From assembly GCA_947499155.1 (NCBI GenBank), contig CANMND010000003.1:124001-188000 (forward strand): a stretch of 64,000 nucleotides of DNA, in the 5' to 3' direction. This document shows positions 1-64,000 of this stretch, one piece after another. The DNA is from an uncultured Sphingomonadales bacterium. GTDB taxonomy: Bacteria; Pseudomonadota; Alphaproteobacteria; Sphingomonadales; Rhodothalassiaceae. Below the pieces are notes generated by a model that saw only the letters and a list, made by a program, of their open reading frames with translations, did not search any database and had not been told where the DNA came from. Positions within the stretch are counted from its first letter, which is position 1; the number at the start of each line of letters is the position of its first letter. Position numbers and translations under genes: made by a program.

Positions 1-2471
1 ATGTGCGACCATTTCTTTTGCAGCGCTTCATCGCGCCAGTTGCCGGGTGTCTCGGGGAAGGACTGCAGATGGACACTTCCCGCATTCTCGCCAAAGCGGG
101 CCTGCCAGACTTCTTCCATGGTGAAAACCAGGATCGGCGCAAACCACGCGGTCAGACGATAAAACAACAGATCAAGCACGGTTCGGGCCGCACGGCGACG
201 AATGCTTGCCTTTGGATCGCAATAAAGGCTGTCCTTGCGGATATCGAAATAAAAGGCAGACAGGTCCACGATGCAAAACTGATAAAGAGCCTGAAAACAC
301 GGATTGAAGTCAAACGCAGCCGTTTTTTCACGCATCAGGTGATCAAGGTTGGCCAGCCGGTTCAAAACCCAGCGCTCCAGCTCCGGCATTTCTGATAATG
401 GCAAACGCTCGCTTTCATCAAAATCAGCCAGATTTCCAAGAATAAAACGCAAGGTGTTGCGGATCTTGCGATAGGCGTCCACCTGCCCTTTGATGATTTC
501 CTGACCGATACGAACATCTTCGAAATAGTCGGTAGAGACCACCCACAAACGCAGGATATCGGCGCCATATTGATCGACAATATTCTGGGGAGATAACCCG
601 GTTCCCGCCGATTTCGACATTTTCCGGCCATCAGCATCCAAAGTGAAGCCGTGGGTCAAAACCGCTTCATAAGGGGGACGGCCTCTGGTCCCGCACGCCT
701 CCAGCAGGCTCGACTGGAACCAGCCGCGATGCTGGTCAGACCCTTCCAGATAAAGAGATGCCGGCCAGGAAAGCTCTGGTCTTTCTTCCAAAACAAACGC
801 GTGTGTGCAGCCGGAATCAAACCACACGTCCAGAATATCTGTAACAACGTCCCATTCCGCTGGATCATGGTCAGGCCCAAGAAACCGCTTGGGGTCACCT
901 GTAAACCACGCATCCGCCCCACCTTCACGGACGGCTGCAACAATGCGTGCGTTCACTGCTTCATCTTGTAGAATCTCGCCACTGTCAGGCTTTACAAAGA
1001 CAGTGATGGGTACGCCCCAGGCCCTTTGGCGACTGATCACCCAGTCCGGGCGGTCTGCCACCATGCCCCTTATGCGGTTTTTGCCACGAGCCGGATACCA
1101 CTGGACCTGCTCAATGCCGGCGAGTGCCTTCTCGCGCAGGCCGTTAGTTTCCATTGAAATAAACCATTGCGGCGTATTGCGGAATATCAGCGGGGCCTTT
1201 GACCGCCAGCTATGGGGGTAGCTGTGCACCAAAGTCCCTTTGGCAACAAGCGCGTCCACGTCCATGAGAAGATTGCCAACCTTGTCGGCGACCTTATAGA
1301 CATGCTCGCCTGCGAGCATCGGTACATGATCATAATACCGGCCATCATCATCCACAGTCAGTGGCACTTCGATGCCATGGGCACGTCCGACGATAAAGTC
1401 ATCTTCACCATGGCCCGGTGCAGTGTGGACCAGCCCCGTTCCCGCCTCTGTGGTTACATGATCGCCTGGTAACAATGGCACATCAAAGTCATAGCCCTGA
1501 CCGTGCCATGGGTGATGACAGACGATACCTTCAAGATCACTGCCTTTCAGGCGCTCCACAATCCCGTAAACGGTGATATGGGCGCGGGATGCAACCTCAG
1601 CCAGAAGAGATTCAGCAACCAGAAGCTTTGTGCCGGGCTTTACTGTGGCGCCCTCTCCCAGTTCATCCACCTGCACAACGACATAATCGATATCAGGTCC
1701 ATAGCAAATGGCGCGATTGGCGGGGATGGTCCAGGGCGTGGTGGTCCAGATCACGGCACGGGCGCCCTTCAGGGCTGGCACATTCGTACGGGCGATGGGA
1801 AAGGACACGTCAATCTGGGTGGATGTGTGGTCGTGATATTCCACTTCGGCTTCCGCCAATGCAGTTTTTTCCACTGGCGACCACATAACTGGTTTTGAGC
1901 CACGATAAAGGGCGCCTGCCATGGCAAATTTCAATAGTTCCTCTACAATGCGAGCTTCTGCATCAAAGGCCATGGTTGTGTACGGATTATCCCAGTCGCC
2001 AATAATGCCAAGCCGTTTGAACTGCTCGCGCTGGCGATCTACCCAATGGGCGGCAAACGCGCGGCACTCCTTGCGGAACTCCACAGGGTCAACTTCGTCC
2101 TTGTTTTTGCCTTTTTTTCTGTAGGCTTCTTCAATCTTCCATTCGATCGGCAGCCCATGACAGTCCCAGCCTGGCACATAAGGCGCATCATATCCGGTCA
2201 TCTGGCGCGCGCGCACGATGACGTCTTTCAGAATCTTGTTCATGGCGTGGCCGATATGAATATCGCCATTGGCATAAGGCGGGCCATCATGAAGAATAAA
2301 GCGGTCGCGCCCCTTGCCTGCCTCACGCAGGCGGCCATAAAGATTTCCTGTTTCCCATGCATCCAGCCATTGCGGCTCTTTTTGGGGCAGGCCAGCGCGC
2401 ATGGGCAGGTCGGTCTGGGGCAGGAAGACAGTCGCGCGGTAGTCACGCTGGGCAGATTCGTTACCGGACAT
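1..2471 (-). CDS. ileS: Isoleucyl-tRNA synthetase (3' end outside window)
   Basis: Charges tRNA-Ile with isoleucine in the cytoplasm. The minus-strand reading frame starts at an ATG at 2471 and stays open to the left edge, giving about 823 residues of a protein usually 900-960 long, so the C-terminal part is missing from the window. The class I signature HIGH is seen at residues 72-75 in the context GDIHIGHAMNK, and the KMSKS loop lies at about residues 617-621 (609-623). Both are characteristic of IleS. The gene follows ribF on the same strand with a gap of about 180 bp, the common ribF-ileS arrangement of proteobacteria. Identification is near certain. Confidence 0.97.
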   Translation of the reverse strand, partial: MSGNESAQRDYRATVFLPQTDLPMRAGLPQKEPQWLDAWETGNLYGRLREAGKGRDRFILHDGPPYANGDIHIGHAMNKILKDVIVRARQMTGYDAPYVPGWDCHGLPIEWKIEEAYRKKGKNKDEVDPVEFRKECRAFAAHWVDRQREQFKRLGIIGDWDNPYTTMAFDAEARIVEELLKFAMAGALYRGSKPVMWSPVEKTALAEAEVEYHDHTSTQIDVSFPIARTNVPALKGARAVIWTTTPWTIPANRAICYGPDIDYVVVQVDELGEGATVKPGTKLLVAESLLAEVASRAHITVYGIVERLKGSDLEGIVCHHPWHGQGYDFDVPLLPGDHVTTEAGTGLVHTAPGHGEDDFIVGRAHGIEVPLTVDDDGRYYDHVPMLAGEHVYKVADKVGNLLMDVDALVAKGTLVHSYPHSWRSKAPLIFRNTPQWFISMETNGLREKALAGIEQVQWYPARGKNRIRGMVADRPDWVISRQRAWGVPITVFVKPDSGEILQDEAVNARIVAAVREGGADAWFTGDPKRFLGPDHDPAEWDVVTDILDVWFDSGCTHAFVLEERPELSWPASLYLEGSDQHRGWFQSSLLEACGTRGRPPYEAVLTHGFTLDADGRKMSKSAGTGLSPQNIVDQYGADILRLWVVSTDYFEDVRIGQEIIKGQVDAYRKIRNTLRFILGNLADFDESERLPLSEMPELERWVLNRLANLDHLMREKTAAFDFNPCFQALYQFCIVDLSAFYFDIRKDSLYCDPKASIRRRAARTVLDLLFYRLTAWFAPILVFTMEEVWQARFGENAGSVHLQSFPETPGNWRDEALQKKWSH

Positions 2472-2653
2472 GGAATGTTCTCAAATTATAATCACGAAAT
2501 CGGATGGACACAGGACTCTCTCGTTCCCCGGCACCTCATAACAGGGCCGGGCCGGTAATTCGTGGGAGTCCACTGATTTTCTGGCGCATACTGTACATGA
2601 CGGTTCTTTTACCAATGCAACAAGCTATCGGCAAGAGCGCACAAGACAGTGTA

Positions 2654-3736
2654 TTATCGAATTGAGGCCAAGGCATCGGGCTGCCGGGCAAGATAGGCGT
2701 CTAGTCGAGGGGACGAAAATTTGGATCGTGCATTTTGCGGATCAGCCAGACGCTCCCTTGCAATACGGCTGTCCTGTGCAATCGCCGCCTTCAGTGCGTC
2801 GATACCGTCAAATGTCCGTTCCGGGCGAATAAATTCCACGCAGTCCACACGGGCGTGACGGCCATAAAGGTCGCCATCAAAATCGAACAGATGGACTTCC
2901 AGAATCGCGGTGTTGGTTCCAAATGTCGGTCGCAACCCAAGATTGGCGACACCCTCATGGACCTGGTCCTCACCATCAAGCACCACACGAACCGCGTAGA
3001 CTCCGTATTTGGGGTGCAGGCCATTGCCCAGAGCAAGATTGGCTGTTGGATAGCCGATCGTGCGGCCACGTTTTTCACCATGCCTGATCCGACCGGATAT
3101 CGACCACCAGTGCCCGAGCAAATCAGCCGCCTTCCTGACATTGCCTCTGCGAATGGTGTCTCGCACAAGGCTCGAAGAATAGACCTCACTGTCAGCACCG
3201 TCATGCGATATGACCGGTTCCACCACGCTCAAACCGAATCCTTCCATTGCGCCCATCTGGGCCAAAACATTCACCCCACCGCCACGTCCTTTGCCAAATC
3301 GATAATCATAGCCGACAACAACATGCAAAAGGCCGAGACTGTCGCACAGGATATTCCTTACAAAGTCCTGTGCTGGACACTGCGACATGGTCCGATTGAA
3401 TGGCATGCTGACCAGCAGATCCACGCCAAACTGTTCCATCAGCTTGGCGCGCTCGCGAAAGGGCGTCAGACGAAAAGGGTCGTCTCCGGGGCGAAAAAAG
3501 CTGCGTGGATGTGGCTCTGTCGTTACCACTGTCAGAGGAACCCCCATTTGACGGGCAAGACGACCAGCTTCACCCACCACCACCTGGTGGCCAAGGTGAA
3601 ATCCGTCAAAATTACCCAATGCTGCGACTGAACCGCGCAGACCGGAAGGCAAAGACTGGGGGTGACGTTTGATTTTCAACGGATCAGCAGCTTTCTCTAA
3701 GCTCGAATGGATTGTGCAAGCGGCATGGCGGCGCAC
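2654..3736 (-). CDS. ribF: Bifunctional riboflavin kinase / FAD synthetase
   Basis: Phosphorylates riboflavin to FMN and adenylylates FMN to FAD. The N-terminal FAD synthetase (nucleotidyltransferase) domain shows GNFDGFHLGH at residues 41-50, GYDYRFGKGR at 142-151 and SSSLVR at 187-192. The C-terminal flavokinase domain begins near residue 210 and contains GYPTAN at 228-233. Length (360 aa) is slightly above the usual 310-330 because of an N-terminal extension of about 20 residues; a later start is possible, but no good internal Met precedes the first domain. It lies upstream of ileS on the same strand and is divergent from the cheY-like gene. Confidence 0.96.
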   Translation of the reverse strand: MRRHAACTIHSSLEKAADPLKIKRHPQSLPSGLRGSVAALGNFDGFHLGHQVVVGEAGRLARQMGVPLTVVTTEPHPRSFFRPGDDPFRLTPFRERAKLMEQFGVDLLVSMPFNRTMSQCPAQDFVRNILCDSLGLLHVVVGYDYRFGKGRGGGVNVLAQMGAMEGFGLSVVEPVISHDGADSEVYSSSLVRDTIRRGNVRKAADLLGHWWSISGRIRHGEKRGRTIGYPTANLALGNGLHPKYGVYAVRVVLDGEDQVHEGVANLGLRPTFGTNTAILEVHLFDFDGDLYGRHARVDCVEFIRPERTFDGIDALKAAIAQDSRIARERLADPQNARSKFSSPRLDAYLARQPDALASIR

Positions 3737-3917
3737 TATAAACAGGCAGTCGGCGGGGCGGCAAGGTGGCTTTGCTCTCTCTCACCAAAAAAACATCCGC
3801 ACACAATCATTACAATTAACCAGTTTTTTAGATGCAGCGCACTATTTTGCTGAGTGTTTAGCCGGTGGCGCTTCATTTGCTACCTTATATCAGTATTTGC
3901 CAAGGGTTTAGACAGCT

Positions 3918-4304
3918 ATGGCCGTAGACAAGGCGATGCCAATCCTCATCGTAGATGATTATAAAACGATGCTCCGAATCGTTCGGAATCTGCTTAAGCA
4001 GTTGGGATTCGATAATGTGGATGAAGCAACAGACGGCTCACAAGCTCTCGAGAAGCTGCGAACAAAAGGCTATGGTCTCGTCATTTCCGACTGGAACATG
4101 GAGCCGATGACCGGCTACGAACTGTTAAAAGAAGTGCGAGCTGATGGTCAGCTTAAGGCAACACCCTTCATCATGGTGACCGCCGAATCTAAAACCGACA
4201 ATGTGATTGCTGCCAAAAAAGCCGGCGTGAACAATTACATCGTCAAACCGTTCAACGCAGCGACATTAAAGCAGAAACTCTCCGCCGTTCTTGGAGACTT
4301 CTGA
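3918..4304 (+). CDS. cheY: CheY-like single-domain response regulator
   Basis: Stand-alone receiver domain of 128 aa. Visible residues are the acidic pair D13/D14, the phosphoacceptor D58 (SDWNM), T88 and K110 (IVKPF), all in the CheY positions. CheY-P normally diffuses to the flagellar switch and reverses rotation. The stop codon overlaps the start of the following cheZ-like gene by one base (TGATG), so the pair is translationally coupled. This pairing is how chemotaxis CheY and its phosphatase often sit together. I infer a chemotaxis role, although no receptors, CheA or flagellar genes lie in the window. Confidence 0.93.
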
Positions 4305-5143
4305 TGGGAGCGGATGAGCTGCCGGAAAAGATCGAAGCTCTTGTCGACCATCTCCGGGGAAACCGCGATGAGGCCTTTTCACTGGCCGATGTCGCATCTG
4401 TGACCGAGGTGCTGATCGGGACGATGCGCACCTATTTTCGCTCAATCGATACAAAAATCTACGATGAATGCAGACAGCTAAGCGATTATATCGGCAATGC
4501 CCGGAAAGAAATAGCAGCCCTTCAACCCGCAGATCTGGAAACAGCCCGCATTCCTCGTGCTGGCATGGAGCTTGATGCGATTGTCCAGCAAACGGAAGAA
4601 GCAACCAACACCATCATGGAATCTGCCGAAGCCATCATGGGCGCAGACCCTGCCGATGTGGAATTATTTCAAGAGACAGTGCAAAATAATATCATGCAGA
4701 TATTTGAAGCCTGCTCATTTCAGGACATTACCGGCCAGCGCATTTCAAAGGTAGTCCAGACACTAAGCTACGTGGAAGAGCGCATCTATGAATTGCGCAG
4801 CCTGCTTGGTATCACCGATGACTATATTTCACAAACAGCTGATATAAATATAGGTGACGATGATAGCCTGCTTCATGGACCATCGCTTGCCGGAGAAGGG
4901 ATCGATCAGGATGAAGTTGATGCCTTGATGGATGGCAACAATGCAACTGCAAAGGGATCAGCATCTTCCGCAAAAAAGACAACAGGGAAGGTAGCAAAAG
5001 CTTCGAAAGCGGATCAGACACCAAAAAAGGATTCGCCTATCTCATCCGCCAAGCCAGGCTCGAAAAAACCTGATATTGAGAAAGCAGACGATTCCTTGCC
5101 ACAATCAAGCAATCAGGACGAAATCGACGCTCTTTTCAGCTAA
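4304..5143 (+). CDS. cheZ: CheZ-type CheY-P phosphatase
   Basis: Predicted phosphatase that dephosphorylates CheY-P. The active-site helix carries SFQDITGQRI (residues 138-147), matching the CheZ motif whose Asp and Gln (here D141 and Q145) position the attacking water. The protein is mostly helical, as expected of CheZ four-helix bundles. The last 70 residues are a low-complexity Lys/Ser/Ala-rich linker ending in NQDEIDALFS. A second similar motif, DQDEVDALMD, lies at 201-210. Both resemble the CheY-binding tail of CheZ and the N-terminal peptide of FliM. It overlaps cheY by one base. Confidence 0.9.
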   Translation: MGADELPEKIEALVDHLRGNRDEAFSLADVASVTEVLIGTMRTYFRSIDTKIYDECRQLSDYIGNARKEIAALQPADLETARIPRAGMELDAIVQQTEEATNTIMESAEAIMGADPADVELFQETVQNNIMQIFEACSFQDITGQRISKVVQTLSYVEERIYELRSLLGITDDYISQTADINIGDDDSLLHGPSLAGEGIDQDEVDALMDGNNATAKGSASSAKKTTGKVAKASKADQTPKKDSPISSAKPGSKKPDIEKADDSLPQSSNQDEIDALFS

Positions 5144-5176
5144 AGCCGATGAGCAAATCAATGGCGGTGCGGGCTG

Positions 5177-6025
5177 TCAGGTTCCATTCCATGATAAATG
5201 ACCGGTCCGATAGTCAGGCCGCACCCCATAGCGCTTAATAACCGCACACAGACCATCTTCCTCAATTTCATGACTGTGAACGCCTGATTGCACGAACAGA
5301 CTTTTAACGCCGCACTTAATCGCACCTGGAATATCCGTCACAAGACCATCGCCTATCATCAGAACCTGATCTGACCGGACGCTTTTACCCGCCATCACGC
5401 TGAATAGTCTAAGACAGGCTTCATAGGGTGGCGGCGCCGGCTTGCCGAGCCATATGACCGGTCCGCCCATGGCCTCATATAGATCAGCAACAGCACCTGC
5501 ACATACAGCAAGCTCACCAGCATGGTAGACCAGCCGATCGGGATTTGCGCACAGCATGGGGATTTTGCGGGCTGCCGCATTTTGCAAGAATGGCCCATGA
5601 TCATCGACATTTTGATAGATCAGTCCGGTTGCAAGAATCACATCGGCGGCTTCTGGCTCTGCTGTCTCACGCAAGGGGACCGATTCAATCGTCCTGCGAT
5701 CTGAACCGGGGCCAAGATGAAAAAATATCTGGTTTTTGAAATTATCAATCATATAGGTGCGGGCCAGCTCACCCGAGGTCACAAGCCCGTCAAAAACATC
5801 AGGGCCTACGGACAATGACTGCAATATTTCCCGCACCACCCATTCGCGCTGAGGGGAGTTTGATACGAAGATCACCTTTGCGCCCTCTTTGCGTGCGTCT
5901 GAAAGTGCTGATACCGCTTCCGGAAAGGCAAAGAGGCCATTATGGAGCACGCCCCAGAGATCACACATCAGATAAGGATAGTCGTTCACGAGATCGCCAA
6001 GCCCGGCAAGGGGAGGAAGGGTCAC
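5177..6025 (-). CDS. HAD-superfamily hydrolase, subclass IIA (TIGR01459-like)
   Basis: Cytoplasmic phosphatase-like enzyme of unknown substrate, 282 aa. The N-terminal motif CDLWGVLHNG (from residue 21) holds the nucleophile D22; a Trp stands two residues later where classical HADs have the acid/base Asp, a feature of this subfamily. Motif II is FVSNSPQ, and motif III/IV appears as MIGDGLVTDIPGA. Members of TIGR01459 are common in alphaproteobacteria, and their substrate is not established. It converges with cheZ and lies downstream of the EAL gene on the same strand with a 41 bp gap, so cotranscription is possible. Confidence 0.88.
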   Translation of the reverse strand: MTLPPLAGLGDLVNDYPYLMCDLWGVLHNGLFAFPEAVSALSDARKEGAKVIFVSNSPQREWVVREILQSLSVGPDVFDGLVTSGELARTYMIDNFKNQIFFHLGPGSDRRTIESVPLRETAEPEAADVILATGLIYQNVDDHGPFLQNAAARKIPMLCANPDRLVYHAGELAVCAGAVADLYEAMGGPVIWLGKPAPPPYEACLRLFSVMAGKSVRSDQVLMIGDGLVTDIPGAIKCGVKSLFVQSGVHSHEIEEDGLCAVIKRYGVRPDYRTGHLSWNGT

Positions 6026-6066
6026 AACAGTACGCTTTCATTAAAGTGGGATGGTCGCCAAGAGGC

Positions 6067-7266
6067 CTAATCAGGCTCGTCACTTATGCCACCGCGGCTA
6101 AGCCGGGGCTCACCAAAGAGATAGCCTTGTGCGTGGCTCACGTCCAGATCAAGAAGCTCAAGGACCTGGGCTTCATCTTCGACTTTGGCTGCAATCAGAT
6201 CTATGCCCTGCCCTTTAAGTCCTGATCGCATATCCCTGACAGATCGACCACCAGCACCATTAAGGATCGTCTCTGCATCCACCTTCACAAAGTGGATATG
6301 CCAAGACTTTAACTGCGCCGGATCCAGGTCCATAGAATTTACCTGGTCCAAGCCAAAACTATAACCATTGCGGCCCAGAACAAACAGGCGGTCATGTATT
6401 TCTGGATCAAGGTCCATCAACTCGTCTTGCGCAAATTCAAAAACAAGCCGTGACGCAAGTTCACGGTTCGCAACCATATAATCAATAAACTGTGGAAAAA
6501 ATTCTTTGTCCCGCACCGATGAAGATGAAATATTACAAAAGAATCGAACGTCCGGTCGTCTCGGCCCCAATTTTCGCACAAGCTGTATGCAGCGGAAAAG
6601 CAACAGATTATCCAATGTCCCGACCAGACCAGAGCTTTCCGCAACGGGAAGGTACTGGCGAGGATATATGATCTCATCATGATCCCCTCGCACCCTTGAA
6701 AAGCACTCGTAATAAAGGGGACGCCGTGACGGCAGGACGACTGTCGGCTGAAGATAGAGATCAACCCTGTTTTCAGACAGGGCAGTCTGAACAATCGTCA
6801 GAATATCGTTTTCCACGTCAGGGGACAGCGCTTTTTCAGCCTCATCCCTGATTGTCATGCCATCCATAAGTCCCTGGGCGTTTATGGTTCCGCTTCTCAA
6901 AGACTTATTGACACCGCTATGTCCGACTATCTGTCCCAATAACGTCTGCAAGACCCGCATCTCTCGGATCATGTCGTCTGACTGCTGCTCCACACTTTCG
7001 CTATCACGATGTCTGGATAGCTTATCAAAGAGCTTTTCCACTTTACGATGGAGATGCGAAAAACCACGCTCCAGACCTGCCATCCGGCGAATGATATGCC
7101 GACGCGCCAGGGCAGACTGGATCACAGCCCCGCCGGCCACAAGGACCATGGCAAGAAGTGTCATATACGGCTCCGGCCATCCCGTCGCATCCGGGATAAC
7201 CAAAAGTACAACACCTGCAAGAACCAGGGACAAAAGAAATATCAGAATCGTAAAGACACTGTTCAT
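6067..7266 (-). CDS. Membrane-anchored degenerate EAL-domain protein, TipF-like
   Basis: Two hydrophobic segments lie within the first 55 residues, followed by a helical, probably coiled-coil stretch (to about residue 140) and a C-terminal EAL domain (about 155-390). The EAL signature is ECF instead of EAL (YYECFSRVRG), and the usual DDFG catalytic pair is reduced to LDQV. Some metal-site positions (N in FFCNIS, E in VFEFAQ, K in FVKVD) remain. I expect it binds cyclic-di-GMP rather than degrading it. The architecture resembles Caulobacter TipF, a flagellar-assembly c-di-GMP receptor. The nearby cheY/cheZ pair fits a motility role, but this is inference. Confidence 0.82.
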   Translation of the reverse strand: MNSVFTILIFLLSLVLAGVVLLVIPDATGWPEPYMTLLAMVLVAGGAVIQSALARRHIIRRMAGLERGFSHLHRKVEKLFDKLSRHRDSESVEQQSDDMIREMRVLQTLLGQIVGHSGVNKSLRSGTINAQGLMDGMTIRDEAEKALSPDVENDILTIVQTALSENRVDLYLQPTVVLPSRRPLYYECFSRVRGDHDEIIYPRQYLPVAESSGLVGTLDNLLLFRCIQLVRKLGPRRPDVRFFCNISSSSVRDKEFFPQFIDYMVANRELASRLVFEFAQDELMDLDPEIHDRLFVLGRNGYSFGLDQVNSMDLDPAQLKSWHIHFVKVDAETILNGAGGRSVRDMRSGLKGQGIDLIAAKVEDEAQVLELLDLDVSHAQGYLFGEPRLSRGGISDEPD

Positions 7267-7340
7267 GGGTTCACTATGTCATCAACTACATAAAAAACCC
7301 TAAACCAGACGGGCGTAAGTTGAAAAATAATATGGCTAGC

Positions 7341-8537
7341 CTATAGCTCCAATTGCCCCACCGGGAAAAACAGCCCGCATTGAAAGCCTGTTCCGTTTGC
7401 ACGGGCTGCCACATGCATGGAGCCGCCATTCCGCATGAACAAGCTTTTAGCCATTGGCAGGCCAGCAACCGAGCGGGCATGAGGCCTAGAATAAACGTCT
7501 TGGTCCTCTTCTGCAGCAGCCACAGCCGCATCTATTTCTTTCATGCTGATCATCGGTCCGTTGTCTTCACATGTCAGATGCAAACCGCCATGACCATCGA
7601 GCCAGCAAGAGAGAATTATCATATCCCCATTCTGCGTGGCCCGGATCGCATTATCCACCACGGCATCAATACCGCGCGTAATTTCAGCTTTGTTACCACG
7701 TAATGCTGGCAGTCCGGACTCAATCAGACATTTAATATCAACAAGACCATCAATATGCCGCAGTCGGGCGTGCTCCACGCACTCTAACAACACATCCGCC
7801 AGATCCACGCTGGTTTCCTGCCGCGGCACTTCCGGTAAAGTGGACTGGGCCGCCGCCATCAGGTCTTCCACACGCATCAGCAATTCCCGCCCTGCCGATG
7901 CGATATCCTTCGCATAGTCCCGCATTTTCTTGTCACTGGTATCAGGCACATGAATCATCATGTCTGCGAACCCCAGAATGCCGTTGAGGGGTGTGCGAAG
8001 ATCGTGACTGATGCGGGCAAGTATCCGGTCTTTTGTCTGCATGGCGGCGTCCCTTTGCCGACAGACCATGGCCAGTTTCTGGTGGGCCGATACATCAGTA
8101 CGGCGCAGTGCTGCCACCATGCGTAAACTGCCCTTACCCCCTCTGACCGGACGGATGGTCGCATGACAGGACAGGGCCTCCTGTTCACTCAGAAACAACT
8201 GAAAAGGCAGGCTGACGGGTCTGTGACGGACAAGGCAGTGCCGCAACATCTCCCGGTCCCGCGGATTCATGTCGCTATGAACAAGCGTCATGATATTAAT
8301 CCCGCGCAGATCAGAAGGCGTGCATGACAGCCATTTGCACAGGGTAAGGTTGGCGTCACTGACGCGGACAACAAGTCCCCCGACATCTAGATCGAGAATG
8401 AGTAAGCCCGCATCGCTTTCTTCAAAGACCGCATCAAACAGTCCCAAGCCTTCGTCAACTGGCACCAAAGAAGGAAAGTCAATAGGCGCGAATCGCGTCC
8501 TGTGTCTGCTTATGGTGCTGTCCATCCGTTTCCCCAT
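7341..8537 (-). CDS. PAS-domain sensor histidine kinase
   Basis: Soluble histidine kinase of 398 aa without membrane segments. A PAS-like domain occupies about residues 35-145, the dimerisation/phosphoacceptor helix contains ISHDLRTPLNGILGF with H178, and an HATPase domain follows with VVDNAIRAT (N box) and EDNGPM (G box). There is no receiver domain. It lies directly upstream of the EAL gene on the same strand with a gap of about 75 bp, so the two may share a transcript. The cognate response regulator is not visible nearby, apart from the CheY-like protein a few kb away on the other strand. Confidence 0.9.
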   Translation of the reverse strand: MGKRMDSTISRHRTRFAPIDFPSLVPVDEGLGLFDAVFEESDAGLLILDLDVGGLVVRVSDANLTLCKWLSCTPSDLRGINIMTLVHSDMNPRDREMLRHCLVRHRPVSLPFQLFLSEQEALSCHATIRPVRGGKGSLRMVAALRRTDVSAHQKLAMVCRQRDAAMQTKDRILARISHDLRTPLNGILGFADMMIHVPDTSDKKMRDYAKDIASAGRELLMRVEDLMAAAQSTLPEVPRQETSVDLADVLLECVEHARLRHIDGLVDIKCLIESGLPALRGNKAEITRGIDAVVDNAIRATQNGDMIILSCWLDGHGGLHLTCEDNGPMISMKEIDAAVAAAEEDQDVYSRPHARSVAGLPMAKSLFMRNGGSMHVAARANGTGFQCGLFFPVGQLEL

Positions 8538-8730
8538 AGATTCAGGCTGGAGTCAGACTCAAAGAGTTATTAGCAAGCCTCTGCATCTGTATAAAAATCA
8601 GCGCTCACCTGAATCATTGCCCATCCGAGTCGCGGGATCAAGATATTCCTTAACAAAAGATTAATGTTACATTTTCAACTCTGTACACGTTATGCTGAAC
8701 TGGACAGGCAATACAGATCAGGGACTGAAC

Positions 8731-9600
8731 ATGCGCAAGATCCTTCTCACAATACTCGCACTCTTGATCCTCGTAGCAGGCGGGAGTGCTTTATGGGTGT
8801 CCGTAAAAGGAAAAGAAGTCCTGCGGACAAGCGTGGAAACTTATGGTCCACGTGTTATGGGAGCACAGGTTACACTGAATGACCTATCCCTTTCCCCTTT
8901 TAGCGGAAAAGCGGGAATGAACGGCCTTACAATTGGAAACCCTCAAGGTTTTTCCGACGCAAACGCCCTCTCCTTTGATGACTTTAAGATCCACTTAAAG
9001 CCACTGTCCGTGTTATCGGACGTGATAGTGGTTGACACTATCCGCATTGATGCACCGGCCATACGGATTGAACCGGGAAAGGGTACGCTCAACCTTCAGG
9101 TCCTTCAAAAGAACATTGAAAATTTTATCGGACCTCAAACAACAGACCCTGAGCAAGAAAAAGCCGTCAAAATAAAAGACTTTTATTTGACAAATGCCCA
9201 AATATCTATTGGTGGCGGCGCGATCGGATTCTCTGACCAGACATTGACCCTTGCCGATATTCATCTCCAAAATATTGGCGGCAAAGACGGTATACCGCCA
9301 GCAGACGCGGCACGGCTGGTTTTTGACGCCTTGATGCCTCAGGTTCAAAAAGCGCTATCAAGTAAAATGGGCCAGCAGCTTCTGTCACAGGCAAAAGATA
9401 GACTGGGGAATGTAGAAAGCGAGATCCGGGACAGAATCGATGCCGAAAAAGGCAAGATTCAAGAGAAAATCCAGGAACAGACAGAAAAGCTGCCTGGTGG
9501 ACTTCAGGAAAAAGCTGACGATGCTTTGAAATCCGGACTTGGGGGCGTATTAAAAAAGAAAAAAGACAAGATAAATGATGACCGCTCAGATAAGAACTGA
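8731..9600 (+). CDS. AsmA-like / DUF748-type envelope protein
   Basis: A single N-terminal membrane segment (ILLTILALLILVAGGSALWV) precedes a beta-rich periplasmic domain with the repeated pattern seen in AsmA/DUF748 proteins (LSLSPFSGKAGMNGLTIGNP, then LSVLSDVIVVDTIRIDAPAI). The last 80 residues form a charged amphipathic helix rich in Lys/Glu. I chose the ATG at 8731 rather than 8692 because the membrane segment follows it immediately and GGGA precedes it. AsmA-family proteins act in lipid transport or outer-membrane homeostasis, but no specific partner is visible here. Confidence 0.72.
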   Translation: MRKILLTILALLILVAGGSALWVSVKGKEVLRTSVETYGPRVMGAQVTLNDLSLSPFSGKAGMNGLTIGNPQGFSDANALSFDDFKIHLKPLSVLSDVIVVDTIRIDAPAIRIEPGKGTLNLQVLQKNIENFIGPQTTDPEQEKAVKIKDFYLTNAQISIGGGAIGFSDQTLTLADIHLQNIGGKDGIPPADAARLVFDALMPQVQKALSSKMGQQLLSQAKDRLGNVESEIRDRIDAEKGKIQEKIQEQTEKLPGGLQEKADDALKSGLGGVLKKKKDKINDDRSDKN

Positions 9601-9722
9601 GCAAACTCCTTTCAACAAAGGATCTGGCATTGCTCCCACTGTAGGGGGCTGTTTAGATTTGTTTCGCCATGCTAGCGTGCGCCATCATCGTTTCGCAGCA
9701 CACAGTTGAAGGAAATTAATTT

Positions 9723-10016
9723 ATGAGCCTCGTCGAACTGACACAAGCCGTCCGCGAGAAGGTTTCAGGTTCCAGCATTTCCAGCACGATTAAATTCGAT
9801 CTGGGGGACACTGGAATTATTCGCATCGTTGGCAGCAAGTCACCGCCAGAAGTCGACAATGAAGATGCCGATGCAGACTGCACCATTTCTGTAGCTGAAG
9901 ATGATTTTCGTGAGATTATTGATGGAACGCAAAATGCGCAAATGGCTTTCATGATGGGCAAACTGAAAGTTGACGGCGACATGGGCGCGGCCATGCAACT
10001 GGCGAGCGCCTTGTAA
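9723..10016 (+). CDS. SCP2 sterol-binding domain protein
   Basis: A 97-aa single-domain protein with the features of the SCP2 fold: an amphipathic N-terminal helix, FDLGDTGIIRI, ADCTISVAEDDFREII, and a C-terminal MGKLKVDGDMGAAMQL, which matches the family's G-K-L-x-x-x-G-D ending. SCP2 proteins bind hydrophobic ligands such as acyl-CoAs. A good ribosome-binding site (AAGGAAA) precedes the ATG. It is followed at once by a strong hairpin, so it is probably transcribed alone. Confidence 0.9.
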   Translation: MSLVELTQAVREKVSGSSISSTIKFDLGDTGIIRIVGSKSPPEVDNEDADADCTISVAEDDFREIIDGTQNAQMAFMMGKLKVDGDMGAAMQLASAL

Positions 10017-10027
10017 AACCCTAAAGC

Positions 10028-10067
10028 AGCAAGAGACCCGCCCCCTTAGTGTGGCGGGTCTCTTGCT
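10028..10067 (+). terminator. Strong hairpin after the SCP2 gene
   Basis: A perfect 15-bp inverted repeat (arms 10028-10042 and 10053-10067, AGCAAGAGACCCGCC and its complement) with a 10-base loop lies 12 bases after the SCP2 stop codon. There is no clear T-tract, so termination may be imperfect or the hairpin may act as an RNA-stabilising 3' end. Confidence 0.75.
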
Positions 10068-10225
10068 AATGCGGGCTATCTTCTTGTCTCCCCTGCCTGT
10101 CAAACACGCAGAGTTCTTTGGCATGTGGTTTGCGCTATAATTGGTTTCCTGTATTCTGGAACAGTGCAGTTCTGGACCAGCATAATCCGATGATTTTGTA
10201 ACCGTTCAGCCAAAAATATTGATCC

Positions 10226-10774
10226 ATGCCCGAAAGACCAGACATGTCCTTGCTCGACGCCATACGCTATGCCGCAATTGTGCTGTCCATTGCCGTTGTC
10301 ATACTGGGGATGGCACTCCTGTTTATGTCCCCGGGACAATTGGAAGGCCTGTTTGGAAAAATTGAAGCGGAAATTGTTGACTTCAACACCTTGGAACGTG
10401 CCAGTAACAAGAACAGCTATTTGCTTTGTTCGCCAGAGCACTGCCCTTACGCTCATCCAGATGGGCCAGCTCCAGTCTTTGCCATCCCCCCAGAGCGTTT
10501 ACGGACAATTCTGTTGGATTTCGCTGATAAAGCCCCGAACATTCGAACCTATTCCGACAGAATGGATCTCGAACTCCAGCAATTCGACTTTATCGAACGT
10601 ACGCCGGCAATGCGTTTCCCTGATATAATCACAGTCCGCATTTATCCGACCGACGATGGCGGCTCCACCATGGCTATTTATAGTCGCTCAGTTTATGGCC
10701 AGTCTGATTTCAATGCAAATCGTGACCGGATCACCCGCTGGCTCGCCATCATCACACCGGCAGAGGAATTTTAA
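10226..10774 (+). CDS. DUF1499 family protein
   Basis: 182 aa with one N-terminal membrane segment (about residues 13-33) and a DUF1499 domain: NSYLLCSPEHC near the start, RFPDIITVRIYP in the middle, and a C-terminal SRSVYGQSDFNANRDRI that matches the family's S-R-x-G-x-S-D-x-x-x-N-x-x-R-I ending. The function of DUF1499 proteins is unknown. The start at 10226 is taken; an alternative Met six residues later would only shorten the tail before the membrane segment. Confidence 0.85.
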   Translation: MPERPDMSLLDAIRYAAIVLSIAVVILGMALLFMSPGQLEGLFGKIEAEIVDFNTLERASNKNSYLLCSPEHCPYAHPDGPAPVFAIPPERLRTILLDFADKAPNIRTYSDRMDLELQQFDFIERTPAMRFPDIITVRIYPTDDGGSTMAIYSRSVYGQSDFNANRDRITRWLAIITPAEEF

Positions 10775-10877
10775 GTAAATTGCTTGTTTCACTAATCTTT
10801 AATGTGTTTATTGAAATGCTAATATCAGACCACACGGCAAGAGCACACAGATCAACCGTTAAAGGGGCATCAGGACC

Positions 10878-11378
10878 ATGTACAAGGGAGCAAGGCGACT
10901 ATTTTTCATCCTGCTGGCACCCATCACAGGCCTTGTGTTCATAAGCACGGCCTCGGCCTCCTGCGTCACCCCTGAGGAGCGCGCGGCCAACCAGTTACGA
11001 TTCTTGCAAACCCAGATGATGGTCGGCGCCCTTCAATGTCGTGGCCGCCGTGACCTGGGGCAACGGACATATTACAATCAGTTCGTCAAAATGTATAAGT
11101 CAGAACTTGGTGCATCAGGCAAAACCCTGATCGCATACTTTCAACGGGCCTATGGGGACAAGTCCAAAATCATGCTGGACAAGCATGTGACCAGCCTTGC
11201 CAACACTATATCTTCGGGCAGCAGGGATGTTCCAGAATTCTGCACCGGTATCGCTTCATTGGGAGCACAACTCGCCGACGGCAATGGCCTTCATGAAGCA
11301 ACGTATAAAACACCGATTGCCTTTGAGCCAAACTTCCCGATCTGCCAAGTGGACCGCAAAACCGCATTGCTGGAATAA
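10878..11378 (+). CDS. Secreted protein of unknown function
   Basis: 166 aa with a clear Sec signal peptide (hydrophobic residues 9-25, cleavage likely after TASA). The mature protein has four cysteines (near positions 29, 54, 122 and 156), which could form two periplasmic disulfides, and is predicted mostly helical. I do not recognise the family. The gene stands alone between the DUF1499 gene and a rho-independent terminator and converges on the OmpA gene. Confidence 0.7.
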   Translation: MYKGARRLFFILLAPITGLVFISTASASCVTPEERAANQLRFLQTQMMVGALQCRGRRDLGQRTYYNQFVKMYKSELGASGKTLIAYFQRAYGDKSKIMLDKHVTSLANTISSGSRDVPEFCTGIASLGAQLADGNGLHEATYKTPIAFEPNFPICQVDRKTALLE

Positions 11379-11398
11379 GTTTCTGTCCAGAAACAAAT

Positions 11399-11434
11399 AA
11401 AACAGGCGCCCCCTGATCGGAGACGCCTGTTTTT
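11399..11434 (+). terminator. Rho-independent terminator
   Basis: A 10-bp perfect inverted repeat (AAAACAGGCG and its complement, 11399-11408 and 11424-11433) runs into a T-tract on the plus strand. The A-rich left arm gives a T-tract on the other strand too. It lies between convergent genes and can serve both. Confidence 0.85.
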
Positions 11435-11459
11435 GCATGGCTAATGGATGACTTGTAAA

Positions 11460-12824
11460 TCAGCTTCCTGGCTGCGGGAACAGGATTTCAACACGCCTGT
11501 TTTGAGGCTCGCGCACACCATCATCTGTTGAAATCAGAGGCTCAGACTCACCGCGAGCAGCCTTTACAACTGCGTTTGCCGGGACACCCATAGTACTTAG
11601 GGCTGCACCTACGCTGTCTGCACGGCGCTGAGAAAGACCTTCATTATATCGTGCAGGACCGGACCTATCCGTATGACCAACCACCTGTATGCGTGCCACA
11701 CCGTACTTCTTGTATGCAGCGGCTGCATCCTGAAGAATAGCGCTTGCCTCAGGTGTCAAGCGTGCACTGTCAAAATCAAAGAAGACAAGGAACGGACCAA
11801 CTTCCGGCGCCATAACATCCACGGTGACAGTTGCTGTCGCGACCGCTCCTGCATCATCCTGAATGGTATAGGTAAAGCTGTCACGGCCACTAAAATCCAC
11901 ATTGGCTTCATAGGTGAGACCGCCATCGGAATTGCGCGTCACGGTCCCATGCTGTGGCTGTGCAAAAGTGGCAATGCCCGTAATATTTCCATCGGGATCA
12001 TTGTCGTTAGCAAGCACATCAATGGCTACCGATTGACCAGCTTCCACACGCGCTCTGTCAGCCCGTGCATTCGGTGCTCGATTGACAGGTGCAGCCGGAG
12101 CAGCCGGAGCTGCAACCTTTTTGGCACGTGGCGCAGGTTCTGCTCCGCCAAAAGCATAACGCAATCCGACCAGCACGGAATGTGCTTTGTACTTGAATTT
12201 GCCATCAATGCTGTCAGCGATTTTGGTATCGTTAAGTCCAGTTACCAGGAAGCGGTAACCTATTTCAGCAGTGAGAGAATCTGTTACTTTCGTGCTAATC
12301 CCACCCAGTGCCTGAAAAGCAACATCCGCACCATTTGTATTCAGCAGGGTTTGACCGCTGGCAAGGCGATAAGTCATGTCTGTGACCGCAACACCTACGC
12401 CAACACCAAGATAAGGCGTTAATCCTTCAACAACTGGCACATCATAAATAGTGTTCAGCATAAAACTGTGGGCATTGACACTCGTCTTGTCGATGTCAGG
12501 ATTGCCTGAAAGTGGCGGCAGACCCAATGCTGCGCCCGCACCGCCATCCCTGCGTACTGCGAGGCTTTGAATTTTATTGCGATGCAGCAAATATTCGAGC
12601 TCAAGCCGTATGGGTTTGAAGTCATAACCAAAAGCCGCACCCATGGCCCAGCCCGTTTCGCGATCGTCCTTGGAACGGAAATCGCCCTCAACGGCTTCAT
12701 CATGGGCCCAGTTAAAGCCGCCCCTTAACGCACCATAGTAATTTCCGGTCTCATCTGCCGACGCTACCGATATAAACGGCAACAGACTGACTGAAGCGAG
12801 AAGAAGTATTGTCTTTTTCACCAT
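11460..12824 (-). CDS. OmpA-type outer-membrane protein with Ig-like spacer
   Basis: Sec signal peptide at residues 1-23 (start at the ATG at 12824, preceded by GGGGG; the open frame extends 26 codons further but these look non-coding). An 8-stranded beta-barrel (about 25-210) follows, then an Ala/Pro linker, an Ig/cadherin-like domain (VAIDVLANDNDPDGN to SFTYTIQDDAGA), and a C-terminal OmpA peptidoglycan-binding domain with VVGHTDRSGPARYNEGLSQR. The barrel anchors in the outer membrane and the OmpA domain binds diaminopimelate of peptidoglycan. The Ig-like insert between barrel and OmpA domain is a less common arrangement. Confidence 0.92.
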   Translation of the reverse strand: MVKKTILLLASVSLLPFISVASADETGNYYGALRGGFNWAHDEAVEGDFRSKDDRETGWAMGAAFGYDFKPIRLELEYLLHRNKIQSLAVRRDGGAGAALGLPPLSGNPDIDKTSVNAHSFMLNTIYDVPVVEGLTPYLGVGVGVAVTDMTYRLASGQTLLNTNGADVAFQALGGISTKVTDSLTAEIGYRFLVTGLNDTKIADSIDGKFKYKAHSVLVGLRYAFGGAEPAPRAKKVAAPAAPAAPVNRAPNARADRARVEAGQSVAIDVLANDNDPDGNITGIATFAQPQHGTVTRNSDGGLTYEANVDFSGRDSFTYTIQDDAGAVATATVTVDVMAPEVGPFLVFFDFDSARLTPEASAILQDAAAAYKKYGVARIQVVGHTDRSGPARYNEGLSQRRADSVGAALSTMGVPANAVVKAARGESEPLISTDDGVREPQNRRVEILFPQPGS

Positions 12825-12977
12825 ATCCCCCTTTTCCTGTCTACAATGGAAGATGGTCCACCTAGATATCTGCGTAATGCACGTAAAAGTGCAGTAATAC
12901 AAGAACTGACGTATAACTTTGTCAGAAAGATGATTAAAAATGACTATAATTGTGTGCTTCCCTTATTAGTGGCTTAT

Positions 12978-13475
12978 TCAGGCCGCAATCAGACCATGCT
13001 GCCTCATAATCGTCAAAATAGCAGCCACTGTGGCGCGGGACTCGGTATCTATTGTTTGCCCTCCCGCTGGGTCCGGAATTGCCCCACCGCGCATTCCAAG
13101 AACTTTTTGGCCCCCAATAAATACAGCATCACCGCGTAATTCGCCAATTTGCCAGCCCATACCATCATAAAGTGCTTGTACATTTCTGTCAGTGATCCAG
13201 GCCCTCATCCCCTTTTTCGGCTCAACATAACGCCATTGCCCATCAAGCCACTGTGCAATCATGGCTTCGCGCCCTTCCCACAGGCCAAATGCTCCCGGGG
13301 CAATAATCCAGGCCATGCCATCGCCTGGCGATAGGGGAGGCTCAAGCAGGGCGTCACTTTCCACGTGCAAATGAAGCAACAGGTCAAGTTGTATCAGGGC
13401 CTCATTATGGGTGACTTCTTTTTGTGACTGGCTGGTCAAGATAAATGGCAGCGAAAAGCGTTTGCTTACCGACAT
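12978..13475 (-). CDS. DUF2793 protein at the distal end of the GTA cluster
   Basis: About 165 aa. The domain is recognisable from LPFILTSQSQKEVTHNEAL and WIIAPGAFGLWEGREAMIAQ, typical of DUF2793, a family found at the end of GTA-like and prophage tail operons in alphaproteobacteria. It is probably a tail-fibre-like or particle-surface component. The ATG at 13475 is preceded by GGAG and is preferred over a GTG five codons upstream. It lies 35 bp after the gp15 gene on the same strand and is likely the last gene of the operon. Confidence 0.85.
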   Translation of the reverse strand: MSVSKRFSLPFILTSQSQKEVTHNEALIQLDLLLHLHVESDALLEPPLSPGDGMAWIIAPGAFGLWEGREAMIAQWLDGQWRYVEPKKGMRAWITDRNVQALYDGMGWQIGELRGDAVFIGGQKVLGMRGGAIPDPAGGQTIDTESRATVAAILTIMRQHGLIAA

Positions 13476-13510
13476 GGCGTCCGTCTCCACATTGCATATG
13501 ACTTCGTCTA

Positions 13511-15763
13511 CTAAAGGGTTCCCGTGAACGCAAAGCCGCGCCCGACAAGAGTGCTGATCTGGTAAATAGCGACATCAACGGCCGTGACCGGTACACCAAA
13601 ATCCGCGACCTGATGATCTACGTTGTAGATTGCCTGAGATTTGGTGACTGAAATCGTTCTGACCGGTTGCCCCGCCTTTAAGATATCCACCTGATACTCC
13701 TCGGTCTCTTCACCAAGAGGCACATCGCTGCCATCAATCCACGCGCCACCGATCCGTCCACGACGCATCCATGAAAGAGCAAGATCACCTGCTACAGTTC
13801 GGCTCGCACGCACATGTACCGGCGACAAAGGCATAAGTGCCCGGGCACGATAGGTGAATGTCTCTGGCGGAGTTTCATCCAGCGTCTTGTTAATAGAAAC
13901 GGCCTTGGTCAGGATCGGCTGACCCATAGAGCTGAGGGGAACATCCATATCCATCAAACCACCACCATCCAGGAGGATGAAGCGCTCTCCTGGTTGATGA
14001 GTGGTCATGGCCCATTCCGTTCCTCCGCGTCCCCGCAGCAGACCCCGCAAATGATATCGCCCGTCCGGCTCCAGAAACGCTTCACGAAACTGGATAATCT
14101 CATCGCCCACCACGGCCAGATTGGCGCCATTCAACACACCTAGACGAGATCGAGATTCCAGTGACATCTCTGGACGAATCAGACGCACATCAAGGGACTG
14201 TGTTTCGTCCCAATAAGCGTGAGGCCCGATATCAGGCGGGACAAGGACAGTTCCCATGACCGATCCCGCCCGATTGGTGGCAATCAGGTCATAGCTTTCT
14301 CCGGCATCGCGCGAGACATAAATACCTGACCCCTTCCACCCGGGCGCCGTCCCCGATGAGGCTGCGACGATATGGGGTCCCCCCTTGTCCCCCCCAAGCC
14401 CTGGCAGATCCAGTATTTCAAGTTGCGTTTCACCAACCGGGCTAATGATTGGAGGCGCGAAAAAGCCACTTGCTGCACTGTTCGTTGCTGTAAATGGAAG
14501 TGTTCCAAGCGGGTGCCCCGACAAAAGAATCCGATCAGCCTCAATACTCATTTCATTAATCATCAGGACGATTGACCTGCCTGCCACCGCATATGAAATC
14601 CGGTCGCCCACCTCCAGATCCGCATAATGCACCGGCAGTTGCAGATGGTGACTGACCTGACCCAGCCAGTTCAGAGCCAGAAGTTCCTCCACCTGATGTT
14701 TGGCGCTCACTGCCGAAAGATATAGGGGTGTCTCCACCAGTCCACGCTGGTCGGAATTGTCCTGCTGACGGCGGGCCCGCTGGATAGCAGGCTGATAATC
14801 CCTGGCAGGGTCTCCATAATGAAGCTCCAGTTCCTGCAACAGATCGCCCCCCTGTTCACGTTCGATGCGAATCTGGAAGCGATCCGTGTCTTCGCCATCC
14901 GCCACTGCGCCCAGATCAGATTCCGCAATCATCCGTACCGGATCAGCACCGGGCGCCCGCATACGCAACTTCCCACTGCCTTCTGAAATGCTGACAGGAA
15001 AAGTGCTTAATACCGCATCCATGACTCCGCGGGCATGGGTGTCTCGTCCAATGGCAAGACCAGTTATCGGTGTTGCAAGCCCATCAACTTCCACATTCAT
15101 GAGACCCACCCTTGAGGGGATTTCATGCAGAAGGTCGGCAAGGCTCAACGCAGTGTCGGCAACCACTTCAAAGCTGAGATTGGGAACACGATTGGCAAAT
15201 TCAGCCAATTCCAGATTCTCCAGAACCACATAGGCCAGCCCACGAAAGGCGGGTGTATTACCAAAGCCTTCATGGGCCTCAATCAGCGGATCTGGATTTT
15301 GAATCTCTTCACCGGGATAGACCCGTATCGTCGCAGGTGAGAGCCAGTTCCCGTCACTGTCACGCAACAGCTTTCCATCAGCCCAAATACGGCGGATATG
15401 GCGTATCACCCGCGCACTCAGGCCCACCGCCAAAGATACAGAATATGAAAATGTCACAGATGTGGTGGAGGGCTTGCCCCCCTTGCCCCCTGATGATTGT
15501 CGCGTTTCAGATCGCTTTTCTACCAAGCCTGTGGACCACAGCACATTTCCCGCAATTCGTGCCGAGCCAAAGACCACTGGGATCGGTGCCCCCAGAGAAG
15601 ATGCCTGGACAGCTAGATCCGCCAGACGTGGCCCTTCATGGCTCCTCGCCCCGCCAGGGGTAAAGACTGCCCTGTCAATTTTTGACCCGACAAATGCCCC
15701 AATAGCGGCCCCGACGGGCCCACCCACCGCATTACCGACCGCACTCAGAACCAAAGTCGCCAT
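13511..15763 (-). CDS. GTA gp15-like baseplate/host-specificity protein
   Basis: About 750 aa, starting MATLVLSAVGNAVGGPVGAA, the typical Gly-rich opening of GTA gp15. The start at 15763 overlaps the stop of the NlpC/P60 gene (TGATG). The Rhodobacter capsulatus homologue is about 1300 aa and contains a GTA_TIM-barrel domain in its first half. This protein goes directly from the N-terminal domain to the phage-tail_3-like part (about residues 180-480) and a beta-rich C-terminal region, so the TIM-barrel appears to be absent. It is expected at the tail tip, contacting the recipient cell. Confidence 0.85.
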   Translation of the reverse strand: MATLVLSAVGNAVGGPVGAAIGAFVGSKIDRAVFTPGGARSHEGPRLADLAVQASSLGAPIPVVFGSARIAGNVLWSTGLVEKRSETRQSSGGKGGKPSTTSVTFSYSVSLAVGLSARVIRHIRRIWADGKLLRDSDGNWLSPATIRVYPGEEIQNPDPLIEAHEGFGNTPAFRGLAYVVLENLELAEFANRVPNLSFEVVADTALSLADLLHEIPSRVGLMNVEVDGLATPITGLAIGRDTHARGVMDAVLSTFPVSISEGSGKLRMRAPGADPVRMIAESDLGAVADGEDTDRFQIRIEREQGGDLLQELELHYGDPARDYQPAIQRARRQQDNSDQRGLVETPLYLSAVSAKHQVEELLALNWLGQVSHHLQLPVHYADLEVGDRISYAVAGRSIVLMINEMSIEADRILLSGHPLGTLPFTATNSAASGFFAPPIISPVGETQLEILDLPGLGGDKGGPHIVAASSGTAPGWKGSGIYVSRDAGESYDLIATNRAGSVMGTVLVPPDIGPHAYWDETQSLDVRLIRPEMSLESRSRLGVLNGANLAVVGDEIIQFREAFLEPDGRYHLRGLLRGRGGTEWAMTTHQPGERFILLDGGGLMDMDVPLSSMGQPILTKAVSINKTLDETPPETFTYRARALMPLSPVHVRASRTVAGDLALSWMRRGRIGGAWIDGSDVPLGEETEEYQVDILKAGQPVRTISVTKSQAIYNVDHQVADFGVPVTAVDVAIYQISTLVGRGFAFTGTL

Positions 15764-16170
15764 CAGACAAGCCCCGGAAATTGAAAAGTGGAGACGATGC
15801 GCTTGCACCAGTGAGCATCCAGCCGATGCTCGATCACGCGCCCGACATTCTGGCATGCGTGAATAAGGCCTCGGTCGGTGAGAATACCCACATGTTGCGG
15901 CTCCCTGCCCAGACGAAGGCACACTATATCGCCTGGTTCTCCTTGCTGGACCGACAAAAACCCCGCCTCTACCGCCACTTCTTGCAGCCTGTTGCCTTGT
16001 GGCAGTCTCGGATAGTTGCGAAGATCAAAGGTCGTGAGTCCAAGCGTTTGCCCGACCCAGATAACAAGGCCCACACAGTCAAGACCAACATGAGGCTGTC
16101 GTCCTTGATGGTGAAATGGGGTTCCAAGTGCCTGCCGTGCGCGTTTAATGACGTCGATACGTGAAACCAC
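15763..16170 (-). CDS. GTA gp14-like NlpC/P60 cell-wall peptidase
   Basis: Tail-associated peptidoglycan hydrolase that helps the particle open the wall. The catalytic Cys is in GLDCVGLVIW (about C32 from the GTG start) and the His in PQHVGIL. The open frame continues to 16287, but the upstream part would overlap the divergent plus-strand gene and lacks family similarity. A GTG at 16170 just before SRIDVIKRARQALGTPF gives the usual length of about 135 aa. Because a plus-strand gene separates it from gp13, it needs its own promoter in 16171-16267 or very long read-through. Confidence 0.85.
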   Translation of the reverse strand: MVSRIDVIKRARQALGTPFHHQGRQPHVGLDCVGLVIWVGQTLGLTTFDLRNYPRLPQGNRLQEVAVEAGFLSVQQGEPGDIVCLRLGREPQHVGILTDRGLIHACQNVGRVIEHRLDAHWCKRIVSTFQFPGLV

Positions 16171-16267
16171 TCTTCTATTCCGCCCCTGCCTTGTGCTATC
16201 GCTTTTAGCCGAGCAGGAGGCGATACGACCGGAACCAGCATACGCCTCATCGAAACAGTGAGGAATC

Positions 16268-17170
16268 ATGGACGTTAATTCTTTCATTATCTACCTGCAT
16301 GAATTGCGCAATCAGTGCCTTTACACCCATTCGGCGCTGACAATTTTTAATCAGTCGCTCCAGCAGAATAACCAGACTGGTGTTCTCTTTGCCGGTCAGG
16401 CAGCACTCAGTTCTGCATCCCAGGTCGGCGCGATCTTGTGGCCGACACGGGCACGTGCACGCCGTCGTGGTGAAACTTTGCGTGAGAAACTCAGCCTGCC
16501 AGAAAGTCACGCTCTGGGTGATCGGCGCTTTGTTGAATTGTGGGAGCGTTCGGACGAAAAGCTTGACGACTGGATCAAGGCCACAAAGGGTGAGCGGGTC
16601 CTCTTCGATTTTGTTGGTGATCCGAAAACCATCAACCTGTCCGGCCTGAAGGAAGACGGAATCTACAGGCTTTATGACACCACCAACCGCGTCTTTGTCT
16701 TGCGTGGCATTGGCTATAATATGGAAAATCTGGCCAAGGCCATCGAGGAAATCGGGCGGCGTACAGAACTTCTCCAAAGCCAGATCATGGATCGCGCCCA
16801 AGCCGCCCAGGAAGGCGGACGAGCCGAAGAACCTGCAAATAATGACACCGTGATGTATGATATGGGAACCAGTGGTACGGCCAGCGCGCCCACTGCAGCA
16901 GCCCAGCCGGTTGAAACCACGACCGAGAAAGCACCAGAAGCACAAGAGGCAGCCGAAACTCCGAAAGCCGTAAAAGATACTAAGCCTGCAAAGGCCCCGG
17001 AAACCGCAAAAGCAGACAAGGACGCTGCCACTCCGAAAGCAAAGCCAAAAGCAGCTCCAAAGAAGAAAGCGGCACCCAAAAAGACAGAGGAAAAAAAGCC
17101 TGCGGCAAAGAAACCGGCTACAAAAAAAGCGGCTCCAAAAAGCAAGGCAGCCACCAAAAAGGACGCCTAG
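16268..17170 (+). CDS. Unrecognised protein with histone-H1-like Lys/Ala tail, antisense inside GTA cluster
   Basis: 300 aa on the strand opposite to the tail genes, between gp13 and gp14. Residues 1-190 are a probably globular, helical domain I do not recognise. Residues about 215-300 are Ala/Lys/Pro-rich with repeated KKAAPKK-type motifs, like histone H1 or the AlgP tail, suggesting nucleic-acid binding. Its TAG stop and the TAG stop of gp13 on the other strand lie in the same CTAG (17167-17170). ATG at 16268 follows a GAGGAATC ribosome-binding site. It is either an inserted cargo gene or a lineage-specific particle or regulatory component. Confidence 0.75.
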   Translation: MDVNSFIIYLHELRNQCLYTHSALTIFNQSLQQNNQTGVLFAGQAALSSASQVGAILWPTRARARRRGETLREKLSLPESHALGDRRFVELWERSDEKLDDWIKATKGERVLFDFVGDPKTINLSGLKEDGIYRLYDTTNRVFVLRGIGYNMENLAKAIEEIGRRTELLQSQIMDRAQAAQEGGRAEEPANNDTVMYDMGTSGTASAPTAAAQPVETTTEKAPEAQEAAETPKAVKDTKPAKAPETAKADKDAATPKAKPKAAPKKKAAPKKTEEKKPAAKKPATKKAAPKSKAATKKDA

Positions 17171-18009
17171 CCAAGGCCGGGATAATTCAAAAGGGCGTCC
17201 ATTCCCGGGACAAATGGATCGCCACGGAAATTTTCCACATTATCAAATCTGTCCCGGCAGGTCGTAAGGGTCTTGTCGCACCCGGCGGTGATTGTAAAAA
17301 CATCGCCGGGGGTGATTGGCGCTGGTGGGGCCTGAAAGAGTCGCAAAACGCCCCCCTCATACCTGCGCACCTCACTGACAAGGCCGCCATTCCCCCCCAA
17401 ATGCCAGCGTATCTTGCCAAAATCGTAATTTCCTGCGGTTCCCCCCAATGGAGAGGGGGTAAATTGATTGTCCCCGGTTACGGACACAACTTCAGCCATT
17501 TCTCTAAAATCATTGAGAGAACGCTTGCAGCGCCGGTCTCCCAGTTCAGCCCGACAGCCTGATGAATAAGATTCCGTCATTCTTCGTGACAACCTGTCTG
17601 TCAGACCCCGCATGTCAGCCTGAAACACGCCGTCCTTTTGCGTGATGCGGCCAAGAGTTCCAGTTTGGATTAAAAGCCTGCCATCCTGAGGGGCTTGCCA
17701 GTTAACAAAAAAAACCTCAACCCGTGCGCCATCAAACCGGCCATCCAGCAGATCTGATGCAGAAAGATCCGTGCTCGCCAGAACTCCTTCTATTTCCATA
17801 TTGTCGATCGCCAGGTCATCGGTGGCTCGCATCGCCGTAGCAGTAAGTCCACCATCAGCGCGGTATGTGATGCCGTCCACTTCGATATCCCTGTCATGGG
17901 ACGTAAGCGCTATAAGGACGCCGTCACGCCGGGTGAGGCGCCAGCAAGTGGCAAGGCTTGTGACATCTTCGGCCAAATGCAGGGAGAGCGCTGTACCAAT
18001 CGGTCTCAT
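17167..18009 (-). CDS. GTA gp13-like tail hub protein (DUF2163 / phage_BR0599)
   Basis: 280 aa. DUF2163 is seen in the N-terminal two thirds (LTRRDGVLIALTSHDRDIEV), and the BR0599 part is at the C-terminus with TAGCDKTLTTCRDRFDN and NFRGDPFVPGMD. Four cysteines (C152, C161, C244, C251) are placed as in the Fe-S-cluster-binding hub proteins of GTA and lambda gpL type. It is expected to form the ring that joins the tail tube to the baseplate. It starts two bases after the gp12 stop. Confidence 0.9.
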   Translation of the reverse strand: MRPIGTALSLHLAEDVTSLATCWRLTRRDGVLIALTSHDRDIEVDGITYRADGGLTATAMRATDDLAIDNMEIEGVLASTDLSASDLLDGRFDGARVEVFFVNWQAPQDGRLLIQTGTLGRITQKDGVFQADMRGLTDRLSRRMTESYSSGCRAELGDRRCKRSLNDFREMAEVVSVTGDNQFTPSPLGGTAGNYDFGKIRWHLGGNGGLVSEVRRYEGGVLRLFQAPPAPITPGDVFTITAGCDKTLTTCRDRFDNVENFRGDPFVPGMDALLNYPGLG

Positions 18010-18011
18010 AA

Positions 18012-20369
18012 CTATTCCCTTATCTCAAGAAGCCGGATTGCTGGGGCAGAGCCTGCATCAAAACCATCCAGAGACAAGGGCAAGGTATCATCGGCAAAAC
18101 GCACAGGTACATCAAAAAGATAACCAGCGGTTATCACTGCCCCTGAAACAGGCGGCGCGACAAAGGTCACAAGTCCGGTGGATATGTCACACTTCCAACC
18201 CCCAATCATTTCCACACCATCAACTGCGATCCGAATGCTTCCCCCTACAGGGCGAGTGATGGTGCGGACATGTGCAATCTCATTGTCTCCGTAGGTTTTC
18301 ACAAGCTGAAAGCTCAAGGTCGCCCCATCACCCAATCCAATCCGCTGATCCAGAGGCCCTGGATCTTTCATATGATCTGACGAGCAATGATCCGCCCAGT
18401 CCTGAAATCGAAAACCATAAGCCCTGCCTGCTCGTGCCCGAAAGAAAGCAGCCAGCAAGGCAAGGTCTGCCGTGGACCTGATCCCGGAGGACAGGTCATA
18501 TTCTGCCCGCGCCTGATCCCAGTCCCTGTTTCGCTTTTCATGACCCGATGCGGTTACTACCACACGAGTAGAAAACCGTGGCCCTCCAGTCGAGCCAAAG
18601 CTGACGGCCTGCGGCAAGCGCACATCATGAAATCCCGCCATATCCGTCTCCTCTCCATCCGTTTCAAAAACCACCACCCCGTCACGGATTAACTGGGTGT
18701 AAGCCCATATCGCCCGTTCGCCAAAACCTCGCTTTCGCGTGTCAATCAAGGCTCGTTCCATATTCTTCCAGATCACCGGGGATTTTGGATTAAGGACGAA
18801 CCCGCCAAAATAATGGGTCGTCTCCATGGGATAGCCCAATTCATTGATAACCGTGTCCAGACCGCGCTGATGTGCCAGCCAGTCACCCGCAATGACGTGG
18901 TCATAGTCTTCCACCTGCATGAAATCGAACGCAGGATACGCCCAGTGACTGACAGGAAAGTTGGTCCGTTTCAGCATCGGCGCCTTGTCATCAAGGACTT
19001 GAGGCGTAAAAAACAGCAAAGTCATCTGCGCACCTGGATAGCGCGCTTTCACATGGTCGCGCAGGCGGTGGGTTGCACCGCCCAGCTTCTCGCCTAACCA
19101 ATCCAGATATCGGATCTGGTTTAAATCCGGTAATTCTTCCGCACTTTTATGCATTTTTGGTGCGATGCGGCCCGTTTCAGCCGTATAGGCTTGCAGTGCC
19201 GTAATATCGTAAAAGTGCGGCGCCCGCGTGCCCCCCAATGACACCCACCACCATGGCTCTCCAATCTGGAACACTGGCGGCAATCCCGCCTCCACCATCA
19301 AATCACCAAAGGCGTCATAGACACGCTCCAGCCAACTTATAGCCGCGTTATTGGTTGGGCTAAGCAAGGTTGACGGAGGTGACCAGCCTGTCAGTGCCTG
19401 ATTGCCTGCATGGTCACGTTGTGCCCACTCCCATGGTGCATCCTGCGCCAGAAGTTCAAATGACAATGACAGGACCAGAGTGAAACGCAGCTGCTTCAAA
19501 CGGGAGAAAAGATCGCGGTGCCATTCCCTTGTAGGGCTGTTAATGGCAGGAGCAGCCGGATCAACAACAAAGCGCCCCTCTCCTTCATTATAGCTCATGC
19601 TATAATAATGGCTCATACCTACATAGTGGGTTAGCCAGTCCCGATAGCCCAAACGTATGACTGCACGAACCAGTCGGGCCGGAGTAATGTTCAGGCTGTC
19701 ATCATAACCATTAGCCATCCGGAGTGAATGTGGTTTTATATAATCAGCGCCAATGGAAAGATCGGCGCCACCACCTGTCACCCTGATATCGCTGATCTCC
19801 ACCTTTCCTTCCACCGGTCCACCGGTAAGCGGGGTTGATTTGGAACCGTCAAAATCTGGCGGCACCATCGAAATGAACAGGCGGTCAATATCGCCGGGGT
19901 AAACAGGATCGCGTTCGGACGGCAACAAGAACCCGCCATCAAGTGCGTCAAAATTAAGCGTGATAACCGCATCTGCACCGGTCCCATCGGAATAATTCCA
20001 CAGCCGCACAAACCAGGTTCGTGGATTGCCTGACGCATCCCGCCCTTCAATGGTCATGGTCGGTCCAAACAATTCAGGCAAGGTCCTGATACCTGTGCTT
20101 TTCCAGCGAAACCTCAAAACAACGCCGCGATAATCCTTGCGCGTTTCATAAGACAGCAAGGGATGGTCGAACCGATCCTCACTTTCCCAGATAAGACCTG
20201 CCAAATCGTTTTTGCGATAGAAATTAAGGGTTACGGTCATGGCTTCGCCGCCGGGATTAGTAAGCGCTCCCATCATAGGGCGGGGAAAATTCACCGTCCA
20301 AAAACGCGGATCGAAACGGTTGACGGACAACTCCTCAAAGCGGTCCACCTGATCAGAAAGCCACAACAT
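18012..20369 (-). CDS. GTA gp12 (DUF2460/TIGR02217) fused to a large N-terminal domain
   Basis: 785 aa; GTA gp12 is normally about 200 aa. The last 205 residues (from about 580) are a complete DUF2460/TIGR02217 distal-tail domain (FGSTGGPRFSTRVV, YGFRFQDWADH, DGATLSFQLVK). The first 580 residues are different: a beta-rich opening (to about 190) and a middle part with many Trp/Tyr and motifs such as QIGEPWWWVS and NELGYPMETT that look like a glycosidase-type TIM-barrel. It resembles what I remember of non-contractile tail-sheath/TIM-barrel proteins of flagellotropic siphophages; that match is unverified. It would form the distal tail and may touch surface polysaccharide. Confidence 0.82.
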   Translation of the reverse strand: MLWLSDQVDRFEELSVNRFDPRFWTVNFPRPMMGALTNPGGEAMTVTLNFYRKNDLAGLIWESEDRFDHPLLSYETRKDYRGVVLRFRWKSTGIRTLPELFGPTMTIEGRDASGNPRTWFVRLWNYSDGTGADAVITLNFDALDGGFLLPSERDPVYPGDIDRLFISMVPPDFDGSKSTPLTGGPVEGKVEISDIRVTGGGADLSIGADYIKPHSLRMANGYDDSLNITPARLVRAVIRLGYRDWLTHYVGMSHYYSMSYNEGEGRFVVDPAAPAINSPTREWHRDLFSRLKQLRFTLVLSLSFELLAQDAPWEWAQRDHAGNQALTGWSPPSTLLSPTNNAAISWLERVYDAFGDLMVEAGLPPVFQIGEPWWWVSLGGTRAPHFYDITALQAYTAETGRIAPKMHKSAEELPDLNQIRYLDWLGEKLGGATHRLRDHVKARYPGAQMTLLFFTPQVLDDKAPMLKRTNFPVSHWAYPAFDFMQVEDYDHVIAGDWLAHQRGLDTVINELGYPMETTHYFGGFVLNPKSPVIWKNMERALIDTRKRGFGERAIWAYTQLIRDGVVVFETDGEETDMAGFHDVRLPQAVSFGSTGGPRFSTRVVVTASGHEKRNRDWDQARAEYDLSSGIRSTADLALLAAFFRARAGRAYGFRFQDWADHCSSDHMKDPGPLDQRIGLGDGATLSFQLVKTYGDNEIAHVRTITRPVGGSIRIAVDGVEMIGGWKCDISTGLVTFVAPPVSGAVITAGYLFDVPVRFADDTLPLSLDGFDAGSAPAIRLLEIRE

Positions 20370-20372
20370 GGT

Positions 20373-21011
20373 TCAATCGAACCTTTGCGCCTGAGCCAAT
20401 GCCCGGCGTACTGACAAGGCAATTTGAGTTGCCGACTGGCGCAAGTCACCATTTTCAGACTTGCCGTTCACATTGACAGTGATAGAAATGGGTCGCCCGC
20501 CGGATGCTCCATCTTTATGGGACGGGATAATTTGGCCTGCTCCTTGCGGTACAAAAAGCTCAGGCCCTTGTTCTCCAACAATATAAGGCCGTGCGGGACT
20601 GACTGGCCCACCGGTTGCCCTGCCCCCAATGAAGCTGAGATTTCCAAGCAGGGATCCGAGAAAGCCGCCACCCGATGAAGACCCGCCTGAGAAGATGGAA
20701 TGAAGGGCAGACTGTGCGATTTCACCCAACACAGACCGTGCTGTCGCCCTTAAACTTTCAAAGGACAAGGATCCGGTCTCGGCAAATCGGACAAGCACAT
20801 CCTCAAGCCCGGAAAAAGTGTCCCGTACCGATCGGTCAATAAGGTCATTGGTATCAGACAATGGGCCTTTCAAGGCGTCCAGCCCCTTTTGAGGCAGGGT
20901 CGCCATTGCCTCAAGTTCACCCAGCGCCGAGTTCACTGTCGCGATATCATCGCGAAAGCGTCCAATCTCGGCGCGCAAGGTGACCACCAGCGCGTCCAGT
21001 TCAACTGTCAT
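20373..21011 (-). CDS. GTA gp11-like tape-measure protein (short)
   Basis: 212 aa with a helical N-terminal half and a Gly-rich hydrophobic segment ending in GGRATGGPVSPARPYIVGEQ followed by GPELFVPQG, the conserved C-terminal signature of small tape measures in GTA clusters. Length close to the R. capsulatus homologue (about 220 aa) predicts a similarly short tail. Two bases separate its stop from the gp12 start. Confidence 0.88.
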   Translation of the reverse strand: MTVELDALVVTLRAEIGRFRDDIATVNSALGELEAMATLPQKGLDALKGPLSDTNDLIDRSVRDTFSGLEDVLVRFAETGSLSFESLRATARSVLGEIAQSALHSIFSGGSSSGGGFLGSLLGNLSFIGGRATGGPVSPARPYIVGEQGPELFVPQGAGQIIPSHKDGASGGRPISITVNVNGKSENGDLRQSATQIALSVRRALAQAQRFD

Positions 21012-21023
21012 TTTAAATATCCG

Positions 21024-21311
21024 TCAGGGGCGCGAAGAGCCTGCGATCATCTGCAGAACACGCCCGGTGAAAAATACCACGAGATAAGCAACGATCCGGC
21101 CTTGTTCGATCCCGGTAAAGTCGGTTTCAATTATTCGAAAAAGCTCGATCACCAGAAGGATGAAAACAATTACCTGCATCGCCATGCCGCCAAGACGGAG
21201 CCATGTGCGCCAAGTCCTGCCAGACGTTACAGCCATGTCATCTTCCGGCAATCCCGCCTTGCGGGCCGCCACTCGTTCTCTCAGGCTTTTACGTTTCGGA
21301 TAATGCGCCAT
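21024..21311 (-). CDS. Small membrane protein between tail chaperone and tape measure
   Basis: 95 aa from the ATG at 21311 (MAHYPKRKSLRERVAARKAG): a basic N-terminus followed by two hydrophobic segments (about residues 43-60 and 72-88). I do not recognise it. The classical GTA cluster has no membrane protein here, so it may be an accessory gene. The frame extends upstream to 21428 but that part overlaps the chaperone gene. Confidence 0.6.
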   Translation of the reverse strand: MAHYPKRKSLRERVAARKAGLPEDDMAVTSGRTWRTWLRLGGMAMQVIVFILLVIELFRIIETDFTGIEQGRIVAYLVVFFTGRVLQMIAGSSRP

Positions 21312-21318
21312 GGCTCTT

Positions 21319-21543
21319 TTATGGCGTGTGGGAGTTCCGGTCGTCAACAGTCCGGTCGGGAAAGCGATGCGTGAGGGCCATAAGCCCCGCACGCCCCATG
21401 GGCTTTTCCTGACGGTGTTGTCCGCCAATCACATCTGCTGCCATGGCCAGATCAAGCGGCGTCGCCGCCCAGAACTGATCCGGTGACCAGCCAAGACGCA
21501 CCATGGCAAGGCCAGCCAACAAGCGAAAGTCACTTGCCGCCAT
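21319..21543 (-). CDS. Phage tail assembly chaperone (GTA gp10.1, TIGR02216-like)
   Basis: 74 aa, beginning with a stretch similar to rcc01693-type chaperones (LAMVRLGWSPDQFWAATPLD, then LAMAADVIGG). It overlaps the end of the gp10 gene by 14 bases, the same arrangement as in other GTA clusters. It is predicted to bind the tape measure during tail assembly. Confidence 0.82.
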   Translation of the reverse strand: MAASDFRLLAGLAMVRLGWSPDQFWAATPLDLAMAADVIGGQHRQEKPMGRAGLMALTHRFPDRTVDDRNSHTP

Positions 21544-21859
21544 CCGGTGCCCCCAGAATTCCCGCCAAAAGAGCCCGATAGCTTTTGAGCGGTCCCAGCA
21601 GTCCTTCTTGTGTAATCATGGCCCCAAAGTCCGCAGCAGAGGGGCGTGTGAGAGTGCTGTCCGGCAAAAAGCAATGGTGAAAAACCGTCGCCATATCTTC
21701 AATTCGTACATCACCTTCCGCCGCATTTTGAACCAGCTTCAGGATCGGAGAAACTTCATGTTCGATCGCCGAAAGGGCCGAAAATGTCGGGCGAAGATGG
21801 TAGGATGTGGCGCCCAGTGTCAGGCGCACATCGCCGCGCTCGTGAATAATGCTGCTCAT
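21530..21859 (-). CDS. GTA gp10 family protein
   Basis: 109 aa with GDVRLTLGATSYHLRPTFSA and IEDMATVFHHCF, the pattern of the GTA-gp10 family that precedes the tail chaperone. It is thought to take part in tail assembly. Start ATG at 21859 overlaps the stop of the tail-tube gene (ATGA). Confidence 0.85.
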   Translation of the reverse strand: MSSIIHERGDVRLTLGATSYHLRPTFSALSAIEHEVSPILKLVQNAAEGDVRIEDMATVFHHCFLPDSTLTRPSAADFGAMITQEGLLGPLKSYRALLAGILGAPDGGK

Positions 21860-22272
21860 ATCCCGGCCACAAAGCTGATGGTTCCAGAGCTTTCCAGTGC
21901 CAATGTATAGCTGCGCTCGCCATCATGATCGCCCGAATAATCAAGGGCTGTGACCTGAAAAGCTCCCGTGAACAGGTCGCCATTTTCAAAGACGATTTCA
22001 TAACGGGCGATGGTGCCATCAAGCACCTTGCCGCGCAGATTGCTTTCCGCCGTGCTGTTTGTGAAGACACCGGCTCCTGTTACCGACATACGGCGGGCAC
22101 CAGCCCCAGACAAAAGCTCGCGCCATCCGTCTGAATCTTTATTGGTTACATCGACCATACTGTTGTTGATGCTAAGCGCTGTGGTCCGCATCCCTGCAAT
22201 GGTTGTAAATATCTCCGGTGTTCCGCCATTGCCAATTTTTACCAGAAACCCCCGGCCCGATTCTGCTTTCAT
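21856..22272 (-). CDS. Major tail (tube) protein, TP901-1 family, GTA gp9
   Basis: 138 aa from the ATG at 22272, chosen because GGAGCAGAAA precedes it and it starts MKAESGRGFLVKIG, the usual opening; nine upstream codons look non-coding. MVDVTNKDSDGWRELL and YEIVFENGDLFTGAFQVT are characteristic of TP901-1 tail tubes. Hexamers of this protein form the tail tube. Confidence 0.92.
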   Translation of the reverse strand: MKAESGRGFLVKIGNGGTPEIFTTIAGMRTTALSINNSMVDVTNKDSDGWRELLSGAGARRMSVTGAGVFTNSTAESNLRGKVLDGTIARYEIVFENGDLFTGAFQVTALDYSGDHDGERSYTLALESSGTISFVAGI

Positions 22273-22295
22273 TTTTCTGCTCCATCTAATGAAAA

Positions 22296-22694
22296 TCAAA
22301 GTGCGTGCATTAAAATTCCGAACCGAACGATGCCCCGACGAATGCCGCCGGGTTCGATTAGGTTGCTGAACCCGTCAAACCTGATTGTGGCGACATGAAA
22401 TCCATCAAGGCTCAGGCCTTCTGACATGAGACGCGCCGTCACCTTGTCGGCTATGGCCAGCATCTGTGCATCACCGCGCTGGTCAGAAAACACATTCACC
22501 GTGAGGCGAAATCGAAAACCCTGAAAGCTTTTAGTTGACCAGTCTTCTGCCGACATTGGCCCGAGCGTAAGATAAGGCAACTTGGCTGTGCGCGGGGGCT
22601 GGTCATGGACACCCGTAATTGACGCCGCCAATTCCAGGTCCGTTTGCAGACAGTCGACGACTTTGCGACGAAAGTCCTCAAATCCACCAGCCAT
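22296..22694 (-). CDS. DUF3168 tail-completion protein, GTA gp8
   Basis: 132 aa with the family pattern LPYLTLGPMSAEDWSTK and FRFRLTVNVFSDQRGDAQML. DUF3168 proteins cap the tail end that joins the head. The start overlaps the stop of the preceding HK97-gp10-type gene at 22694. Confidently part of the head-tail module. Confidence 0.9.
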   Translation of the reverse strand: MAGGFEDFRRKVVDCLQTDLELAASITGVHDQPPRTAKLPYLTLGPMSAEDWSTKSFQGFRFRLTVNVFSDQRGDAQMLAIADKVTARLMSEGLSLDGFHVATIRFDGFSNLIEPGGIRRGIVRFGILMHAL

Positions 22695-23056
22695 TACGAG
22701 CGCCCCCCCAACCTGAACCGACGCGCCTGTTCCCTGACAACTTCATCAAACGCTGGCCCTAAAAAGGGTGCTGGCGGCATGCGGGAGGTGCCCAATTCCA
22801 CAAACGGGGCATAGACCATGTTCGCACTGACTACGACGCCATCTGACCGGGTTTTTACCATCAGACTGTCGGCCAGGGGGCTTGGCACAGAAGGGAGAGC
22901 CTTTCGTTGCGCCAAAACATTGCGAGCTGCCCCATTGGCTATGTCGTGCCCCATCTCTGTCAAAAGCTGCATCATTTGCTGCTCGGACTTTGCCGCAGCT
23001 TTAAGGAGCGCCTGCCGGATTGCCGCCACCCCTTCAACTTTCATGGTGATCATCAA
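22694..23056 (-). CDS. HK97 gp10-type head-tail joining protein
   Basis: 120 aa with MGHDIANGAARNVL and FVELGTSRMPPAPFLGPAFD, the signature of HK97-gp10 family proteins, which sit at the tail terminator/neck. It overlaps both neighbours by a few bases, as expected in this compact operon. Confidence 0.88.
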   Translation of the reverse strand: MMITMKVEGVAAIRQALLKAAAKSEQQMMQLLTEMGHDIANGAARNVLAQRKALPSVPSPLADSLMVKTRSDGVVVSANMVYAPFVELGTSRMPPAPFLGPAFDEVVREQARRFRLGGRS

Positions 23057-23382
23057 GCCATTTCCTCACAATCCACATGCATAAAGATCTCGCCCGCATC
23101 CCTTGGCATGACCGCCACAACCATCAAGACGTGCCCACGCCACAGCAACCGGTCACCTGCACGGATGCCGGACTGGCTGCGCGCACTAATCCTGTAAGTT
23201 CTCTGCACTGTGTCCTGGGCGGCCCGTCTCGCTGTCCGGGCTGCTACTGGCGTGACACTTGCCCATAACAATCCCAATGACTGCCAGACGAGGGTGAGGC
23301 CACCTGCACCGTCCGGCACTTCATCAGCCCGTTCGTGCTGAAGTCTTTGGTCAAGGGCGCCCGCACTTACCACCCCGTTCAC
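23053..23382 (-). CDS. Head closure / head-tail adaptor protein, GTA gp7
   Basis: 109 aa with a SPP1 gp16-like adaptor pattern: GLTLVWQSLGLLWASVTPVA and SGIRAGDRLLWRGHVLMV. Such proteins close the connector after DNA packaging. It overlaps the genes on either side by four bases. Confidence 0.85.
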   Translation of the reverse strand: MNGVVSAGALDQRLQHERADEVPDGAGGLTLVWQSLGLLWASVTPVAARTARRAAQDTVQRTYRISARSQSGIRAGDRLLWRGHVLMVVAVMPRDAGEIFMHVDCEEMA

Positions 23383-23942
23383 AACTGCACCATGCGATAG
23401 GGTGACAGCAGCCCGCGTATGGCCCCGCTCACAGGGTTCTCAGACTGGCTGCGATTTTCATAATATGTCCCCACCATCATCATCAGCGCCTGCCTGATAG
23501 GCTCGGGTACGAAGGTGCCGTCAGTGCCATAACCGGCTGTAAAGCTGATACCAATTCCGCCCGATCTTTGCCCCGGCCTTGGCAAGGATGATCTCCCAGC
23601 CGGGATTAAAAACCCCGGTTCCGCACGGCTTTCCACCCGATAAATCTGCGGGTCGAGATTGTCTTCTGTCCCGTCCAACTGGGTCAAAGTCACAGCATTA
23701 ACAGTGATCAGGGGCGGCTTTGGCAGCCTCAATGGTCCTGCTGGCCATTCATCCAGAACCAAATGCCAGTCCTGGCTGATCAGGGCTCTTCTCAACCAGC
23801 GTTCCATGGTGACCGTAGCCGCACGCATATAACCAGATATGAGGTTATCCTCGTCCAAATGGTCGATCCGCAGATGCGCCTTCACCTCAGCCAGCGACAC
23901 AGGCTCCACCAGGGGCGGTGCCAGCAATGTCAGATATGTCAT
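23379..23942 (-). CDS. Head-tail connector protein, GTA gp6 (phiE125 gp8-like)
   Basis: 187 aa. VEPVSLAEVKAHLRIDHLDE at the start and the C-terminal IRQALMMMVGTYYENRSQ identify the gp6/phiE125-gp8 connector family, which forms the ring below the portal. It is separated from the capsid gene by about 125 bp, the largest gap inside the structural operon downstream of the accessory insertion. Confidence 0.92.
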   Translation of the reverse strand: MTYLTLLAPPLVEPVSLAEVKAHLRIDHLDEDNLISGYMRAATVTMERWLRRALISQDWHLVLDEWPAGPLRLPKPPLITVNAVTLTQLDGTEDNLDPQIYRVESRAEPGFLIPAGRSSLPRPGQRSGGIGISFTAGYGTDGTFVPEPIRQALMMMVGTYYENRSQSENPVSGAIRGLLSPYRMVQL

Positions 23943-24066
23943 GATTTTATGATCCGGATTAAAAGCCGCGCCGTTTCAAAGCCGCTGGCTCGTCTTGCGA
24001 CAAAGGCGGGCGCGTTATATGCGCACCCGCCCCCATGTCCTTATTTGGAATATCCCTAATGCTGGT

Positions 24067-25302
24067 TCAGGCGATACTGAACTTCAAAAGCTTGATGGCG
24101 TCAGAATTTATGACACCGCCGCCGACACGCCGGGTTGTATAAAAATGTACGAACGGCTTGTTGGAATAGGGGTCTCGCAATACCCTGGTTCCCATACGGT
24201 CTGTGATCAGATAACCACGTTGAAAATTACCGAACGCAACCGACAGGCTGTCTCCAGTAATTGATGGCATGTCTTCAGCTTCCACAACCGGAAAACCAAG
24301 GAGCGTGCTGGCCTGGCCCTCCATCAGCCCTGGACGCCACAGATAATCACCATCCACATCCTTGAACTTACGGATCTGATTGAGCGTTGCTGCGTTCATC
24401 ACAAACCGTGCACCGTTTCGATAGCCCGCTTTCAGGCTGTGCATCAGATCGAACAGAACATCTGACGGGTCACTTGCCGGCCACCCTCCAGCCGTGCCCG
24501 TTGCCACATGCTGCACCGTGCCAAAATTACGCACCGCATCACCGGATGCATTGGTGGCACTTGCCAGGAAACCCTTGGGCTTATTGACGCCATTGCCATT
24601 GACGAACGCGGCACCTTCTTTTTGCGCAAACTCGGTCGCCAGCTCTTCAGCCAGCCAGTTTTCCACATCAAAAAATGCATCATCCAGCATGGTCTGTGTC
24701 GCAGCCGGATTGGCATAAATTTCACCCAATGGTGGCGCGACCTCGGCAAAGTCAGGGCTTTGAGTTTCGGTCCGCGGGTCACTTTCTCCAACCCAGCCTG
24801 AAGCGGGGCCTGTGGTTGAAATCAGTTTTTTATAATTTGACGACCCAATGCGGACCACAGTCGCGATAGATCGGATCGGTGACAGATCGCGCAAGCGCTG
24901 CTCGATCATCTGGTCGATCTCTTCAGGTACTGCGTAACCGCCCTCAGAAGGCGTTGCAATATTAAGACTTTTCTCCTCAATCCTTGCCACATCACGCTCC
25001 AGGCCCTTGCGCATATAGCCACCAAGGAAGGCCGCCTTATGCTCCATCCCCGGCGCTGATTTAACGGTCATGCCGCCAAGTCCGGGGCGATTAGCCATAA
25101 CGCCCAGACCCTCAATCTGCTTTTGCAGCCGGGTCATTTCATCCCCAAGTCGTCCCAGCTTTTCTTCCACCAGATGGTCCGCATAGCCGCGGGCACGACG
25201 TTCGACCGCATCTGCGTCATTGGCCGACTTAAACTCTTCGAATGTGCGGCCCAGCTTTTCAACTGCCGCCTTCACCTCAACAGGTGCCAGTGTCTGGCTC
25301 AT
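24067..25302 (-). CDS. Major capsid protein, HK97 family, GTA gp5
   Basis: 411 aa. The first 100-110 residues form the charged helical delta/scaffold region that the prohead protease removes; the HK97 fold follows (SEGGYAVPEEIDQMIEQRLR, GWVGESDPRTETQSPDFAEV, and a C-terminal GYLITDRMGTRVLRDPYSNK). It assembles the head shell. Its start overlaps the end of the protease gene by 26 bases. Confidence 0.96.
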   Translation of the reverse strand: MSQTLAPVEVKAAVEKLGRTFEEFKSANDADAVERRARGYADHLVEEKLGRLGDEMTRLQKQIEGLGVMANRPGLGGMTVKSAPGMEHKAAFLGGYMRKGLERDVARIEEKSLNIATPSEGGYAVPEEIDQMIEQRLRDLSPIRSIATVVRIGSSNYKKLISTTGPASGWVGESDPRTETQSPDFAEVAPPLGEIYANPAATQTMLDDAFFDVENWLAEELATEFAQKEGAAFVNGNGVNKPKGFLASATNASGDAVRNFGTVQHVATGTAGGWPASDPSDVLFDLMHSLKAGYRNGARFVMNAATLNQIRKFKDVDGDYLWRPGLMEGQASTLLGFPVVEAEDMPSITGDSLSVAFGNFQRGYLITDRMGTRVLRDPYSNKPFVHFYTTRRVGGGVINSDAIKLLKFSIA

Positions 25303-25948
25303 ATAAGCACTCCTTAATTTGAACAGTCAGTTTTTCAATGGTTTGGATTACCGGCGCCCAGTCCTCTCCGTCGTCACAACGGGAAAGCGCCTTGAAGCCG
25401 CAAGCCGACAGGGCTTTGGCTTCTCGTCGGGAAAAACCGCCTGCATCGCGCAGGAAGCTCTCGAAGTCTCTGATGCTGGAACGCGGCACGCTCTTATAGG
25501 CATGAATTCGCGCTGCCTGCTGCATTGGGAAGGTCACAAGAGACACCTCCCACAAATCAATCTCGTCCAAGATCCGCACGCCCTGCGCCCTGTTGTGTCG
25601 GGCTTTTTTTGCGCGATAACCAATAGACAAGCCGTCCAGTACGCCAGAACGCATCAAGGCAAGCGCCTCGCGCGCACGAGCAACATCAAGCAGCAGACGC
25701 CCTTTCACTAAAAGCCCCCGCGCATCCTCCATAATGTCGTCAATCACGCCGATAGGTTGTGACGGGTCATGTTGCCATAAAAGTTTGATTTCCTGCGGAC
25801 CGCGCGCTTCCAGCGATGTTGTGAATGCGCCGCGCTGCACTATATCTGCGCCATCGTCTTCCAAATCGAAAACGGACGCATAGCCTTCAAACACACCTTC
25901 CTCATTTGCGGCCTTCAACTCGAAGGTCGCATGAACAGTTTCATGCAT
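25277..25948 (-). CDS. Prohead protease, HK97 family, GTA gp4
   Basis: 223 aa. Catalytic residues are visible as H60 in LLWQHDPSQPIG and S108 in DGLSIGYRAKKA, both in the U35/HK97 protease positions. It matures the capsid by removing its N-terminal region. The C-terminal 70 residues extend beyond the usual protease core. It lies upstream of the capsid gene and downstream of DUF6127. Confidence 0.94.
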   Translation of the reverse strand: MHETVHATFELKAANEEGVFEGYASVFDLEDDGADIVQRGAFTTSLEARGPQEIKLLWQHDPSQPIGVIDDIMEDARGLLVKGRLLLDVARAREALALMRSGVLDGLSIGYRAKKARHNRAQGVRILDEIDLWEVSLVTFPMQQAARIHAYKSVPRSSIRDFESFLRDAGGFSRREAKALSACGFKALSRCDDGEDWAPVIQTIEKLTVQIKECLYEPDTGTC

Positions 25949-25966
25949 GGTTTTTATTTCCCGTAA

Positions 25967-26281
25967 TCAGCCCGCCGGGGGCCACAGTTTCAGACGCAAG
26001 GTCAGCCCCGCTACCAGAGCCAAAATCAAAAAAGTCATCGTCCAGCGTACAACCGTATGCCAGGCCGTCCGCCGTGCCGCACGCCAGGCACTCAACATGT
26101 CTCGCAATTCGCGAACATCATGGATCGCACCTGCATCTCCCAGCCCCACATGGATAAGCGCACGACGCGCACCACACTCACTCGCCTCTTCAACAAGAGC
26201 GCGCAATGTCGGCATATTCGCCCCTTGCAAGCGCGCCTGCTCGACAAGGGCCGCCAAAACGGCAGTCCCGGAATCGCTCAT
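25967..26281 (-). CDS. DUF6127 membrane protein (GTA gp3.5 position)
   Basis: 104 aa, helical with one C-terminal membrane segment (about residues 80-97). TLRALVEEASECGARRAL and VRELRDMLSAWRAARRTAW match DUF6127, a family that lies between portal and protease genes in sphingomonad and other alphaproteobacterial GTA-type clusters. Function unknown. It is the last structural-operon gene before the accessory insertion. Confidence 0.8.
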   Translation of the reverse strand: MSDSGTAVLAALVEQARLQGANMPTLRALVEEASECGARRALIHVGLGDAGAIHDVRELRDMLSAWRAARRTAWHTVVRWTMTFLILALVAGLTLRLKLWPPAG

Positions 26282-26515
26282 TCCCCGCGAACCCTTCAGT
26301 TAATAATGATAAAATTTAACCAGCTCCAGGCCAGCTGCCCCTGCCGAGCTGCGGCATAGATCCATGCCCCAGAGCGTCTCTTTCCGATAATGAACAACCG
26401 CTCCAGCAAGGACTGGCGCAGAATTCAACCATTAAGAGATTTCTTGATTTATAGCACCATCTATAATTATCTTCGAAAGGCTCTCAGCACCAATAGCTCA
26501 AAGGCCTCTTCCCCA

Positions 26516-27165
26516 ATGAAAAATCTGATATTCCTGTTCGTCTGTATCGCCGTAATCCCGACCCTTTTAGGCGGCTGTACGCAAACGCCCCAGCAGCCAG
26601 AGTTTGACGATCCTCTATTCCAGCGCATGTACTCCCAGATGAAAACGTATTCAGATGAAAGAGAGCGTACTATCGCCAATCTCCTGGATGGCAACTGCGA
26701 AGAGGCGTATGCAGGACTAAAGCTTGATCCACAATATCCGCAAGAAGACCTTTATCGCTGGGCTGAATTGCATCGCACCGGCCTGTGTGCAGACCAGAAC
26801 CACGAGCTGGCCTTCCTATATTATCAACAGGCGATTGAGCAAAACCCCGATGACAGCCAGAGTCTTGCGGGACTTTCCGCCGCCTATTGGCGTGGCGTGG
26901 CGAGGGGACAGTACAGGACGATACAAATGCAACTTACTACGCGCGCCGGGCTATCGCTGAAAGAGCGCCTTCTCTTGTCAACAATTTTTATCGTAACGCT
27001 GACATAAATTGGGATACTTTTGCCGACCTAAAGACCCCGGACTGGGAGCCAGGAGATGCGCTTATTAGAGAATTGCACTGGTTTAAGTCACAACTTGCCA
27101 AAAGACCATCAATGACTTTGCGGTCTATTTGGGAATTCGCGATCACGGAAACCCCTATAGAATAA
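26516..27165 (+). pseudogene. Frameshifted, truncated lipoprotein gene (copy of 29157-30236)
   Basis: The first 125 codons match the intact lipoprotein at 29157, including the lipobox LLGGC and Sel1-like repeats; 26604-26816 is almost identical to 29245-29457. A tandem duplication of GTGGC (26892-26896 and 26897-26901) shifts the frame. After the shift, homology continues in another frame (ATYYARRAI, DWEPGDAL, WFKSQLAK) to about 27115, where it breaks off into sequence antisense to the end of the neighbouring LprI-like gene copy. Both a frameshift and a 3' truncation make it non-functional or only an N-terminal peptide. Confidence 0.82.
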
Positions 27166-27954
27166 TATATGTATTAACCTTGATCTTCCTTCATAAGATA
27201 TAAGCTCACACTGAAGAGACTTTGTTTCAGAGATTAAATTACCAGAATATATGTTCTTAATATACTCATGACAAAGAGCATTCATATTTGAAAGCCACGT
27301 TTAATAGATATTCCTGCGTAATATTGCGATATTTTTCTCAGTATCCTTCCTAAGATCCCCTAATTTCTCATCTACAGATTTCTCCACATCATCTACTATT
27401 CCATCAGTCGTAAAATTGAATATTTCACGCGCATAATCAACATTTCTGACCAGACAATCGCGTTCCGCATCGTCCTCAGCACATAGCCCGCCAGATCTAA
27501 TCAGAGAATTAAGATGATCGCTCTCATTAAGGAAGAGTGCACGTAATAATCTGCTCCTTTGGTTAGTCATGAAAAGTTCACATCTTCCCCATTTCGACTT
27601 ATATATTGAACCCGGAAAATATAAATATGTCATATAATCATAACAAAAATCTTCCATATTTTTACGCCATGATTTATTAATTAATTTAAATCTATCTATA
27701 GTGTTTTTTTCTTCTTTAGAACCATACATTAAAATTTCAAGTATTCTCTGCACCGTCTGCTCAAGCCGTTTTTGAGCATCTGGAGTATAATTACCCAAGC
27801 AAAGCTGCGCTTCTTCCGACGAAGACGTATTCAAACACACATCTTCACCCGGATGAAATGGCGGACCGTCCTGAAGGTCATAGCCAAAGGCAAATGAAGG
27901 CTTTGGGGTAAGAAAAAGCAGCAATGTGACAGCCATTACATATATGTGCTTCAT
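27130..27954 (-). pseudogene. LprI-like secreted protein, C-terminal half lost by nonsense mutation (copy of 28043-28882)
   Basis: The open frame 27301-27954 encodes 217 aa with a signal peptide (MKHIYVMAVTLLLFL) and one LprI-like domain (LCLGNY, INKSWRKNMEDFCYDY, then a second Cys). A TAA at 27301-27303 replaces the GAA codon of the paralogue (ILRRNIY then stop, against ILRKNIYETWLSNM). Beyond the stop the sequence still encodes the paralogue's second repeat (TWLSNMNALC onward) down to about 27135. The one-domain product may still be made and work, so this is a truncated gene rather than a fully dead one. Confidence 0.75.
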
Positions 27955-28042
27955 ATAATCTGCCTTTATATTCTTATCTTATTATGAGTGCCGGGCATAT
28001 ACCAAGGAGCCACCGTGCCGAACCCGCAGGACCCAAAAAGCA

Positions 28043-28882
28043 TCAATGCTTTTGTGGTTTCTCCGGAAATACACGGTCGCGATACCCCCTGTAGAATAAT
28101 GTATGTATTAATCTGGATCTCCCTTCATATGATATAAGCTCACACTGAAGGGACTTCATTTCAGAAATGAAATTATCAGAATATATGCTCTTAATATAAT
28201 TATGACAAAGAGTATTCATATTTGAAAGCCAGGTTTCATAGATATTCTTGCGTAATATTGCGATTTCTTTTTCAGTACCTTTTCTAAGATCCCCCACCTT
28301 CTCATCTACAGATTTTTCCACATCATCTACTATTCCATCAGTCGTAAAATCGAATATTTCGCGAGAATAATCAACATTTCTGACCAGGCAATCGCGTCCC
28401 TCATCGTTCTCAGTGCACATCCTGCCAGATCTGATCAGAAAATTAAAATGGTCATTCTCATTCAAGAAAAGTGCGCGAAATAGCCTATTCCTTTGCTTTG
28501 TCATGAGAAATACGCATCTTTCTGACTTTGATCTATATATTGAACCCGGAAAATATAGTTTTGTTATATAATCATAACAAAAATTTTCCATATTCTTGTT
28601 CCAAGCTTTATTCATTAACTCAAACTCATCCGTGCTCTGCTCACCTGAACCAAGCACTCCAGAGCTAATTATCGTCTTTATAGTATTTTCCAGATCACCT
28701 TTTGCATCATAAGCATATTCAGCCAAACATAGCTGCGCCTCTTGCGACGAAGACATATTCCAGCATACTTTTTCGCCCTCATGGTAAGGCTGACCATCCT
28801 TAAGGTCATAACCAAAGGCAAATAAAGGATTTGGGGTAAACAAAAGTAACAATATGACAGCCATTACATATATGTGCTTCAT
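28043..28882 (-). CDS. Secreted protein with two LprI-like (lysozyme-inhibitor-like) repeats
   Basis: 279 aa from the ATG at 28882 (signal peptide MKHIYVMAVILLLLFTPNPL). Two repeats share the pattern W-x-x-N-M-x-x-x-C: MNKAWNKNMENFCYDYITKL near residues 85-105 and ETWLSNMNTLCHNYIKSIY near residues 220-240, each followed by a second Cys and a basic helix. This resembles the LprI/DUF1311 domain of lysozyme inhibitors. A periplasmic protein that blocks a muramidase would suit the toxin-like domain of the neighbouring portal. Low GC compared with the structural genes suggests acquisition. The family call is from pattern only. Confidence 0.6.
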   Translation of the reverse strand: MKHIYVMAVILLLLFTPNPLFAFGYDLKDGQPYHEGEKVCWNMSSSQEAQLCLAEYAYDAKGDLENTIKTIISSGVLGSGEQSTDEFELMNKAWNKNMENFCYDYITKLYFPGSIYRSKSERCVFLMTKQRNRLFRALFLNENDHFNFLIRSGRMCTENDEGRDCLVRNVDYSREIFDFTTDGIVDDVEKSVDEKVGDLRKGTEKEIAILRKNIYETWLSNMNTLCHNYIKSIYSDNFISEMKSLQCELISYEGRSRLIHTLFYRGYRDRVFPEKPQKH

Positions 28883-29156
28883 ATAATCTGCCTTCATACT
28901 TTTTATCTTAACAAAAGAATTGGTCACATTCCGTCTATTCGTCCCACCCATTCTGCATTAAGCCGCAGGATGTGTATCTTTGCGATGTATACTTAGAGCC
29001 ACAAGCAACTGAAGGTGGATCATATTGCCTATTGCAAAACTACCATTAATGGAATAACGACACCAAAACGGGGTGTCCAGACAATAATTTCTCTTATCAG
29101 TAGTTAACATGGTTCACCATTTCCACTTCGAAGAACGCATAAAGGTCTCATCTCCT

Positions 29157-30236
29157 GTGAAAAACCTGATTTTCCTGTACGTCTGTATCGCCATCTCTCC
29201 GATCCTTTTAGGCGGCTGTGTTCAGACGCCCCAGGGCCCGGAATTTGACGATCCTCTTTTCCAGCGCATGTACTCCCAGATGAAAACGTATTCAGATGAA
29301 AGAGAGCGTACTATCGCCAATCTCCTGGATGGCAACTGCGAAGAGGCGTATGCAGGACTAAAGCTTGATCCACAATATCCGCAAGAAGACCTTTATCGCT
29401 GGGCTGAATTGCATCGCACCGGCCTGTGTGCAGACCAGAACCACGAGCTGGCCTTCCAATATTATCAGCAGGCGATTGAGCAGAATCCTCATGACGGCAA
29501 GAGCCTTTCACGTATCTCAAGCGCCTATTCACGCGGTGAAGGAACGGCGCTGGACACTGCAAAGGCAACATACTATGCGCGTCGTGCTATCAGTGTACGC
29601 GCCTCTGATATCATCAGCGATTTGGGCAAATATCCTGGCATAAAATGGGACTTTTTTACCGACAAATTGACCGCAGACTGGGAGCCAGGGGACGCGCTCG
29701 CCAAAGAGATAGACTGGTTTAAGTCACAGATTGCCAAAGGACCAAAGCCGCTCATTGAATTTGCTCAGACTTTATGGACGGGTTCGGCTATGTTTGAGCA
29801 GGACAAGCAATCGGCATTTTATCTTATGCGTAGTATTAGTTTTACGACCGAGTCCGCCGAAGCATTCTATTATAGTGCAATATGGCCTTCGGACAATGGT
29901 CTGGCAATTCAGATATATGGCGATATTGAGAGGGCAAAACAATTCAATTATATGAAGGTTGATGGATACTTTTTGAGGTTTGCTGGTGAATATGGCTATA
30001 TCCCGGCTCAAAAGCTGATCGTACAAATGCTAATCGACGGCCCTGACTACGAGCATCGAAACTGGTCCATCTATTACTGGATGCTAAACCTCAAACGTCA
30101 AGGCGAGCCGATCGATCAGGACCAGTTTCTGGCAATCCGCGAGACGCTTACGCCCGATGAAATTAAAATGCTGAATAACTGGCCCAGACCATCTCAGGCT
30201 GAGCATCGGAGCTCACCTTTTACAGCTATCGATTAA
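29157..30236 (+). CDS. Lipoprotein with Sel1-like repeats, candidate immunity protein
   Basis: 359 aa from a GTG at 29157. The signal peptide has the lipobox LLGGC, so the mature protein is lipid-anchored. Sel1/TPR-like helices are visible in YRWAELHRTGLCADQNHELA and RISSAYSRGEGTALDTAK. The frame opens at 29109 but the upstream 16 codons are not shared with the paralogue at 26516. Its end overlaps the convergent truncated portal gene by 11 bases. Sel1-repeat lipoproteins occur as immunity proteins of some secreted effectors, so protection against the adjacent C-terminal domain is plausible but unproven. Confidence 0.6.
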   Translation: MKNLIFLYVCIAISPILLGGCVQTPQGPEFDDPLFQRMYSQMKTYSDERERTIANLLDGNCEEAYAGLKLDPQYPQEDLYRWAELHRTGLCADQNHELAFQYYQQAIEQNPHDGKSLSRISSAYSRGEGTALDTAKATYYARRAISVRASDIISDLGKYPGIKWDFFTDKLTADWEPGDALAKEIDWFKSQIAKGPKPLIEFAQTLWTGSAMFEQDKQSAFYLMRSISFTTESAEAFYYSAIWPSDNGLAIQIYGDIERAKQFNYMKVDGYFLRFAGEYGYIPAQKLIVQMLIDGPDYEHRNWSIYYWMLNLKRQGEPIDQDQFLAIRETLTPDEIKMLNNWPRPSQAEHRSSPFTAID

Positions 30237-31587
30237 CGCTTGTTGCACAATCCAGTCTCTCCATCAACTCAAGCTTTGCGCGAACCTTCTCTTGAGTTTT
30301 CTCAATAAAATCCAAATGAAAATTGATGTCCTTTACAGCGTCCTTGGCTTCATTATCATTCTCAATAAATTCTTTTACATTCTCATCAAAACTATACATG
30401 AACTCAACCAGAGATATCAATCTCCCCAATGCTGATGATCGCAACGCTAGTATTGTCACGTTTTTTGGAGTTGATAAACTAGCCATCAACTCAGCTGCCA
30501 CTTTCATTAGATCAATTATTGATTTCTTTGCAGAAAAATTTGCACTTTCCATTTTTTTCTTAAGTTCATCTTGAGTATTTTCAATTTTTCTCAGTGCGTC
30601 GTCTATATTTAGCTGCAGAATAGCCAAATCAACATTAAGCTGCTGGCAGCGATCACGAATTACGCCCTGCGCCCGTTGCCGCTCTTCACCCTGCAACTCT
30701 GTAATTAACTTGTAATCAACCTGACAACGGCAATTGATCACTTCTTCAATAGGGCCATCGGGGTCACGCGGCTCACGTAACTCGGCATCGCCAACCTTAA
30801 ACAGCTCGTCCTCAAGTACAATTTGGCCGTCTGCTGCACGGTGGCTCTCGCGCACTGTTCCGTCGCTTTGAGTGCGCCATATCTTGACCATGACCGGCTC
30901 AAGGTCAGGTCGTTCCACCAGTTGTGCCGAACGTTTCTTCTCACGAAGCTCAAAAGGGCCGAATGCATTTCCCACCTCCTGCAAAGACGGCAAATCATCC
31001 CCGCCCTCCACCGGGTCGAGGCCCACTTCGGCGCGTTTTTCGTTGGTCGTCATAAAGGCCGCTGACCCAAGCCGCGTCCATAAAGCGTCCCGTTCCACCG
31101 CAAGGGCCGTAATCCGGTCGCGGTCTGCTTCCAGCCGCAAGTCGCCATCCTCGTCATCCAGCCAGCGGCCCAGAGACCCAAGCACCCGGTCCACAAGCGG
31201 TAACAGGGTCAAGCGCCAAAATGCCCGGTTGGCTTCCTGATAATTGGCATAAGTATTGTCGCCCGGGATCCCCAACAGCATCGGCGGCACCCCAAAGGCG
31301 AGGGCGATCTCACGCGCCGCCACATGCTTGGTATTGATAAAGTCCATGTCCGAAGGTGAAAAAGCCATTTGCTGCCATTTAAGGCCGCCTTCCAAAAGCA
31401 ACGGTCGCCCGGCATTCACAGCGCCTTGAAACTGCGCCGCCATATCCTCTTTCAGACGCACAATCTGTTCTTCAGTCAAATTGCCCGGCACACCGTCACC
31501 CGGCTCGAACACCAAAGCCCCCGAAGGCCGGGCCGCATTGTCCAAAAGCGCCTTGTTCCAGCTTGAGGCGGCATTGTGGATATCAAT
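30226..31587 (-). pseudogene. Orphan portal C-terminal cassette (portal N-terminus missing, different C-terminus)
   Basis: Homology to the full portal begins abruptly at 31587 (portal residue about 197) with no good start codon; the best is a TTG at 31545, giving 439 aa. The portal part is nearly identical to the full gene (VPPMLLGIPGDNTYANYQEA), then a MuF/gp7-like motif follows (VKIWRTQSDGTVRESH, EEVINCRCQVDY with NCRC near residue 271). After this the sequence is unrelated to the full portal: about 165 residues of amphipathic and coiled-coil helices (QNTQDELKKKMESA-like, VREFI-type) without a motif I recognise. This is the layout of an orphan toxin module rather than of a working portal. 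Confidence 0.75.
30989..31587 (-). repeat. Direct repeat copy 1 (portal core), pairs with 33011-33609
   Basis: 599 bp at a constant offset of 2022 from the second copy. About 30989-31410 and 31530-31587 look nearly identical, while about 31410-31530 has more differences, a mosaic suggesting gene conversion. The repeat ends at GATATCAAT on the right. Confidence 0.88.
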
Positions 31588-31678
31588 CTATCAACCGGCC
31601 CACAATTTTTGCCAACCCACTGAAATTCAAATATCTTTTTATCGCCAAATAAGGCATGTATTACTTTTCTTTGCCATA

Positions 31679-32113
31679 CTAATGATTAATTTCACATAGT
31701 ATTGATTCATTGATTTTATCTCTGATCGACAATTTATCTTCTGATAAAATTTTGAAATTTCCTTGCAGGAGATAATCTATCACTTTAGTTAAATAATTGA
31801 CATTCCATAGGCCTCCATATGAATCATAATAAAGATCTCTATCATTAGGCATATAATTTATTACGGATTCTCGGAATAATGACTCATCCCGTATTGAGAA
31901 TAACTCTCCGCCATCGCTAGTAATAACAAGTAAAAATAATTCATCACTATCTCTTGGGCTATTCTTATAATAGCAATAATTATAAAATGCCATTCCATCA
32001 ATTTCTATTATTTCATTTATTATCTGCTCTAAATCATCCATATCATCAGATTTGACCGCGCTTGGTAAAGAAATTAAAAGCAAGCAAAATGCCAAAATAA
32101 TAGTCTTGCTCAT
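31679..32113 (-). CDS. Secreted small protein overlapping the portal stop, candidate immunity protein
   Basis: 144 aa with a Sec signal peptide (MSKTIILAFCLLLISLPSAV). The mature part is acidic, mixed alpha/beta, with DELFLLVITSDGGELFSI; I do not recognise the family. The ATG at 32113 overlaps the TGA of the portal gene by four bases (ATGA), so the two are translationally coupled. A periplasmic protein coupled to a portal gene has no structural explanation, but it suits an immunity protein against the cell-wall-hydrolase-like domain encoded just upstream. AT-rich compared with neighbours. Confidence 0.65.
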   Translation of the reverse strand: MSKTIILAFCLLLISLPSAVKSDDMDDLEQIINEIIEIDGMAFYNYCYYKNSPRDSDELFLLVITSDGGELFSIRDESLFRESVINYMPNDRDLYYDSYGGLWNVNYLTKVIDYLLQGNFKILSEDKLSIRDKINESILCEINH

Positions 32114-34197
32114 TTCACAAAACGCCCCTCACCCTTCAAAATTACGAGAAATACTTTATCCTTGCTAAACATCCTATCAGACGGTCGTGGGTTGCTATTA
32201 AAAAATGGTCCAAATGAGGCTACCACAGGCTGCTTCACGCCATTTCGGAATACCTTTGGCAACGTCCGAACATCTTCTTCACCTTTTGGAAAAATTGTAT
32301 CGGTGGCATCACGAAAATTAAAGAAATTATTTCCCAAAGAGGTATCCAAACCGTTAGACCGCTCCCCCCTAACTTCTGCTATCAATTGCTTAATTTCATT
32401 CAAAATATTCTCCTCAAACGCTGGCAATTCCCTGTTAATTTGATGAGACGCCGTATCCGGTCGACGAGAGCCAAATTTCTCATCCGCATTAATCACTGCA
32501 TGAGCTATAGCTTTCCGGGCCAAATCTATATCTGGCCCAGAAAGAGATGCGCTTTCATTAAAAACGATATTCGCAACCGCTTCATCATCCAATATCGCTT
32601 TATCACCACGTATAATTGGTGCACCACCGCCCGCACCTTCAATATCCCCGTCTTCTTCTTCACCCTCATCTACATATTCCACAAAACACCGGCAATTTGC
32701 TGTCTCAGTGAGTGACGCGGACGGGTCCGAAGGCAACAGCATCCGCTCACCATCAATTTCAAAATCCTCATCTATTCCTATCTTCACACCTTCCATAGAC
32801 CTATGGCTCTCACGAACCTTTCCATCCTTTTGTATCCGCCAAATCTTCATGCGTTTGCCCGCGTCCTTTGCAACCTCCAACTCCCGCTTCAGATTGGCAA
32901 AGCGCGCAACACGAGTAGCATTCACGGCATGCCCCTTCATCTCGCGATCAGCGTTTAACCGGCCACGAAGTTCAAAAGGACCGAAGGCGTCTCCTGTCAC
33001 CTGCGAGAGCGGCAAATCATCCCCGCCCTCCACCGGGTCGAGGCCCACTTCGGCGCGTTTTTCGTTGGTCGTCATAAAGGCCGCTGACCCAAGCCGCGTC
33101 CATAAAGCGTCCCGTTCCACCGCAAGGGCCGTAATCCGGTCGCGGTCTGCTTCCAGCCGCAAGTCGCCATCCTCGTCATCCAGCCAGCGGCCCAGAGACC
33201 CAAGCACCCGGTCCACAAGCGGTAACAGGGTCAAGCGCCAAAATGCCCGGTTGGCTTCCTGATAATTGGCATAAGTATTGTCGCCCGGGATCCCCAACAG
33301 CATCGGCGGCACCCCAAAGGCGAGGGCGATCTCACGCGCCGCCACATGCTTGGTATTGATAAAGTCCATGTCCGAAGGTGAAAAAGCCATTTGCTGCCAT
33401 TTAAGGCCGCCTTCCAAAAGCAACGGTCGCCCAGCATTCACAGCGCCCTGAAACTGCGCTGCCATTTCTTCTTTCAGGCGCGTGACCTGCTCGTCCGTCA
33501 GATTGCCCGGCGCGCCGTCCCCCGGCTCAAACACCAAAGCACCGGAAGGCCGGGCCGCATTGTCCAAAAGCGCCTTGTTCCAGCTTGAGGCGGCATTATG
33601 GATATCAATGCCCATCGCCGCTGCCTCCAGCGCGGAGAGGCCATAATGATCATCAAGAGGATGAAAGGTCTTCACATGCAAAATCGCCGAGCGCCCGCTG
33701 GCGGCATGGACGGGGTAGCGTCGCTTTTCTCCGCCGACCTCATAAATATAGGCAGCAGGCCAGCCTCGTGCTCCCGGCTCCACCCGCATCCTGTCGGGCC
33801 GCAGGGTATAAAGTTCTGCCACCTCACCTGATGGGCTCGTCACCTGCTCGATATAGGCATTACCCGCCAACAGAAGATGGGAATAAATCTCTTCCAGAAA
33901 GCTCGCGCAGACGCACATGGGATTGGGCGAACGCAACAGGGACAAGACGGGATGCTCGTCGCGCCTTTTGCCCTTTTCATAGAGTTTAAGGGGGACAGAC
34001 GCCGCACATTCCGCAACCAGCCGCACAGCCCGATGGGCTACCACATTGCGTTGATAGCCATTTTGTACCAATGCCCTGTAGCCATAGCCGGTCCAGGTCG
34101 GATCACCGGTTGACAGCCAGGCGGTACCAAATCGCGCCACGGGTGACGCCTTGCGTTCAAGCCCCAGTCTTTGCCGCATGGATTTAATAATCGACAT
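32110..34197 (-). CDS. GTA portal protein (gp3) fused to MuF-like motif and toxin-like C-terminal domain
   Basis: 695 aa; GTA portals are normally about 390-400 aa. Residues 1 to about 400 are an HK97-type portal (AWLSTGDPTWTGYGYRALVQ, PPMLLGIPGDNTYANYQEAN). Residues about 440-505 carry a MuF/SPP1-gp7-like motif, KIWRIQKDGKVRESH through to NCRC at about 499-502. Residues about 530-695 are a distinct domain opening with VANIVFNESASLSGPDIDLA and RKAIAHAVINADEKFG, resembling SleB-type cell-wall hydrolases with a candidate catalytic Glu near residue 547. Portals form the DNA-entry ring. The extension could travel with the particle as an effector. The portal call is certain; the hydrolase call is tentative. 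Confidence 0.88.
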   Translation of the reverse strand: MSIIKSMRQRLGLERKASPVARFGTAWLSTGDPTWTGYGYRALVQNGYQRNVVAHRAVRLVAECAASVPLKLYEKGKRRDEHPVLSLLRSPNPMCVCASFLEEIYSHLLLAGNAYIEQVTSPSGEVAELYTLRPDRMRVEPGARGWPAAYIYEVGGEKRRYPVHAASGRSAILHVKTFHPLDDHYGLSALEAAAMGIDIHNAASSWNKALLDNAARPSGALVFEPGDGAPGNLTDEQVTRLKEEMAAQFQGAVNAGRPLLLEGGLKWQQMAFSPSDMDFINTKHVAAREIALAFGVPPMLLGIPGDNTYANYQEANRAFWRLTLLPLVDRVLGSLGRWLDDEDGDLRLEADRDRITALAVERDALWTRLGSAAFMTTNEKRAEVGLDPVEGGDDLPLSQVTGDAFGPFELRGRLNADREMKGHAVNATRVARFANLKRELEVAKDAGKRMKIWRIQKDGKVRESHRSMEGVKIGIDEDFEIDGERMLLPSDPSASLTETANCRCFVEYVDEGEEEDGDIEGAGGGAPIIRGDKAILDDEAVANIVFNESASLSGPDIDLARKAIAHAVINADEKFGSRRPDTASHQINRELPAFEENILNEIKQLIAEVRGERSNGLDTSLGNNFFNFRDATDTIFPKGEEDVRTLPKVFRNGVKQPVVASFGPFFNSNPRPSDRMFSKDKVFLVILKGEGRFVK
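33011..33609 (-). repeat. Direct repeat copy 2 (portal core), pairs with 30989-31587
   Basis: Lies within the full portal gene (codons about 197-396). See the first copy for the extent of similarity. The repeat ends just before the point where the two C-terminal extensions begin to diverge, so recombination between the copies would exchange the extensions. Confidence 0.88.
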
Positions 34198-34287
34198 GAA
34201 AGTTCCAATCCCTTGTGACTGCTCTTGGCAAGGCAGGTGATATTGGATAAAGTTGCCCGCATATTTTACATACGGACAACGGTGGAT

Positions 34288-34683
34288 ATGACGGTCAGAA
34301 TGAGTGACATCAAACGCGCAGGGCTTGCCGCCCTGATCATGCTTTTAGCGAGCACACTGATTGCAGGGGCGGCCAAGGCAGCGCCCCAATGTGGCGAGCC
34401 TCCTATGGATGGGCCTGCAATTCCCGACGGTACCCGCGTTGACCGGGACGGAATGCTGGCCGGTGTTAATGCTGTGAAAGTCTATAGCGAACAAGTGGAC
34501 GCCTATCTTTCCTGCAAGGACGAACGCGCCGTGCAGGTGTTCCAGTGGATGAATGAAGACCAGCGCGCCCGCTGGGAAGAAGACCTTAATAAAATCCATG
34601 AACACCGGGTCGAAGTGCAGCGTCAGATGAACGAGGCCATCCGCGTCTTCAACAGCAATAACGCCGAAGACAACACGGGCTGA
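34288..34683 (+). CDS. Secreted protein of unknown function, antisense between terminase and portal
   Basis: 131 aa from the ATG at 34288 (GGTGGAT upstream): signal peptide with a hydrophobic core (LAALIMLLASTLIAGAAKA), then a helical mature domain with two cysteines (QCGEPPMDG and YLSCKDERAV) and an Arg/Glu-rich C-terminal helix. I do not recognise the family. It faces the terminase gene tail to tail (6 bp between stops) and is divergent from the portal gene, so it breaks the GTA operon in two. Confidence 0.7.
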   Translation: MTVRMSDIKRAGLAALIMLLASTLIAGAAKAAPQCGEPPMDGPAIPDGTRVDRDGMLAGVNAVKVYSEQVDAYLSCKDERAVQVFQWMNEDQRARWEEDLNKIHEHRVEVQRQMNEAIRVFNSNNAEDNTG

Positions 34684-34689
34684 GGTCTT

Positions 34690-36045
34690 TTAAAGCTGTA
34701 CGAGATGCGGCACTGCCATCCGCCCCAAAGCCAGTTCGCTTACAGCCCAGACCAGGGCATCAAGACGGTCAGGGCTTTTTTCCCCGCTGGCACCGGTATA
34801 GCTGCACATCTCGTCTTCCAGCGCCTCAAAGCGGGTGACATGACGAACAAGCCCGCGCTCATATAAAGCCGCCACCGGCTCTGCCCTTGCCATCTTGCCC
34901 CGGCTTGCGCGAACAGGGCGATAGCTAAGGCCAGGGGCCACCTGCCGTAAAACCGCTTCCACCATGTCGCCGCCATTATTGACCTCGCCCACGACCCGGT
35001 CGGCACCATGGCGCTCATAAGCCGCGACAACACGCTCTGCCCACTGAATCGGCCGCAAACCCTGGCAGCTTGCATCTTCAAGAACATGAACAGCGCCGTC
35101 TTCTGTCAGACCTGCCACCACTATACCGCAGGCGTCCGCCTTTTCCCCGTGACTGGCGGGGGGATCCACTGCAACAACGATACGGGTAAAGGTCCCGGCA
35201 ACCGGCGTCTGCGCACTTTCCAGCATGGCGCGGGTCCACAAGGCACCGGCCACCTCATCAATCAGATGTCCGTCAAGTTCCTGGGCACCCAATCGCGTGC
35301 CCGCATAAAGCCGTTCCACTTCAGCAAGGAACTGCGGCGCAAGATGCGCCCGGTTATCCAGGGTCCTCCCACTCACAGTAACAGTGGACGGTTCAGCCAT
35401 CAGACGCTTCAGCCAGGGTAATGGGCGCGGTGTTGTAGTTGCAGCCACCCGCGGCGTCCGGCCCAATCGCAGCCCCAGAACCAGATTGGACCAGGCCGTC
35501 GCCCCCTCATACCACTTGGCAATTTCATCAGCCCAGGCCGCATGATGCTGCGGCCCCCGCAACTGGTCCGGGTCGTTGGCGGAATAAAGATAAGCCACAG
35601 CACCATTGGGCCAGACCAGACGGCGACGGGATGGCTCAAATTCCGGCCTGTGACCCGGTGCGCTGCAAGCAAGAATACCGCTTTCGCCCTCCACCATCAC
35701 ATCGCGGATATCAGCGAAACTGTCCCCCACCAGGGCCAGACGTTGCGGTGCGTTATTGGCCGCTGACAGGGGCGTTGATCCTTCCACCAGGCTGCGCACC
35801 CATTCTGCGCCCATGCGGGTTTTCCCAAACCCCCGCCCGGCCAGCACAAGCCAGCAAAACCAGTCCCCTTGTGGCGGGAGCTGATTTTCCCTCGCCCAGA
35901 ATGACCAGTCATGCAACAAAGCGCTGACCTCATGCGGGTGAAGGCCATCAAGCCATTCCCGTATTTTGTTGGTACCAAGGCTCGCACACAGGCGTGCGGC
36001 CCGGCTCATGGCGCCGGACGGCTGTTCAGGCAGACGACGTGTCAT
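34690..36045 (-). CDS. Terminase large subunit (DNA packaging), GTA gp2
   Basis: About 451 aa. Walker A is GRGFGKT at residues 70-76, Walker B/DE is in HHAAWADEIAKW, and the C-terminal nuclease region includes VVAVDPPASHGEKADACGI and a final DRLDALVWAVSELAL. It packages DNA into the head. The frame is open to 36171, but the ATG at 36045 with GAGA six bases upstream overlaps the small-subunit gene by 20 bases and fits the family start. Confidence 0.96.
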   Translation of the reverse strand: MTRRLPEQPSGAMSRAARLCASLGTNKIREWLDGLHPHEVSALLHDWSFWARENQLPPQGDWFCWLVLAGRGFGKTRMGAEWVRSLVEGSTPLSAANNAPQRLALVGDSFADIRDVMVEGESGILACSAPGHRPEFEPSRRRLVWPNGAVAYLYSANDPDQLRGPQHHAAWADEIAKWYEGATAWSNLVLGLRLGRTPRVAATTTPRPLPWLKRLMAEPSTVTVSGRTLDNRAHLAPQFLAEVERLYAGTRLGAQELDGHLIDEVAGALWTRAMLESAQTPVAGTFTRIVVAVDPPASHGEKADACGIVVAGLTEDGAVHVLEDASCQGLRPIQWAERVVAAYERHGADRVVGEVNNGGDMVEAVLRQVAPGLSYRPVRASRGKMARAEPVAALYERGLVRHVTRFEALEDEMCSYTGASGEKSPDRLDALVWAVSELALGRMAVPHLVQL

Positions 36046-36496
36046 CGTCATTCTCGTTTGAACTGTCAGACAAGGCTTCAAGGCGTTCCAGCATCTGCTC
36101 CAGCCGCTCGCGCGCATCATCAGGGCCGCCTTCATCTGCATCAGAGTTACGGATTGCACCATTGCTTGCAAAAACGTGGGGACGGCGGCTTTTCAGCAAG
36201 AACATGCCCAGATTGTCCGAATAGGACCGCACCGCACCACATGGTTTTCCGCCATAATATATCGGCTTTTCCACACCTTCCACCGCCCGGCGGCGCAATT
36301 CGCCCTCCAGATCGTCCAATGCTTCTTCCAAAGCATGGTCCCAGTCTTCACGGAAAGCCGGGTCATTCTGGCGATACCGATAAAGATCCCGCCGGCTTGC
36401 TCCTGATGCCCGCGCGGATGCGCTGACATTGGCCGATGTGCGCAATGTCTCCAAAAATACACGCCGCCTCCGCGCCGTCCACGCCGTCCGCGCCAT
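36026..36496 (-). CDS. Terminase small subunit-like protein (GTA gp1 position)
   Basis: 156 aa from the ATG at 36496 (AAAGG seven bases upstream; a GTG two codons earlier is also possible). An N-terminal helix-turn-helix is visible in RVFLETLRTSANVSASARAS followed by GASRRDLYRYRQ. The central part, EDWDHALEEALDDLEGELRR, is helical and the C-terminal tail is acidic. It recognises DNA for, or regulates, packaging together with the large subunit. GTA small terminases are divergent, so the call rests on the helix-turn-helix and position. Confidence 0.85.
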   Translation of the reverse strand: MARTAWTARRRRVFLETLRTSANVSASARASGASRRDLYRYRQNDPAFREDWDHALEEALDDLEGELRRRAVEGVEKPIYYGGKPCGAVRSYSDNLGMFLLKSRRPHVFASNGAIRNSDADEGGPDDARERLEQMLERLEALSDSSNENDDDTSSA

Positions 36497-36520
36497 ATGC
36501 ACACCTTTGCCTTATCCATA

Positions 36521-36552
36521 AAAAAACGGCCGCCGAAATGGCAGCCGTTTTT
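36521..36552 (-). terminator. Bidirectional hairpin just upstream of the terminase gene
   Basis: Arms AAAACGGC (36523-36530) and GCCGTTTT (36544-36551) with A/T tracts on both sides make a rho-independent-type hairpin. On the minus strand it lies only 25 bases before the small-terminase ATG, so it would sit in the leader of the GTA transcript and could act as an attenuator, or end read-through from the DUF6456 gene. Confidence 0.65.
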
Positions 36553-36595
36553 AGCGTCCGATATTGTCAATGCCCAAAGTGGGAGCATGGATTGA

Positions 36596-36624
36596 ACCCT
36601 AACTCAAACCGTGACGCTTGTCAA
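36596..36624 (-). promoter_or_regulatory. Candidate promoter for the GTA operon
   Basis: On the minus strand a perfect TTGACA (36619-36624) is followed after 17 bases by TAGGGT (36596-36601), a weak -10. It is the best promoter-like element in the 316-bp gap between the DUF6456 and small-terminase genes (36497-36818), in which I see nothing else apart from the hairpin. Confidence 0.35.
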
Positions 36625-36818
36625 GCAAAAAGTGCCAATCTGGAACATTATCTGCCCGCTAGGTCAGAACTTGCCTCTATATTTCTATTAATTCGGGCAA
36701 TATTTCATCCCCTTTTAAATATCTGCTGTCATTCTGGTTTCAGTCGGAATTCAAGACATGGCTGCGTGCCAGCACTTTTTTGCGCCCGTCTGCTGCATCT
36801 TAGTGGTCACGCATGCCA

Positions 36819-37664
36819 TCACGAAGAGATTGGCGGTCCCTCCCCTTCACGGGCGTCCTCGGGCGCCCGTTTTTTTAAGCTCCTGCCCTCATAAAAATCT
36901 GCAAGCCTTTGAAGAGCAAGGATGAGCACCACCTTTCCCGATCGCGCGGGCCATCCCATGCCCTTTTCTGCTATCGCCAGGCCTTCCAAATGGCAGCAGA
37001 CCCGCAAGGCAATATCAGACAGTCCCGGCCCCATAGCCTCCACCGCCAGTGCCACCCGCCGACCTGCATCAATGCGCCTCTCACTGATATTTCCTGCCCT
37101 CATTGCCCCTCGACTCATCCGCGAAACTGGCACACCCTCATAAACGGCTGTTAACCGCGCCCCCAGGCCTGCCTGCTCAAAATCCTGCCGCAGACGCTCG
37201 CCTGCATCATATTGCGCCTGGTCAAGCATTGGCCGACCATCCAGGCCTTTACGCCGCACCAGCCAGCCCAGAGGCGATTCAGTCTTATTAGTCAGCAGCT
37301 TGCGCACGACACCCTCTGAATCTTCGCGATCGACTTGTGCAATCCTCATGTGCTGGCGGCGATATTCCCCGACCTCACCCTCATGATGCGTCGGATCCCC
37401 ACGGCGCCGGGGCGTCTCCTGTCTTCGCAAATAACGCTCTCCCATTTCAGTCAATAACAGACGATCACCTGCAACCTTTGCCAACTCCTGCCTGCACAAC
37501 AAGGTCACGACTGACTTTGGCACCCTGACGCTGCCCTGCATCACATCGCCTGATTCTACACGTCGCGTTATGCGACCTCCCTTCAGTCGACGCAGAACCG
37601 ACTTTGCAAAGCCCGAAAGCTGTGCATGTCCATGGCCAAGCGTGCTGGATTTTGTCTTTCCCAT
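36819..37664 (-). CDS. DUF6456 domain protein
   Basis: 281 aa from the ATG at 37664, chosen because GGAG lies seven bases upstream (an ATG four codons earlier lacks this). The C-terminal half shows the DUF6456 pattern: SPLGWLVRRKGLDGRPMLDQ, QYDAGERLRQDFEQAGL, and CCHLEGLAIAEKGMGWPARS. The N-terminal part looks like a winged-helix DNA-binding region. Members are common in alphaproteobacteria and are probably transcription regulators. Divergent from the XRE/S24 gene. Confidence 0.85.
   Translation of the reverse strand: MGKTKSSTLGHGHAQLSGFAKSVLRRLKGGRITRRVESGDVMQGSVRVPKSVVTLLCRQELAKVAGDRLLLTEMGERYLRRQETPRRRGDPTHHEGEVGEYRRQHMRIAQVDREDSEGVVRKLLTNKTESPLGWLVRRKGLDGRPMLDQAQYDAGERLRQDFEQAGLGARLTAVYEGVPVSRMSRGAMRAGNISERRIDAGRRVALAVEAMGPGLSDIALRVCCHLEGLAIAEKGMGWPARSGKVVLILALQRLADFYEGRSLKKRAPEDAREGEGPPISS
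36849..36876 (+). terminator. Hairpin with T-tract on plus strand, inside the end of the DUF6456 gene
   Basis: ACGGGCG (36849-36855) and CGCCCGT (36864-36870) followed by seven T on the plus strand. It lies within the last codons of a minus-strand gene, and no plus-strand gene precedes it. It might stop antisense transcription or be incidental to a GC-rich coding end. Confidence 0.4.
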
Positions 37665-37790
37665 AAATATCTCCATAATTAACCGAATTGGTTATAACAA
37701 AATGTTCCCCTGTGGTAAATATGAATTGCGAAATTCTCATTATGGGTTATACCTGAGTTATATTTCAGTCCGTCCATACGGGAGCCGACC

Positions 37791-38369
37791 ATGCTGCACG
37801 CCCGCATCAGAGAAATACGAAAAGCCAAAGGCCTTACACTTCAGGAGGTAGCAAATCGCATTAAACCGACCAGTACAACCGCACAGACTATTGGCCGCCT
37901 GGAAACCGGCATGCGCACTCTGACGATCGACTGGATCGAAAAGATTGCGTCGGCGCTGGAAATTGATGCTGCTGAATTGTTTGCCTTTCCCAATGCCGGT
38001 GATGTGATCATCAATGGTGCTGTCAATGCTTCAGGCACGGTCATTGATCGGGAAGAAGGCCTGCTTCCCTTGCGGCCAACCACACGCAATCCGGTGGCTG
38101 TTCGCTTTACCGAAAGCATGGGACAATATCGTGCAGGCGATGTGGTGGTGTGCGAACGCCTCGCGCCAGAGGCAATCCACAGGGCCAATGGCTGCGACTG
38201 TCTGGTGAAGGACGAAGCAGGCAGGCGACATTTTGGCAAGCTCATCCCTACCCGGGAGCGCGGCGTGGTGATGCTTGCCCCCTTGTCCGCCAGTGGCAGT
38301 CTCAAAACCGGTTTGCGGATCACCATGGCGGCCCCCGCCATCGCCTTGATGCGCGCCTTGTCCTTTTAG
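37791..38369 (+). CDS. XRE-type helix-turn-helix / S24-like regulator
   Basis: 192 aa. The helix-turn-helix is in IREIRKAKGLTLQEVANRIK and residues to about 65; the C-terminal part (VRFTESMGQYRAGDVVVCER, GCDCLVKDEAGRRHFGKLIP) resembles the S24/LexA-like dimerisation and peptidase fold of phage repressors, though I cannot see an intact Ser-Lys dyad. It may regulate the divergent DUF6456 gene or the GTA cluster beyond it. This is inference from position. Confidence 0.82.
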   Translation: MLHARIREIRKAKGLTLQEVANRIKPTSTTAQTIGRLETGMRTLTIDWIEKIASALEIDAAELFAFPNAGDVIINGAVNASGTVIDREEGLLPLRPTTRNPVAVRFTESMGQYRAGDVVVCERLAPEAIHRANGCDCLVKDEAGRRHFGKLIPTRERGVVMLAPLSASGSLKTGLRITMAAPAIALMRALSF

Positions 38370-38474
38370 GAAAGCCCGCCACAGACGGTGGGGCGATGCG
38401 CCTCGATATTGACAGCCCACCCTGCGCTCGCAAACAGTAGGGATCATTTCTGTCCTTGGCGAACGGAGACGGCC

Positions 38475-39611
38475 ATGCTCAAGCAGCGCGAGATTTATCA
38501 GTCTGAACATGAGATGTTCCGGGACAGCGTGCGCGCCTTTTTCAAGCGTGAGCTTACGCCGCATATAGAGCAGTGGCGCAAGGACGGCGTCATCGACCGC
38601 GCCTTCTGGAGCAAGGCAGGGGACGCCGGACTTTTATGCCCGACAGTCCCGGAAGAATATGGCGGCGTCGGCGGAGACTTCCGCTTTAACGCTGTTATAG
38701 ACGAAGAACTGAGCTATGGCGGTGCCGCTCTTGGCCTGTCGGTCCATTCCGATATTTGCGCGCCCTATATCCTGAATTATGGCTCGGAAGACCTCAAAAA
38801 GACCTGGCTGCCGAAAATGGTCGCAGGCGACGCGGTCGCCGCCATCGCCATGAGCGAGCCGGGAACAGGCTCGGACCTGCAAGGGGTGAAGACCACAGCC
38901 ATTCGTGACGGCAACCATTATGTCGTGAACGGACAAAAAACCTTCATCACCAACGGCCAGCTTGCCGATATCATCGTTGTCGTCGCCAAAACCGACCCTT
39001 CAGAGGGCGCAAAAGGTGTCAGCCTCATTCTGGTTGAAGCGGATCGGGAAGGGTTCAAGCGTGGACGCAATCTGGAGAAAATGGGCCAGAAAATATCCGA
39101 CACCTCAGAACTCTTTTTCGACAATGTCCGCGTGCCCATTACCAACTGCATCGGGGAAGAGGGCAAGGGCTTTGTCTATCTGATGCAGGAACTGCCGCAA
39201 GAGCGCCTGGCCATTGCCGTTGCAGCAGCAGCAGCAGCCCAGCACGCCTTTGACATCACAGTTGAGTATGTAAAAGAGCGCAAGGCGTTCGGCCGCCCCA
39301 TCGCCAGCTTCCAAAACACCCGCTTCAAGCTTGCCGAGATGAAAACGGAAATCGAGGTAGGCTGGGCCTATGTGGACCAATGCATTAAACGTCATCTGAA
39401 AGGCGAACTGGACGCCCAGGGCGGCGCCATGGCCAAGCTGTGGCTATCGGAAATGCAGGGCCGGGTCGTCGATCAATGCGTCCAGCTCCACGGCGGCTAC
39501 GGCTACATGATGGAATACGAAATCGCCCGCCACTACGTAGACGCCCGCGTCCAACGCATCTACGGCGGTACCTCCGAAATCATGAAAGAACTGATCTCAC
39601 GGTTTATTTAA
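38475..39611 (+). CDS. Acyl-CoA dehydrogenase (long-chain/isovaleryl-type)
   Basis: 378 aa flavoenzyme that oxidises acyl-CoA to enoyl-CoA. FAD and substrate motifs are seen in AIAMSEPGTGSDLQGVKTTA, YVKERKAFGRPIASFQNTRF and QLHGGYGYMMEYEIAR. The C-terminal IYGGTSEIMKELI has Gly where medium-chain enzymes have the catalytic Glu, as in isovaleryl- and long-chain-type enzymes, whose base is on another helix. Start at 38475 has GGAGA upstream; 29 earlier codons are probably untranslated. Confidence 0.95.
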   Translation: MLKQREIYQSEHEMFRDSVRAFFKRELTPHIEQWRKDGVIDRAFWSKAGDAGLLCPTVPEEYGGVGGDFRFNAVIDEELSYGGAALGLSVHSDICAPYILNYGSEDLKKTWLPKMVAGDAVAAIAMSEPGTGSDLQGVKTTAIRDGNHYVVNGQKTFITNGQLADIIVVVAKTDPSEGAKGVSLILVEADREGFKRGRNLEKMGQKISDTSELFFDNVRVPITNCIGEEGKGFVYLMQELPQERLAIAVAAAAAAQHAFDITVEYVKERKAFGRPIASFQNTRFKLAEMKTEIEVGWAYVDQCIKRHLKGELDAQGGAMAKLWLSEMQGRVVDQCVQLHGGYGYMMEYEIARHYVDARVQRIYGGTSEIMKELISRFI

Positions 39612-39773
39612 TCATCCGCGCCGCGCCACAACGCATTTTTCAATCCCCGGATGCGCGGGTTATACATCCTATCTACCATCGCACCAGTAATCCTCGCTGC
39701 ATTCTATCTATCATTGAATTTGTGATTAGAAAATACATTTTGAAACTTATTGGTTATCTGTTTAAATTAAACA

Positions 39774-40805
39774 ATGGAAATTGAGGGTCGATATTTAGAT
39801 GAAATATTGCGCAAGCTCTACAATGAGCTTTCGAAGAGCACTGACACATTCGATGCCAGCAAAGGCAAAGGCAAAGACCTGCTTGGCCCAAAGATTATAC
39901 TTAAAAACCCGCGTGCCAGAATTAGCGCCACAGCTACACGAGGACGCCTGATATCAGCCCTTGCTGAATTTTGCTGGTATCTCAGTGGAAGCGCCGATCT
40001 CGACTTTATCCATTTCTATATCCAGGATTATCCTCCGAAAGGTGCCACGGGGGCGCTGGAAGAGGCTTACGGCCCCCGCATTATTGGAACGGGCGAATTT
40101 GGCCGCTGCTTCAACCAGTTGGAGAGAGTGATCAATCGTCTTCGGGATAAACATGACACTCGCCGCGCGGTCATATCCATTCTCGAACCCAGCGATCTGG
40201 AACCTGACCGCTCTGAAGCGCCCTGTACTACTGCCCTGCAGTTTATTCGGCGGCGAGAGCGCTTGCACATGATTGCGATGATGCGGTCCAATGACGCCTA
40301 TTTAGGTTTTCCACATGACGTGTTTTGTTTCACCATGATCCAGGAGCTTGTTGCCCGCTCTCTCGGCATCAGGGTTGGCGAATATCAGCATTTTGCGACA
40401 AGCCTGCATCTCTACGAAAACGACGTGAACAGCATTTCAGATTATCTTGGCGAAGGATTCCAAAGCCCGACTTTTGCCATGCCTAGGATGCCAGACGGTT
40501 GCCAGCTTCAAAACTTAAATAATTTTCTTGCAACTGAAAGGTCCATAAGAGCCGGCGATATAACCAAGGCTTCTCAAATAGAGCTGCCAGAATACTGGCG
40601 TGATCTTGCCATTGTTATTCTACGAAAAGCAGATAGTAAATATAATAGAGGCACCGCAATATTGAAACAGAATTTTGACAATATATCGAATTCATTCTAC
40701 AGGAATTTCTTCATGAAGACGCCGAGATTATTGCCGGAAACAACAGAAAAAATGATAGCACAGGATAGTCTTGACCTAGGTGATATTAATGACTCTACGA
40801 ATTAA
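39774..40805 (+). CDS. Divergent thymidylate-synthase homologue with Asn-to-Asp at the base-recognition site
   Basis: 343 aa. The spacing of catalytic residues equals that of E. coli ThyA: C151 (PCTTALQF) for C146, R171 and D174 (MRSND) for R166 and D169, H212 and Y214 (LHLYEND) for H207 and Y209, R130-R131 for R126-R127. The residue aligned with N177, which reads uracil, is D182 (GFPHDVF). In dCMP hydroxymethylases this position is Asp, and N-to-D variants of TS accept dCMP. The enzyme may therefore methylate or hydroxymethylate dCMP. About 80 residues longer than ThyA at the C-terminus. It overlaps the next gene by 17 bases. AT-rich surroundings suggest acquisition. Confidence 0.85.
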   Translation: MEIEGRYLDEILRKLYNELSKSTDTFDASKGKGKDLLGPKIILKNPRARISATATRGRLISALAEFCWYLSGSADLDFIHFYIQDYPPKGATGALEEAYGPRIIGTGEFGRCFNQLERVINRLRDKHDTRRAVISILEPSDLEPDRSEAPCTTALQFIRRRERLHMIAMMRSNDAYLGFPHDVFCFTMIQELVARSLGIRVGEYQHFATSLHLYENDVNSISDYLGEGFQSPTFAMPRMPDGCQLQNLNNFLATERSIRAGDITKASQIELPEYWRDLAIVILRKADSKYNRGTAILKQNFDNISNSFYRNFFMKTPRLLPETTEKMIAQDSLDLGDINDSTN

Positions 40806-41715
40806 GAGCCCAGAAAAGACAGACAAAATATCAAATTTACTGGACACCTTTTCCGGCGCTACGCTCTTTGGCATAAAGAGTACAGTGCGCGAACAGGTTC
40901 TTGTGGCGCAGTTGGTCGATAGTGTTCGGCGCATTGAATATCTCAATATATCTTCTATCCGGTCACAATCAGCCAGCCTCCATACACCATACTCCGGTAG
41001 CTTCCAGCCTTTAGGCGGCGGCGCAGTTATGAATAAAGCCGGACGGACTGACGACGCATACTGGCTCGTCTACCTTGCGACGCATTTCGGGAAGCACAAG
41101 ACAGATGGCTGGAATCTAACTGAAGACTTTTACGGTCGGTTCGAACAGGGAGGCATCTGGGACTGGGCTACTGCAAGCCAAGACCCGTCAGCGATTCCGC
41201 GTTGGTTCGAGGATAACTATCCGCATGTAACCAGTATCGGTCGCTCGCGGCGTTTTGGGAACCATCGCAAATATGAAACCTTGAAACCGGGTCCTACCGG
41301 CACCGGCCATGCGCTTGCGACTTATATCGAATGGGTCCTTGGATATGGCTCTCATCAAAAGTTGATTACGTACGCTCAAAGCCGGGTCGGTCAAAATCCC
41401 AAAGATGTCTTCGCGTTTCTTTACAACGACCTGCAGAGTGTTTCCAGGCTTGGACGTCTTGGCAAGTTCGATCTGCTGTGCAACCTCAGCAATCTTCTTA
41501 TCGCCCCTATTCTGGCCGACAGGCCTTACATCATGGGGTCCACGGGGCCAGTCGATGGGGCAAAGTTGCTCTTTGGAAACGACCTAAGCGTCAGGGAGCT
41601 GGATAATGAATGTGCTGCGTTGGCCACCCACCTTGATGTCAGTCCACAAGTAATTGAAGATGCTCTATGCAACTGGCAGAAAAGTCCAGAAAAGTACATC
41701 TACTTTAAAGGCTAA
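40789..41715 (+). CDS. Alpha-glutamyl/putrescinyl thymine pyrophosphorylase-type protein (5-hmdU DNA kinase helical-domain family)
   Basis: 308 aa from the ATG at 40789 (a GTG three codons upstream is possible). Helical protein with TDDAYWLVYLATHFGKHKTD, LTEDFYGRFEQGGIWDWATA and SVSRLGRLGKFDLLCNLSNL, a pattern I associate with the aGPT-PPlase clade predicted to take part in DNA-base hypermodification. Its start lies inside the TS-like gene, so the two are coupled and probably act in one pathway. Its stop overlaps that of the antitoxin gene on the other strand. Family assignment is from memory of the motif pattern. Confidence 0.65.
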   Translation: MTLRIKSPEKTDKISNLLDTFSGATLFGIKSTVREQVLVAQLVDSVRRIEYLNISSIRSQSASLHTPYSGSFQPLGGGAVMNKAGRTDDAYWLVYLATHFGKHKTDGWNLTEDFYGRFEQGGIWDWATASQDPSAIPRWFEDNYPHVTSIGRSRRFGNHRKYETLKPGPTGTGHALATYIEWVLGYGSHQKLITYAQSRVGQNPKDVFAFLYNDLQSVSRLGRLGKFDLLCNLSNLLIAPILADRPYIMGSTGPVDGAKLLFGNDLSVRELDNECAALATHLDVSPQVIEDALCNWQKSPEKYIYFKG

Positions 41716-42800
41716 TCCGTCCAACGATAGCGACGCTTGAGGTGCTGCATCCGATTGAAGCCAATGATCCCCTCATGCTGAAGCTGCCCTACGATCAGCC
41801 CTGGAGCAACGCCAACCTTTTTCGCGAAATTAATAATCGGGAACCTCGATCCACCAAGTGAGAACAGTTCTTCTCTATACGGCAATGGAACGATGGTATG
41901 AGCCGCATACTCATTCGCTTCACGCTCATATTCATCCTCGATCAGGCCCGTATTCTCTAAAATCGGCATCTGATCGAAGTGCAGAAGCAGGTGGGCAACC
42001 TCGTGAAAAAGCGAAAACCAGAATTGATCGTCAGACAGGTAGCGAAAGCTAAGTTGGACGTGGGGTGTACCATCAGAAAGAATCCGAACTGCCCCGCTCG
42101 CTGAACAGCCTTTCGGCGAGCGAACAATCGCAAACTTCACGCCAGCATCTGCGAATGCCTGCTTCAGGCTCGGCAAAAACAAATCCGGACTTTTGTACCA
42201 AGTAAGCTTCCGGAAATGCGGGATTTGATTTTTGAGTACCTCTGGCGACCATTTCTCCACAGTATCGTGAAGAGTTTCAATCTCACCCTGCCGAAGCCAT
42301 GCTGCGGTTGCCACTTCGCATGATGCGTACGCCCTAGATCGCCTGTAAGCTGCGCTCTGAAAGGCATTTTCATATCGGCCTTGCCATTGGGCGAGCGACG
42401 ACACCCCAAAAAAGCCGAGACATTCAGCGATTTGCTCGTCCTTGGATCGAAACTTTTCGATCCACCCGAACTTTTTCATGTCACTCAACGGAAGCTTACC
42501 CGCGAGTTCGGCTTCGCTCATGACACTGACGTTTTCTGACGGTTCCACTCTTGCGCGGTAATCGTGTTCCCTGGCCATCCAAAAACATTCCGTAGCTCCA
42601 AGAGTGACGGCCAGTCTTCGAGCGAGCTCCAGGTCGATAGCCTGGCCTCCGTCGAGAATTTTTTGCGTTATAGTAAGGGTATGTCCGATTTGCCGAGCAA
42701 ACTGTTCAACTGTCAACTCTCGTTCTTCAAGGATACTGACGATTGTATGGCCGGGTGGAGACGACCAGTCGGGCTTCTCAATGAACTCGCTATTCAACAT
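41712..42800 (-). CDS. XRE/HigA-type antitoxin fused to ImmA/IrrE metallopeptidase domain
   Basis: 362 aa. The N-terminal helix-turn-helix (about 15-75) contains LTVEQFARQIGHTLTITQK and ELARRLAVTLGATECFW, the HigA pattern. The C-terminal ImmA/IrrE domain has the zinc motif HEVAHLLLHF (HExxH) and EREANEYAAHTIVP. Such fused proteins serve as antitoxins or repressors that can be switched by proteolysis. ATG at 42800 overlaps the end of the upstream toxin gene by 11 bases. Confidence 0.87.
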   Translation of the reverse strand: MLNSEFIEKPDWSSPPGHTIVSILEERELTVEQFARQIGHTLTITQKILDGGQAIDLELARRLAVTLGATECFWMAREHDYRARVEPSENVSVMSEAELAGKLPLSDMKKFGWIEKFRSKDEQIAECLGFFGVSSLAQWQGRYENAFQSAAYRRSRAYASCEVATAAWLRQGEIETLHDTVEKWSPEVLKNQIPHFRKLTWYKSPDLFLPSLKQAFADAGVKFAIVRSPKGCSASGAVRILSDGTPHVQLSFRYLSDDQFWFSLFHEVAHLLLHFDQMPILENTGLIEDEYEREANEYAAHTIVPLPYREELFSLGGSRFPIINFAKKVGVAPGLIVGQLQHEGIIGFNRMQHLKRRYRWTD

Positions 42801-43098
42801 CGTTGATCCCCATCAGTTTTACCCGTCCAACCGTCGACCAGTCATACAGGTTACCATCATCGGAAGCAGCATAGTTTGGAACCATCACGATTGATAGGTT
42901 ATCTGAAACCAACCATCTGCAGTGGTTTCCATTTATTGACAGATTTCCTACCAGCAATTCATGTATATTACTTGCAGCCTGAATGTCAGAATGCCGCGCT
43001 TGCAAGGAAACTGCCGTATCCTCTCCCAAATATTGTATAGCAGTGGCAGAGTGGAAGCAAATCTCCCGAAGAATCAGAGTATTATATGAAATGAGCAA
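42790..43098 (-). CDS. HigB/RelE-like toxin of a type II toxin-antitoxin pair
   Basis: 102 aa with a TTG start at 43098. The opening LISYNTLILREICFHSATAI and SLQARHSDIQAASNIHELL match HigB-type killer proteins (RelE fold ribosome-dependent mRNA interferases), ending in DGNLYDWSTVGRVKLMGIND as these proteins do. It is coupled by an 11-base overlap to the XRE-ImmA antitoxin; a toxin-first order is typical of higBA. The C-terminal strand lies where catalytic residues vary in this subfamily. Confidence 0.75.
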   Translation of the reverse strand: MLISYNTLILREICFHSATAIQYLGEDTAVSLQARHSDIQAASNIHELLVGNLSINGNHCRWLVSDNLSIVMVPNYAASDDGNLYDWSTVGRVKLMGINDVE

Positions 43099-43686
43099 AT
43101 TCTTAACCTCAGTTAGCTTAGCTATTCTTGGATTAGTGGCTATCAGAGGGTCAAGTTTACTGTCCTAAATGTAACCTACCAGCAGATTGAATCTTAAGCT
43201 AACAATCGGCCCCACTTACACACTACACATTTAAGTTGTAACTTTAATTACGATGAAAATAAAAAATACCACACTCCAACGCGCATCGCATCTGAGATAA
43301 ACACAATCTGGCGGCGCATTTGGTGCGTATAGCGCTATTATAGCGCCACAGATATAATATACACCTAAAAATTAAATATCCGGCCGGCCTCAAATTCACA
43401 AAACATGCATCACCGCCAGTACCCGCCATCGCATTAATGGGGCCTGACAGTAGAAAGGATTTTGAATAACCGCATATGTTTTCGACTATTAACACGCCTT
43501 AGCGCCATACCGCTAGCATCGCTTCTATATCCACTGGGGCATGGCATTGCACTTGTAGCTATTATGATCTTGGATTGCTCGCGGAACATGCCAATACCAT
43601 CACGCTTGTCCGGTTATGTCCTCGGCCTCACGCCCGTTTGACCATTGGAGCAGCACCCGGTTTTGGCCTGAATCCCGGCCTCCAAA
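43099..43686. other. Intergenic region without recognised gene
   Basis: 588 bp, AT-rich. It contains the upstream region of the toxin gene and a short repeated motif TATAGCGC at about 43327-43345. An open frame on the minus strand (43244-43495) has no ribosome-binding site and an unlikely composition. I see no RNA gene here. Confidence 0.5.
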
Positions 43687-43830
43687 TCACTCATTCCCCG
43701 ATATCATGTCGGCATGAATGCCGTCTTTTTTGTTTTCTTTCAGTGCCAAGTCTTTTCCAAAGCTGTATCCAAAAACAACGACTATCAGCAACGAAAGGGC
43801 AAACTGGCGCCCAGATACTTTTTTCAGCAT
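43687..43830 (-). CDS. Small membrane protein downstream of the ABC exporter
   Basis: 47 aa: MLKKVSGRQFALSLLIVVVF begins a single membrane segment, followed by a charged tail. GTGAGGATATG gives a good ribosome-binding site. It starts 26 bases after the exporter stop on the same strand and is probably cotranscribed. It could be an immunity peptide or an exporter accessory; unrecognised. Confidence 0.55.
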   Translation of the reverse strand: MLKKVSGRQFALSLLIVVVFGYSFGKDLALKENKKDGIHADMISGNE

Positions 43831-43856
43831 ATCCTCACCCTCGCTCTCTTTAAACT

Positions 43857-46106
43857 TTAGTCGATCGAAAACTTTACCTGTACTTTAGGAGTTGGTGGCG
43901 CAGATAAGGCTGGCTGGCTCCTGCCGCTATCAGCCGTCTGCACAGGTCCGGACACGCCATTCGCCGCCAGAACATCCGCCTTCGCCACCTCCCGCACCGC
44001 ACCGCCCTCGACCAGAAACAGTCGATCCGCCCTGTGCATCATGGCTTCGCGATGGGCGACGCAGATGCGGGTGATTGGCATGTCGGCCAGAAGGTCGAGA
44101 ATGTGGCGTTCTGCCGCCGGATCCAGATTGGCGGTGCCTTCGTCCAGAAACAACAGCTTCGGCTTGCGATAAAGGGCCCGCGCCAGCAGAACGCGCTGCT
44201 TTTGACCGCCGGACAGGACCGTTCCCATGTCGCCGATCAGGCTGTCATATCCCATGGGCATGGCCGCAATCTCTCCATGCACCGCTGCCATTTGTGCGCA
44301 GATCTGGACATATTCCATATCGGGTTCAGGATCAAAAAAACTGATATTGTCGGCGATAGAGCCTGACAAAAGCGCGTCTTCCTGCATCACTGCCCCAAGC
44401 GAACTTCGATAAGCCCGACTACCCAGATATGCCAGCGGTTGGCCATCCACCAAAAGCGTGCCTTCCTCTGACTCAAACAACCCCAACAGGATTTTCAGCA
44501 AAGTGGTTTTGCCACCACCGGACGGGCCTATGAAGACGGCCATCTCACCGGGTGCTATCTCAAGAGAAACATGACGCAACACCCAGGGTTCGGATTCTGC
44601 ATAGCGGAAGGACACGTCATGAAAAGCAAGCCCGCCTTTAAAATCAGTGTCATTGTCCACCAGACTTCGCGAAGGAACCGCGCCCAGTCCATGCTCCACT
44701 TCCGCAAGGCCAATGTCGGCAATGCGCTCCAGATGAAGGTCAAGAAGGCGGAATTCGATGGCCCGCTCCACCAATGCCGCCGCCTTGTCGGTAAATTGCT
44801 GCTTGTAAGACATGAACGCAAACAGCATGCCGATGGTCAGTGACTGGTCCAGCACAAGCCGGGCGCCAAGATAGACGACCACAATATTTTCAACGCCAAA
44901 CAAAAACCGGTTGGCCGTATCGAAGCCAATTTTGAGCTTTCCAAGCCTGACCGCTGCATTGATCGTATCGGCATATTTGTTCTGCCAGACAGACTGGCGT
45001 TCTGCCTCGCGCCCGAAAAGCTTGACCGACTGAATGCCGCGAATGCCTTCCATGAAAACAGACTGTTCTTTGGCACTGGCAACAATCTGGTCCTCGCTGC
45101 GCCTGCGAAATGCCCTGTAGGTGGCAAGACGCAAAACCAGATAAAGCCCCAGTGCCGCCAGCACCACTCCACCCAGCAAGGGGCTGTAGACAAAGATCAG
45201 GATCAGCGTCGTTGCCGCCATCAGACCATCAATGACGGCCGAGACAAGGCCTTCGGTAAACAAATCCCGGATCGGCGCGGTCGAAGAAAAGCGCGACAGC
45301 ACGTCACCCATATGGCGCTTCTCAAACCAGGGCAGCGGCAGGACCATCAGATGCCGGAACAGGTTGGCGACGATCTGAAAGCCAAGCTGATTGCCCACAT
45401 ACAAAATGACATATTGCCGCAAGGCATCTGAGGCGACGCTGACAAGCATCAACATGCCAAACCCCAGCGCCAGTACCACAAGCAGGCTGGTGTCAAACTT
45501 GGTCAGAACCTCGTCCACCACGATCTGCATATAAAACGGCATGGCAAGAACCACGACCTGCAAAATGATGGAAAGCACCAGCATCTGCACGATGGCCCGC
45601 TTGATCCCCGTCGCCCGCTGCCACAGATCAGTGAGACGCATGCGCTGGCGCTCGTCACGCTGCTCAAATCCGGAAACCGGCATCAGTTCAAGAACAACAC
45701 CCGTGAAATGATCCGAAGCCTCGTCCACATGAAGGCTGCGGGCACCCCGGGCCGGATCGTGAATTTCCAGAATATCGCCACGGACCCGCTTTAAAACCAC
45801 GAAATGGTTCATGTCCCAATGCAGGATGGCCGGCAGGGACAAATGCCCCAAAGCCGACAATTCCGCCCGCAAGGGCCGGGTGGAGAGATTGAGGTGCTCC
45901 GCCGTTCCGATCAGCGCCTTGAGTGTCGCGCCCTTGAGCGACACCGGATAGCGCCGCCGCAAGCTGTTAAGGTCAATCTCATGCCCATGATAGCCCGCAA
46001 CCATGGCGAGACAGGCAAGGCCACACTCCGCCGCCTCCGACTGCCGAATAAGCGGCAAACGCCTGCGACCGGAAAAATTGAGAAGGGAGAGGTGTGTGGA
46101 AGACAT
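43857..46106 (-). CDS. Peptidase-containing ABC transporter (C39 peptidase, bacteriocin export)
   Basis: 749 aa CvaB-type exporter that removes double-glycine leaders and exports the peptide. The N-terminal C39 peptidase (1-150) has the catalytic Cys in QSEAAECGLACLAM and the His in HWDMNHFVVLKR. Six membrane segments follow (about 165-430), then an ATPase with Walker A GPSGGGKTT, signature LSGGQKQRVLLARALY and Walker B LLFLDEGT. The C-terminal 40 residues are a Pro/Ser-rich tail. It should work with the HlyD protein at 52907 and an outer-membrane channel not in the window, exporting the four precursor peptides encoded nearby. Confidence 0.95.
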   Translation of the reverse strand: MSSTHLSLLNFSGRRRLPLIRQSEAAECGLACLAMVAGYHGHEIDLNSLRRRYPVSLKGATLKALIGTAEHLNLSTRPLRAELSALGHLSLPAILHWDMNHFVVLKRVRGDILEIHDPARGARSLHVDEASDHFTGVVLELMPVSGFEQRDERQRMRLTDLWQRATGIKRAIVQMLVLSIILQVVVLAMPFYMQIVVDEVLTKFDTSLLVVLALGFGMLMLVSVASDALRQYVILYVGNQLGFQIVANLFRHLMVLPLPWFEKRHMGDVLSRFSSTAPIRDLFTEGLVSAVIDGLMAATTLILIFVYSPLLGGVVLAALGLYLVLRLATYRAFRRRSEDQIVASAKEQSVFMEGIRGIQSVKLFGREAERQSVWQNKYADTINAAVRLGKLKIGFDTANRFLFGVENIVVVYLGARLVLDQSLTIGMLFAFMSYKQQFTDKAAALVERAIEFRLLDLHLERIADIGLAEVEHGLGAVPSRSLVDNDTDFKGGLAFHDVSFRYAESEPWVLRHVSLEIAPGEMAVFIGPSGGGKTTLLKILLGLFESEEGTLLVDGQPLAYLGSRAYRSSLGAVMQEDALLSGSIADNISFFDPEPDMEYVQICAQMAAVHGEIAAMPMGYDSLIGDMGTVLSGGQKQRVLLARALYRKPKLLFLDEGTANLDPAAERHILDLLADMPITRICVAHREAMMHRADRLFLVEGGAVREVAKADVLAANGVSGPVQTADSGRSQPALSAPPTPKVQVKFSID

Positions 46107-46129
46107 ACATTATGATAAAGTGTTGATTG

Positions 46130-46417
46130 TCATGACAAGATGCGAATTATTATATAGAATAGACCAAGTAAAAATATGCCAAATATAATTAAGAATAATA
46201 CTCTATAATACAATACATTTATTTTCTTATTATTCCATAAGTCATACAATATAAAATTGGAGAAAATCGAAATTGGAATGGCAATGACACCCTTACTGCC
46301 CATAATAGAAACAAAGTTGTCATACTTCATAATCAGAGCAATTGATAATGACGTAAATGAAATACTCACTGCCGCGACAAAGATAACTGAAAATATCTGA
46401 AATTCATCAGCTTTCAT
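46130..46417 (-). CDS. Small membrane protein upstream of the exporter
   Basis: 95 aa from the ATG at 46417 with three hydrophobic segments and a KADEF start. It ends 23 bases before the exporter ATG and is likely cotranscribed. Candidate immunity protein of the bacteriocin locus; no family recognised. Confidence 0.55.
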   Translation of the reverse strand: MKADEFQIFSVIFVAAVSISFTSLSIALIMKYDNFVSIMGSKGVIAIPISIFSNFILYDLWNNKKINVLYYRVLFLIIFGIFLLGLFYIIIRILS

Positions 46418-46434
46418 AGCTAGCACTCATAAAT

Positions 46435-46456
46435 GCCCTCCGGATATCCAGAGGGC
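46435..46456 (-). terminator. Hairpin after a small peptide gene
   Basis: GCCCTC (46435-46440) and GAGGGC (46451-46456) with the palindromic core GGATATCC form a stable stem 10 bases after the stop of the 31-aa gene. The following T-tract is weak. Confidence 0.5.
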
Positions 46457-46466
46457 AAAAATTATT

Positions 46467-46562
46467 CTACCATGCCCATGCGATCATTGCTGATGCGCTT
46501 CCCACTGCAACGCCAGCACTGAACACAGTAACAGCTGTTCCTAAACTGATGTTCACTTCCAT
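46467..46562 (-). CDS. 31-aa hydrophobic peptide gene
   Basis: MEVNISLGTAVTVFSAGVAV begins a very hydrophobic Ala/Val/Ser-rich peptide ending in MIAWAW. Its ATG overlaps the end of the upstream 55-aa gene by 10 bases, suggesting coupled translation. It has no double-glycine leader. It could be a leaderless bacteriocin-like or immunity peptide. Confidence 0.4.
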   Translation of the reverse strand: MEVNISLGTAVTVFSAGVAVGSASAMIAWAW

Positions 46563-46720
46563 AAATAAAACAGCCCTATAGCGATTATACCGATGACCAC
46601 ACCCAGCCTGAACCCCTGGATCATGACCAGAGCGAGAGGGCTTTCCGTCTCAAGCCGTTTATCAAGCGCAGTATCCCTGAAACCTAAAAAATGCAGAATT
46701 CTATCCACTACAGATATCAT
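46553..46720 (-). CDS. 55-aa small membrane protein
   Basis: A basic/acidic N-terminal helix (MISVVDRILHFLGFRDTALD) is followed by one membrane segment (LGVVIGIIAIGLFYLWK). It is coupled to the downstream 31-aa gene. The layout resembles small immunity or holin-like proteins; unrecognised. Confidence 0.4.
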   Translation of the reverse strand: MISVVDRILHFLGFRDTALDKRLETESPLALVMIQGFRLGVVIGIIAIGLFYLWK

Positions 46721-46799
46721 GCTCGTAGCTTCTCATTATTTGCACCACTCATTAAGTGAGCTTTTAACGTCTCCATTTCCATGGACATGGGTCAATTAT

Positions 46800-46940
46800 T
46801 CAAAACAGGGTTAAGTTTTTCCCTACGCTGTAACCGACATTAAACATTGTAATGAAAATAAAACCCAACACAATTACCTTAAAAAACGCTAATTGGTTCT
46901 TCTCCACATAAGAAAGTAAATCTGAACAAAAATTACTCAC
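46800..46940 (-). CDS. 46-aa small membrane protein
   Basis: GTG start preceded by TTGGAG. One membrane segment (FFKVIVLGFIFITMFNVGYS) lies after a short polar N-terminus. Unrecognised; candidate immunity protein in the bacteriocin locus. Confidence 0.4.
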   Translation of the reverse strand: MSNFCSDLLSYVEKNQLAFFKVIVLGFIFITMFNVGYSVGKNLTLF

Positions 46941-47053
46941 ACCTATTAGTCTCCAATATTACTAGTGATAACTACTGTAACACGCCAATTACGATACCAA
47001 CCAGAATCATTTGTTATAACCCATCACTCCTGTACAACTTTCATATATATGTC

Positions 47054-47305
47054 TTAAAATAATGCTAACCCTATAACCGTAATCAAGTAGAAAAAACCAT
47101 AGCTAACTACAAAACTTAACACTGAATATAAGATATTGATCAATACGCTATTCTTTGTTTGTATTACATTTTTTATAAATATAAAATATAATACAGTCAC
47201 AATTGTTCCAAAAACCCCATAACTCTCGCTAGATGTTTTAGGCAAGAATCCTAGCTCTATAAAAAAGATATAAAATAAGAGTATGGGAATTATATAATAC
47301 AGCAC
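47054..47305 (-). CDS. Small membrane protein, candidate immunity
   Basis: 83 aa, GTG start with AAAGG upstream, three hydrophobic segments (LYYIIPILLFYIFFIELGF, then IVTVLYFIFI, then LYSVLSFVVSYGFFYLI). Very AT-rich. It lies downstream of an orphan copy of the precursor promoter module (47478-47644). Confidence 0.5.
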   Translation of the reverse strand: MLYYIIPILLFYIFFIELGFLPKTSSESYGVFGTIVTVLYFIFIKNVIQTKNSVLINILYSVLSFVVSYGFFYLITVIGLALF

Positions 47306-47477
47306 ACCTTTATTATGAAAATAATTTGTATTGTTATTCTGATTATTCTAAATCATACCTCTACCCTGATAGAAGGGTCGAGCGATTGAACATATGAACA
47401 GTCGCCCGATCACTGATCATTTTACATATAAAGATCAAAAATAAGCTTGACCTATAGCAATAACAGCTAACTCCTTT

Positions 47478-47644
47478 CGAATTCCCGTGTCAAGAGAGTT
47501 TAATTATTTCAATTTCCATAAAATTGTTACAAATCATATTGATACCCGCATATCGTACGCGCCCGTGCGGGCGGATGGTCGGGTCGAGGACGCCATCTCT
47601 TCCGTCAAAGTGCGCCGCTCCTGGGCGAGCGGTGAAGAAAACTG
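47478..47644. repeat. Orphan copy of the precursor upstream module
   Basis: 167 bp matching 49852-50020 with few changes, including TTGACA on the minus strand (47488-47493), a GC-rich inverted repeat CGCCCGTGCGGGCG and the segment ending GAAGAAAACTG. Unlike the other copies, it lacks the poly-G tract, the palindrome and a precursor gene, so it marks a deleted or rearranged unit. Confidence 0.8.
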
Positions 47645-47730
47645 ATAGTGCATGGAAAAATTACACCCCCACATATCCTAACAATAACATGAGCGCATAT
47701 TACTCTTGCCAGGCTCATGGTCTGAAACAA

Positions 47731-48246
47731 TTATTCCATGCTGGAATTACGCAGCCTACTGGTAATTTTATCTCCAAAGTATGGTAGACATGCAAAAATG
47801 AATACGATGCTTGCTACTATATTGAGAAATATAATTACTGGTATACTCTCAAAAAAACCTGAACCTATGCTGCATAGCATCGTGCCGGAAAAGAAAACAA
47901 GAAACCATTCTGCAGCATAAATATCAAGGACGCGCCCCTTCGCATCTGGCAGGGTATCTGAACAAGAGCGTGAGTGCATCAAACTGCTTATAAAAATCAA
48001 TAAATTGAGTGCGAATACGAAGCTGGCTACAAGATGCCCATAGCCAGAAATATCCGGAATATTTGGCACGACAGGAAGCAATACTGGTATGAGTATTGAT
48101 GTTATTGACAGTCCTGTAGTTATCAAAACACGGAATATCGTGTCATGCGAATAAGTAAATAGACAATAATTTTTTATGTTAAGCATAAGCGGCAAAAATA
48201 TTAAAGGATTATATCCTACTTTATCATTAATATAATAAGCTCGCAT
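47731..48246 (-). CDS. Four-segment membrane protein, candidate bacteriocin immunity
   Basis: 171 aa with four hydrophobic segments (about 45-65, 72-92, 112-130, 133-153). It follows precursor gene 48435-48749 on the same strand, separated by a strong hairpin. Unrecognised; position suggests immunity for that precursor. Confidence 0.55.
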   Translation of the reverse strand: MRAYYINDKVGYNPLIFLPLMLNIKNYCLFTYSHDTIFRVLITTGLSITSILIPVLLPVVPNIPDISGYGHLVASFVFALNLLIFISSLMHSRSCSDTLPDAKGRVLDIYAAEWFLVFFSGTMLCSIGSGFFESIPVIIFLNIVASIVFIFACLPYFGDKITSRLRNSSME

Positions 48247-48296
48247 ATTTCACCAAATAATATAGATATCGACAACATTCTTGCGCACCAAAAGAG

Positions 48297-48354
48297 GCGG
48301 AGCAATTTCTTAAAGTAAAGCCTTAAGGTAATTAGAAATTGTAATAGCTCCGCC
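48297..48354 (-). terminator. Long hairpin between precursor and downstream membrane-protein gene
   Basis: GGCGGAGC (48297-48304) pairs with GCTCCGCC (48347-48354), and inner AATTTCT/AGAAATT arms extend the stem. On the minus strand TCTTTTGG follows. Likely a partial terminator that keeps immunity expression lower than, or separate from, the precursor. Confidence 0.65.
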
Positions 48355-48434
48355 TACATTTTTATTTATGACGTGAGCCTTACAAAAAAGGATTGAATAT
48401 AGCCCACGATTGATATCATCACTAAAATGCCCAA

Positions 48435-48749
48435 TCAACCAAATGCGGCATAAAGACCAAAGCCTGCCGCAACTAAACCAAATCCCACAGAAACCACTCC
48501 CCCAGCAAATGCTGCTGGAGCACCAAGTGGCCCTAATGATGCTGCACCAAGTGCGGTCACCCCCGCAATTGCCGATCCGGTAGCAAATAATGCTGAGATT
48601 CGACCGGCCTCTGCAGATGTTAAACCACCCGACACAAACTCAATTTCAAGACCAGTCAGTTCCCGCGCGTTGCTTTCATCGGACTGCACCAAAGCCGGTG
48701 CATCGAAAGACACAGCGCCCGGTGCGACTGAGGCTGTCATTGCGTACAT
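48435..48749 (-). CDS. Double-glycine-leader bacteriocin precursor 1
   Basis: 104 aa. The leader ends ARELTGLEIEFVSGG at residue 42, the class II microcin/C39 consensus (L-E-I, V-S-GG). The mature part (62 aa) is Gly/Ala-rich and hydrophobic with several G-x-x-x-G spacings, as in pore-forming bacteriocins. CAGGAGATGGG before the ATG is a strong ribosome-binding site, conserved in precursors 2 and 4. The leader is long, with a conserved N-terminal extension shared with precursors 2 and 4. Confidence 0.85.
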   Translation of the reverse strand: MYAMTASVAPGAVSFDAPALVQSDESNARELTGLEIEFVSGGLTSAEAGRISALFATGSAIAGVTALGAASLGPLGAPAAFAGGVVSVGFGLVAAGFGLYAAFG

Positions 48750-48813
48750 AATCCCATCTCCTGTGTTTCATATAGCATATAAGGGTGCAGCTAAAAACCA
48801 CTGCGCCGCGTTC

Positions 48814-48836
48814 TGTCAGAAAAAATCAATCTGACA
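48814..48836 (-). promoter_or_regulatory. Palindromic operator-like site, precursor 1
   Basis: Perfect inverted repeat TGTCAG-N11-CTGACA, 65 bases upstream of the precursor ATG; conserved in position upstream of precursor 2 and imperfectly upstream of precursor 4. Candidate binding site for a dimeric regulator. Confidence 0.5.
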
Positions 48837-48841
48837 TTGCA

Positions 48842-48870
48842 ATGCTACCCCCCCCTAAAACACCTGCCAA
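48842..48870 (-). promoter_or_regulatory. Candidate promoter with poly-G spacer, precursor 1
   Basis: On the minus strand TTGGCA, 17 bases ending in eight G, then TAGCAT. The G run fills the half of the spacer next to the -10 element. Confidence 0.45.
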
Positions 48871-49045
48871 GAGAGTATAATTATTCAAAATTCTATAAAA
48901 TTGTAATAATGAATGACCCGGCGATAAATATCCACCCCAGCCCTACCAGAACCGAAGGCGGGTAATGTTTGCAAGGAACGTCAACAATTTGCTTTCCACA
49001 AGAAAAGGCCTGAACCCTGCCATACCTGCGACTATCGCCCGGCAC

Positions 49046-49162
49046 TCATTCTTTCGCCCGCCGTAACAAGCTTTCATAAAACGCTGTAACGCCAACCGCC
49101 GAACTCGCAACCATAATCGGGAGCGAAACAGTGGCATACCCGAGTTTTCCTCCGCCAAACAC
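49046..49162 (-). pseudogene. Fragment resembling the 59-aa immunity family
   Basis: A 38-codon frame (GTG start) encodes GYATVSLPIMVASSAVGVTA and a short basic end, similar in layout to the second half of the small proteins at 49189-49368 and 52692-52871 (GFV-L-IS-P-V-AALLM). It is probably a decayed duplicate. Confidence 0.25.
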
Positions 49163-49188
49163 CACTGCGAAATGATGAGCTCATTGGA

Positions 49189-49368
49189 CTATTCGACCCG
49201 CCCAAATACCAGCCTCATCAGTAAAGCGGCAGCGACACTCAGCGGTACCGAGATCGACAGGCCCTTCACAAACCCATATCTGGATATAAGTACAGCAGAA
49301 ATGCCACCCAAAAATATATAAAATACAATCGCGTGCGAACGTCCAAGTTTTTTAGACAACAAAGCCAT
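49189..49368 (-). CDS. 59-aa membrane protein, candidate immunity for precursor 2
   Basis: Starts MALLSKKLGRSHAIVFYIFL and has two membrane segments separated by SRYGFVKGL. It follows precursor 2 (49441-49746) after a hairpin. It is paralogous to the 59-aa protein at 52692-52871 (shared HAI-FYI-LGG, SR-GFV-GL, AALLMRLVFG-VE). Two family members in one bacteriocin locus support an immunity role. Confidence 0.65.
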   Translation of the reverse strand: MALLSKKLGRSHAIVFYIFLGGISAVLISRYGFVKGLSISVPLSVAAALLMRLVFGRVE

Positions 49369-49400
49369 ATTATACCTTTTATCAGTTAGTTAAGAACTGA

Positions 49401-49430
49401 GAGTAAAGGTGCCTGTAAACACCCTTACTC
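49401..49430 (-). terminator. Hairpin between precursor 2 and its candidate immunity gene
   Basis: GAGTAAAGGTG and CACCCTTACTC form an 11-bp stem with one mismatch. No T-tract, so it may be an attenuator or processing site. Confidence 0.5.
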
Positions 49431-49440
49431 ACCATATACC

Positions 49441-49746
49441 CTAACCTAAAAAGCAATTATCCCACACATAAAGCACCGAATTAGTGATCCCAACCGAAAC
49501 AGCTCCGGCTCCTGCCCCAATAAGCGCACCCGGACCAAAAATTGCACCAGCCGCAGCACCACCAATACCCCCTGCCACAGCCCCACCTAATGCCGCCAGA
49601 CCCAGACCGCCGAGGCTACAAGCTCCTGAAACATAGTCAATTTCCAGGCTTGTCAATTCCCGTGCGTCGCTTTTGTCGGACTGCATCAAAGCCGGTGCAT
49701 CAAAAGACACAGCGCACGGTGCGACTGAGGCTGTTATTGCGTACAT
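49441..49746 (-). CDS. Double-glycine-type bacteriocin precursor 2
   Basis: 101 aa. The leader is nearly that of precursor 1 (MYAITASVAP, FDAPAL) and ends LEIDYVSGA, where GA replaces GG; C39 peptidases accept GA. The mature part (59 aa) has LAALGGAVAGGIGGAAAGAI, a striking run of G-x-x-x-G/A-type repeats, and two cysteines that might form a disulfide. Confidence 0.83.
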   Translation of the reverse strand: MYAITASVAPCAVSFDAPALMQSDKSDARELTSLEIDYVSGACSLGGLGLAALGGAVAGGIGGAAAGAIFGPGALIGAGAGAVSVGITNSVLYVWDNCFLG

Positions 49747-49808
49747 AACCCCATCTCCCGCGTTTTATATACCATATAAGTTCACAGCTATAAATATTTG
49801 CTGCACTT

Positions 49809-49831
49809 TGTCAGATAATTTCAACCTGACA
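49809..49831 (-). promoter_or_regulatory. Palindromic operator-like site, precursor 2
   Basis: TGTCAG-N11-CTGACA, perfect arms, at the same distance from the start codon as in precursor 1. Confidence 0.5.
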
Positions 49832-49836
49832 TTGCA

Positions 49837-49867
49837 AGGCTCCCCCCCCCCCGAATTCCCGTGTCAA
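49837..49867 (-). promoter_or_regulatory. Candidate promoter with poly-G spacer, precursor 2
   Basis: On the minus strand TTGACA, 19 bases including ten of an 11-G run, then GAGCCT at the position of the -10. Spacing is longer than in precursor 1 and the -10 is poor, which would predict an off state. Confidence 0.4.
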
Positions 49868-50020
49868 GAGAGTTTAATTATTCCACTTTCCATAAAATTG
49901 TTACAAATCATATTGATACCCGCCCATCATACGCGCCCGTGCGGGCGGATGGTCGGGGGTCCAGGACGCCATCTCTTCCGTCAGAGTGCGCCGCTCATGG
50001 GCGAGCGGTGAAGAAAACTG
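49852..50020. repeat. Upstream module of precursor 2, pairs with 47478-47644
   Basis: 169 bp with high identity to the orphan copy, containing the TTGACA element and the CGCCCG/CGGGCG inverted repeat. The first 60 bp are also shared, with more changes, by precursors 1 and 4. Confidence 0.8.
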
Positions 50021-50093
50021 CGTACAAAGAAACAGCAACGATCCGCCGTCATCCTGCCAACTTCGCTACAGGCGCCCTAACCATTCAAAAATT

Positions 50094-50219
50094 TCAGTGG
50101 AGATGGAATGCATCGTGCAACGTTGCGCCAAGATAAACTCCGCTGGCAACAAGAAATGCCGCGCACACCAATGCAATGAGAACCCACTGCATGACAGTGA
50201 GGCTGGATCGTGACTTCAT
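50094..50219 (-). CDS. 41-aa small membrane protein
   Basis: MKSRSSLTVMQWVLIALVCA begins a single membrane segment, ending in a His-containing tail. A Met four codons upstream (50231) is an alternative. Unrecognised; it lies upstream of the precursor 2 module on the same strand. Confidence 0.4.
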   Translation of the reverse strand: MKSRSSLTVMQWVLIALVCAAFLVASGVYLGATLHDAFHLH

Positions 50220-50302
50220 CAATTTTCCCATTCAGTTGACTCATATTCTAGTTTTTATACCCAATCATAAGCGCCTAGCCGTTATTTAGTTACTTCAGTT
50301 CG

Positions 50303-50491
50303 TCATTTCCCAGGCTCTTTCACCTCCCGCATACGCAATGTATTCCAGAATATTACTACAAGTACTCCCGTAAGCCCACCACTGACAATTGTCACATAGA
50401 TACTGTATTCCGCGAAAAATGATGTAAGAATAATATTTAATATTATCCCGCAAAAAGCAGCCATAGTTATGGAAATGATAATAACTTTCAT
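50303..50491 (-). CDS. 62-aa membrane protein, candidate immunity
   Basis: MKVIIISITMAAFCGIILNI starts the first of two membrane segments; the second is YVTIVSGGLTGVLVVIFW. GAGG eight bases upstream of the ATG at 50491. Unrecognised. Confidence 0.5.
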   Translation of the reverse strand: MKVIIISITMAAFCGIILNIILTSFFAEYSIYVTIVSGGLTGVLVVIFWNTLRMREVKEPGK

Positions 50492-50539
50492 ATTCTGCAC
50501 CTCGCCATAAAGTTCATTGGATGCATGGGATTAGCTGCT

Positions 50540-50812
50540 GACGTCAGCCCTGATTGCCAGAGTCAGAATGGGCCACAGATGCAGGGGCACCACCTTGCCA
50601 AAGGCCTCAATCGTATGGCGATCGATGGCCACGTTACACGGTACACCGGCTCATGCGGAGAATGAGGTCCAGACATCGTCGTACCGCAGGGTAACCCTAC
50701 ATTATCTTATTCGACTTTCCCGAATACCAACCTCATCAACAAGGCAGCTACGACGGACATTGGGATCGAAATCAGCAGCCCATTAACAAACCCACAAAAT
50801 GTACGGATAAGT
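50540..50812 (-). pseudogene. Decayed copy of HlyD 3' end plus immunity 3' end
   Basis: 50540-50670 resembles the end of the HlyD gene (same order as 52466-52648 but with indels), and 50690-50790 matches the last half of the 59-aa immunity gene at 52692 (CTTATTCGACTTTCCCGAAT in both). The reading frames are broken. It is a remnant of the duplication that expanded the locus. The rest of 50492-50895 shows no gene. Confidence 0.7.
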
Positions 50813-50895
50813 AACTAGACAAGTACATTTTCTTACAGATGATAAGATCACAAATAAACATGAGGCTTCATAGAAAGGCGACTCTATCTACCATT

Positions 50896-51306
50896 TCATC
50901 TATTATAGATCAGCTTCATAACATGAGCGCCAATATAGAAAGAAATAGCAATTGCGATGCCTTTTGAAAGGCTGTCTGTATCCCAATATCCAGACATGTT
51001 TAAAAATGTACGACCCAATGCTGTTAATACAAACAATGAAACTATGATGGCCAGCGACCCAAACACCAGAGGAACAGCCAGCCCTGTTTTCCCGAGCCAT
51101 GTCGATGCTTTATTTTGACAAACGGCTGCAGCGGAAACAGCAAATACAGGGATCAATGCGATCATTGCCCCCAAAACGGTTTTCTCTTCAATGACACCTG
51201 AGAACCATGAAACCGTTAGTAATAGCATTAAAAGTATAATGCCTCCCACCCAACCTAAGGCAAATGCCTTAAGCATGGGCTTATAAAGTTCTCCTTTCAT
51301 TACCAA
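50896..51306 (-). CDS. Four-segment membrane protein, candidate immunity for precursor 3
   Basis: 136 aa with four hydrophobic segments. It lies 37 bases downstream of precursor 3 on the same strand. No family recognised. A start two codons later (MKGELYKPML) is equally likely. Confidence 0.55.
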   Translation of the reverse strand: MVMKGELYKPMLKAFALGWVGGIILLMLLLTVSWFSGVIEEKTVLGAMIALIPVFAVSAAAVCQNKASTWLGKTGLAVPLVFGSLAIIVSLFVLTALGRTFLNMSGYWDTDSLSKGIAIAISFYIGAHVMKLIYNR

Positions 51307-51343
51307 GTCCCATTAGTACATAAATTATCTGGTTATCAGTTTA

Positions 51344-51640
51344 TTACTCAGGCAATTGCGCCCAAATTTGCGTTGCATCATCCACTGTAAATCCAACTGC
51401 AAACCCACCCGCTGCACCGGCTGCCGTTCCAAATGGACCTGCAAACGAACCCGCCAGTCCACCGCCAAATGCAGTAAACCCACCTATTGTTACCGAGCGA
51501 TGAAAATTAATTTGGAACCCAAATACAGTCGCCCCACCGTTAATAAAACTATACTCCGTAGCGTATAGATCACGAATTGTACTTTGTCTTGCGCAAAAGC
51601 CTGAGTCTGCCACGCCTGTGACTATCGTCCGGCCCAACAC
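51344..51640 (-). CDS. Double-glycine-type bacteriocin precursor 3 (divergent leader)
   Basis: 98 aa from a GTG. The leader does not share the N-terminal extension of the other precursors, and ends ATEYSFINGG at residue 36. The mature part (62 aa) contains FTAFGGGLAGSFAGPFGTAA, very like the core of precursor 4 (FTALGGGFGGLAGSTLGPAG). The weak start and altered leader may mean it is a recombined or decaying copy. Confidence 0.65.
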   Translation of the reverse strand: MLGRTIVTGVADSGFCARQSTIRDLYATEYSFINGGATVFGFQINFHRSVTIGGFTAFGGGLAGSFAGPFGTAAGAAGGFAVGFTVDDATQIWAQLPE

Positions 51641-51707
51641 TATTGCATTTATTACAACGAGATAAACACTATATAATAACCAGCCGCCTATACACTCTCG
51701 AATATAT

Positions 51708-51899
51708 TTATAATCTTTTATTTTTGTGCAAATAGCCCATTACGAGTGAAACGGCCACGCCCCCGCCCAATCCAACTGAGATATAAAAGCTTGGTGAGTG
51801 CTGATATGCTGGAGTTAATAATAAGATATATAACATGGCAGATGTAAAAGCACCCACCCCTGCAGAAACCATTACAATAAATAAGTCCTTCTTATTCAT
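51708..51899 (-). CDS. 63-aa membrane protein, candidate immunity for precursor 4
   Basis: ATG at 51899 is preceded by GGGAGGGG. Two membrane segments flank a polar stretch; MNKKDLFIVMVSAGVGAFTS is the opening. It follows precursor 4 closely (63 bases), so the two are probably an operon. Confidence 0.6.
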   Translation of the reverse strand: MNKKDLFIVMVSAGVGAFTSAMLYILLLTPAYQHSPSFYISVGLGGGVAVSLVMGYLHKNKRL

Positions 51900-51962
51900 T
51901 ATTATCCCCTCCCAGCTTATGGCTTCACAAAAATTTAAAGTAATGTCCATTTATCTATAATT

Positions 51963-52283
51963 TCAATCAAAGAAATAATGAAAGCTTACTTCACCTAGCA
52001 CAGCGCCACCAACGGCACCAGCAACCCCACCGCCTACAGTTCCAGCAGGACCAAGTGTGCTCCCAGCCAAACCTCCAAATCCACCGCCAAGCGCTGTAAA
52101 CCCTGTCACCCAAACATTATGCCCTATTTCACGCCAACTCATTTCTGTGAATTTCGCCCCACCCGATACAAACTCGATTTCCAGGCAAGTTAATTCTCGC
52201 GCAACGACTATATTCAGCCGCATCAGTGCCGGTGCATCAAAATAAACAGATCCCGGTACGACTGTGGCTGTCATTCCGTACAT
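51963..52283 (-). CDS. Double-glycine-leader bacteriocin precursor 4
   Basis: 106 aa. The leader matches precursors 1 and 2 (MYGMTATVVPGSVYFDAPAL) and ends LEIEFVSGG at residue 42. The 64-aa mature part has a polar start, then a Gly-rich hydrophobic core with many G-x-x-x-G spacings, and ends in an aromatic tail (SFHYFFD). GGAGATGGG precedes the ATG. Confidence 0.84.
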   Translation of the reverse strand: MYGMTATVVPGSVYFDAPALMRLNIVVARELTCLEIEFVSGGAKFTEMSWREIGHNVWVTGFTALGGGFGGLAGSTLGPAGTVGGGVAGAVGGAVLGEVSFHYFFD

Positions 52284-52346
52284 AATCCCATCTCCTGCTT
52301 TTCATATATCATACAAGCTCGCAGTTATAAATATTGCGCTGCGATT

Positions 52347-52369
52347 AATCAGATAAATTCAATCTGACG
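52347..52369 (-). promoter_or_regulatory. Imperfect palindromic operator-like site, precursor 4
   Basis: Same position and 11-base spacing as the TGTCAG-N11-CTGACA sites of precursors 1 and 2, but the outer bases of the arms are changed. Confidence 0.35.
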
Positions 52370-52374
52370 TTGCA

Positions 52375-52405
52375 AGACTACCCCCCTCCAAATTGCTCGT
52401 GTCAA
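52375..52405 (-). promoter_or_regulatory. Candidate promoter with poly-G spacer, precursor 4
   Basis: TTGACA, 19 bases ending GGAGGGGGG, then TAGTCT on the minus strand. Confidence 0.4.
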
Positions 52406-52465
52406 GAGAATTTAATTATTCCAAATAATGTAAAACTGTTATCAATTAGAACGTGACGTGACCCC

Positions 52466-52648
52466 CTAAACCCGCCCGCGCAGGCTCAGGAGTGGGTCGA
52501 GGAGCCATTGGATCAGGCTGCGTTTTTCCAGGATGATATCCGCCGTCAATGTCATGCCCGCCTGCAAGGGGACGGCCTTGCCATAGGCCTCGATCGTCTG
52601 ATGGTCGATGGCCACCGTTACACGGTAGACCCGCTCATGCCGGGGCAT
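52466..52648 (-). pseudogene. HlyD C-terminal fragment
   Basis: 60 codons nearly identical to the last 60 residues of the HlyD gene at 52907 (TIEAYGKAVPLQAGMTLTAD). It has no start of its own beyond a chance Met and lacks the membrane and coiled-coil regions, so it is a duplication scar. Confidence 0.85.
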
Positions 52649-52691
52649 GAGGTCCGGACATCGTCGTATCGCAGGGTAACCCTACATTATC

Positions 52692-52871
52692 TTATTCGAC
52701 TTTCCCGAATACCAACCTCATCAACAAAGCAGCCACAACAAACATTGGGAGCGAAATCAGCAGGCCATTAACAAACCCAAACCTTGATATTATTGCCGCC
52801 GTAACTCCCCCAAGAACAATATAAAACAAGATCGCGTGTTTGCGTTGAAGCTGTACCGATGATTGAGCCAT
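52692..52871 (-). CDS. 59-aa membrane protein, candidate immunity
   Basis: MAQSSVQLQRKHAILFYIVL opens the first of two membrane segments; SRFGFVNGLLISLP links to the second. Paralogue of the protein at 49189-49368. It lies 35 bp downstream of the HlyD gene, between it and the HlyD fragment. Confidence 0.62.
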   Translation of the reverse strand: MAQSSVQLQRKHAILFYIVLGGVTAAIISRFGFVNGLLISLPMFVVAALLMRLVFGKVE

Positions 52872-52906
52872 AATTCACCCTATCTTGGTTTTAGAATAAT
52901 TTGCCC

Positions 52907-54151
52907 CTAAACCCGCCCGCGCAAGCTTAGGATCGGGTCCAGGAGCCATTCGATCAGACTGCGTTTTTCCAGGATGATATCCGCCGTCAATGTCATGCCC
53001 GCCTGCAAGGCGACGGCCTTGCCATAGGCCTCAATCGTCTGGCGGTCTATGGCCACTGTTACACGGTAGACCGGCTCTTGCGGGGCTATGGGGCCGGGCA
53101 CATTGTCAGGTGAGAGGATAGTTGCCGAGACTTCGCGGACGATGCCGTCATAAACGCCGAAACGGCGGTAGTTGAAGGCGTCATAGGCAAGGCGTACGGC
53201 CTGGCCTTCTTCCACAAAACCGATAGCGCGGGTCGGAATATAAAGATGCGCCTCCAGCACGCCGCCCTGTGGCAAGATCGAAAGCAGGGGCCTGTTACTG
53301 GCCTGTCCGCCACGGGTCGCCTGCAAGGCAGTGACGCGGCCATTGATGGGTGCAACCAGCGTGATCGCTCGCCTCCCCTCAATCTCCATCCTTTGCCGTT
53401 CCAGGTCAGCCCGTGCTGACGCCAGTTGCGACTGCGCCTCTTCTGCTTCCAGTGGCAGGCGCTCCAGTGCGAGAACTGTCTGTTGCCGCCTTGCTTCCAA
53501 CGCAGATCTTTGCTGTGCCAGCGATGCCAGCTGCTGACGGTAGCCCAGAACCCGCTCCTGCCGGGCCTTATATTCTGTTTCGGACACGACACCGCGCTCG
53601 GTGAGGTCTGCAATGGCGTTCAGGTTTTCAACCGCCACCGCCACCAGATCCTGCTGCACCTTTTGCTGCTGTTCGATATTGTCCAGCTCTGCTGCAAGCC
53701 CGGCATGTTCTGCCTGCAAGCGCTTCTGTTCCGCTACATTCTGCCGATGCAAAAGCGAGCCGCGCCTGTCGAGTTCTTCAAGCTGGTCTGTGAGCGACGC
53801 CAACATGGACGCATCCACGGCCCGGCCATGGGATGTCACCCGCTCGGACAGGATCGTCAACAGTGCATCACCGGCAGCCACCAAATCGCCTTCCGAGACG
53901 TGAACGGATTCAACGACGCCGCCCACAGGGGCGACAATCTCCACCACGCCCTTGTCCGGCTGAAGATAACCGCCCGCCGTTTCCTTCCGCGCATAAGAGC
54001 CGGATGCCAGAAAGACCACAAGCCCCAACATGATGACGGCCAGAAAACTGGCTATCAGGGTAAAAGACAAGGGCCTCGCCACAATGACATCGCCATAAAG
54101 CCTTTGCCTTTGCGCGTCCACTGCCTCTGTCCGGAACAGGGAATTAGTCAC
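52907..54151 (-). CDS. HlyD/CvaA-type membrane-fusion protein for peptide export
   Basis: About 414 aa from a GTG at 54151 (TNSLFRTEAVDAQRQRLYGD, the CvaA-like opening); the frame runs to 54331, but that part would be antisense to the deaminase region and lacks similarity. One membrane segment lies at about 27-48 (IASFLAVIMLGLVVFLASGS), then a lipoyl half (VVEIVAPVGGVVESVHVSEG), a long coiled coil (about 100-240) and the closing lipoyl/beta-barrel part (ITLVAPINGRVTAL). It bridges the C39 exporter at 43857 to an outer-membrane channel. Being 7 kb from the exporter is unusual and reflects expansion of the precursor region. Confidence 0.92.
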   Translation of the reverse strand: MTNSLFRTEAVDAQRQRLYGDVIVARPLSFTLIASFLAVIMLGLVVFLASGSYARKETAGGYLQPDKGVVEIVAPVGGVVESVHVSEGDLVAAGDALLTILSERVTSHGRAVDASMLASLTDQLEELDRRGSLLHRQNVAEQKRLQAEHAGLAAELDNIEQQQKVQQDLVAVAVENLNAIADLTERGVVSETEYKARQERVLGYRQQLASLAQQRSALEARRQQTVLALERLPLEAEEAQSQLASARADLERQRMEIEGRRAITLVAPINGRVTALQATRGGQASNRPLLSILPQGGVLEAHLYIPTRAIGFVEEGQAVRLAYDAFNYRRFGVYDGIVREVSATILSPDNVPGPIAPQEPVYRVTVAIDRQTIEAYGKAVALQAGMTLTADIILEKRSLIEWLLDPILSLRGRV

Positions 54152-54295
54152 AGAAAAAACCCGTAAATCAATCAAAATACGATATAATGCGCTCAATACA
54201 GCTTGGCATTGCAGCGCTCTCCGTGCAATAGTCTTCGGCCTGCATGTACGAAATAGGTGTGTAACACCGGCTAAGGCCACAACATGGAGTGACAT

Positions 54296-54757
54296 ATGAG
54301 CGAGACCGCCTATCTGCTGGACGCGATCCATCTTGCTCGTGAAAATGTCATGCAGGGCGGACGACCCTTCGGCGCGATCATTGTCAAGGAGGGCGAGGTC
54401 ATCGCGACCGGCGTCAATGGTACAGCCAAGTCATGCGATCCCACATCCCATGCCGAGCTAAACGCAATTCGCGATGCCAGCGCCCATCTCAAGTCTGCGG
54501 ATTTGTCGAACTGTGTTGTGTATGCCAGCGGCCATCCCTGCCCCATGTGTCTTGGTGCCATTTACATGAGCGGTATCCGCCAAGTTTATTATGCCTACAG
54601 CAACGAAGACGGCGAACCATTCGGCCTTACATCAGCATCAGTCTATGAAGACATGGCCAAACCGGAACATCTGCGAGCCGTCAAAATGCACCATATCCCG
54701 GCTCATCCCGTGGGCCAGATCGATCTCTATGCGTTCTGGAAGGAAAAGGCCGGCTAA
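54296..54757 (+). CDS. Nucleoside deaminase (guanine deaminase/CDA-fold family)
   Basis: 153-aa zinc-dependent deaminase. The zinc site is H52 and catalytic E54 in SHAELNAIRD with C82 and C85 in GHPCPMCLGAIY. SASVYEDMAKPEHLRAVKMH and the aromatic C-terminus fit GuaD-like guanine/nucleoside deaminases better than TadA. GGAG precedes the ATG. It is divergent from the HlyD gene. Confidence 0.88.
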   Translation: MSETAYLLDAIHLARENVMQGGRPFGAIIVKEGEVIATGVNGTAKSCDPTSHAELNAIRDASAHLKSADLSNCVVYASGHPCPMCLGAIYMSGIRQVYYAYSNEDGEPFGLTSASVYEDMAKPEHLRAVKMHHIPAHPVGQIDLYAFWKEKAG

Positions 54758-54802
54758 TGATGAACTTACAGTCCATGTGATAAAGAGCCGACAAACGTCG
54801 TT

Positions 54803-55327
54803 TCAACCGGCCTTGGCTTTCAGCACATCATAAGCAGTGCGGACGCCGTGGAACATGCGGGCGGCTTCCTTGTCACCGGGGTTCCGATCCGGGTGATATT
54901 GTTTGGCAAGGCTTCTGAAGCGTGACTTGATTTCCACAGCCGTGGCTGTCGGTTCAAGATCGAGCGCGTCATAGGCATCGCGTTCCGCGCGGGTGAGACC
55001 ATCAGCGTCGGGGGCTCCACCCCAGCTAAAGGCTGTACTCTTGCGATAACCGGTGCCGGCGTCTTCCTGGGCTTCCTTGCGCATGAAATCACGCACCGCC
55101 TCTTCGCTCATCCCAGCGAAGAAATTCCAGTTGCGGTTATAATCGGCAGCATGACGCTCGCAAAAATACCAGCGATCCGGGCTGTTGGGAGACTTGGGTG
55201 CCGGATGCTCCCCCGCCTCAGAGCAGCCATGATAATCGCACATCCGCACATGGACGGCATCGGTGTCGCGACCATAGCCACCCCAACGGGGAAAGCCGAA
55301 ACTGCTACGTGATCGTTTGTAAGTCAT
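54803..55327 (-). CDS. J-domain protein (DnaJ-like co-chaperone)
   Basis: 174 aa from the ATG at 55327. A Cys/His-containing N-terminal region (VRMCDYHGCSEAGEHPAPKS, YFCERHAADYNRNWNFF) could bind zinc, and the J-domain is at the C-terminus (about 115-174) with the HPD tripeptide in LAKQYHPDRNPGDKEA. J-domains stimulate the ATPase of DnaK. C-terminal placement of the J-domain is typical of this alphaproteobacterial family. Confidence 0.9.
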   Translation of the reverse strand: MTYKRSRSSFGFPRWGGYGRDTDAVHVRMCDYHGCSEAGEHPAPKSPNSPDRWYFCERHAADYNRNWNFFAGMSEEAVRDFMRKEAQEDAGTGYRKSTAFSWGGAPDADGLTRAERDAYDALDLEPTATAVEIKSRFRSLAKQYHPDRNPGDKEAARMFHGVRTAYDVLKAKAG

Positions 55328-55416
55328 TCCCACTCTATCGCCCAAACCATATGAGCCTTGCAAGGCCATCCATGTAAATTATCGTGCAAAAGACGAATTT
55401 ATCCTGTCATTCATTC

Positions 55417-57345
55417 TCAATCCTGCACTTTCATCAAGCGCCTCTCAGCCAGGCCTCTTAATGAAGGCAAGGGGCGCACGGGTCTCCCGACATGGGCATC
55501 AATCATAAAGTCACGCCAGATCTGTGCGGGCAGCGTCCCCCCTGTCACATGCCTCGTCGGTGAATCATCGTCGTTGCCAACCCAGATACCCGTCACAAGA
55601 TCGCTGGTAAAGCCGACAAACAAGGCATCACGATAATCCTGGCTTGTCCCGGTTTTGCCGGCAGCGGGCCTGTCAATCAACGCAGCGCGCCCGGTCCCTG
55701 TCTGCATGCTTTCTTCCATCAGTGCGACGACGGCCGCCACATGATCAGGCCGTGCCACCCGCTGACGCGTCTGGGGCTGATAACGATAAAGGATCTGGCC
55801 ATGACGATCCTGAATTTCAACTATGGCATAAGGCGTAACCCGCTCCCCGCCATTGGCAAAAACTGCAAAGACTTTCGTCAGCTCCATTAGGGTCATCTCA
55901 GATGCACCAAGCGCAATACTTGGTACGGGAAGAAGTGAGCTTTCAATACCAAAGCGCTTGCCCAGAGCTGCTACAGACCGCGGCCCTGCATGCTGTGAGA
56001 CCCGCACTGCCACTGTGTTGAGAGATCGGGCAAAAGCCTGGGAAAGACTGACCGGGCCTGCGTAATCTTCCGCAAAATTCTGCGGTGTCCAGCCATCCAC
56101 TGTTACCGGTCCATCGACAAAAATTGCCTGTGGCGACAATCCGGCCTCAATGCCTGCAAGATAGACCAGAGGCTTGAAGGCCGAACCCGGCTGGCGACGG
56201 GCCTGTGTTACACGGTTGAACTGGCTTTCACCATAAGATTTTCCCCCCATCATCGCCATCACCGCCCCATCAGGCGCAAGACTAACAAGCGCGCCCTGCC
56301 CTACATTGCGTGCCTTGCCTGCCTCATCCAGCTTTTGCTTCAATACAGCTTCCGCGGCCCTTTGTGCTGTGGGATCAAGCGTTGTCAAAATGGTGACAGG
56401 GCCATGGCGGGCCCCTAAAAGCCTGTCAACTTCGCTTAAGACCCAGTCGGTAAAATACCGGACATCAGGACCGGCTGCATCCCTGGCCATGGCAGGGGCT
56501 GAATTTTTTGCGCGCACCATAGCCTCAACTGTGATGAAGCCCGCATCCACCATCCGGTCCAGAACCTGATCGCTTCTGGCTTTTGCACCTTTGTAATTAT
56601 GGGAAGGGGCAAGACGTGATGGTGCTTTTACCAAGCCTGCCAACATGGCGGCTTCAGGCAGGCTTAGCCTGCGCGCAGTATGACCAAAATAGGTCTCAGA
56701 GGCAGCATCTATACCATATGTTCCGGCTCCGAAATAAACCCGGTTCAGGTACAGTGTCAGGATCTGCTCCTTGCTGTAGGATCGCTCCAGCCAGAAAGCC
56801 AGCAGCATTTCCTGCACCTTGCGTTTCAGGCTGCGCTCGGAACTCAAAAAGATGTTTTTTGCCAATTGCTGGGTGAGAGTGGACCCCCCTTGCGACACAC
56901 CGCCTGCACGCAAATTCGCAACAAGAGCACGACCAATACCCACAGGGTCCACTCCGCCATGCTGGAAAAAGCGCCGGTCTTCTACTGCCAGAAGGGACAA
57001 GATCATCACTTCTGGAATCTCTTCATAAACAAGCCACTGACCACGCACTGGCCCATAATTGGCAAGGGTCGCCCCATTCACCGCCTTCACGACGGCCGAT
57101 GTTTCACGTCCCGGTGCTGGCAGGTTGGAAATGTCAGGCAAATCATGGGCAACCCACCCAAAGCCAATAACTCCCAAAATTCCACACCAGACAAAAAGGA
57201 CCGTCAGCCAGTATAACACCCGACGCCCAGTACGACGGGGCTTTTTCCCCGCCGGCACTGCTTTAGGTCTTTTTTTGCGTGTCCGGGCAGGTGGCGCCGG
57301 ACGTTCGCCTGTGCGAATTTTATTGGAGTGGCTTTTCTTTTCCAT
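55417..57345 (-). CDS. PBP1A-family penicillin-binding protein (bifunctional)
   Basis: 642 aa from the ATG at 57345. A basic cytoplasmic tail, one membrane segment (RVLYWLTVLFVWCGILGVIG), a GT51 glycosyltransferase (VEDRRFFQHGGVDPVGIGRA with the catalytic Glu; GGSTLTQQLAKN) and a transpeptidase with GSAFKPLVY (S-x-x-K) and KTGTS. It polymerises and cross-links peptidoglycan in the periplasm. Compact compared with classical PBP1a (about 800 aa), as in the PBP1C/small PBP1A group. Confidence 0.95.
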   Translation of the reverse strand: MEKKSHSNKIRTGERPAPPARTRKKRPKAVPAGKKPRRTGRRVLYWLTVLFVWCGILGVIGFGWVAHDLPDISNLPAPGRETSAVVKAVNGATLANYGPVRGQWLVYEEIPEVMILSLLAVEDRRFFQHGGVDPVGIGRALVANLRAGGVSQGGSTLTQQLAKNIFLSSERSLKRKVQEMLLAFWLERSYSKEQILTLYLNRVYFGAGTYGIDAASETYFGHTARRLSLPEAAMLAGLVKAPSRLAPSHNYKGAKARSDQVLDRMVDAGFITVEAMVRAKNSAPAMARDAAGPDVRYFTDWVLSEVDRLLGARHGPVTILTTLDPTAQRAAEAVLKQKLDEAGKARNVGQGALVSLAPDGAVMAMMGGKSYGESQFNRVTQARRQPGSAFKPLVYLAGIEAGLSPQAIFVDGPVTVDGWTPQNFAEDYAGPVSLSQAFARSLNTVAVRVSQHAGPRSVAALGKRFGIESSLLPVPSIALGASEMTLMELTKVFAVFANGGERVTPYAIVEIQDRHGQILYRYQPQTRQRVARPDHVAAVVALMEESMQTGTGRAALIDRPAAGKTGTSQDYRDALFVGFTSDLVTGIWVGNDDDSPTRHVTGGTLPAQIWRDFMIDAHVGRPVRPLPSLRGLAERRLMKVQD

Positions 57346-57471
57346 AGCAAACGCACATTGGCCACAAAATGCGGCAACCACAAGATTACATAAGGCAAGA
57401 TCCCAAAAGACTGGCCAGGCTAATCATCAAAATAAAACGGGCAGGGCACATGATGCCCCACCTGTCAAAAA

Positions 57472-59949
<2,478 letters not shown>

Positions 59950-61194
59950 TCAGCGCAAGGGGCAGGCCCTGACCGCGCCATCGGCCACATGGAAAATGTC
60001 ACCGGCCTGTGCCAGATCTCCAAAAGACGATCTGTCGGTCCCGGTCATAAAGGTCTGACCACCCAAGGCCAGAATCCGTTCAAACAAGGCGATCCTGCGA
60101 TCATGGTCGAGGTGCGCCGCTATCTCATCCAGCAACAGGATCGGGGTTCGCCCCGTCTGGCCTGCCACCAGCCGGGCATGGGCCAGCGTTATGCCAACCA
60201 ACAGCCCTTTTTGTTCGCCAGTGGAACACAGATGAGCAGGCATGGCCTTTTCACTGTGCTCAACCAGAAGATCAGACCGATGCGCCCCATCGATCGTTCG
60301 TCCGGCGGCCGCGTCCCGTCCGCGCTGCCTGCCCAGATGGTCCCGGAAAGCATCTTCTGCTTCCAACGCACTCATCATGGCTAAATGGTCTTCGACCCAG
60401 CCATCAACGGCAAGGCGTGCGCGGGGAAATGGCCCCGCTGGACTCTCAGCCAGACATGCATCCAAACGCTGAACCGTCTCACACCGTGCTGCTGCTATCG
60501 CGACAGCATGTTCAGCCATGCGCGCCTCAAGGGCCGACAACCACGCAGCGTCCGCATTTGCGCCACGTTCTGCCAGCAACCGGTTGCGTTCACGCATGGC
60601 GCGTTCATAATCGGTCACCTGTCGCCCATGATCGCCATGAAATGTCAAAACAATGCGATCCAAATAGCGTCGCCGGGCCGATGCCGCTTCCACAAATAGC
60701 CGGTCCATGACAGGCGTCAGCCATAAGACGGCCAGCCTTTCCGCCAGAGCCGCTGGTGAGGACACAGTTTTGTCTATCCGTACAAGGCGTCGTCCGCCAG
60801 ATGCCTCATCAGTGCAGTCTTCTGTCGCAAGGCTTCCAGGGGCGAGACCAGTCCCAATTTCAACTTCAACCTCGTCGCTCATCAACCGGGCATGCACAGC
60901 CCATGGCGCCGTCGAGCCAATCCGGGTCATCTCACCAAGAGCCGCGCCGCGCAAACCCCGTCCAGGCGCAAGACACGACACCGCTTCCAGCAGATTGGTC
61001 TTGCCTGCACCATTCAGGCCGATAAAAACCACCGGCCGGGCGCTCCCACCCGGCAGGTCCAGAGTAAGAGCAGGCCACGAGCGGAAGTTTGCAAGCTTCA
61101 AGCGCAAAATATGGCAAGGCGCCAATCGCCTCACCTGCGGCTCGTCTGAGTCCGCCGCACCATGGGCCTGCAAAGATGCCGCGCTGTAGGACAT
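59950..61194 (-). CDS. recF: DNA replication and repair protein RecF
   Basis: 414 aa from the ATG at 61194; other in-frame starts at 61251 and 61275 cannot be excluded. Walker A is GLNGAGKTNLLEAVS, the ABC signature lies around CSTGEQKGLLVGITLAHARL, and Walker B is PILLLDEIAAHLD. RecF loads RecA at gaps through RecOR. It lies between dnaN and gyrB, the conserved order. Confidence 0.96.
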   Translation of the reverse strand: MSYSAASLQAHGAADSDEPQVRRLAPCHILRLKLANFRSWPALTLDLPGGSARPVVFIGLNGAGKTNLLEAVSCLAPGRGLRGAALGEMTRIGSTAPWAVHARLMSDEVEVEIGTGLAPGSLATEDCTDEASGGRRLVRIDKTVSSPAALAERLAVLWLTPVMDRLFVEAASARRRYLDRIVLTFHGDHGRQVTDYERAMRERNRLLAERGANADAAWLSALEARMAEHAVAIAAARCETVQRLDACLAESPAGPFPRARLAVDGWVEDHLAMMSALEAEDAFRDHLGRQRGRDAAAGRTIDGAHRSDLLVEHSEKAMPAHLCSTGEQKGLLVGITLAHARLVAGQTGRTPILLLDEIAAHLDHDRRIALFERILALGGQTFMTGTDRSSFGDLAQAGDIFHVADGAVRACPLR

Positions 61195-61356
61195 TATAGA
61201 ACCTGTTCCCATTCCTGCTGCCTGTTGCGCCCATATGCCGGATACCGTCATATCGGCACACTGCCATAAAAACACAACAGCTGCATCCAGCGCTGCGGCT
61301 GTTGCCTTATTCTGCCCACCCCTTTTGAAACCCCGAATGCCAGATATGAAAAGACG

Positions 61357-62469
61357 TCAGACACGCATCGGCATCAGGACATAAAGTGCCCGATCATCCG
61401 ATCCATCCTGCAAGATCGTGGGAGATGCCGCATCAGCAAGGCGGGCTTCCACTTCATCACCTTGTACCTGATCAAGGATATCGAGCAGATAGCGTGAATT
61501 AAAGCCAATCTCCAGATCCTCTGACCCATAGCTTGCAGCCAGTTCTTCTGTCGCAGTGCCGTTTTCCGGACTTGTCACCGACAGAACAATCCTGTCTTCC
61601 GCCAGCGCCAGCTTGACCGAGCGGGACTTGTCAGAACTGATGGTGGACACCCGGTCCACAGCCCTTGCAAAGTCGCCGCAACGGATTTTCAGCAACCGGT
61701 CATTGCCTTCAGGAATGACCCTGGAATAATCCGGGAACGTCCCGTCAATCAGTTTCGACGTCAGAACCGCATGATCAAAATTAAAGCGGATTTTCGTATC
61801 CGAAAGGGCAATCCCCACCTCGCCATCAACTTCATCGATCAGCTTGCGCAGTTCCGCCACCGTCTTGCGGGGAACAATAATGCCAGGCATGCCGACCGCG
61901 CCATTGGGCACCGGTATCTCCACCCGCGCAAGGCGGTGGCCATCGGTTGCAACGGCGCGCAGAACCTGTCCGTCCGGCGCCTCTGCCACATGCAGATATA
62001 TTCCGTTCAGATAATAGCGCGTTTCCTCAGTGGAAATCGCAAAACGCGTCTTGTCGATCAGACGCTTAAGATCGGCTGCGGGCACCTGAAACCGGTGCGG
62101 CATGTCGCCTGCACTCATCACCGGAAAATCTTCCTTGGGAAGACAGGCAAGCGTAAAGCGCGAGCGTCCAGAATCCAGCGTCAGCCGGCGATCATCAAGA
62201 CTGAATCCGACCTGGGCACCATCGGGCAGCTTGCGCACGATATCATGAAGCGTGTGGGCCGGAACCGTTGTTGCCCCATCCTGGGCAATATCGGCTGCCG
62301 TCTGCTCAACAATGGCAAGGTCAAGGTCAGTCGCGGTCAGCGAAAGTTGCCCGTCCCCAGCCTCGATCTGCACATTGGACAGAATGGGGATGGTATTGCG
62401 TTTTTCGACGACGCTTTGAACATGGCCCAAAGCCTTCAGAAGTGCGTTACGTTCAATGGTAAGTTTCAT
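61357..62469 (-). CDS. dnaN: DNA polymerase III beta subunit (sliding clamp)
   Basis: 370 aa from the ATG at 62469 (MKLTIERNALLKALGHVQSV), the standard start; the frame is open 53 codons further upstream, which looks untranslated. Conserved segments are KRNTIPILSNV, GTFPDYSRVIPEGND and the C-terminal ALYVLMPMRV that forms part of the partner-binding cleft. dnaA is not adjacent in this window. Confidence 0.98.
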   Translation of the reverse strand: MKLTIERNALLKALGHVQSVVEKRNTIPILSNVQIEAGDGQLSLTATDLDLAIVEQTAADIAQDGATTVPAHTLHDIVRKLPDGAQVGFSLDDRRLTLDSGRSRFTLACLPKEDFPVMSAGDMPHRFQVPAADLKRLIDKTRFAISTEETRYYLNGIYLHVAEAPDGQVLRAVATDGHRLARVEIPVPNGAVGMPGIIVPRKTVAELRKLIDEVDGEVGIALSDTKIRFNFDHAVLTSKLIDGTFPDYSRVIPEGNDRLLKIRCGDFARAVDRVSTISSDKSRSVKLALAEDRIVLSVTSPENGTATEELAASYGSEDLEIGFNSRYLLDILDQVQGDEVEARLADAASPTILQDGSDDRALYVLMPMRV

Positions 62470-62727
62470 AAGATCGGGCTGTCTTTTTATGTCTGTTACG
62501 GTCTCTTTGTCGAATGTTTCCAGGCTCTCATGAACCCGGGGCGCAACCATAGCAGAAAAGTGAGGATTACCAGTACTTTTTTTACCAAAAGGACTTTCTT
62601 TGATTGCCCCATAACATGTTGTTTTCAAAGGCTGGCTTTCAAGGACGACAAACCCCGCTTAAAGCACGACAGACATATGTGAAAAAATCATATGGATATT
62701 GCCTAGTCTTCTCATTGCACGGGATGG

Positions 62728-64000
62728 CTACTCCTTGTCCTCTCCGGGTGACTCGGCCTCAGCTTTTTCTGCTTCTTCTGCCGCATCGACCATCGCGCGT
62801 ACATCGGCCAACAGGGCCTGCGCATCATAAACAACGCCATCCTTGATCACATGACGAATGGCAGACACCTGCTTTATGGCGCCTGTTTCGTCATCAAGCC
62901 GCATGTGACCTGTGCCGTAGAGGACCTTGAAGTTTGCCAGCGGATTTTCACTGACCAGCACCATATCAGCCAGTTTGCCCGGCTCGATACTGCCAAGGTC
63001 AGCCGCACGCCCGATCAGTTCTGCGCCGTTAAGTGTTGCAGCGCTGACAACTTCAAGCGGGTGAAAGCCTGCCTCTTGCAGCAGTTCCAACTCGCGAATA
63101 AAGCCAAAACCAAACAATTTGTAGATAAAGCCTGAATCGCTCCCTGCCGTTACCCGGCCGCCACGATTTTTATACTCATTGATAAAAGACATCCAGATAC
63201 GGAATGTCTCTTTCCAGGCGATTTCATCGGCTGTAGTCCAGTCGAAATGATAGCTGCCATGGGCCACACGATTAGGCTCAAAGAAGCGCTTTATTCCCGG
63301 CAGGCTGTAATCCTTGTGCCAGTCCGCATTGCGCTCCCGCATCACATCACGATTGGCCTCATAGATGGTGAAGGTCGGCGACAAGGTGAAATCCCGCGCG
63401 ATCAGTTCTTCCATCACCGCGTTCCAGCGCTCTGACCCACGAGGTGCCGCCTGTTGCCACAAGCGTCCGGCCTCGCCGAAACGGTGCTGTTCATCATTGT
63501 AGTTATAATCTGCCGGATAGTGCTGTACCTGCCGGTCCGTAAATAACGCTTCCGGCAGGCCGTACCAGTGCTCCATGGAATCAAGACCCATACGGGCACT
63601 GTCAATCACATTGACCCGGGTGACAGCGGTTTGGGCATGGTGAAATGCCGTCTTCATGCCCAGCTTTTTTGCTTCATCAATGGCGGCAGCAATAATCTCA
63701 GGTGGCGCACCGAAAAACTTCAGGCCATCGGCCCCTTTCCGACGGACTGCACGGACCCATTTGCGTGCCTCATCGGTTTCGGTGAAGTGACCCGGAAAAG
63801 CCACATGCACGACCAGCCTCGGCGCAGTGACAGCATTTGTGGCGCTACGCTTTTTATGATCAACAGTCCAATCCAGCCCCAGACCCGAACCAAGCTCCCG
63901 CGCTGTCGTCACCCCATGGGCAAGCCACAGTTTAAAAACATAGTCAGGTGAGGGAATTGGCCCTGTCAGCCCCTGAAGCATATTGGCAATATGAGTATGG
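62728..64000 (-). CDS. Amidohydrolase-family protein (5' end outside window)
   Basis: The frame enters from the right edge and encodes at least 417 residues. Metal-dependent hydrolase features: AFHHAQTAVTRVNVIDSARM with a metal-ligand His, TAGSDSGFIYKLFGFGFIRE with the conserved Asp, and AADLGSIEPGKLADMVLVSE, the signature of cytosolic amidohydrolases (imidazolonepropionase/prolidase-like). The first His-x-His motif would lie in the missing N-terminus. The Glu-rich C-terminal tail is unusual. Substrate unknown. Confidence 0.88.
   Translation of the reverse strand, partial: HTHIANMLQGLTGPIPSPDYVFKLWLAHGVTTARELGSGLGLDWTVDHKKRSATNAVTAPRLVVHVAFPGHFTETDEARKWVRAVRRKGADGLKFFGAPPEIIAAAIDEAKKLGMKTAFHHAQTAVTRVNVIDSARMGLDSMEHWYGLPEALFTDRQVQHYPADYNYNDEQHRFGEAGRLWQQAAPRGSERWNAVMEELIARDFTLSPTFTIYEANRDVMRERNADWHKDYSLPGIKRFFEPNRVAHGSYHFDWTTADEIAWKETFRIWMSFINEYKNRGGRVTAGSDSGFIYKLFGFGFIRELELLQEAGFHPLEVVSAATLNGAELIGRAADLGSIEPGKLADMVLVSENPLANFKVLYGTGHMRLDDETGAIKQVSAIRHVIKDGVVYDAQALLADVRAMVDAAEEAEKAEAESPGEDKE

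Follow-up and report, generated by a model that had tools for sequence, protein, structure and literature searches.

A mobile four-gene cassette with a predicted dCMP-type hydroxymethylase and a glycosylase-like partner: a candidate cytosine-based anti-phage system

The window studied here, a stretch of 64,000 nucleotides taken as a whole, harbours a short, mobile four-gene cassette that recurs in numerous unrelated bacteria, some E. coli among them (Table 1). A first-pass annotation had described two overlapping genes as a unit, and both open reading frames lie exactly where it had placed them. Their overlap is 17 bases as stated if gene 2 starts at the ATG at 40789 (overlap 40789-40805, product of 308 residues), and 26 bases if it starts at the upstream GTG at 40780 (311 residues). 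The pair is real, but half of the unit had been missed: genes 3 and 4 lie on the opposite strand, and the complete unit comprises four or five genes. Gene 3 is convergent with gene 2 and overlaps its end by 4 bases. The Pfam matches of the first two genes are far above chance (PF00303, E = 1e-24; PF18746, E = 1.2e-77; PF18724, E = 2.6e-58).

Table 1. Cassette genes, the diagnostic codon and the surrounding island, in window coordinates
Feature	Position	Strand	Evidence
Gene 1, thymidylate synthase-family protein, predicted dCMP 5-hydroxymethylase, 343 aa	39774..40805	+	PF00303 (1e-24), MilA match, key residues, separate ThyA
Asp182 codon (= E. coli ThyA Asn177, T4 gp42 Asp179, MilA Asp186)	40317..40319	+	Sequence and 108-enzyme alignment
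Gene 2, aGPT-Pplase3/ADDT family, helical N-glycosylase-like fold	40789..41715	+	PF18746, PF18724, AlphaFold, VIA-align
Gene 3, HTH + ImmA/IrrE (M78) metallopeptidase fusion	41712..42800	-	PF06114, PADLOC PD-Lambda-2_B, HExxH
Gene 4, conserved protein of small size (102 aa, TTG start)	42790..43098	-	Neighbour homologues in 76/80 loci, alignment
Variable island bearing the cassette	39612..54802	.	blastn/tblastn against G001 and G002; G+C

Gene 1 encodes a member of the thymidylate synthase family, and the catalytic residues C151, R171, D174, H212 and Y214, together with D182, are all as first claimed. The earlier proposal that D182 stands at the position of E. coli Asn177 also held when checked by alignment: D182 stays in place, aligned with D179 of T4 gp42 and D186 of MilA, and the residue opposite it is N180 in the genome's own ThyA and N194 in SPO1 gp29. 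In an alignment of 108 cassette enzymes, the window enzyme among them, all 108 have Asp at this position and none has the dUMP-type Asn (as in SPO1 gp29). C151, R171, S172, H212 and Y214 are each found in 108/108 and E65 in 107/108. Position 130 is Arg in 103 enzymes and Lys in five, while position 131, the second phosphate-site arginine (E. coli Arg127), is Arg in 42, Gln in 40, Lys in 13 and Asn in 13, with Arg in the window protein. According to the residue meanings given in the available text of PMC5175136 and PMC6400193, this Asp, the catalytic Cys, a deoxyribose-type Ser and an Arg make up the signature of dCMP hydroxymethylases. The window protein has S172 and R130, the deoxyribose type, as opposed to the ribose-type Ala and Lys of MilA. 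The claim of a dCMP-directed enzyme is supported by these position-specific residues across the cassette enzymes, and we predict that gene 1 encodes a dCMP-type hydroxymethylase.

The nearest PDB match of gene 1 is the CMP 5-hydroxymethylase MilA (140 bits), whereas the best thymidylate synthase reached 65 bits. Gene 1 lies below the cut-off of all eight NCBIfam thymidylate synthase models that it matches (for example, 78.7 versus 174.55, 76.7 versus 327 and 67.7 versus 108.35 bits), and the alignment gave no gene 1 counterpart to the Ala-Pro-Val-Ala C-terminal end of ThyA-type enzymes, which reads APVAV in the genome's own ThyA. This true ThyA is encoded separately (C8:45813-46601, 422 bits). 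In a phylogenetic tree the cassette enzymes form a single clade of 110 tips with a support of 0.87; its sister group (support 0.97) contains MilA, three plasmid enzymes and one aberrant Geobacillus protein. The three plasmid enzymes have the CMP-type Lys and Ala, and their genes adjoin those of nucleoside 2-deoxyribosyltransferases.

Gene 2 exceeds the curated Pfam cut-offs of two families, with 261.5 bits against 25 for PF18746 and 197.9 against 26.2 for PF18724, and the names of these families (pyrophosphorylase, amino acid:DNA transferase) point toward base modification. Its best match among viral protein models (BFVD) is a phage protein with an ADDT (amino acid:DNA transferase) domain (3.2e-5). 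The predicted structure suggests a different relationship. The AlphaFold model of protein 2 (pLDDT 94.8) was compared using VIA-align, in which rows 1 to 25 comprised 19 DNA glycosylases, a queuine salvage enzyme represented by five entries, and one unnamed protein, with Z scores from 9.2 to 5.8, followed by a row with a Z of 3.0; by the tool's own note, a Z below about 13 is merely moderate for a helical protein. The first row (Z 9.2, rmsd 5.7, 210 aligned residues) is an enzyme solved with queuosine-5'-monophosphate. Foldseek gave no significant PDB match for protein 2 (best E 0.52), nor did PDB sequence searches with gene 2, whether single or as a profile. None of the VIA-align rows listed is an amino acid transferase, an absence that proves nothing. 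Taken as modelled, the fold of protein 2 resembles that of helical (HhH-type) N-glycosylases, which allows base removal as well as base installation. One gene 2 relative, the divergent L151, adjoins a beta-lactamase-like gene, and no gene 1, 3 or 4 was detectable in the 8 kb of that locus; gene 2 is therefore able to exist alone. The aGPT-Pplase and ADDT families reportedly go back to a 2013 paper by Iyer and colleagues. Thymidylate synthase neighbours of the gene 2 family may have been described already (Iyer et al. 2013, Burroughs et al. 2015), and for this reason we claim no priority.

Gene 3 matches PF06114 (6.7e-7) and, weakly, an HTH model (0.049). Its peptidase motif reads HEVAH (residues 266-270), and HExxH is present in 75/75 gene 3 homologues of at least 300 residues, four shorter homologues being excluded. 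Among PADLOC models, gene 3 matches PD-Lambda-2_B (PDLC03982) at 3.6e-25, and three relatives do so at 2.2e-26 to 8.7e-30. PD-Lambda-2 is described in the available text of PMC9519451 as an abortive defence system with a HigB-like A component, a HigA-peptidase fusion B and a P4-antitoxin-like gene. Gene 4 stands where the HigB-like partner sits in PD-Lambda-2; it has no Pfam, PADLOC or NCBIfam match, its profile found nothing in the PDB, and one relative (L025) weakly matches a protease model (0.016). No gene resembling the P4-antitoxin-like C component was found in the conserved unit (80 loci, the best 80 of 211 relatives), and PADLOC models did not match genes 1 or 2 of the window. One E. 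coli copy (L144) has an IS66 element inserted toward the 3' end of gene 3, with its genes 1 and 2 still annotated as intact, so full-length gene 3 is not always required for living with genes 1 and 2.

A fifth gene, encoding a homologue of a protein with a uracil-DNA-glycosylase (UDG) fold, is present in 28 of the 80 genome loci (best 80 of 211 relatives), usually between genes 1 and 2, and the studied window has no homologue of it. The model of one such protein (L007) superposes on 4zbx with a Z of 14.4 (rmsd 3.5, 186 aligned residues). The GxNPx and His motifs are present, and N55 and H246, which we take to correspond to the catalytic Asn and His residues in TDG-like enzymes, are invariant in 27 sequences. 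A search of phage records with this protein gave no match at 0.01.

The distribution of the unit was surveyed with the gene 2 protein as bait, giving 80 genome loci that span at least eight phyla and represent the best 80 of 211 relatives. Within this set, gene 1 is present in 80/80 loci, gene 3 in 79/80, the exception being a contig of 4.3 kb, and a gene 4 homologue adjoins gene 3 in 76/80; genes 1 and 2 thus recur as the coupled pair that had been proposed. Gene 1 also accompanies gene 2 in all 25 viral loci and in all 7 plasmid loci, the latter drawn from eight plasmid records bearing the cassette, of which H5, a near-twin of H4, was left out. The 113 loci contain 13 pairs at least 98% alike in gene 2. 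Genes 1, 2 and 3 have correlated pairwise distances (Mantel r 0.74-0.82, against a maximum of 0.16 in 999 permutations) across 73 of the 80 loci; the one locus lacking gene 3 and six whose reading frames are split were excluded.

The cassette is rare and mobile. In a genome of the same genus (G001), blastn and tblastn showed that the island is missing, with approximately 277 bp between the same flanking genes, and the G+C content of the island is 0.481 (39612-54757) compared with 0.528 elsewhere in the window; no exact shared words of 11-20 bases that could be attachment-site repeats were found at its edges. The cassette occurs in 1/385 genomes of the class, namely its own, and in 4/398 genomes of the phylum, its own included. 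It is present in 226/5,426 complete E. coli genomes, where all 237 places are chromosomal; in two lineages it adjoins type I restriction genes, and once it adjoins tRNA-Leu and an integrase. Contigs from IMG/VR also bear it and may represent prophages, genuine viruses or host DNA that was miscalled. A phage origin of the pair was considered and set aside; gene 2 had no match in 50,697 phage records (tblastn, 1e-5). The neighbourhoods were scanned for defence genes using 146 of 448 reading frames, the nearest ones of up to 750 residues, without a background control: with PADLOC (25 of 102 families, E <= 1e-10), methylase, SIR2, MzaA and RecD-like models match one or two members each, and with Pfam (25 of 124 families) there were four integrases, three resolvases and three Mrr matches. 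These matches are not taken as statistical enrichment of defence genes.

We put at roughly one half (0.5) the probability that the cassette is an anti-phage system, probably abortive, which uses cytosine chemistry: 5-hydroxymethyl-dCMP would be made and then processed by glycosylase-fold enzymes under the control of a toxin-antitoxin-like switch. A defence role had been suggested for the pair by the first-pass annotation, and it is a plausible inference from the mobility of the cassette, its PD-Lambda-2_B-like partner and the location of E. coli copies next to genes for type I restriction. The computations establish the conserved unit, its dCMP-type active site, the folds and the mobility; the gene 2 reaction, the trigger and the defence role are inferences. 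Points that weigh against this reading are the stand-alone relative L151, the Pfam names and best viral match of gene 2, its weak Foldseek result, the variable position 131 of gene 1, the E. coli copy with an interrupted gene 3 and the missing family match of gene 4. In such a scheme, gene 1 would convert dCMP and methylene-tetrahydrofolate into 5-hydroxymethyl-dCMP, on which gene 2 would act, most likely by cleaving the glycosidic bond. If the substrate is the free nucleotide, cleavage would destroy the dCMP pool in a manner comparable with the action of MilB on hydroxymethyl-CMP; if the product is first built into DNA, cleavage would leave abasic sites. About one third of cassettes would supply an extra UDG-fold protein. 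Genes 3 and 4 may together act as a toxin-antitoxin-like pair akin to PD-Lambda-2 A/B, in which the HTH part of gene 3 represses or binds and its ImmA/IrrE part senses a signal, e.g., DNA damage, and thereby releases the system. More tentatively, it is tempting to speculate on a "mark and excise" form of abortive immunity, in which the chemistry of T-even phages is turned into a weapon: the cell's own 5-hydroxymethyl-dCMP marks nucleotides or replicating DNA, one or two dedicated glycosylases excise the marked base, and the peptidase-antitoxin senses the damage and gates the response.

Another explanation, which we regard as somewhat unlikely, is that 5-hydroxymethyl-dCMP enters DNA and that gene 2, as an ADDT-like enzyme, decorates the hydroxymethyl group, shielding the host or mobile elements from nucleases. 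The Pfam assignments of gene 2 and its best viral match in BFVD favour such DNA hypermodification, and phages are described as making modified bases with hydroxymethylases of the thymidylate synthase family (in the available text of PMC5175136 and PMC6449724). The cited routes begin with 5hmdU, however, and for thymine hypermodification a 5hmdU DNA kinase is believed to be required in phages M6, ViI and phi W-14 (PMC6449724, available text), whereas the active site here is cytosine-type and the cassette genes include no kinase. Six neighbour families recur in at least three of the 80 loci (best 80 of 211; clustering of reading frames of at least 150 residues), and in the one example of each that was read, none was kinase-like; PF18723 (HMUDK_hel) had no match in the cassette's own genome, and likewise none in 14 control genomes, so that this search does not establish absence. 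The link to thymine hypermodification drawn by the first-pass annotation is not supported by the invariant Asp or by the kinase-free set of cassette genes. Modification of DNA would also leave the need for a peptidase-antitoxin unexplained, and the lack of a tblastn match of gene 2 (1e-5) in the 50,697 phage records counts against it.

An improbable alternative is a small-molecule route, with the pair producing a modified pyrimidine, either free 5-hydroxymethylcytosine or a different one, that serves as an antimetabolite or as a signal for the HTH-peptidase, as in mildiomycin biosynthesis by MilA and MilB. It draws on the sister clade of MilA and enzymes adjoining nucleoside 2-deoxyribosyltransferase genes, on the nucleotide monophosphate bound by the top fold match of gene 2 and on the hydrolysis of hydroxymethyl-CMP by MilB (PMC4081090, available text). 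The cassette enzymes nevertheless have the deoxyribose residues (Ser and mostly Arg) in place of MilA's Ala and Lys, and no biosynthetic gene family is common to at least three of the 80 neighbourhoods (best 80 of 211). A shade less probable still, the cassette could be an addiction or stabilisation module of mobile elements with no anti-phage role, genes 1 and 2 being the toxin and genes 3 and 4 the antitoxin and regulator; the convergent toxin-antitoxin-like genes, the plasmid copies and one integrative island are consistent with it, but the E. coli places are all chromosomal, two lineages adjoin restriction genes, and the copy with an interrupted gene 3 retains genes 1 and 2. Although public records annotate gene 1 as thymidylate synthase, a spare ordinary enzyme of this kind beside an unrelated gene is rejected as very improbable, given Asp182 (Asp for Asn in all 108 enzymes), the missing ThyA C-terminus, the NCBIfam cut-offs and the separate genomic ThyA.

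To our knowledge, bacterial production of 5-hydroxymethylcytosine for the producer's own purposes is known mainly from nucleoside antibiotics. If the cytosine-based defence reading is true, a mobile cassette that joins a dCMP-type hydroxymethylase to glycosylase-fold partners and to an immune-type switch would represent a new use of modified nucleotides in conflict with phages. As E. coli genomes contain the unit in full, among them that of the river-water strain W2-5 (L143, 4158-7487), the named families aGPT-Pplase3 and ADDT are open to direct testing.

Several known systems share parts of this cassette. For the aGPT-Pplase3/ADDT families, whose named activities are predicted, the resemblance lies in the two Pfam scores of gene 2, and the difference in its N-glycosylase-like model and cytosine-type partner enzyme. 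DefensePredictor, in the available text of PMC13092281, gives aGPT-Pplase as a defence domain whose status is predicted rather than validated, and the thymidylate synthase domain among those of validated systems, a likeness at the level of domain names. PD-Lambda-2 shares the gene 3-like B component, and the small gene 4 stands at the position of the HigB-like one, but in the available text of PMC9519451 it is described with the HigB-like, HigA-peptidase and P4-antitoxin-like genes only. The anti-phage DNA glycosylase Brig1 has as its best match the family 4 UDG of Sulfolobus tokodaii (PMC11078745, available text), the same enzyme whose fold is seen in the model of the optional protein, a likeness of fold. 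T4 gp42 is identical to the window enzyme at 11/11 key positions (E, R, R, C, R, S, N, D, D, H and Y), whereas the cassette is bacterial and mobile and has neither glucosyltransferase nor dNMP kinase. MilA and MilB resemble the cassette in the cytosine-type Asp, in MilA being the nearest PDB entry and in a partner of N-glycosidase type; they differ in the ribose-type residues of MilA, and while MilA-like plasmid enzymes adjoin nucleoside 2-deoxyribosyltransferases, the cassette partner has a helical, glycosylase-like predicted fold.

The gene pair singled out by the first-pass annotation does recur, but it belongs to a larger unit that has two further genes, genes 3 and 4, on the minus strand. 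Using gene 2 as bait in 84,980 species genomes, we obtained 211 stretches with a confirmed relative and counted the cassette genes in the best 80 of these 211. Gene 1 was present in 80/80 loci, gene 3 in 79/80 and gene 4 in 76/80; the sole locus missing gene 3 is a 4.3 kb contig, and short loci account for three of the four gene 4 misses. Gene 3 is convergent with gene 2 in 77 of 79 loci, the other two (L077 and L086) being rearranged. All 25 IMG/VR loci carried gene 1, with gene 3 in 24 and gene 4 in 22. Eight plasmid records were matched, and the seven opened (from Roseomonas, Neorhizobium, Pantoea, Rhizobium, Arthrobacter, Agrobacterium and Leptospira) held genes 1, 3 and 4 in 7, 7 and 6 cases, respectively. 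Among 113 loci, 13 pairs are at least 98% alike in gene 2. Judged by record titles, the best 80 of the 211 loci cover at least eight phyla, which we take to be Proteobacteria, Chloroflexi, Bacteroidota, Acidobacteria, Actinobacteria, Planctomycetes, Verrucomicrobia and Myxococcota, and the Leptospira plasmid adds a ninth. Pairwise distances within genes 1, 2 and 3 are mutually correlated (n = 73; r 0.74-0.82, against at most 0.16 in permutations), to which shared host history may contribute. Six non-cassette ORF families (at least 150 aa) recur in three or more of the 80 loci. From a reading of printed examples, the largest look integrase-like (9 loci), resolvase-like (4) and Mrr-like (4), a pattern that supports a self-contained unit.

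Features of the cassette, of its island and of a stand-alone gene 2 relative
Feature	Coordinates	Strand	Remarks
Gene 1, thymidylate-synthase (TS) family	39774-40805		PF00303 1e-24
Gene 2, aGPT-Pplase3/ADDT	40789-41715		PF18746 1.2e-77, PF18724 2.6e-58
Gene 3, ImmA/IrrE peptidase	41712-42800	minus	HEVAH; weakly scoring HTH part
Gene 4, small protein	42790-43098	minus	no family match
C39-peptidase-like bacteriocin/type I secretion ABC exporter	43857-46106		TIGR03796 481 bits, below cut-off 853
Similar small ORFs	48435-48749, 49441-49746, 51963-52283		double-glycine-like leader ending VSGG/VSGA
HlyD adaptor	52907-54331
Divergent stand-alone aGPT-Pplase3/ADDT relative (phylum genome G501)	L151 1651-2559		47 bases past beta-lactamase-like gene

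Both ORFs of the pair were confirmed (39774-40805 and 40789-41715), and their reported 17-base overlap holds with ATG 40789 as the start of gene 2, a start at GTG 40780 extending it to 26. In a PDB sequence search gene 1 matched best the CMP 5-hydroxymethylase MilA (140 bits), the best thymidylate synthase scoring 65 bits, and an ordinary ThyA is encoded separately in the same genome (422 bits). Alignment with T4 gp42, SPO1 gp29, the own-genome ThyA and MilA bore out the claim that Asp182 occupies the ThyA Asn position: it aligns with T4 D179 and MilA D186, the residue being Asn in ThyA and in the SPO1 enzyme, a dUMP hydroxymethylase. We then aligned 108 cassette enzymes, the window's included, leaving aside the broken ORFs of L067 and L069 and six loci that were duplicates, ThyA or from the own genome. 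Asp182, Cys151, Arg171, Ser172, Asn173, Asp174, His212 and Tyr214 are kept in 108/108 and Glu65 in 107/108. Position 130 holds Arg (103 enzymes) or Lys (5 enzymes), and position 131 (E. coli Arg127) is variable (R 42, Q 40, K 13, N 13). The MilA study reports that cytosine-using enzymes conserve Asp and uracil-using ones Asn, and that A176S/K133R turns MilA from CMP to dCMP (PMC5175136); for the T4 hydroxymethylase, D179N is reported to lower kcat by up to ~3600-fold (PMC6400193). The window enzyme, identical to T4 gp42 at 11/11 positions compared, carries the full dCMP signature as read from its sequence. In a tree, 110 cassette enzymes form a single clade (support 0.87), whose sister (support 0.97) comprises MilA, three plasmid enzymes and one aberrant Geobacillus protein; these three plasmid enzymes carry Lys and Ala and adjoin nucleoside 2-deoxyribosyltransferase genes.

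Other bacterial TS-family genes were also encountered. Plasmid loci L135, L136 and L137 (Streptomyces and Priestia) encode MilA-like hydroxymethylases of the CMP type (Lys/Ala/Asp), have nucleoside 2-deoxyribosyltransferase genes nearby and are probably uncharacterised MilA/MilB-type nucleoside clusters. Streptococcus salivarius and Geobacillus plasmids (L138, L139) carry dCMP-type (Asp, Ser) genes clustered with PqqD, AAA ATPase, CYTH and QueA-like genes, a further bacterial setting of such enzymes. On an E. coli IncHI1B plasmid (L141 3897-6828), a dUMP-type (Asn) gene lies in a row with MazG-type and metallophosphoesterase genes.

The AlphaFold model of gene 2 is a confident one (pLDDT 94.8) but gave weak Foldseek matches, the best (E 0.52) to 8-oxoguanine DNA glycosylase. 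The first 25 VIA-align rows, with Z from 9.2 to 5.8 (moderate values for a helical protein; the following row has Z 3.0), are 19 DNA glycosylases, one unnamed protein and five entries for a queuine salvage enzyme whose structures were determined with queuosine or its 5'-monophosphate. The salvage enzyme is presumably an N-glycosylase. Against BFVD, the top hit (3.2e-5) is a phage protein with an amino acid:DNA transferase domain; the other good rows are mostly unnamed, with endonuclease III at rank 6 (0.017). Taken alone, the predicted fold would fit base removal and base decoration alike. Some E. coli NCBI records label gene 2 'alpha-glutamyl/putrescinyl thymine pyrophosphorylase clade 3 protein', and the aGPT-Pplase/ADDT family names reportedly originate with Iyer et al. 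in 2013. The G501 relative scores 219 bits with the gene 2 family model built in this analysis, and genes 1, 3 and 4 were not found in the 8 kb examined around it; gene 2 thus has no obligate tie to gene 1. A fifth gene (~270 aa), absent from the window, occurs in 28/80 genome, 4/25 viral and 1/7 plasmid loci, mostly between genes 1 and 2. Three examples gave no noteworthy Pfam match. The AlphaFold model of the fifth-gene protein of L007 (pLDDT 92.6) matches uracil-DNA glycosylases (Foldseek 6.3e-6; Z 14.4 to 4zbx), and Asn55 and His246 are invariant among 27 sequences. The anti-phage glycosylase Brig1 also has a Sulfolobus tokodaii uracil-DNA glycosylase as its best reported match (PMC11078745).

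The cassette is mobile and rare. The genes flanking 39.6-54.8 kb of the window lie ~277 bp apart in the same-genus genome G001 and ~3 kb apart in genome G002, and the family was found in 2/60 relatives (own genome included), 1/385 class genomes (the own one) and 4/398 phylum genomes (own included), three of these four having the full unit and G501 the divergent gene 2 relative. In E. coli, the three large genes were matched in 231/5,426 complete genomes, in 226 of them across 80% or more of the query, and gene 4 was present in 3/3 loci checked. Four loci from two lineages were inspected. L142 has a DEAD/DEAH helicase and also type I restriction genes as neighbours, the helicase lies at the stretch edge in L143 and L144, and L144 has an IS66 element within the 3' part of gene 3; L145 (78.5% alike) is bordered by tRNA-Leu plus integrase on one side and by a type I restriction system on the other. 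In both lineages the small gene is followed, on the opposite strand, by a MazG-like gene (L142 10631-10894, L145 11476-11742). The window's island also holds a putative bacteriocin cluster (43857-54331). Elsewhere in the window, ORFs 30226-31545 and 32110-34197, both upstream of 34690-36171, match one and the same stretch in relatives and look like a duplication within a cluster of prophage or gene-transfer-agent-like type (portal/terminase names by reading only).

The conserved unit, substrate residues, folds and mobility were all computed, and they frame a most likely scheme in which gene 1 would make 5-hydroxymethyl-dCMP and gene 2 would hydrolyse, or otherwise act on, this product as nucleotide or in DNA. 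The uracil-DNA-glycosylase-fold protein would take part in cassettes having one, and genes 3 and 4 would hold the system off and free it upon a signal; product fate, trigger and defence are the steps that we infer. No kinase was seen among the cassette genes or the six common neighbour families of the 80 loci, so phage-type hypermodification would lack one step here; a direct search with the kinase model PF18723 gave no match in the own genome, and equally none in 14 control genomes. That no kinase was seen, together with no evident phosphorylation of 5-hydroxymethyl-dCMP for DNA synthesis, leads us to favour action of gene 2 on the free nucleotide rather than in DNA.

A related regulatory arrangement is that of PD-Lambda-2, an abortive defence system in which B is toxic alone and A neutralises it (PMC9519451). 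Gene 3 resembles the B component (top PADLOC match PD-Lambda-2_B, 3.6e-25), with HExxH in 75/75 proteins of at least 300 aa (four shorter ones left out), and gene 4 stands where that system has its HigB-like gene; by this comparison either gene 3 or gene 4 may be the toxin. In DefensePredictor, aGPT-Pplase figures as a defence domain that is predicted but unvalidated, and thymidylate synthase is named among the domains of validated systems (PMC13092281), a likeness to the cassette at the level of domain names. The available text of the literature searched held no description of the whole cassette, with its dCMP-type enzyme, glycosylase folds and PD-Lambda-2_B-like partner, and we rate it as a variant, not found described, that would belong with nucleotide-modifying, toxin-antitoxin-linked defence.
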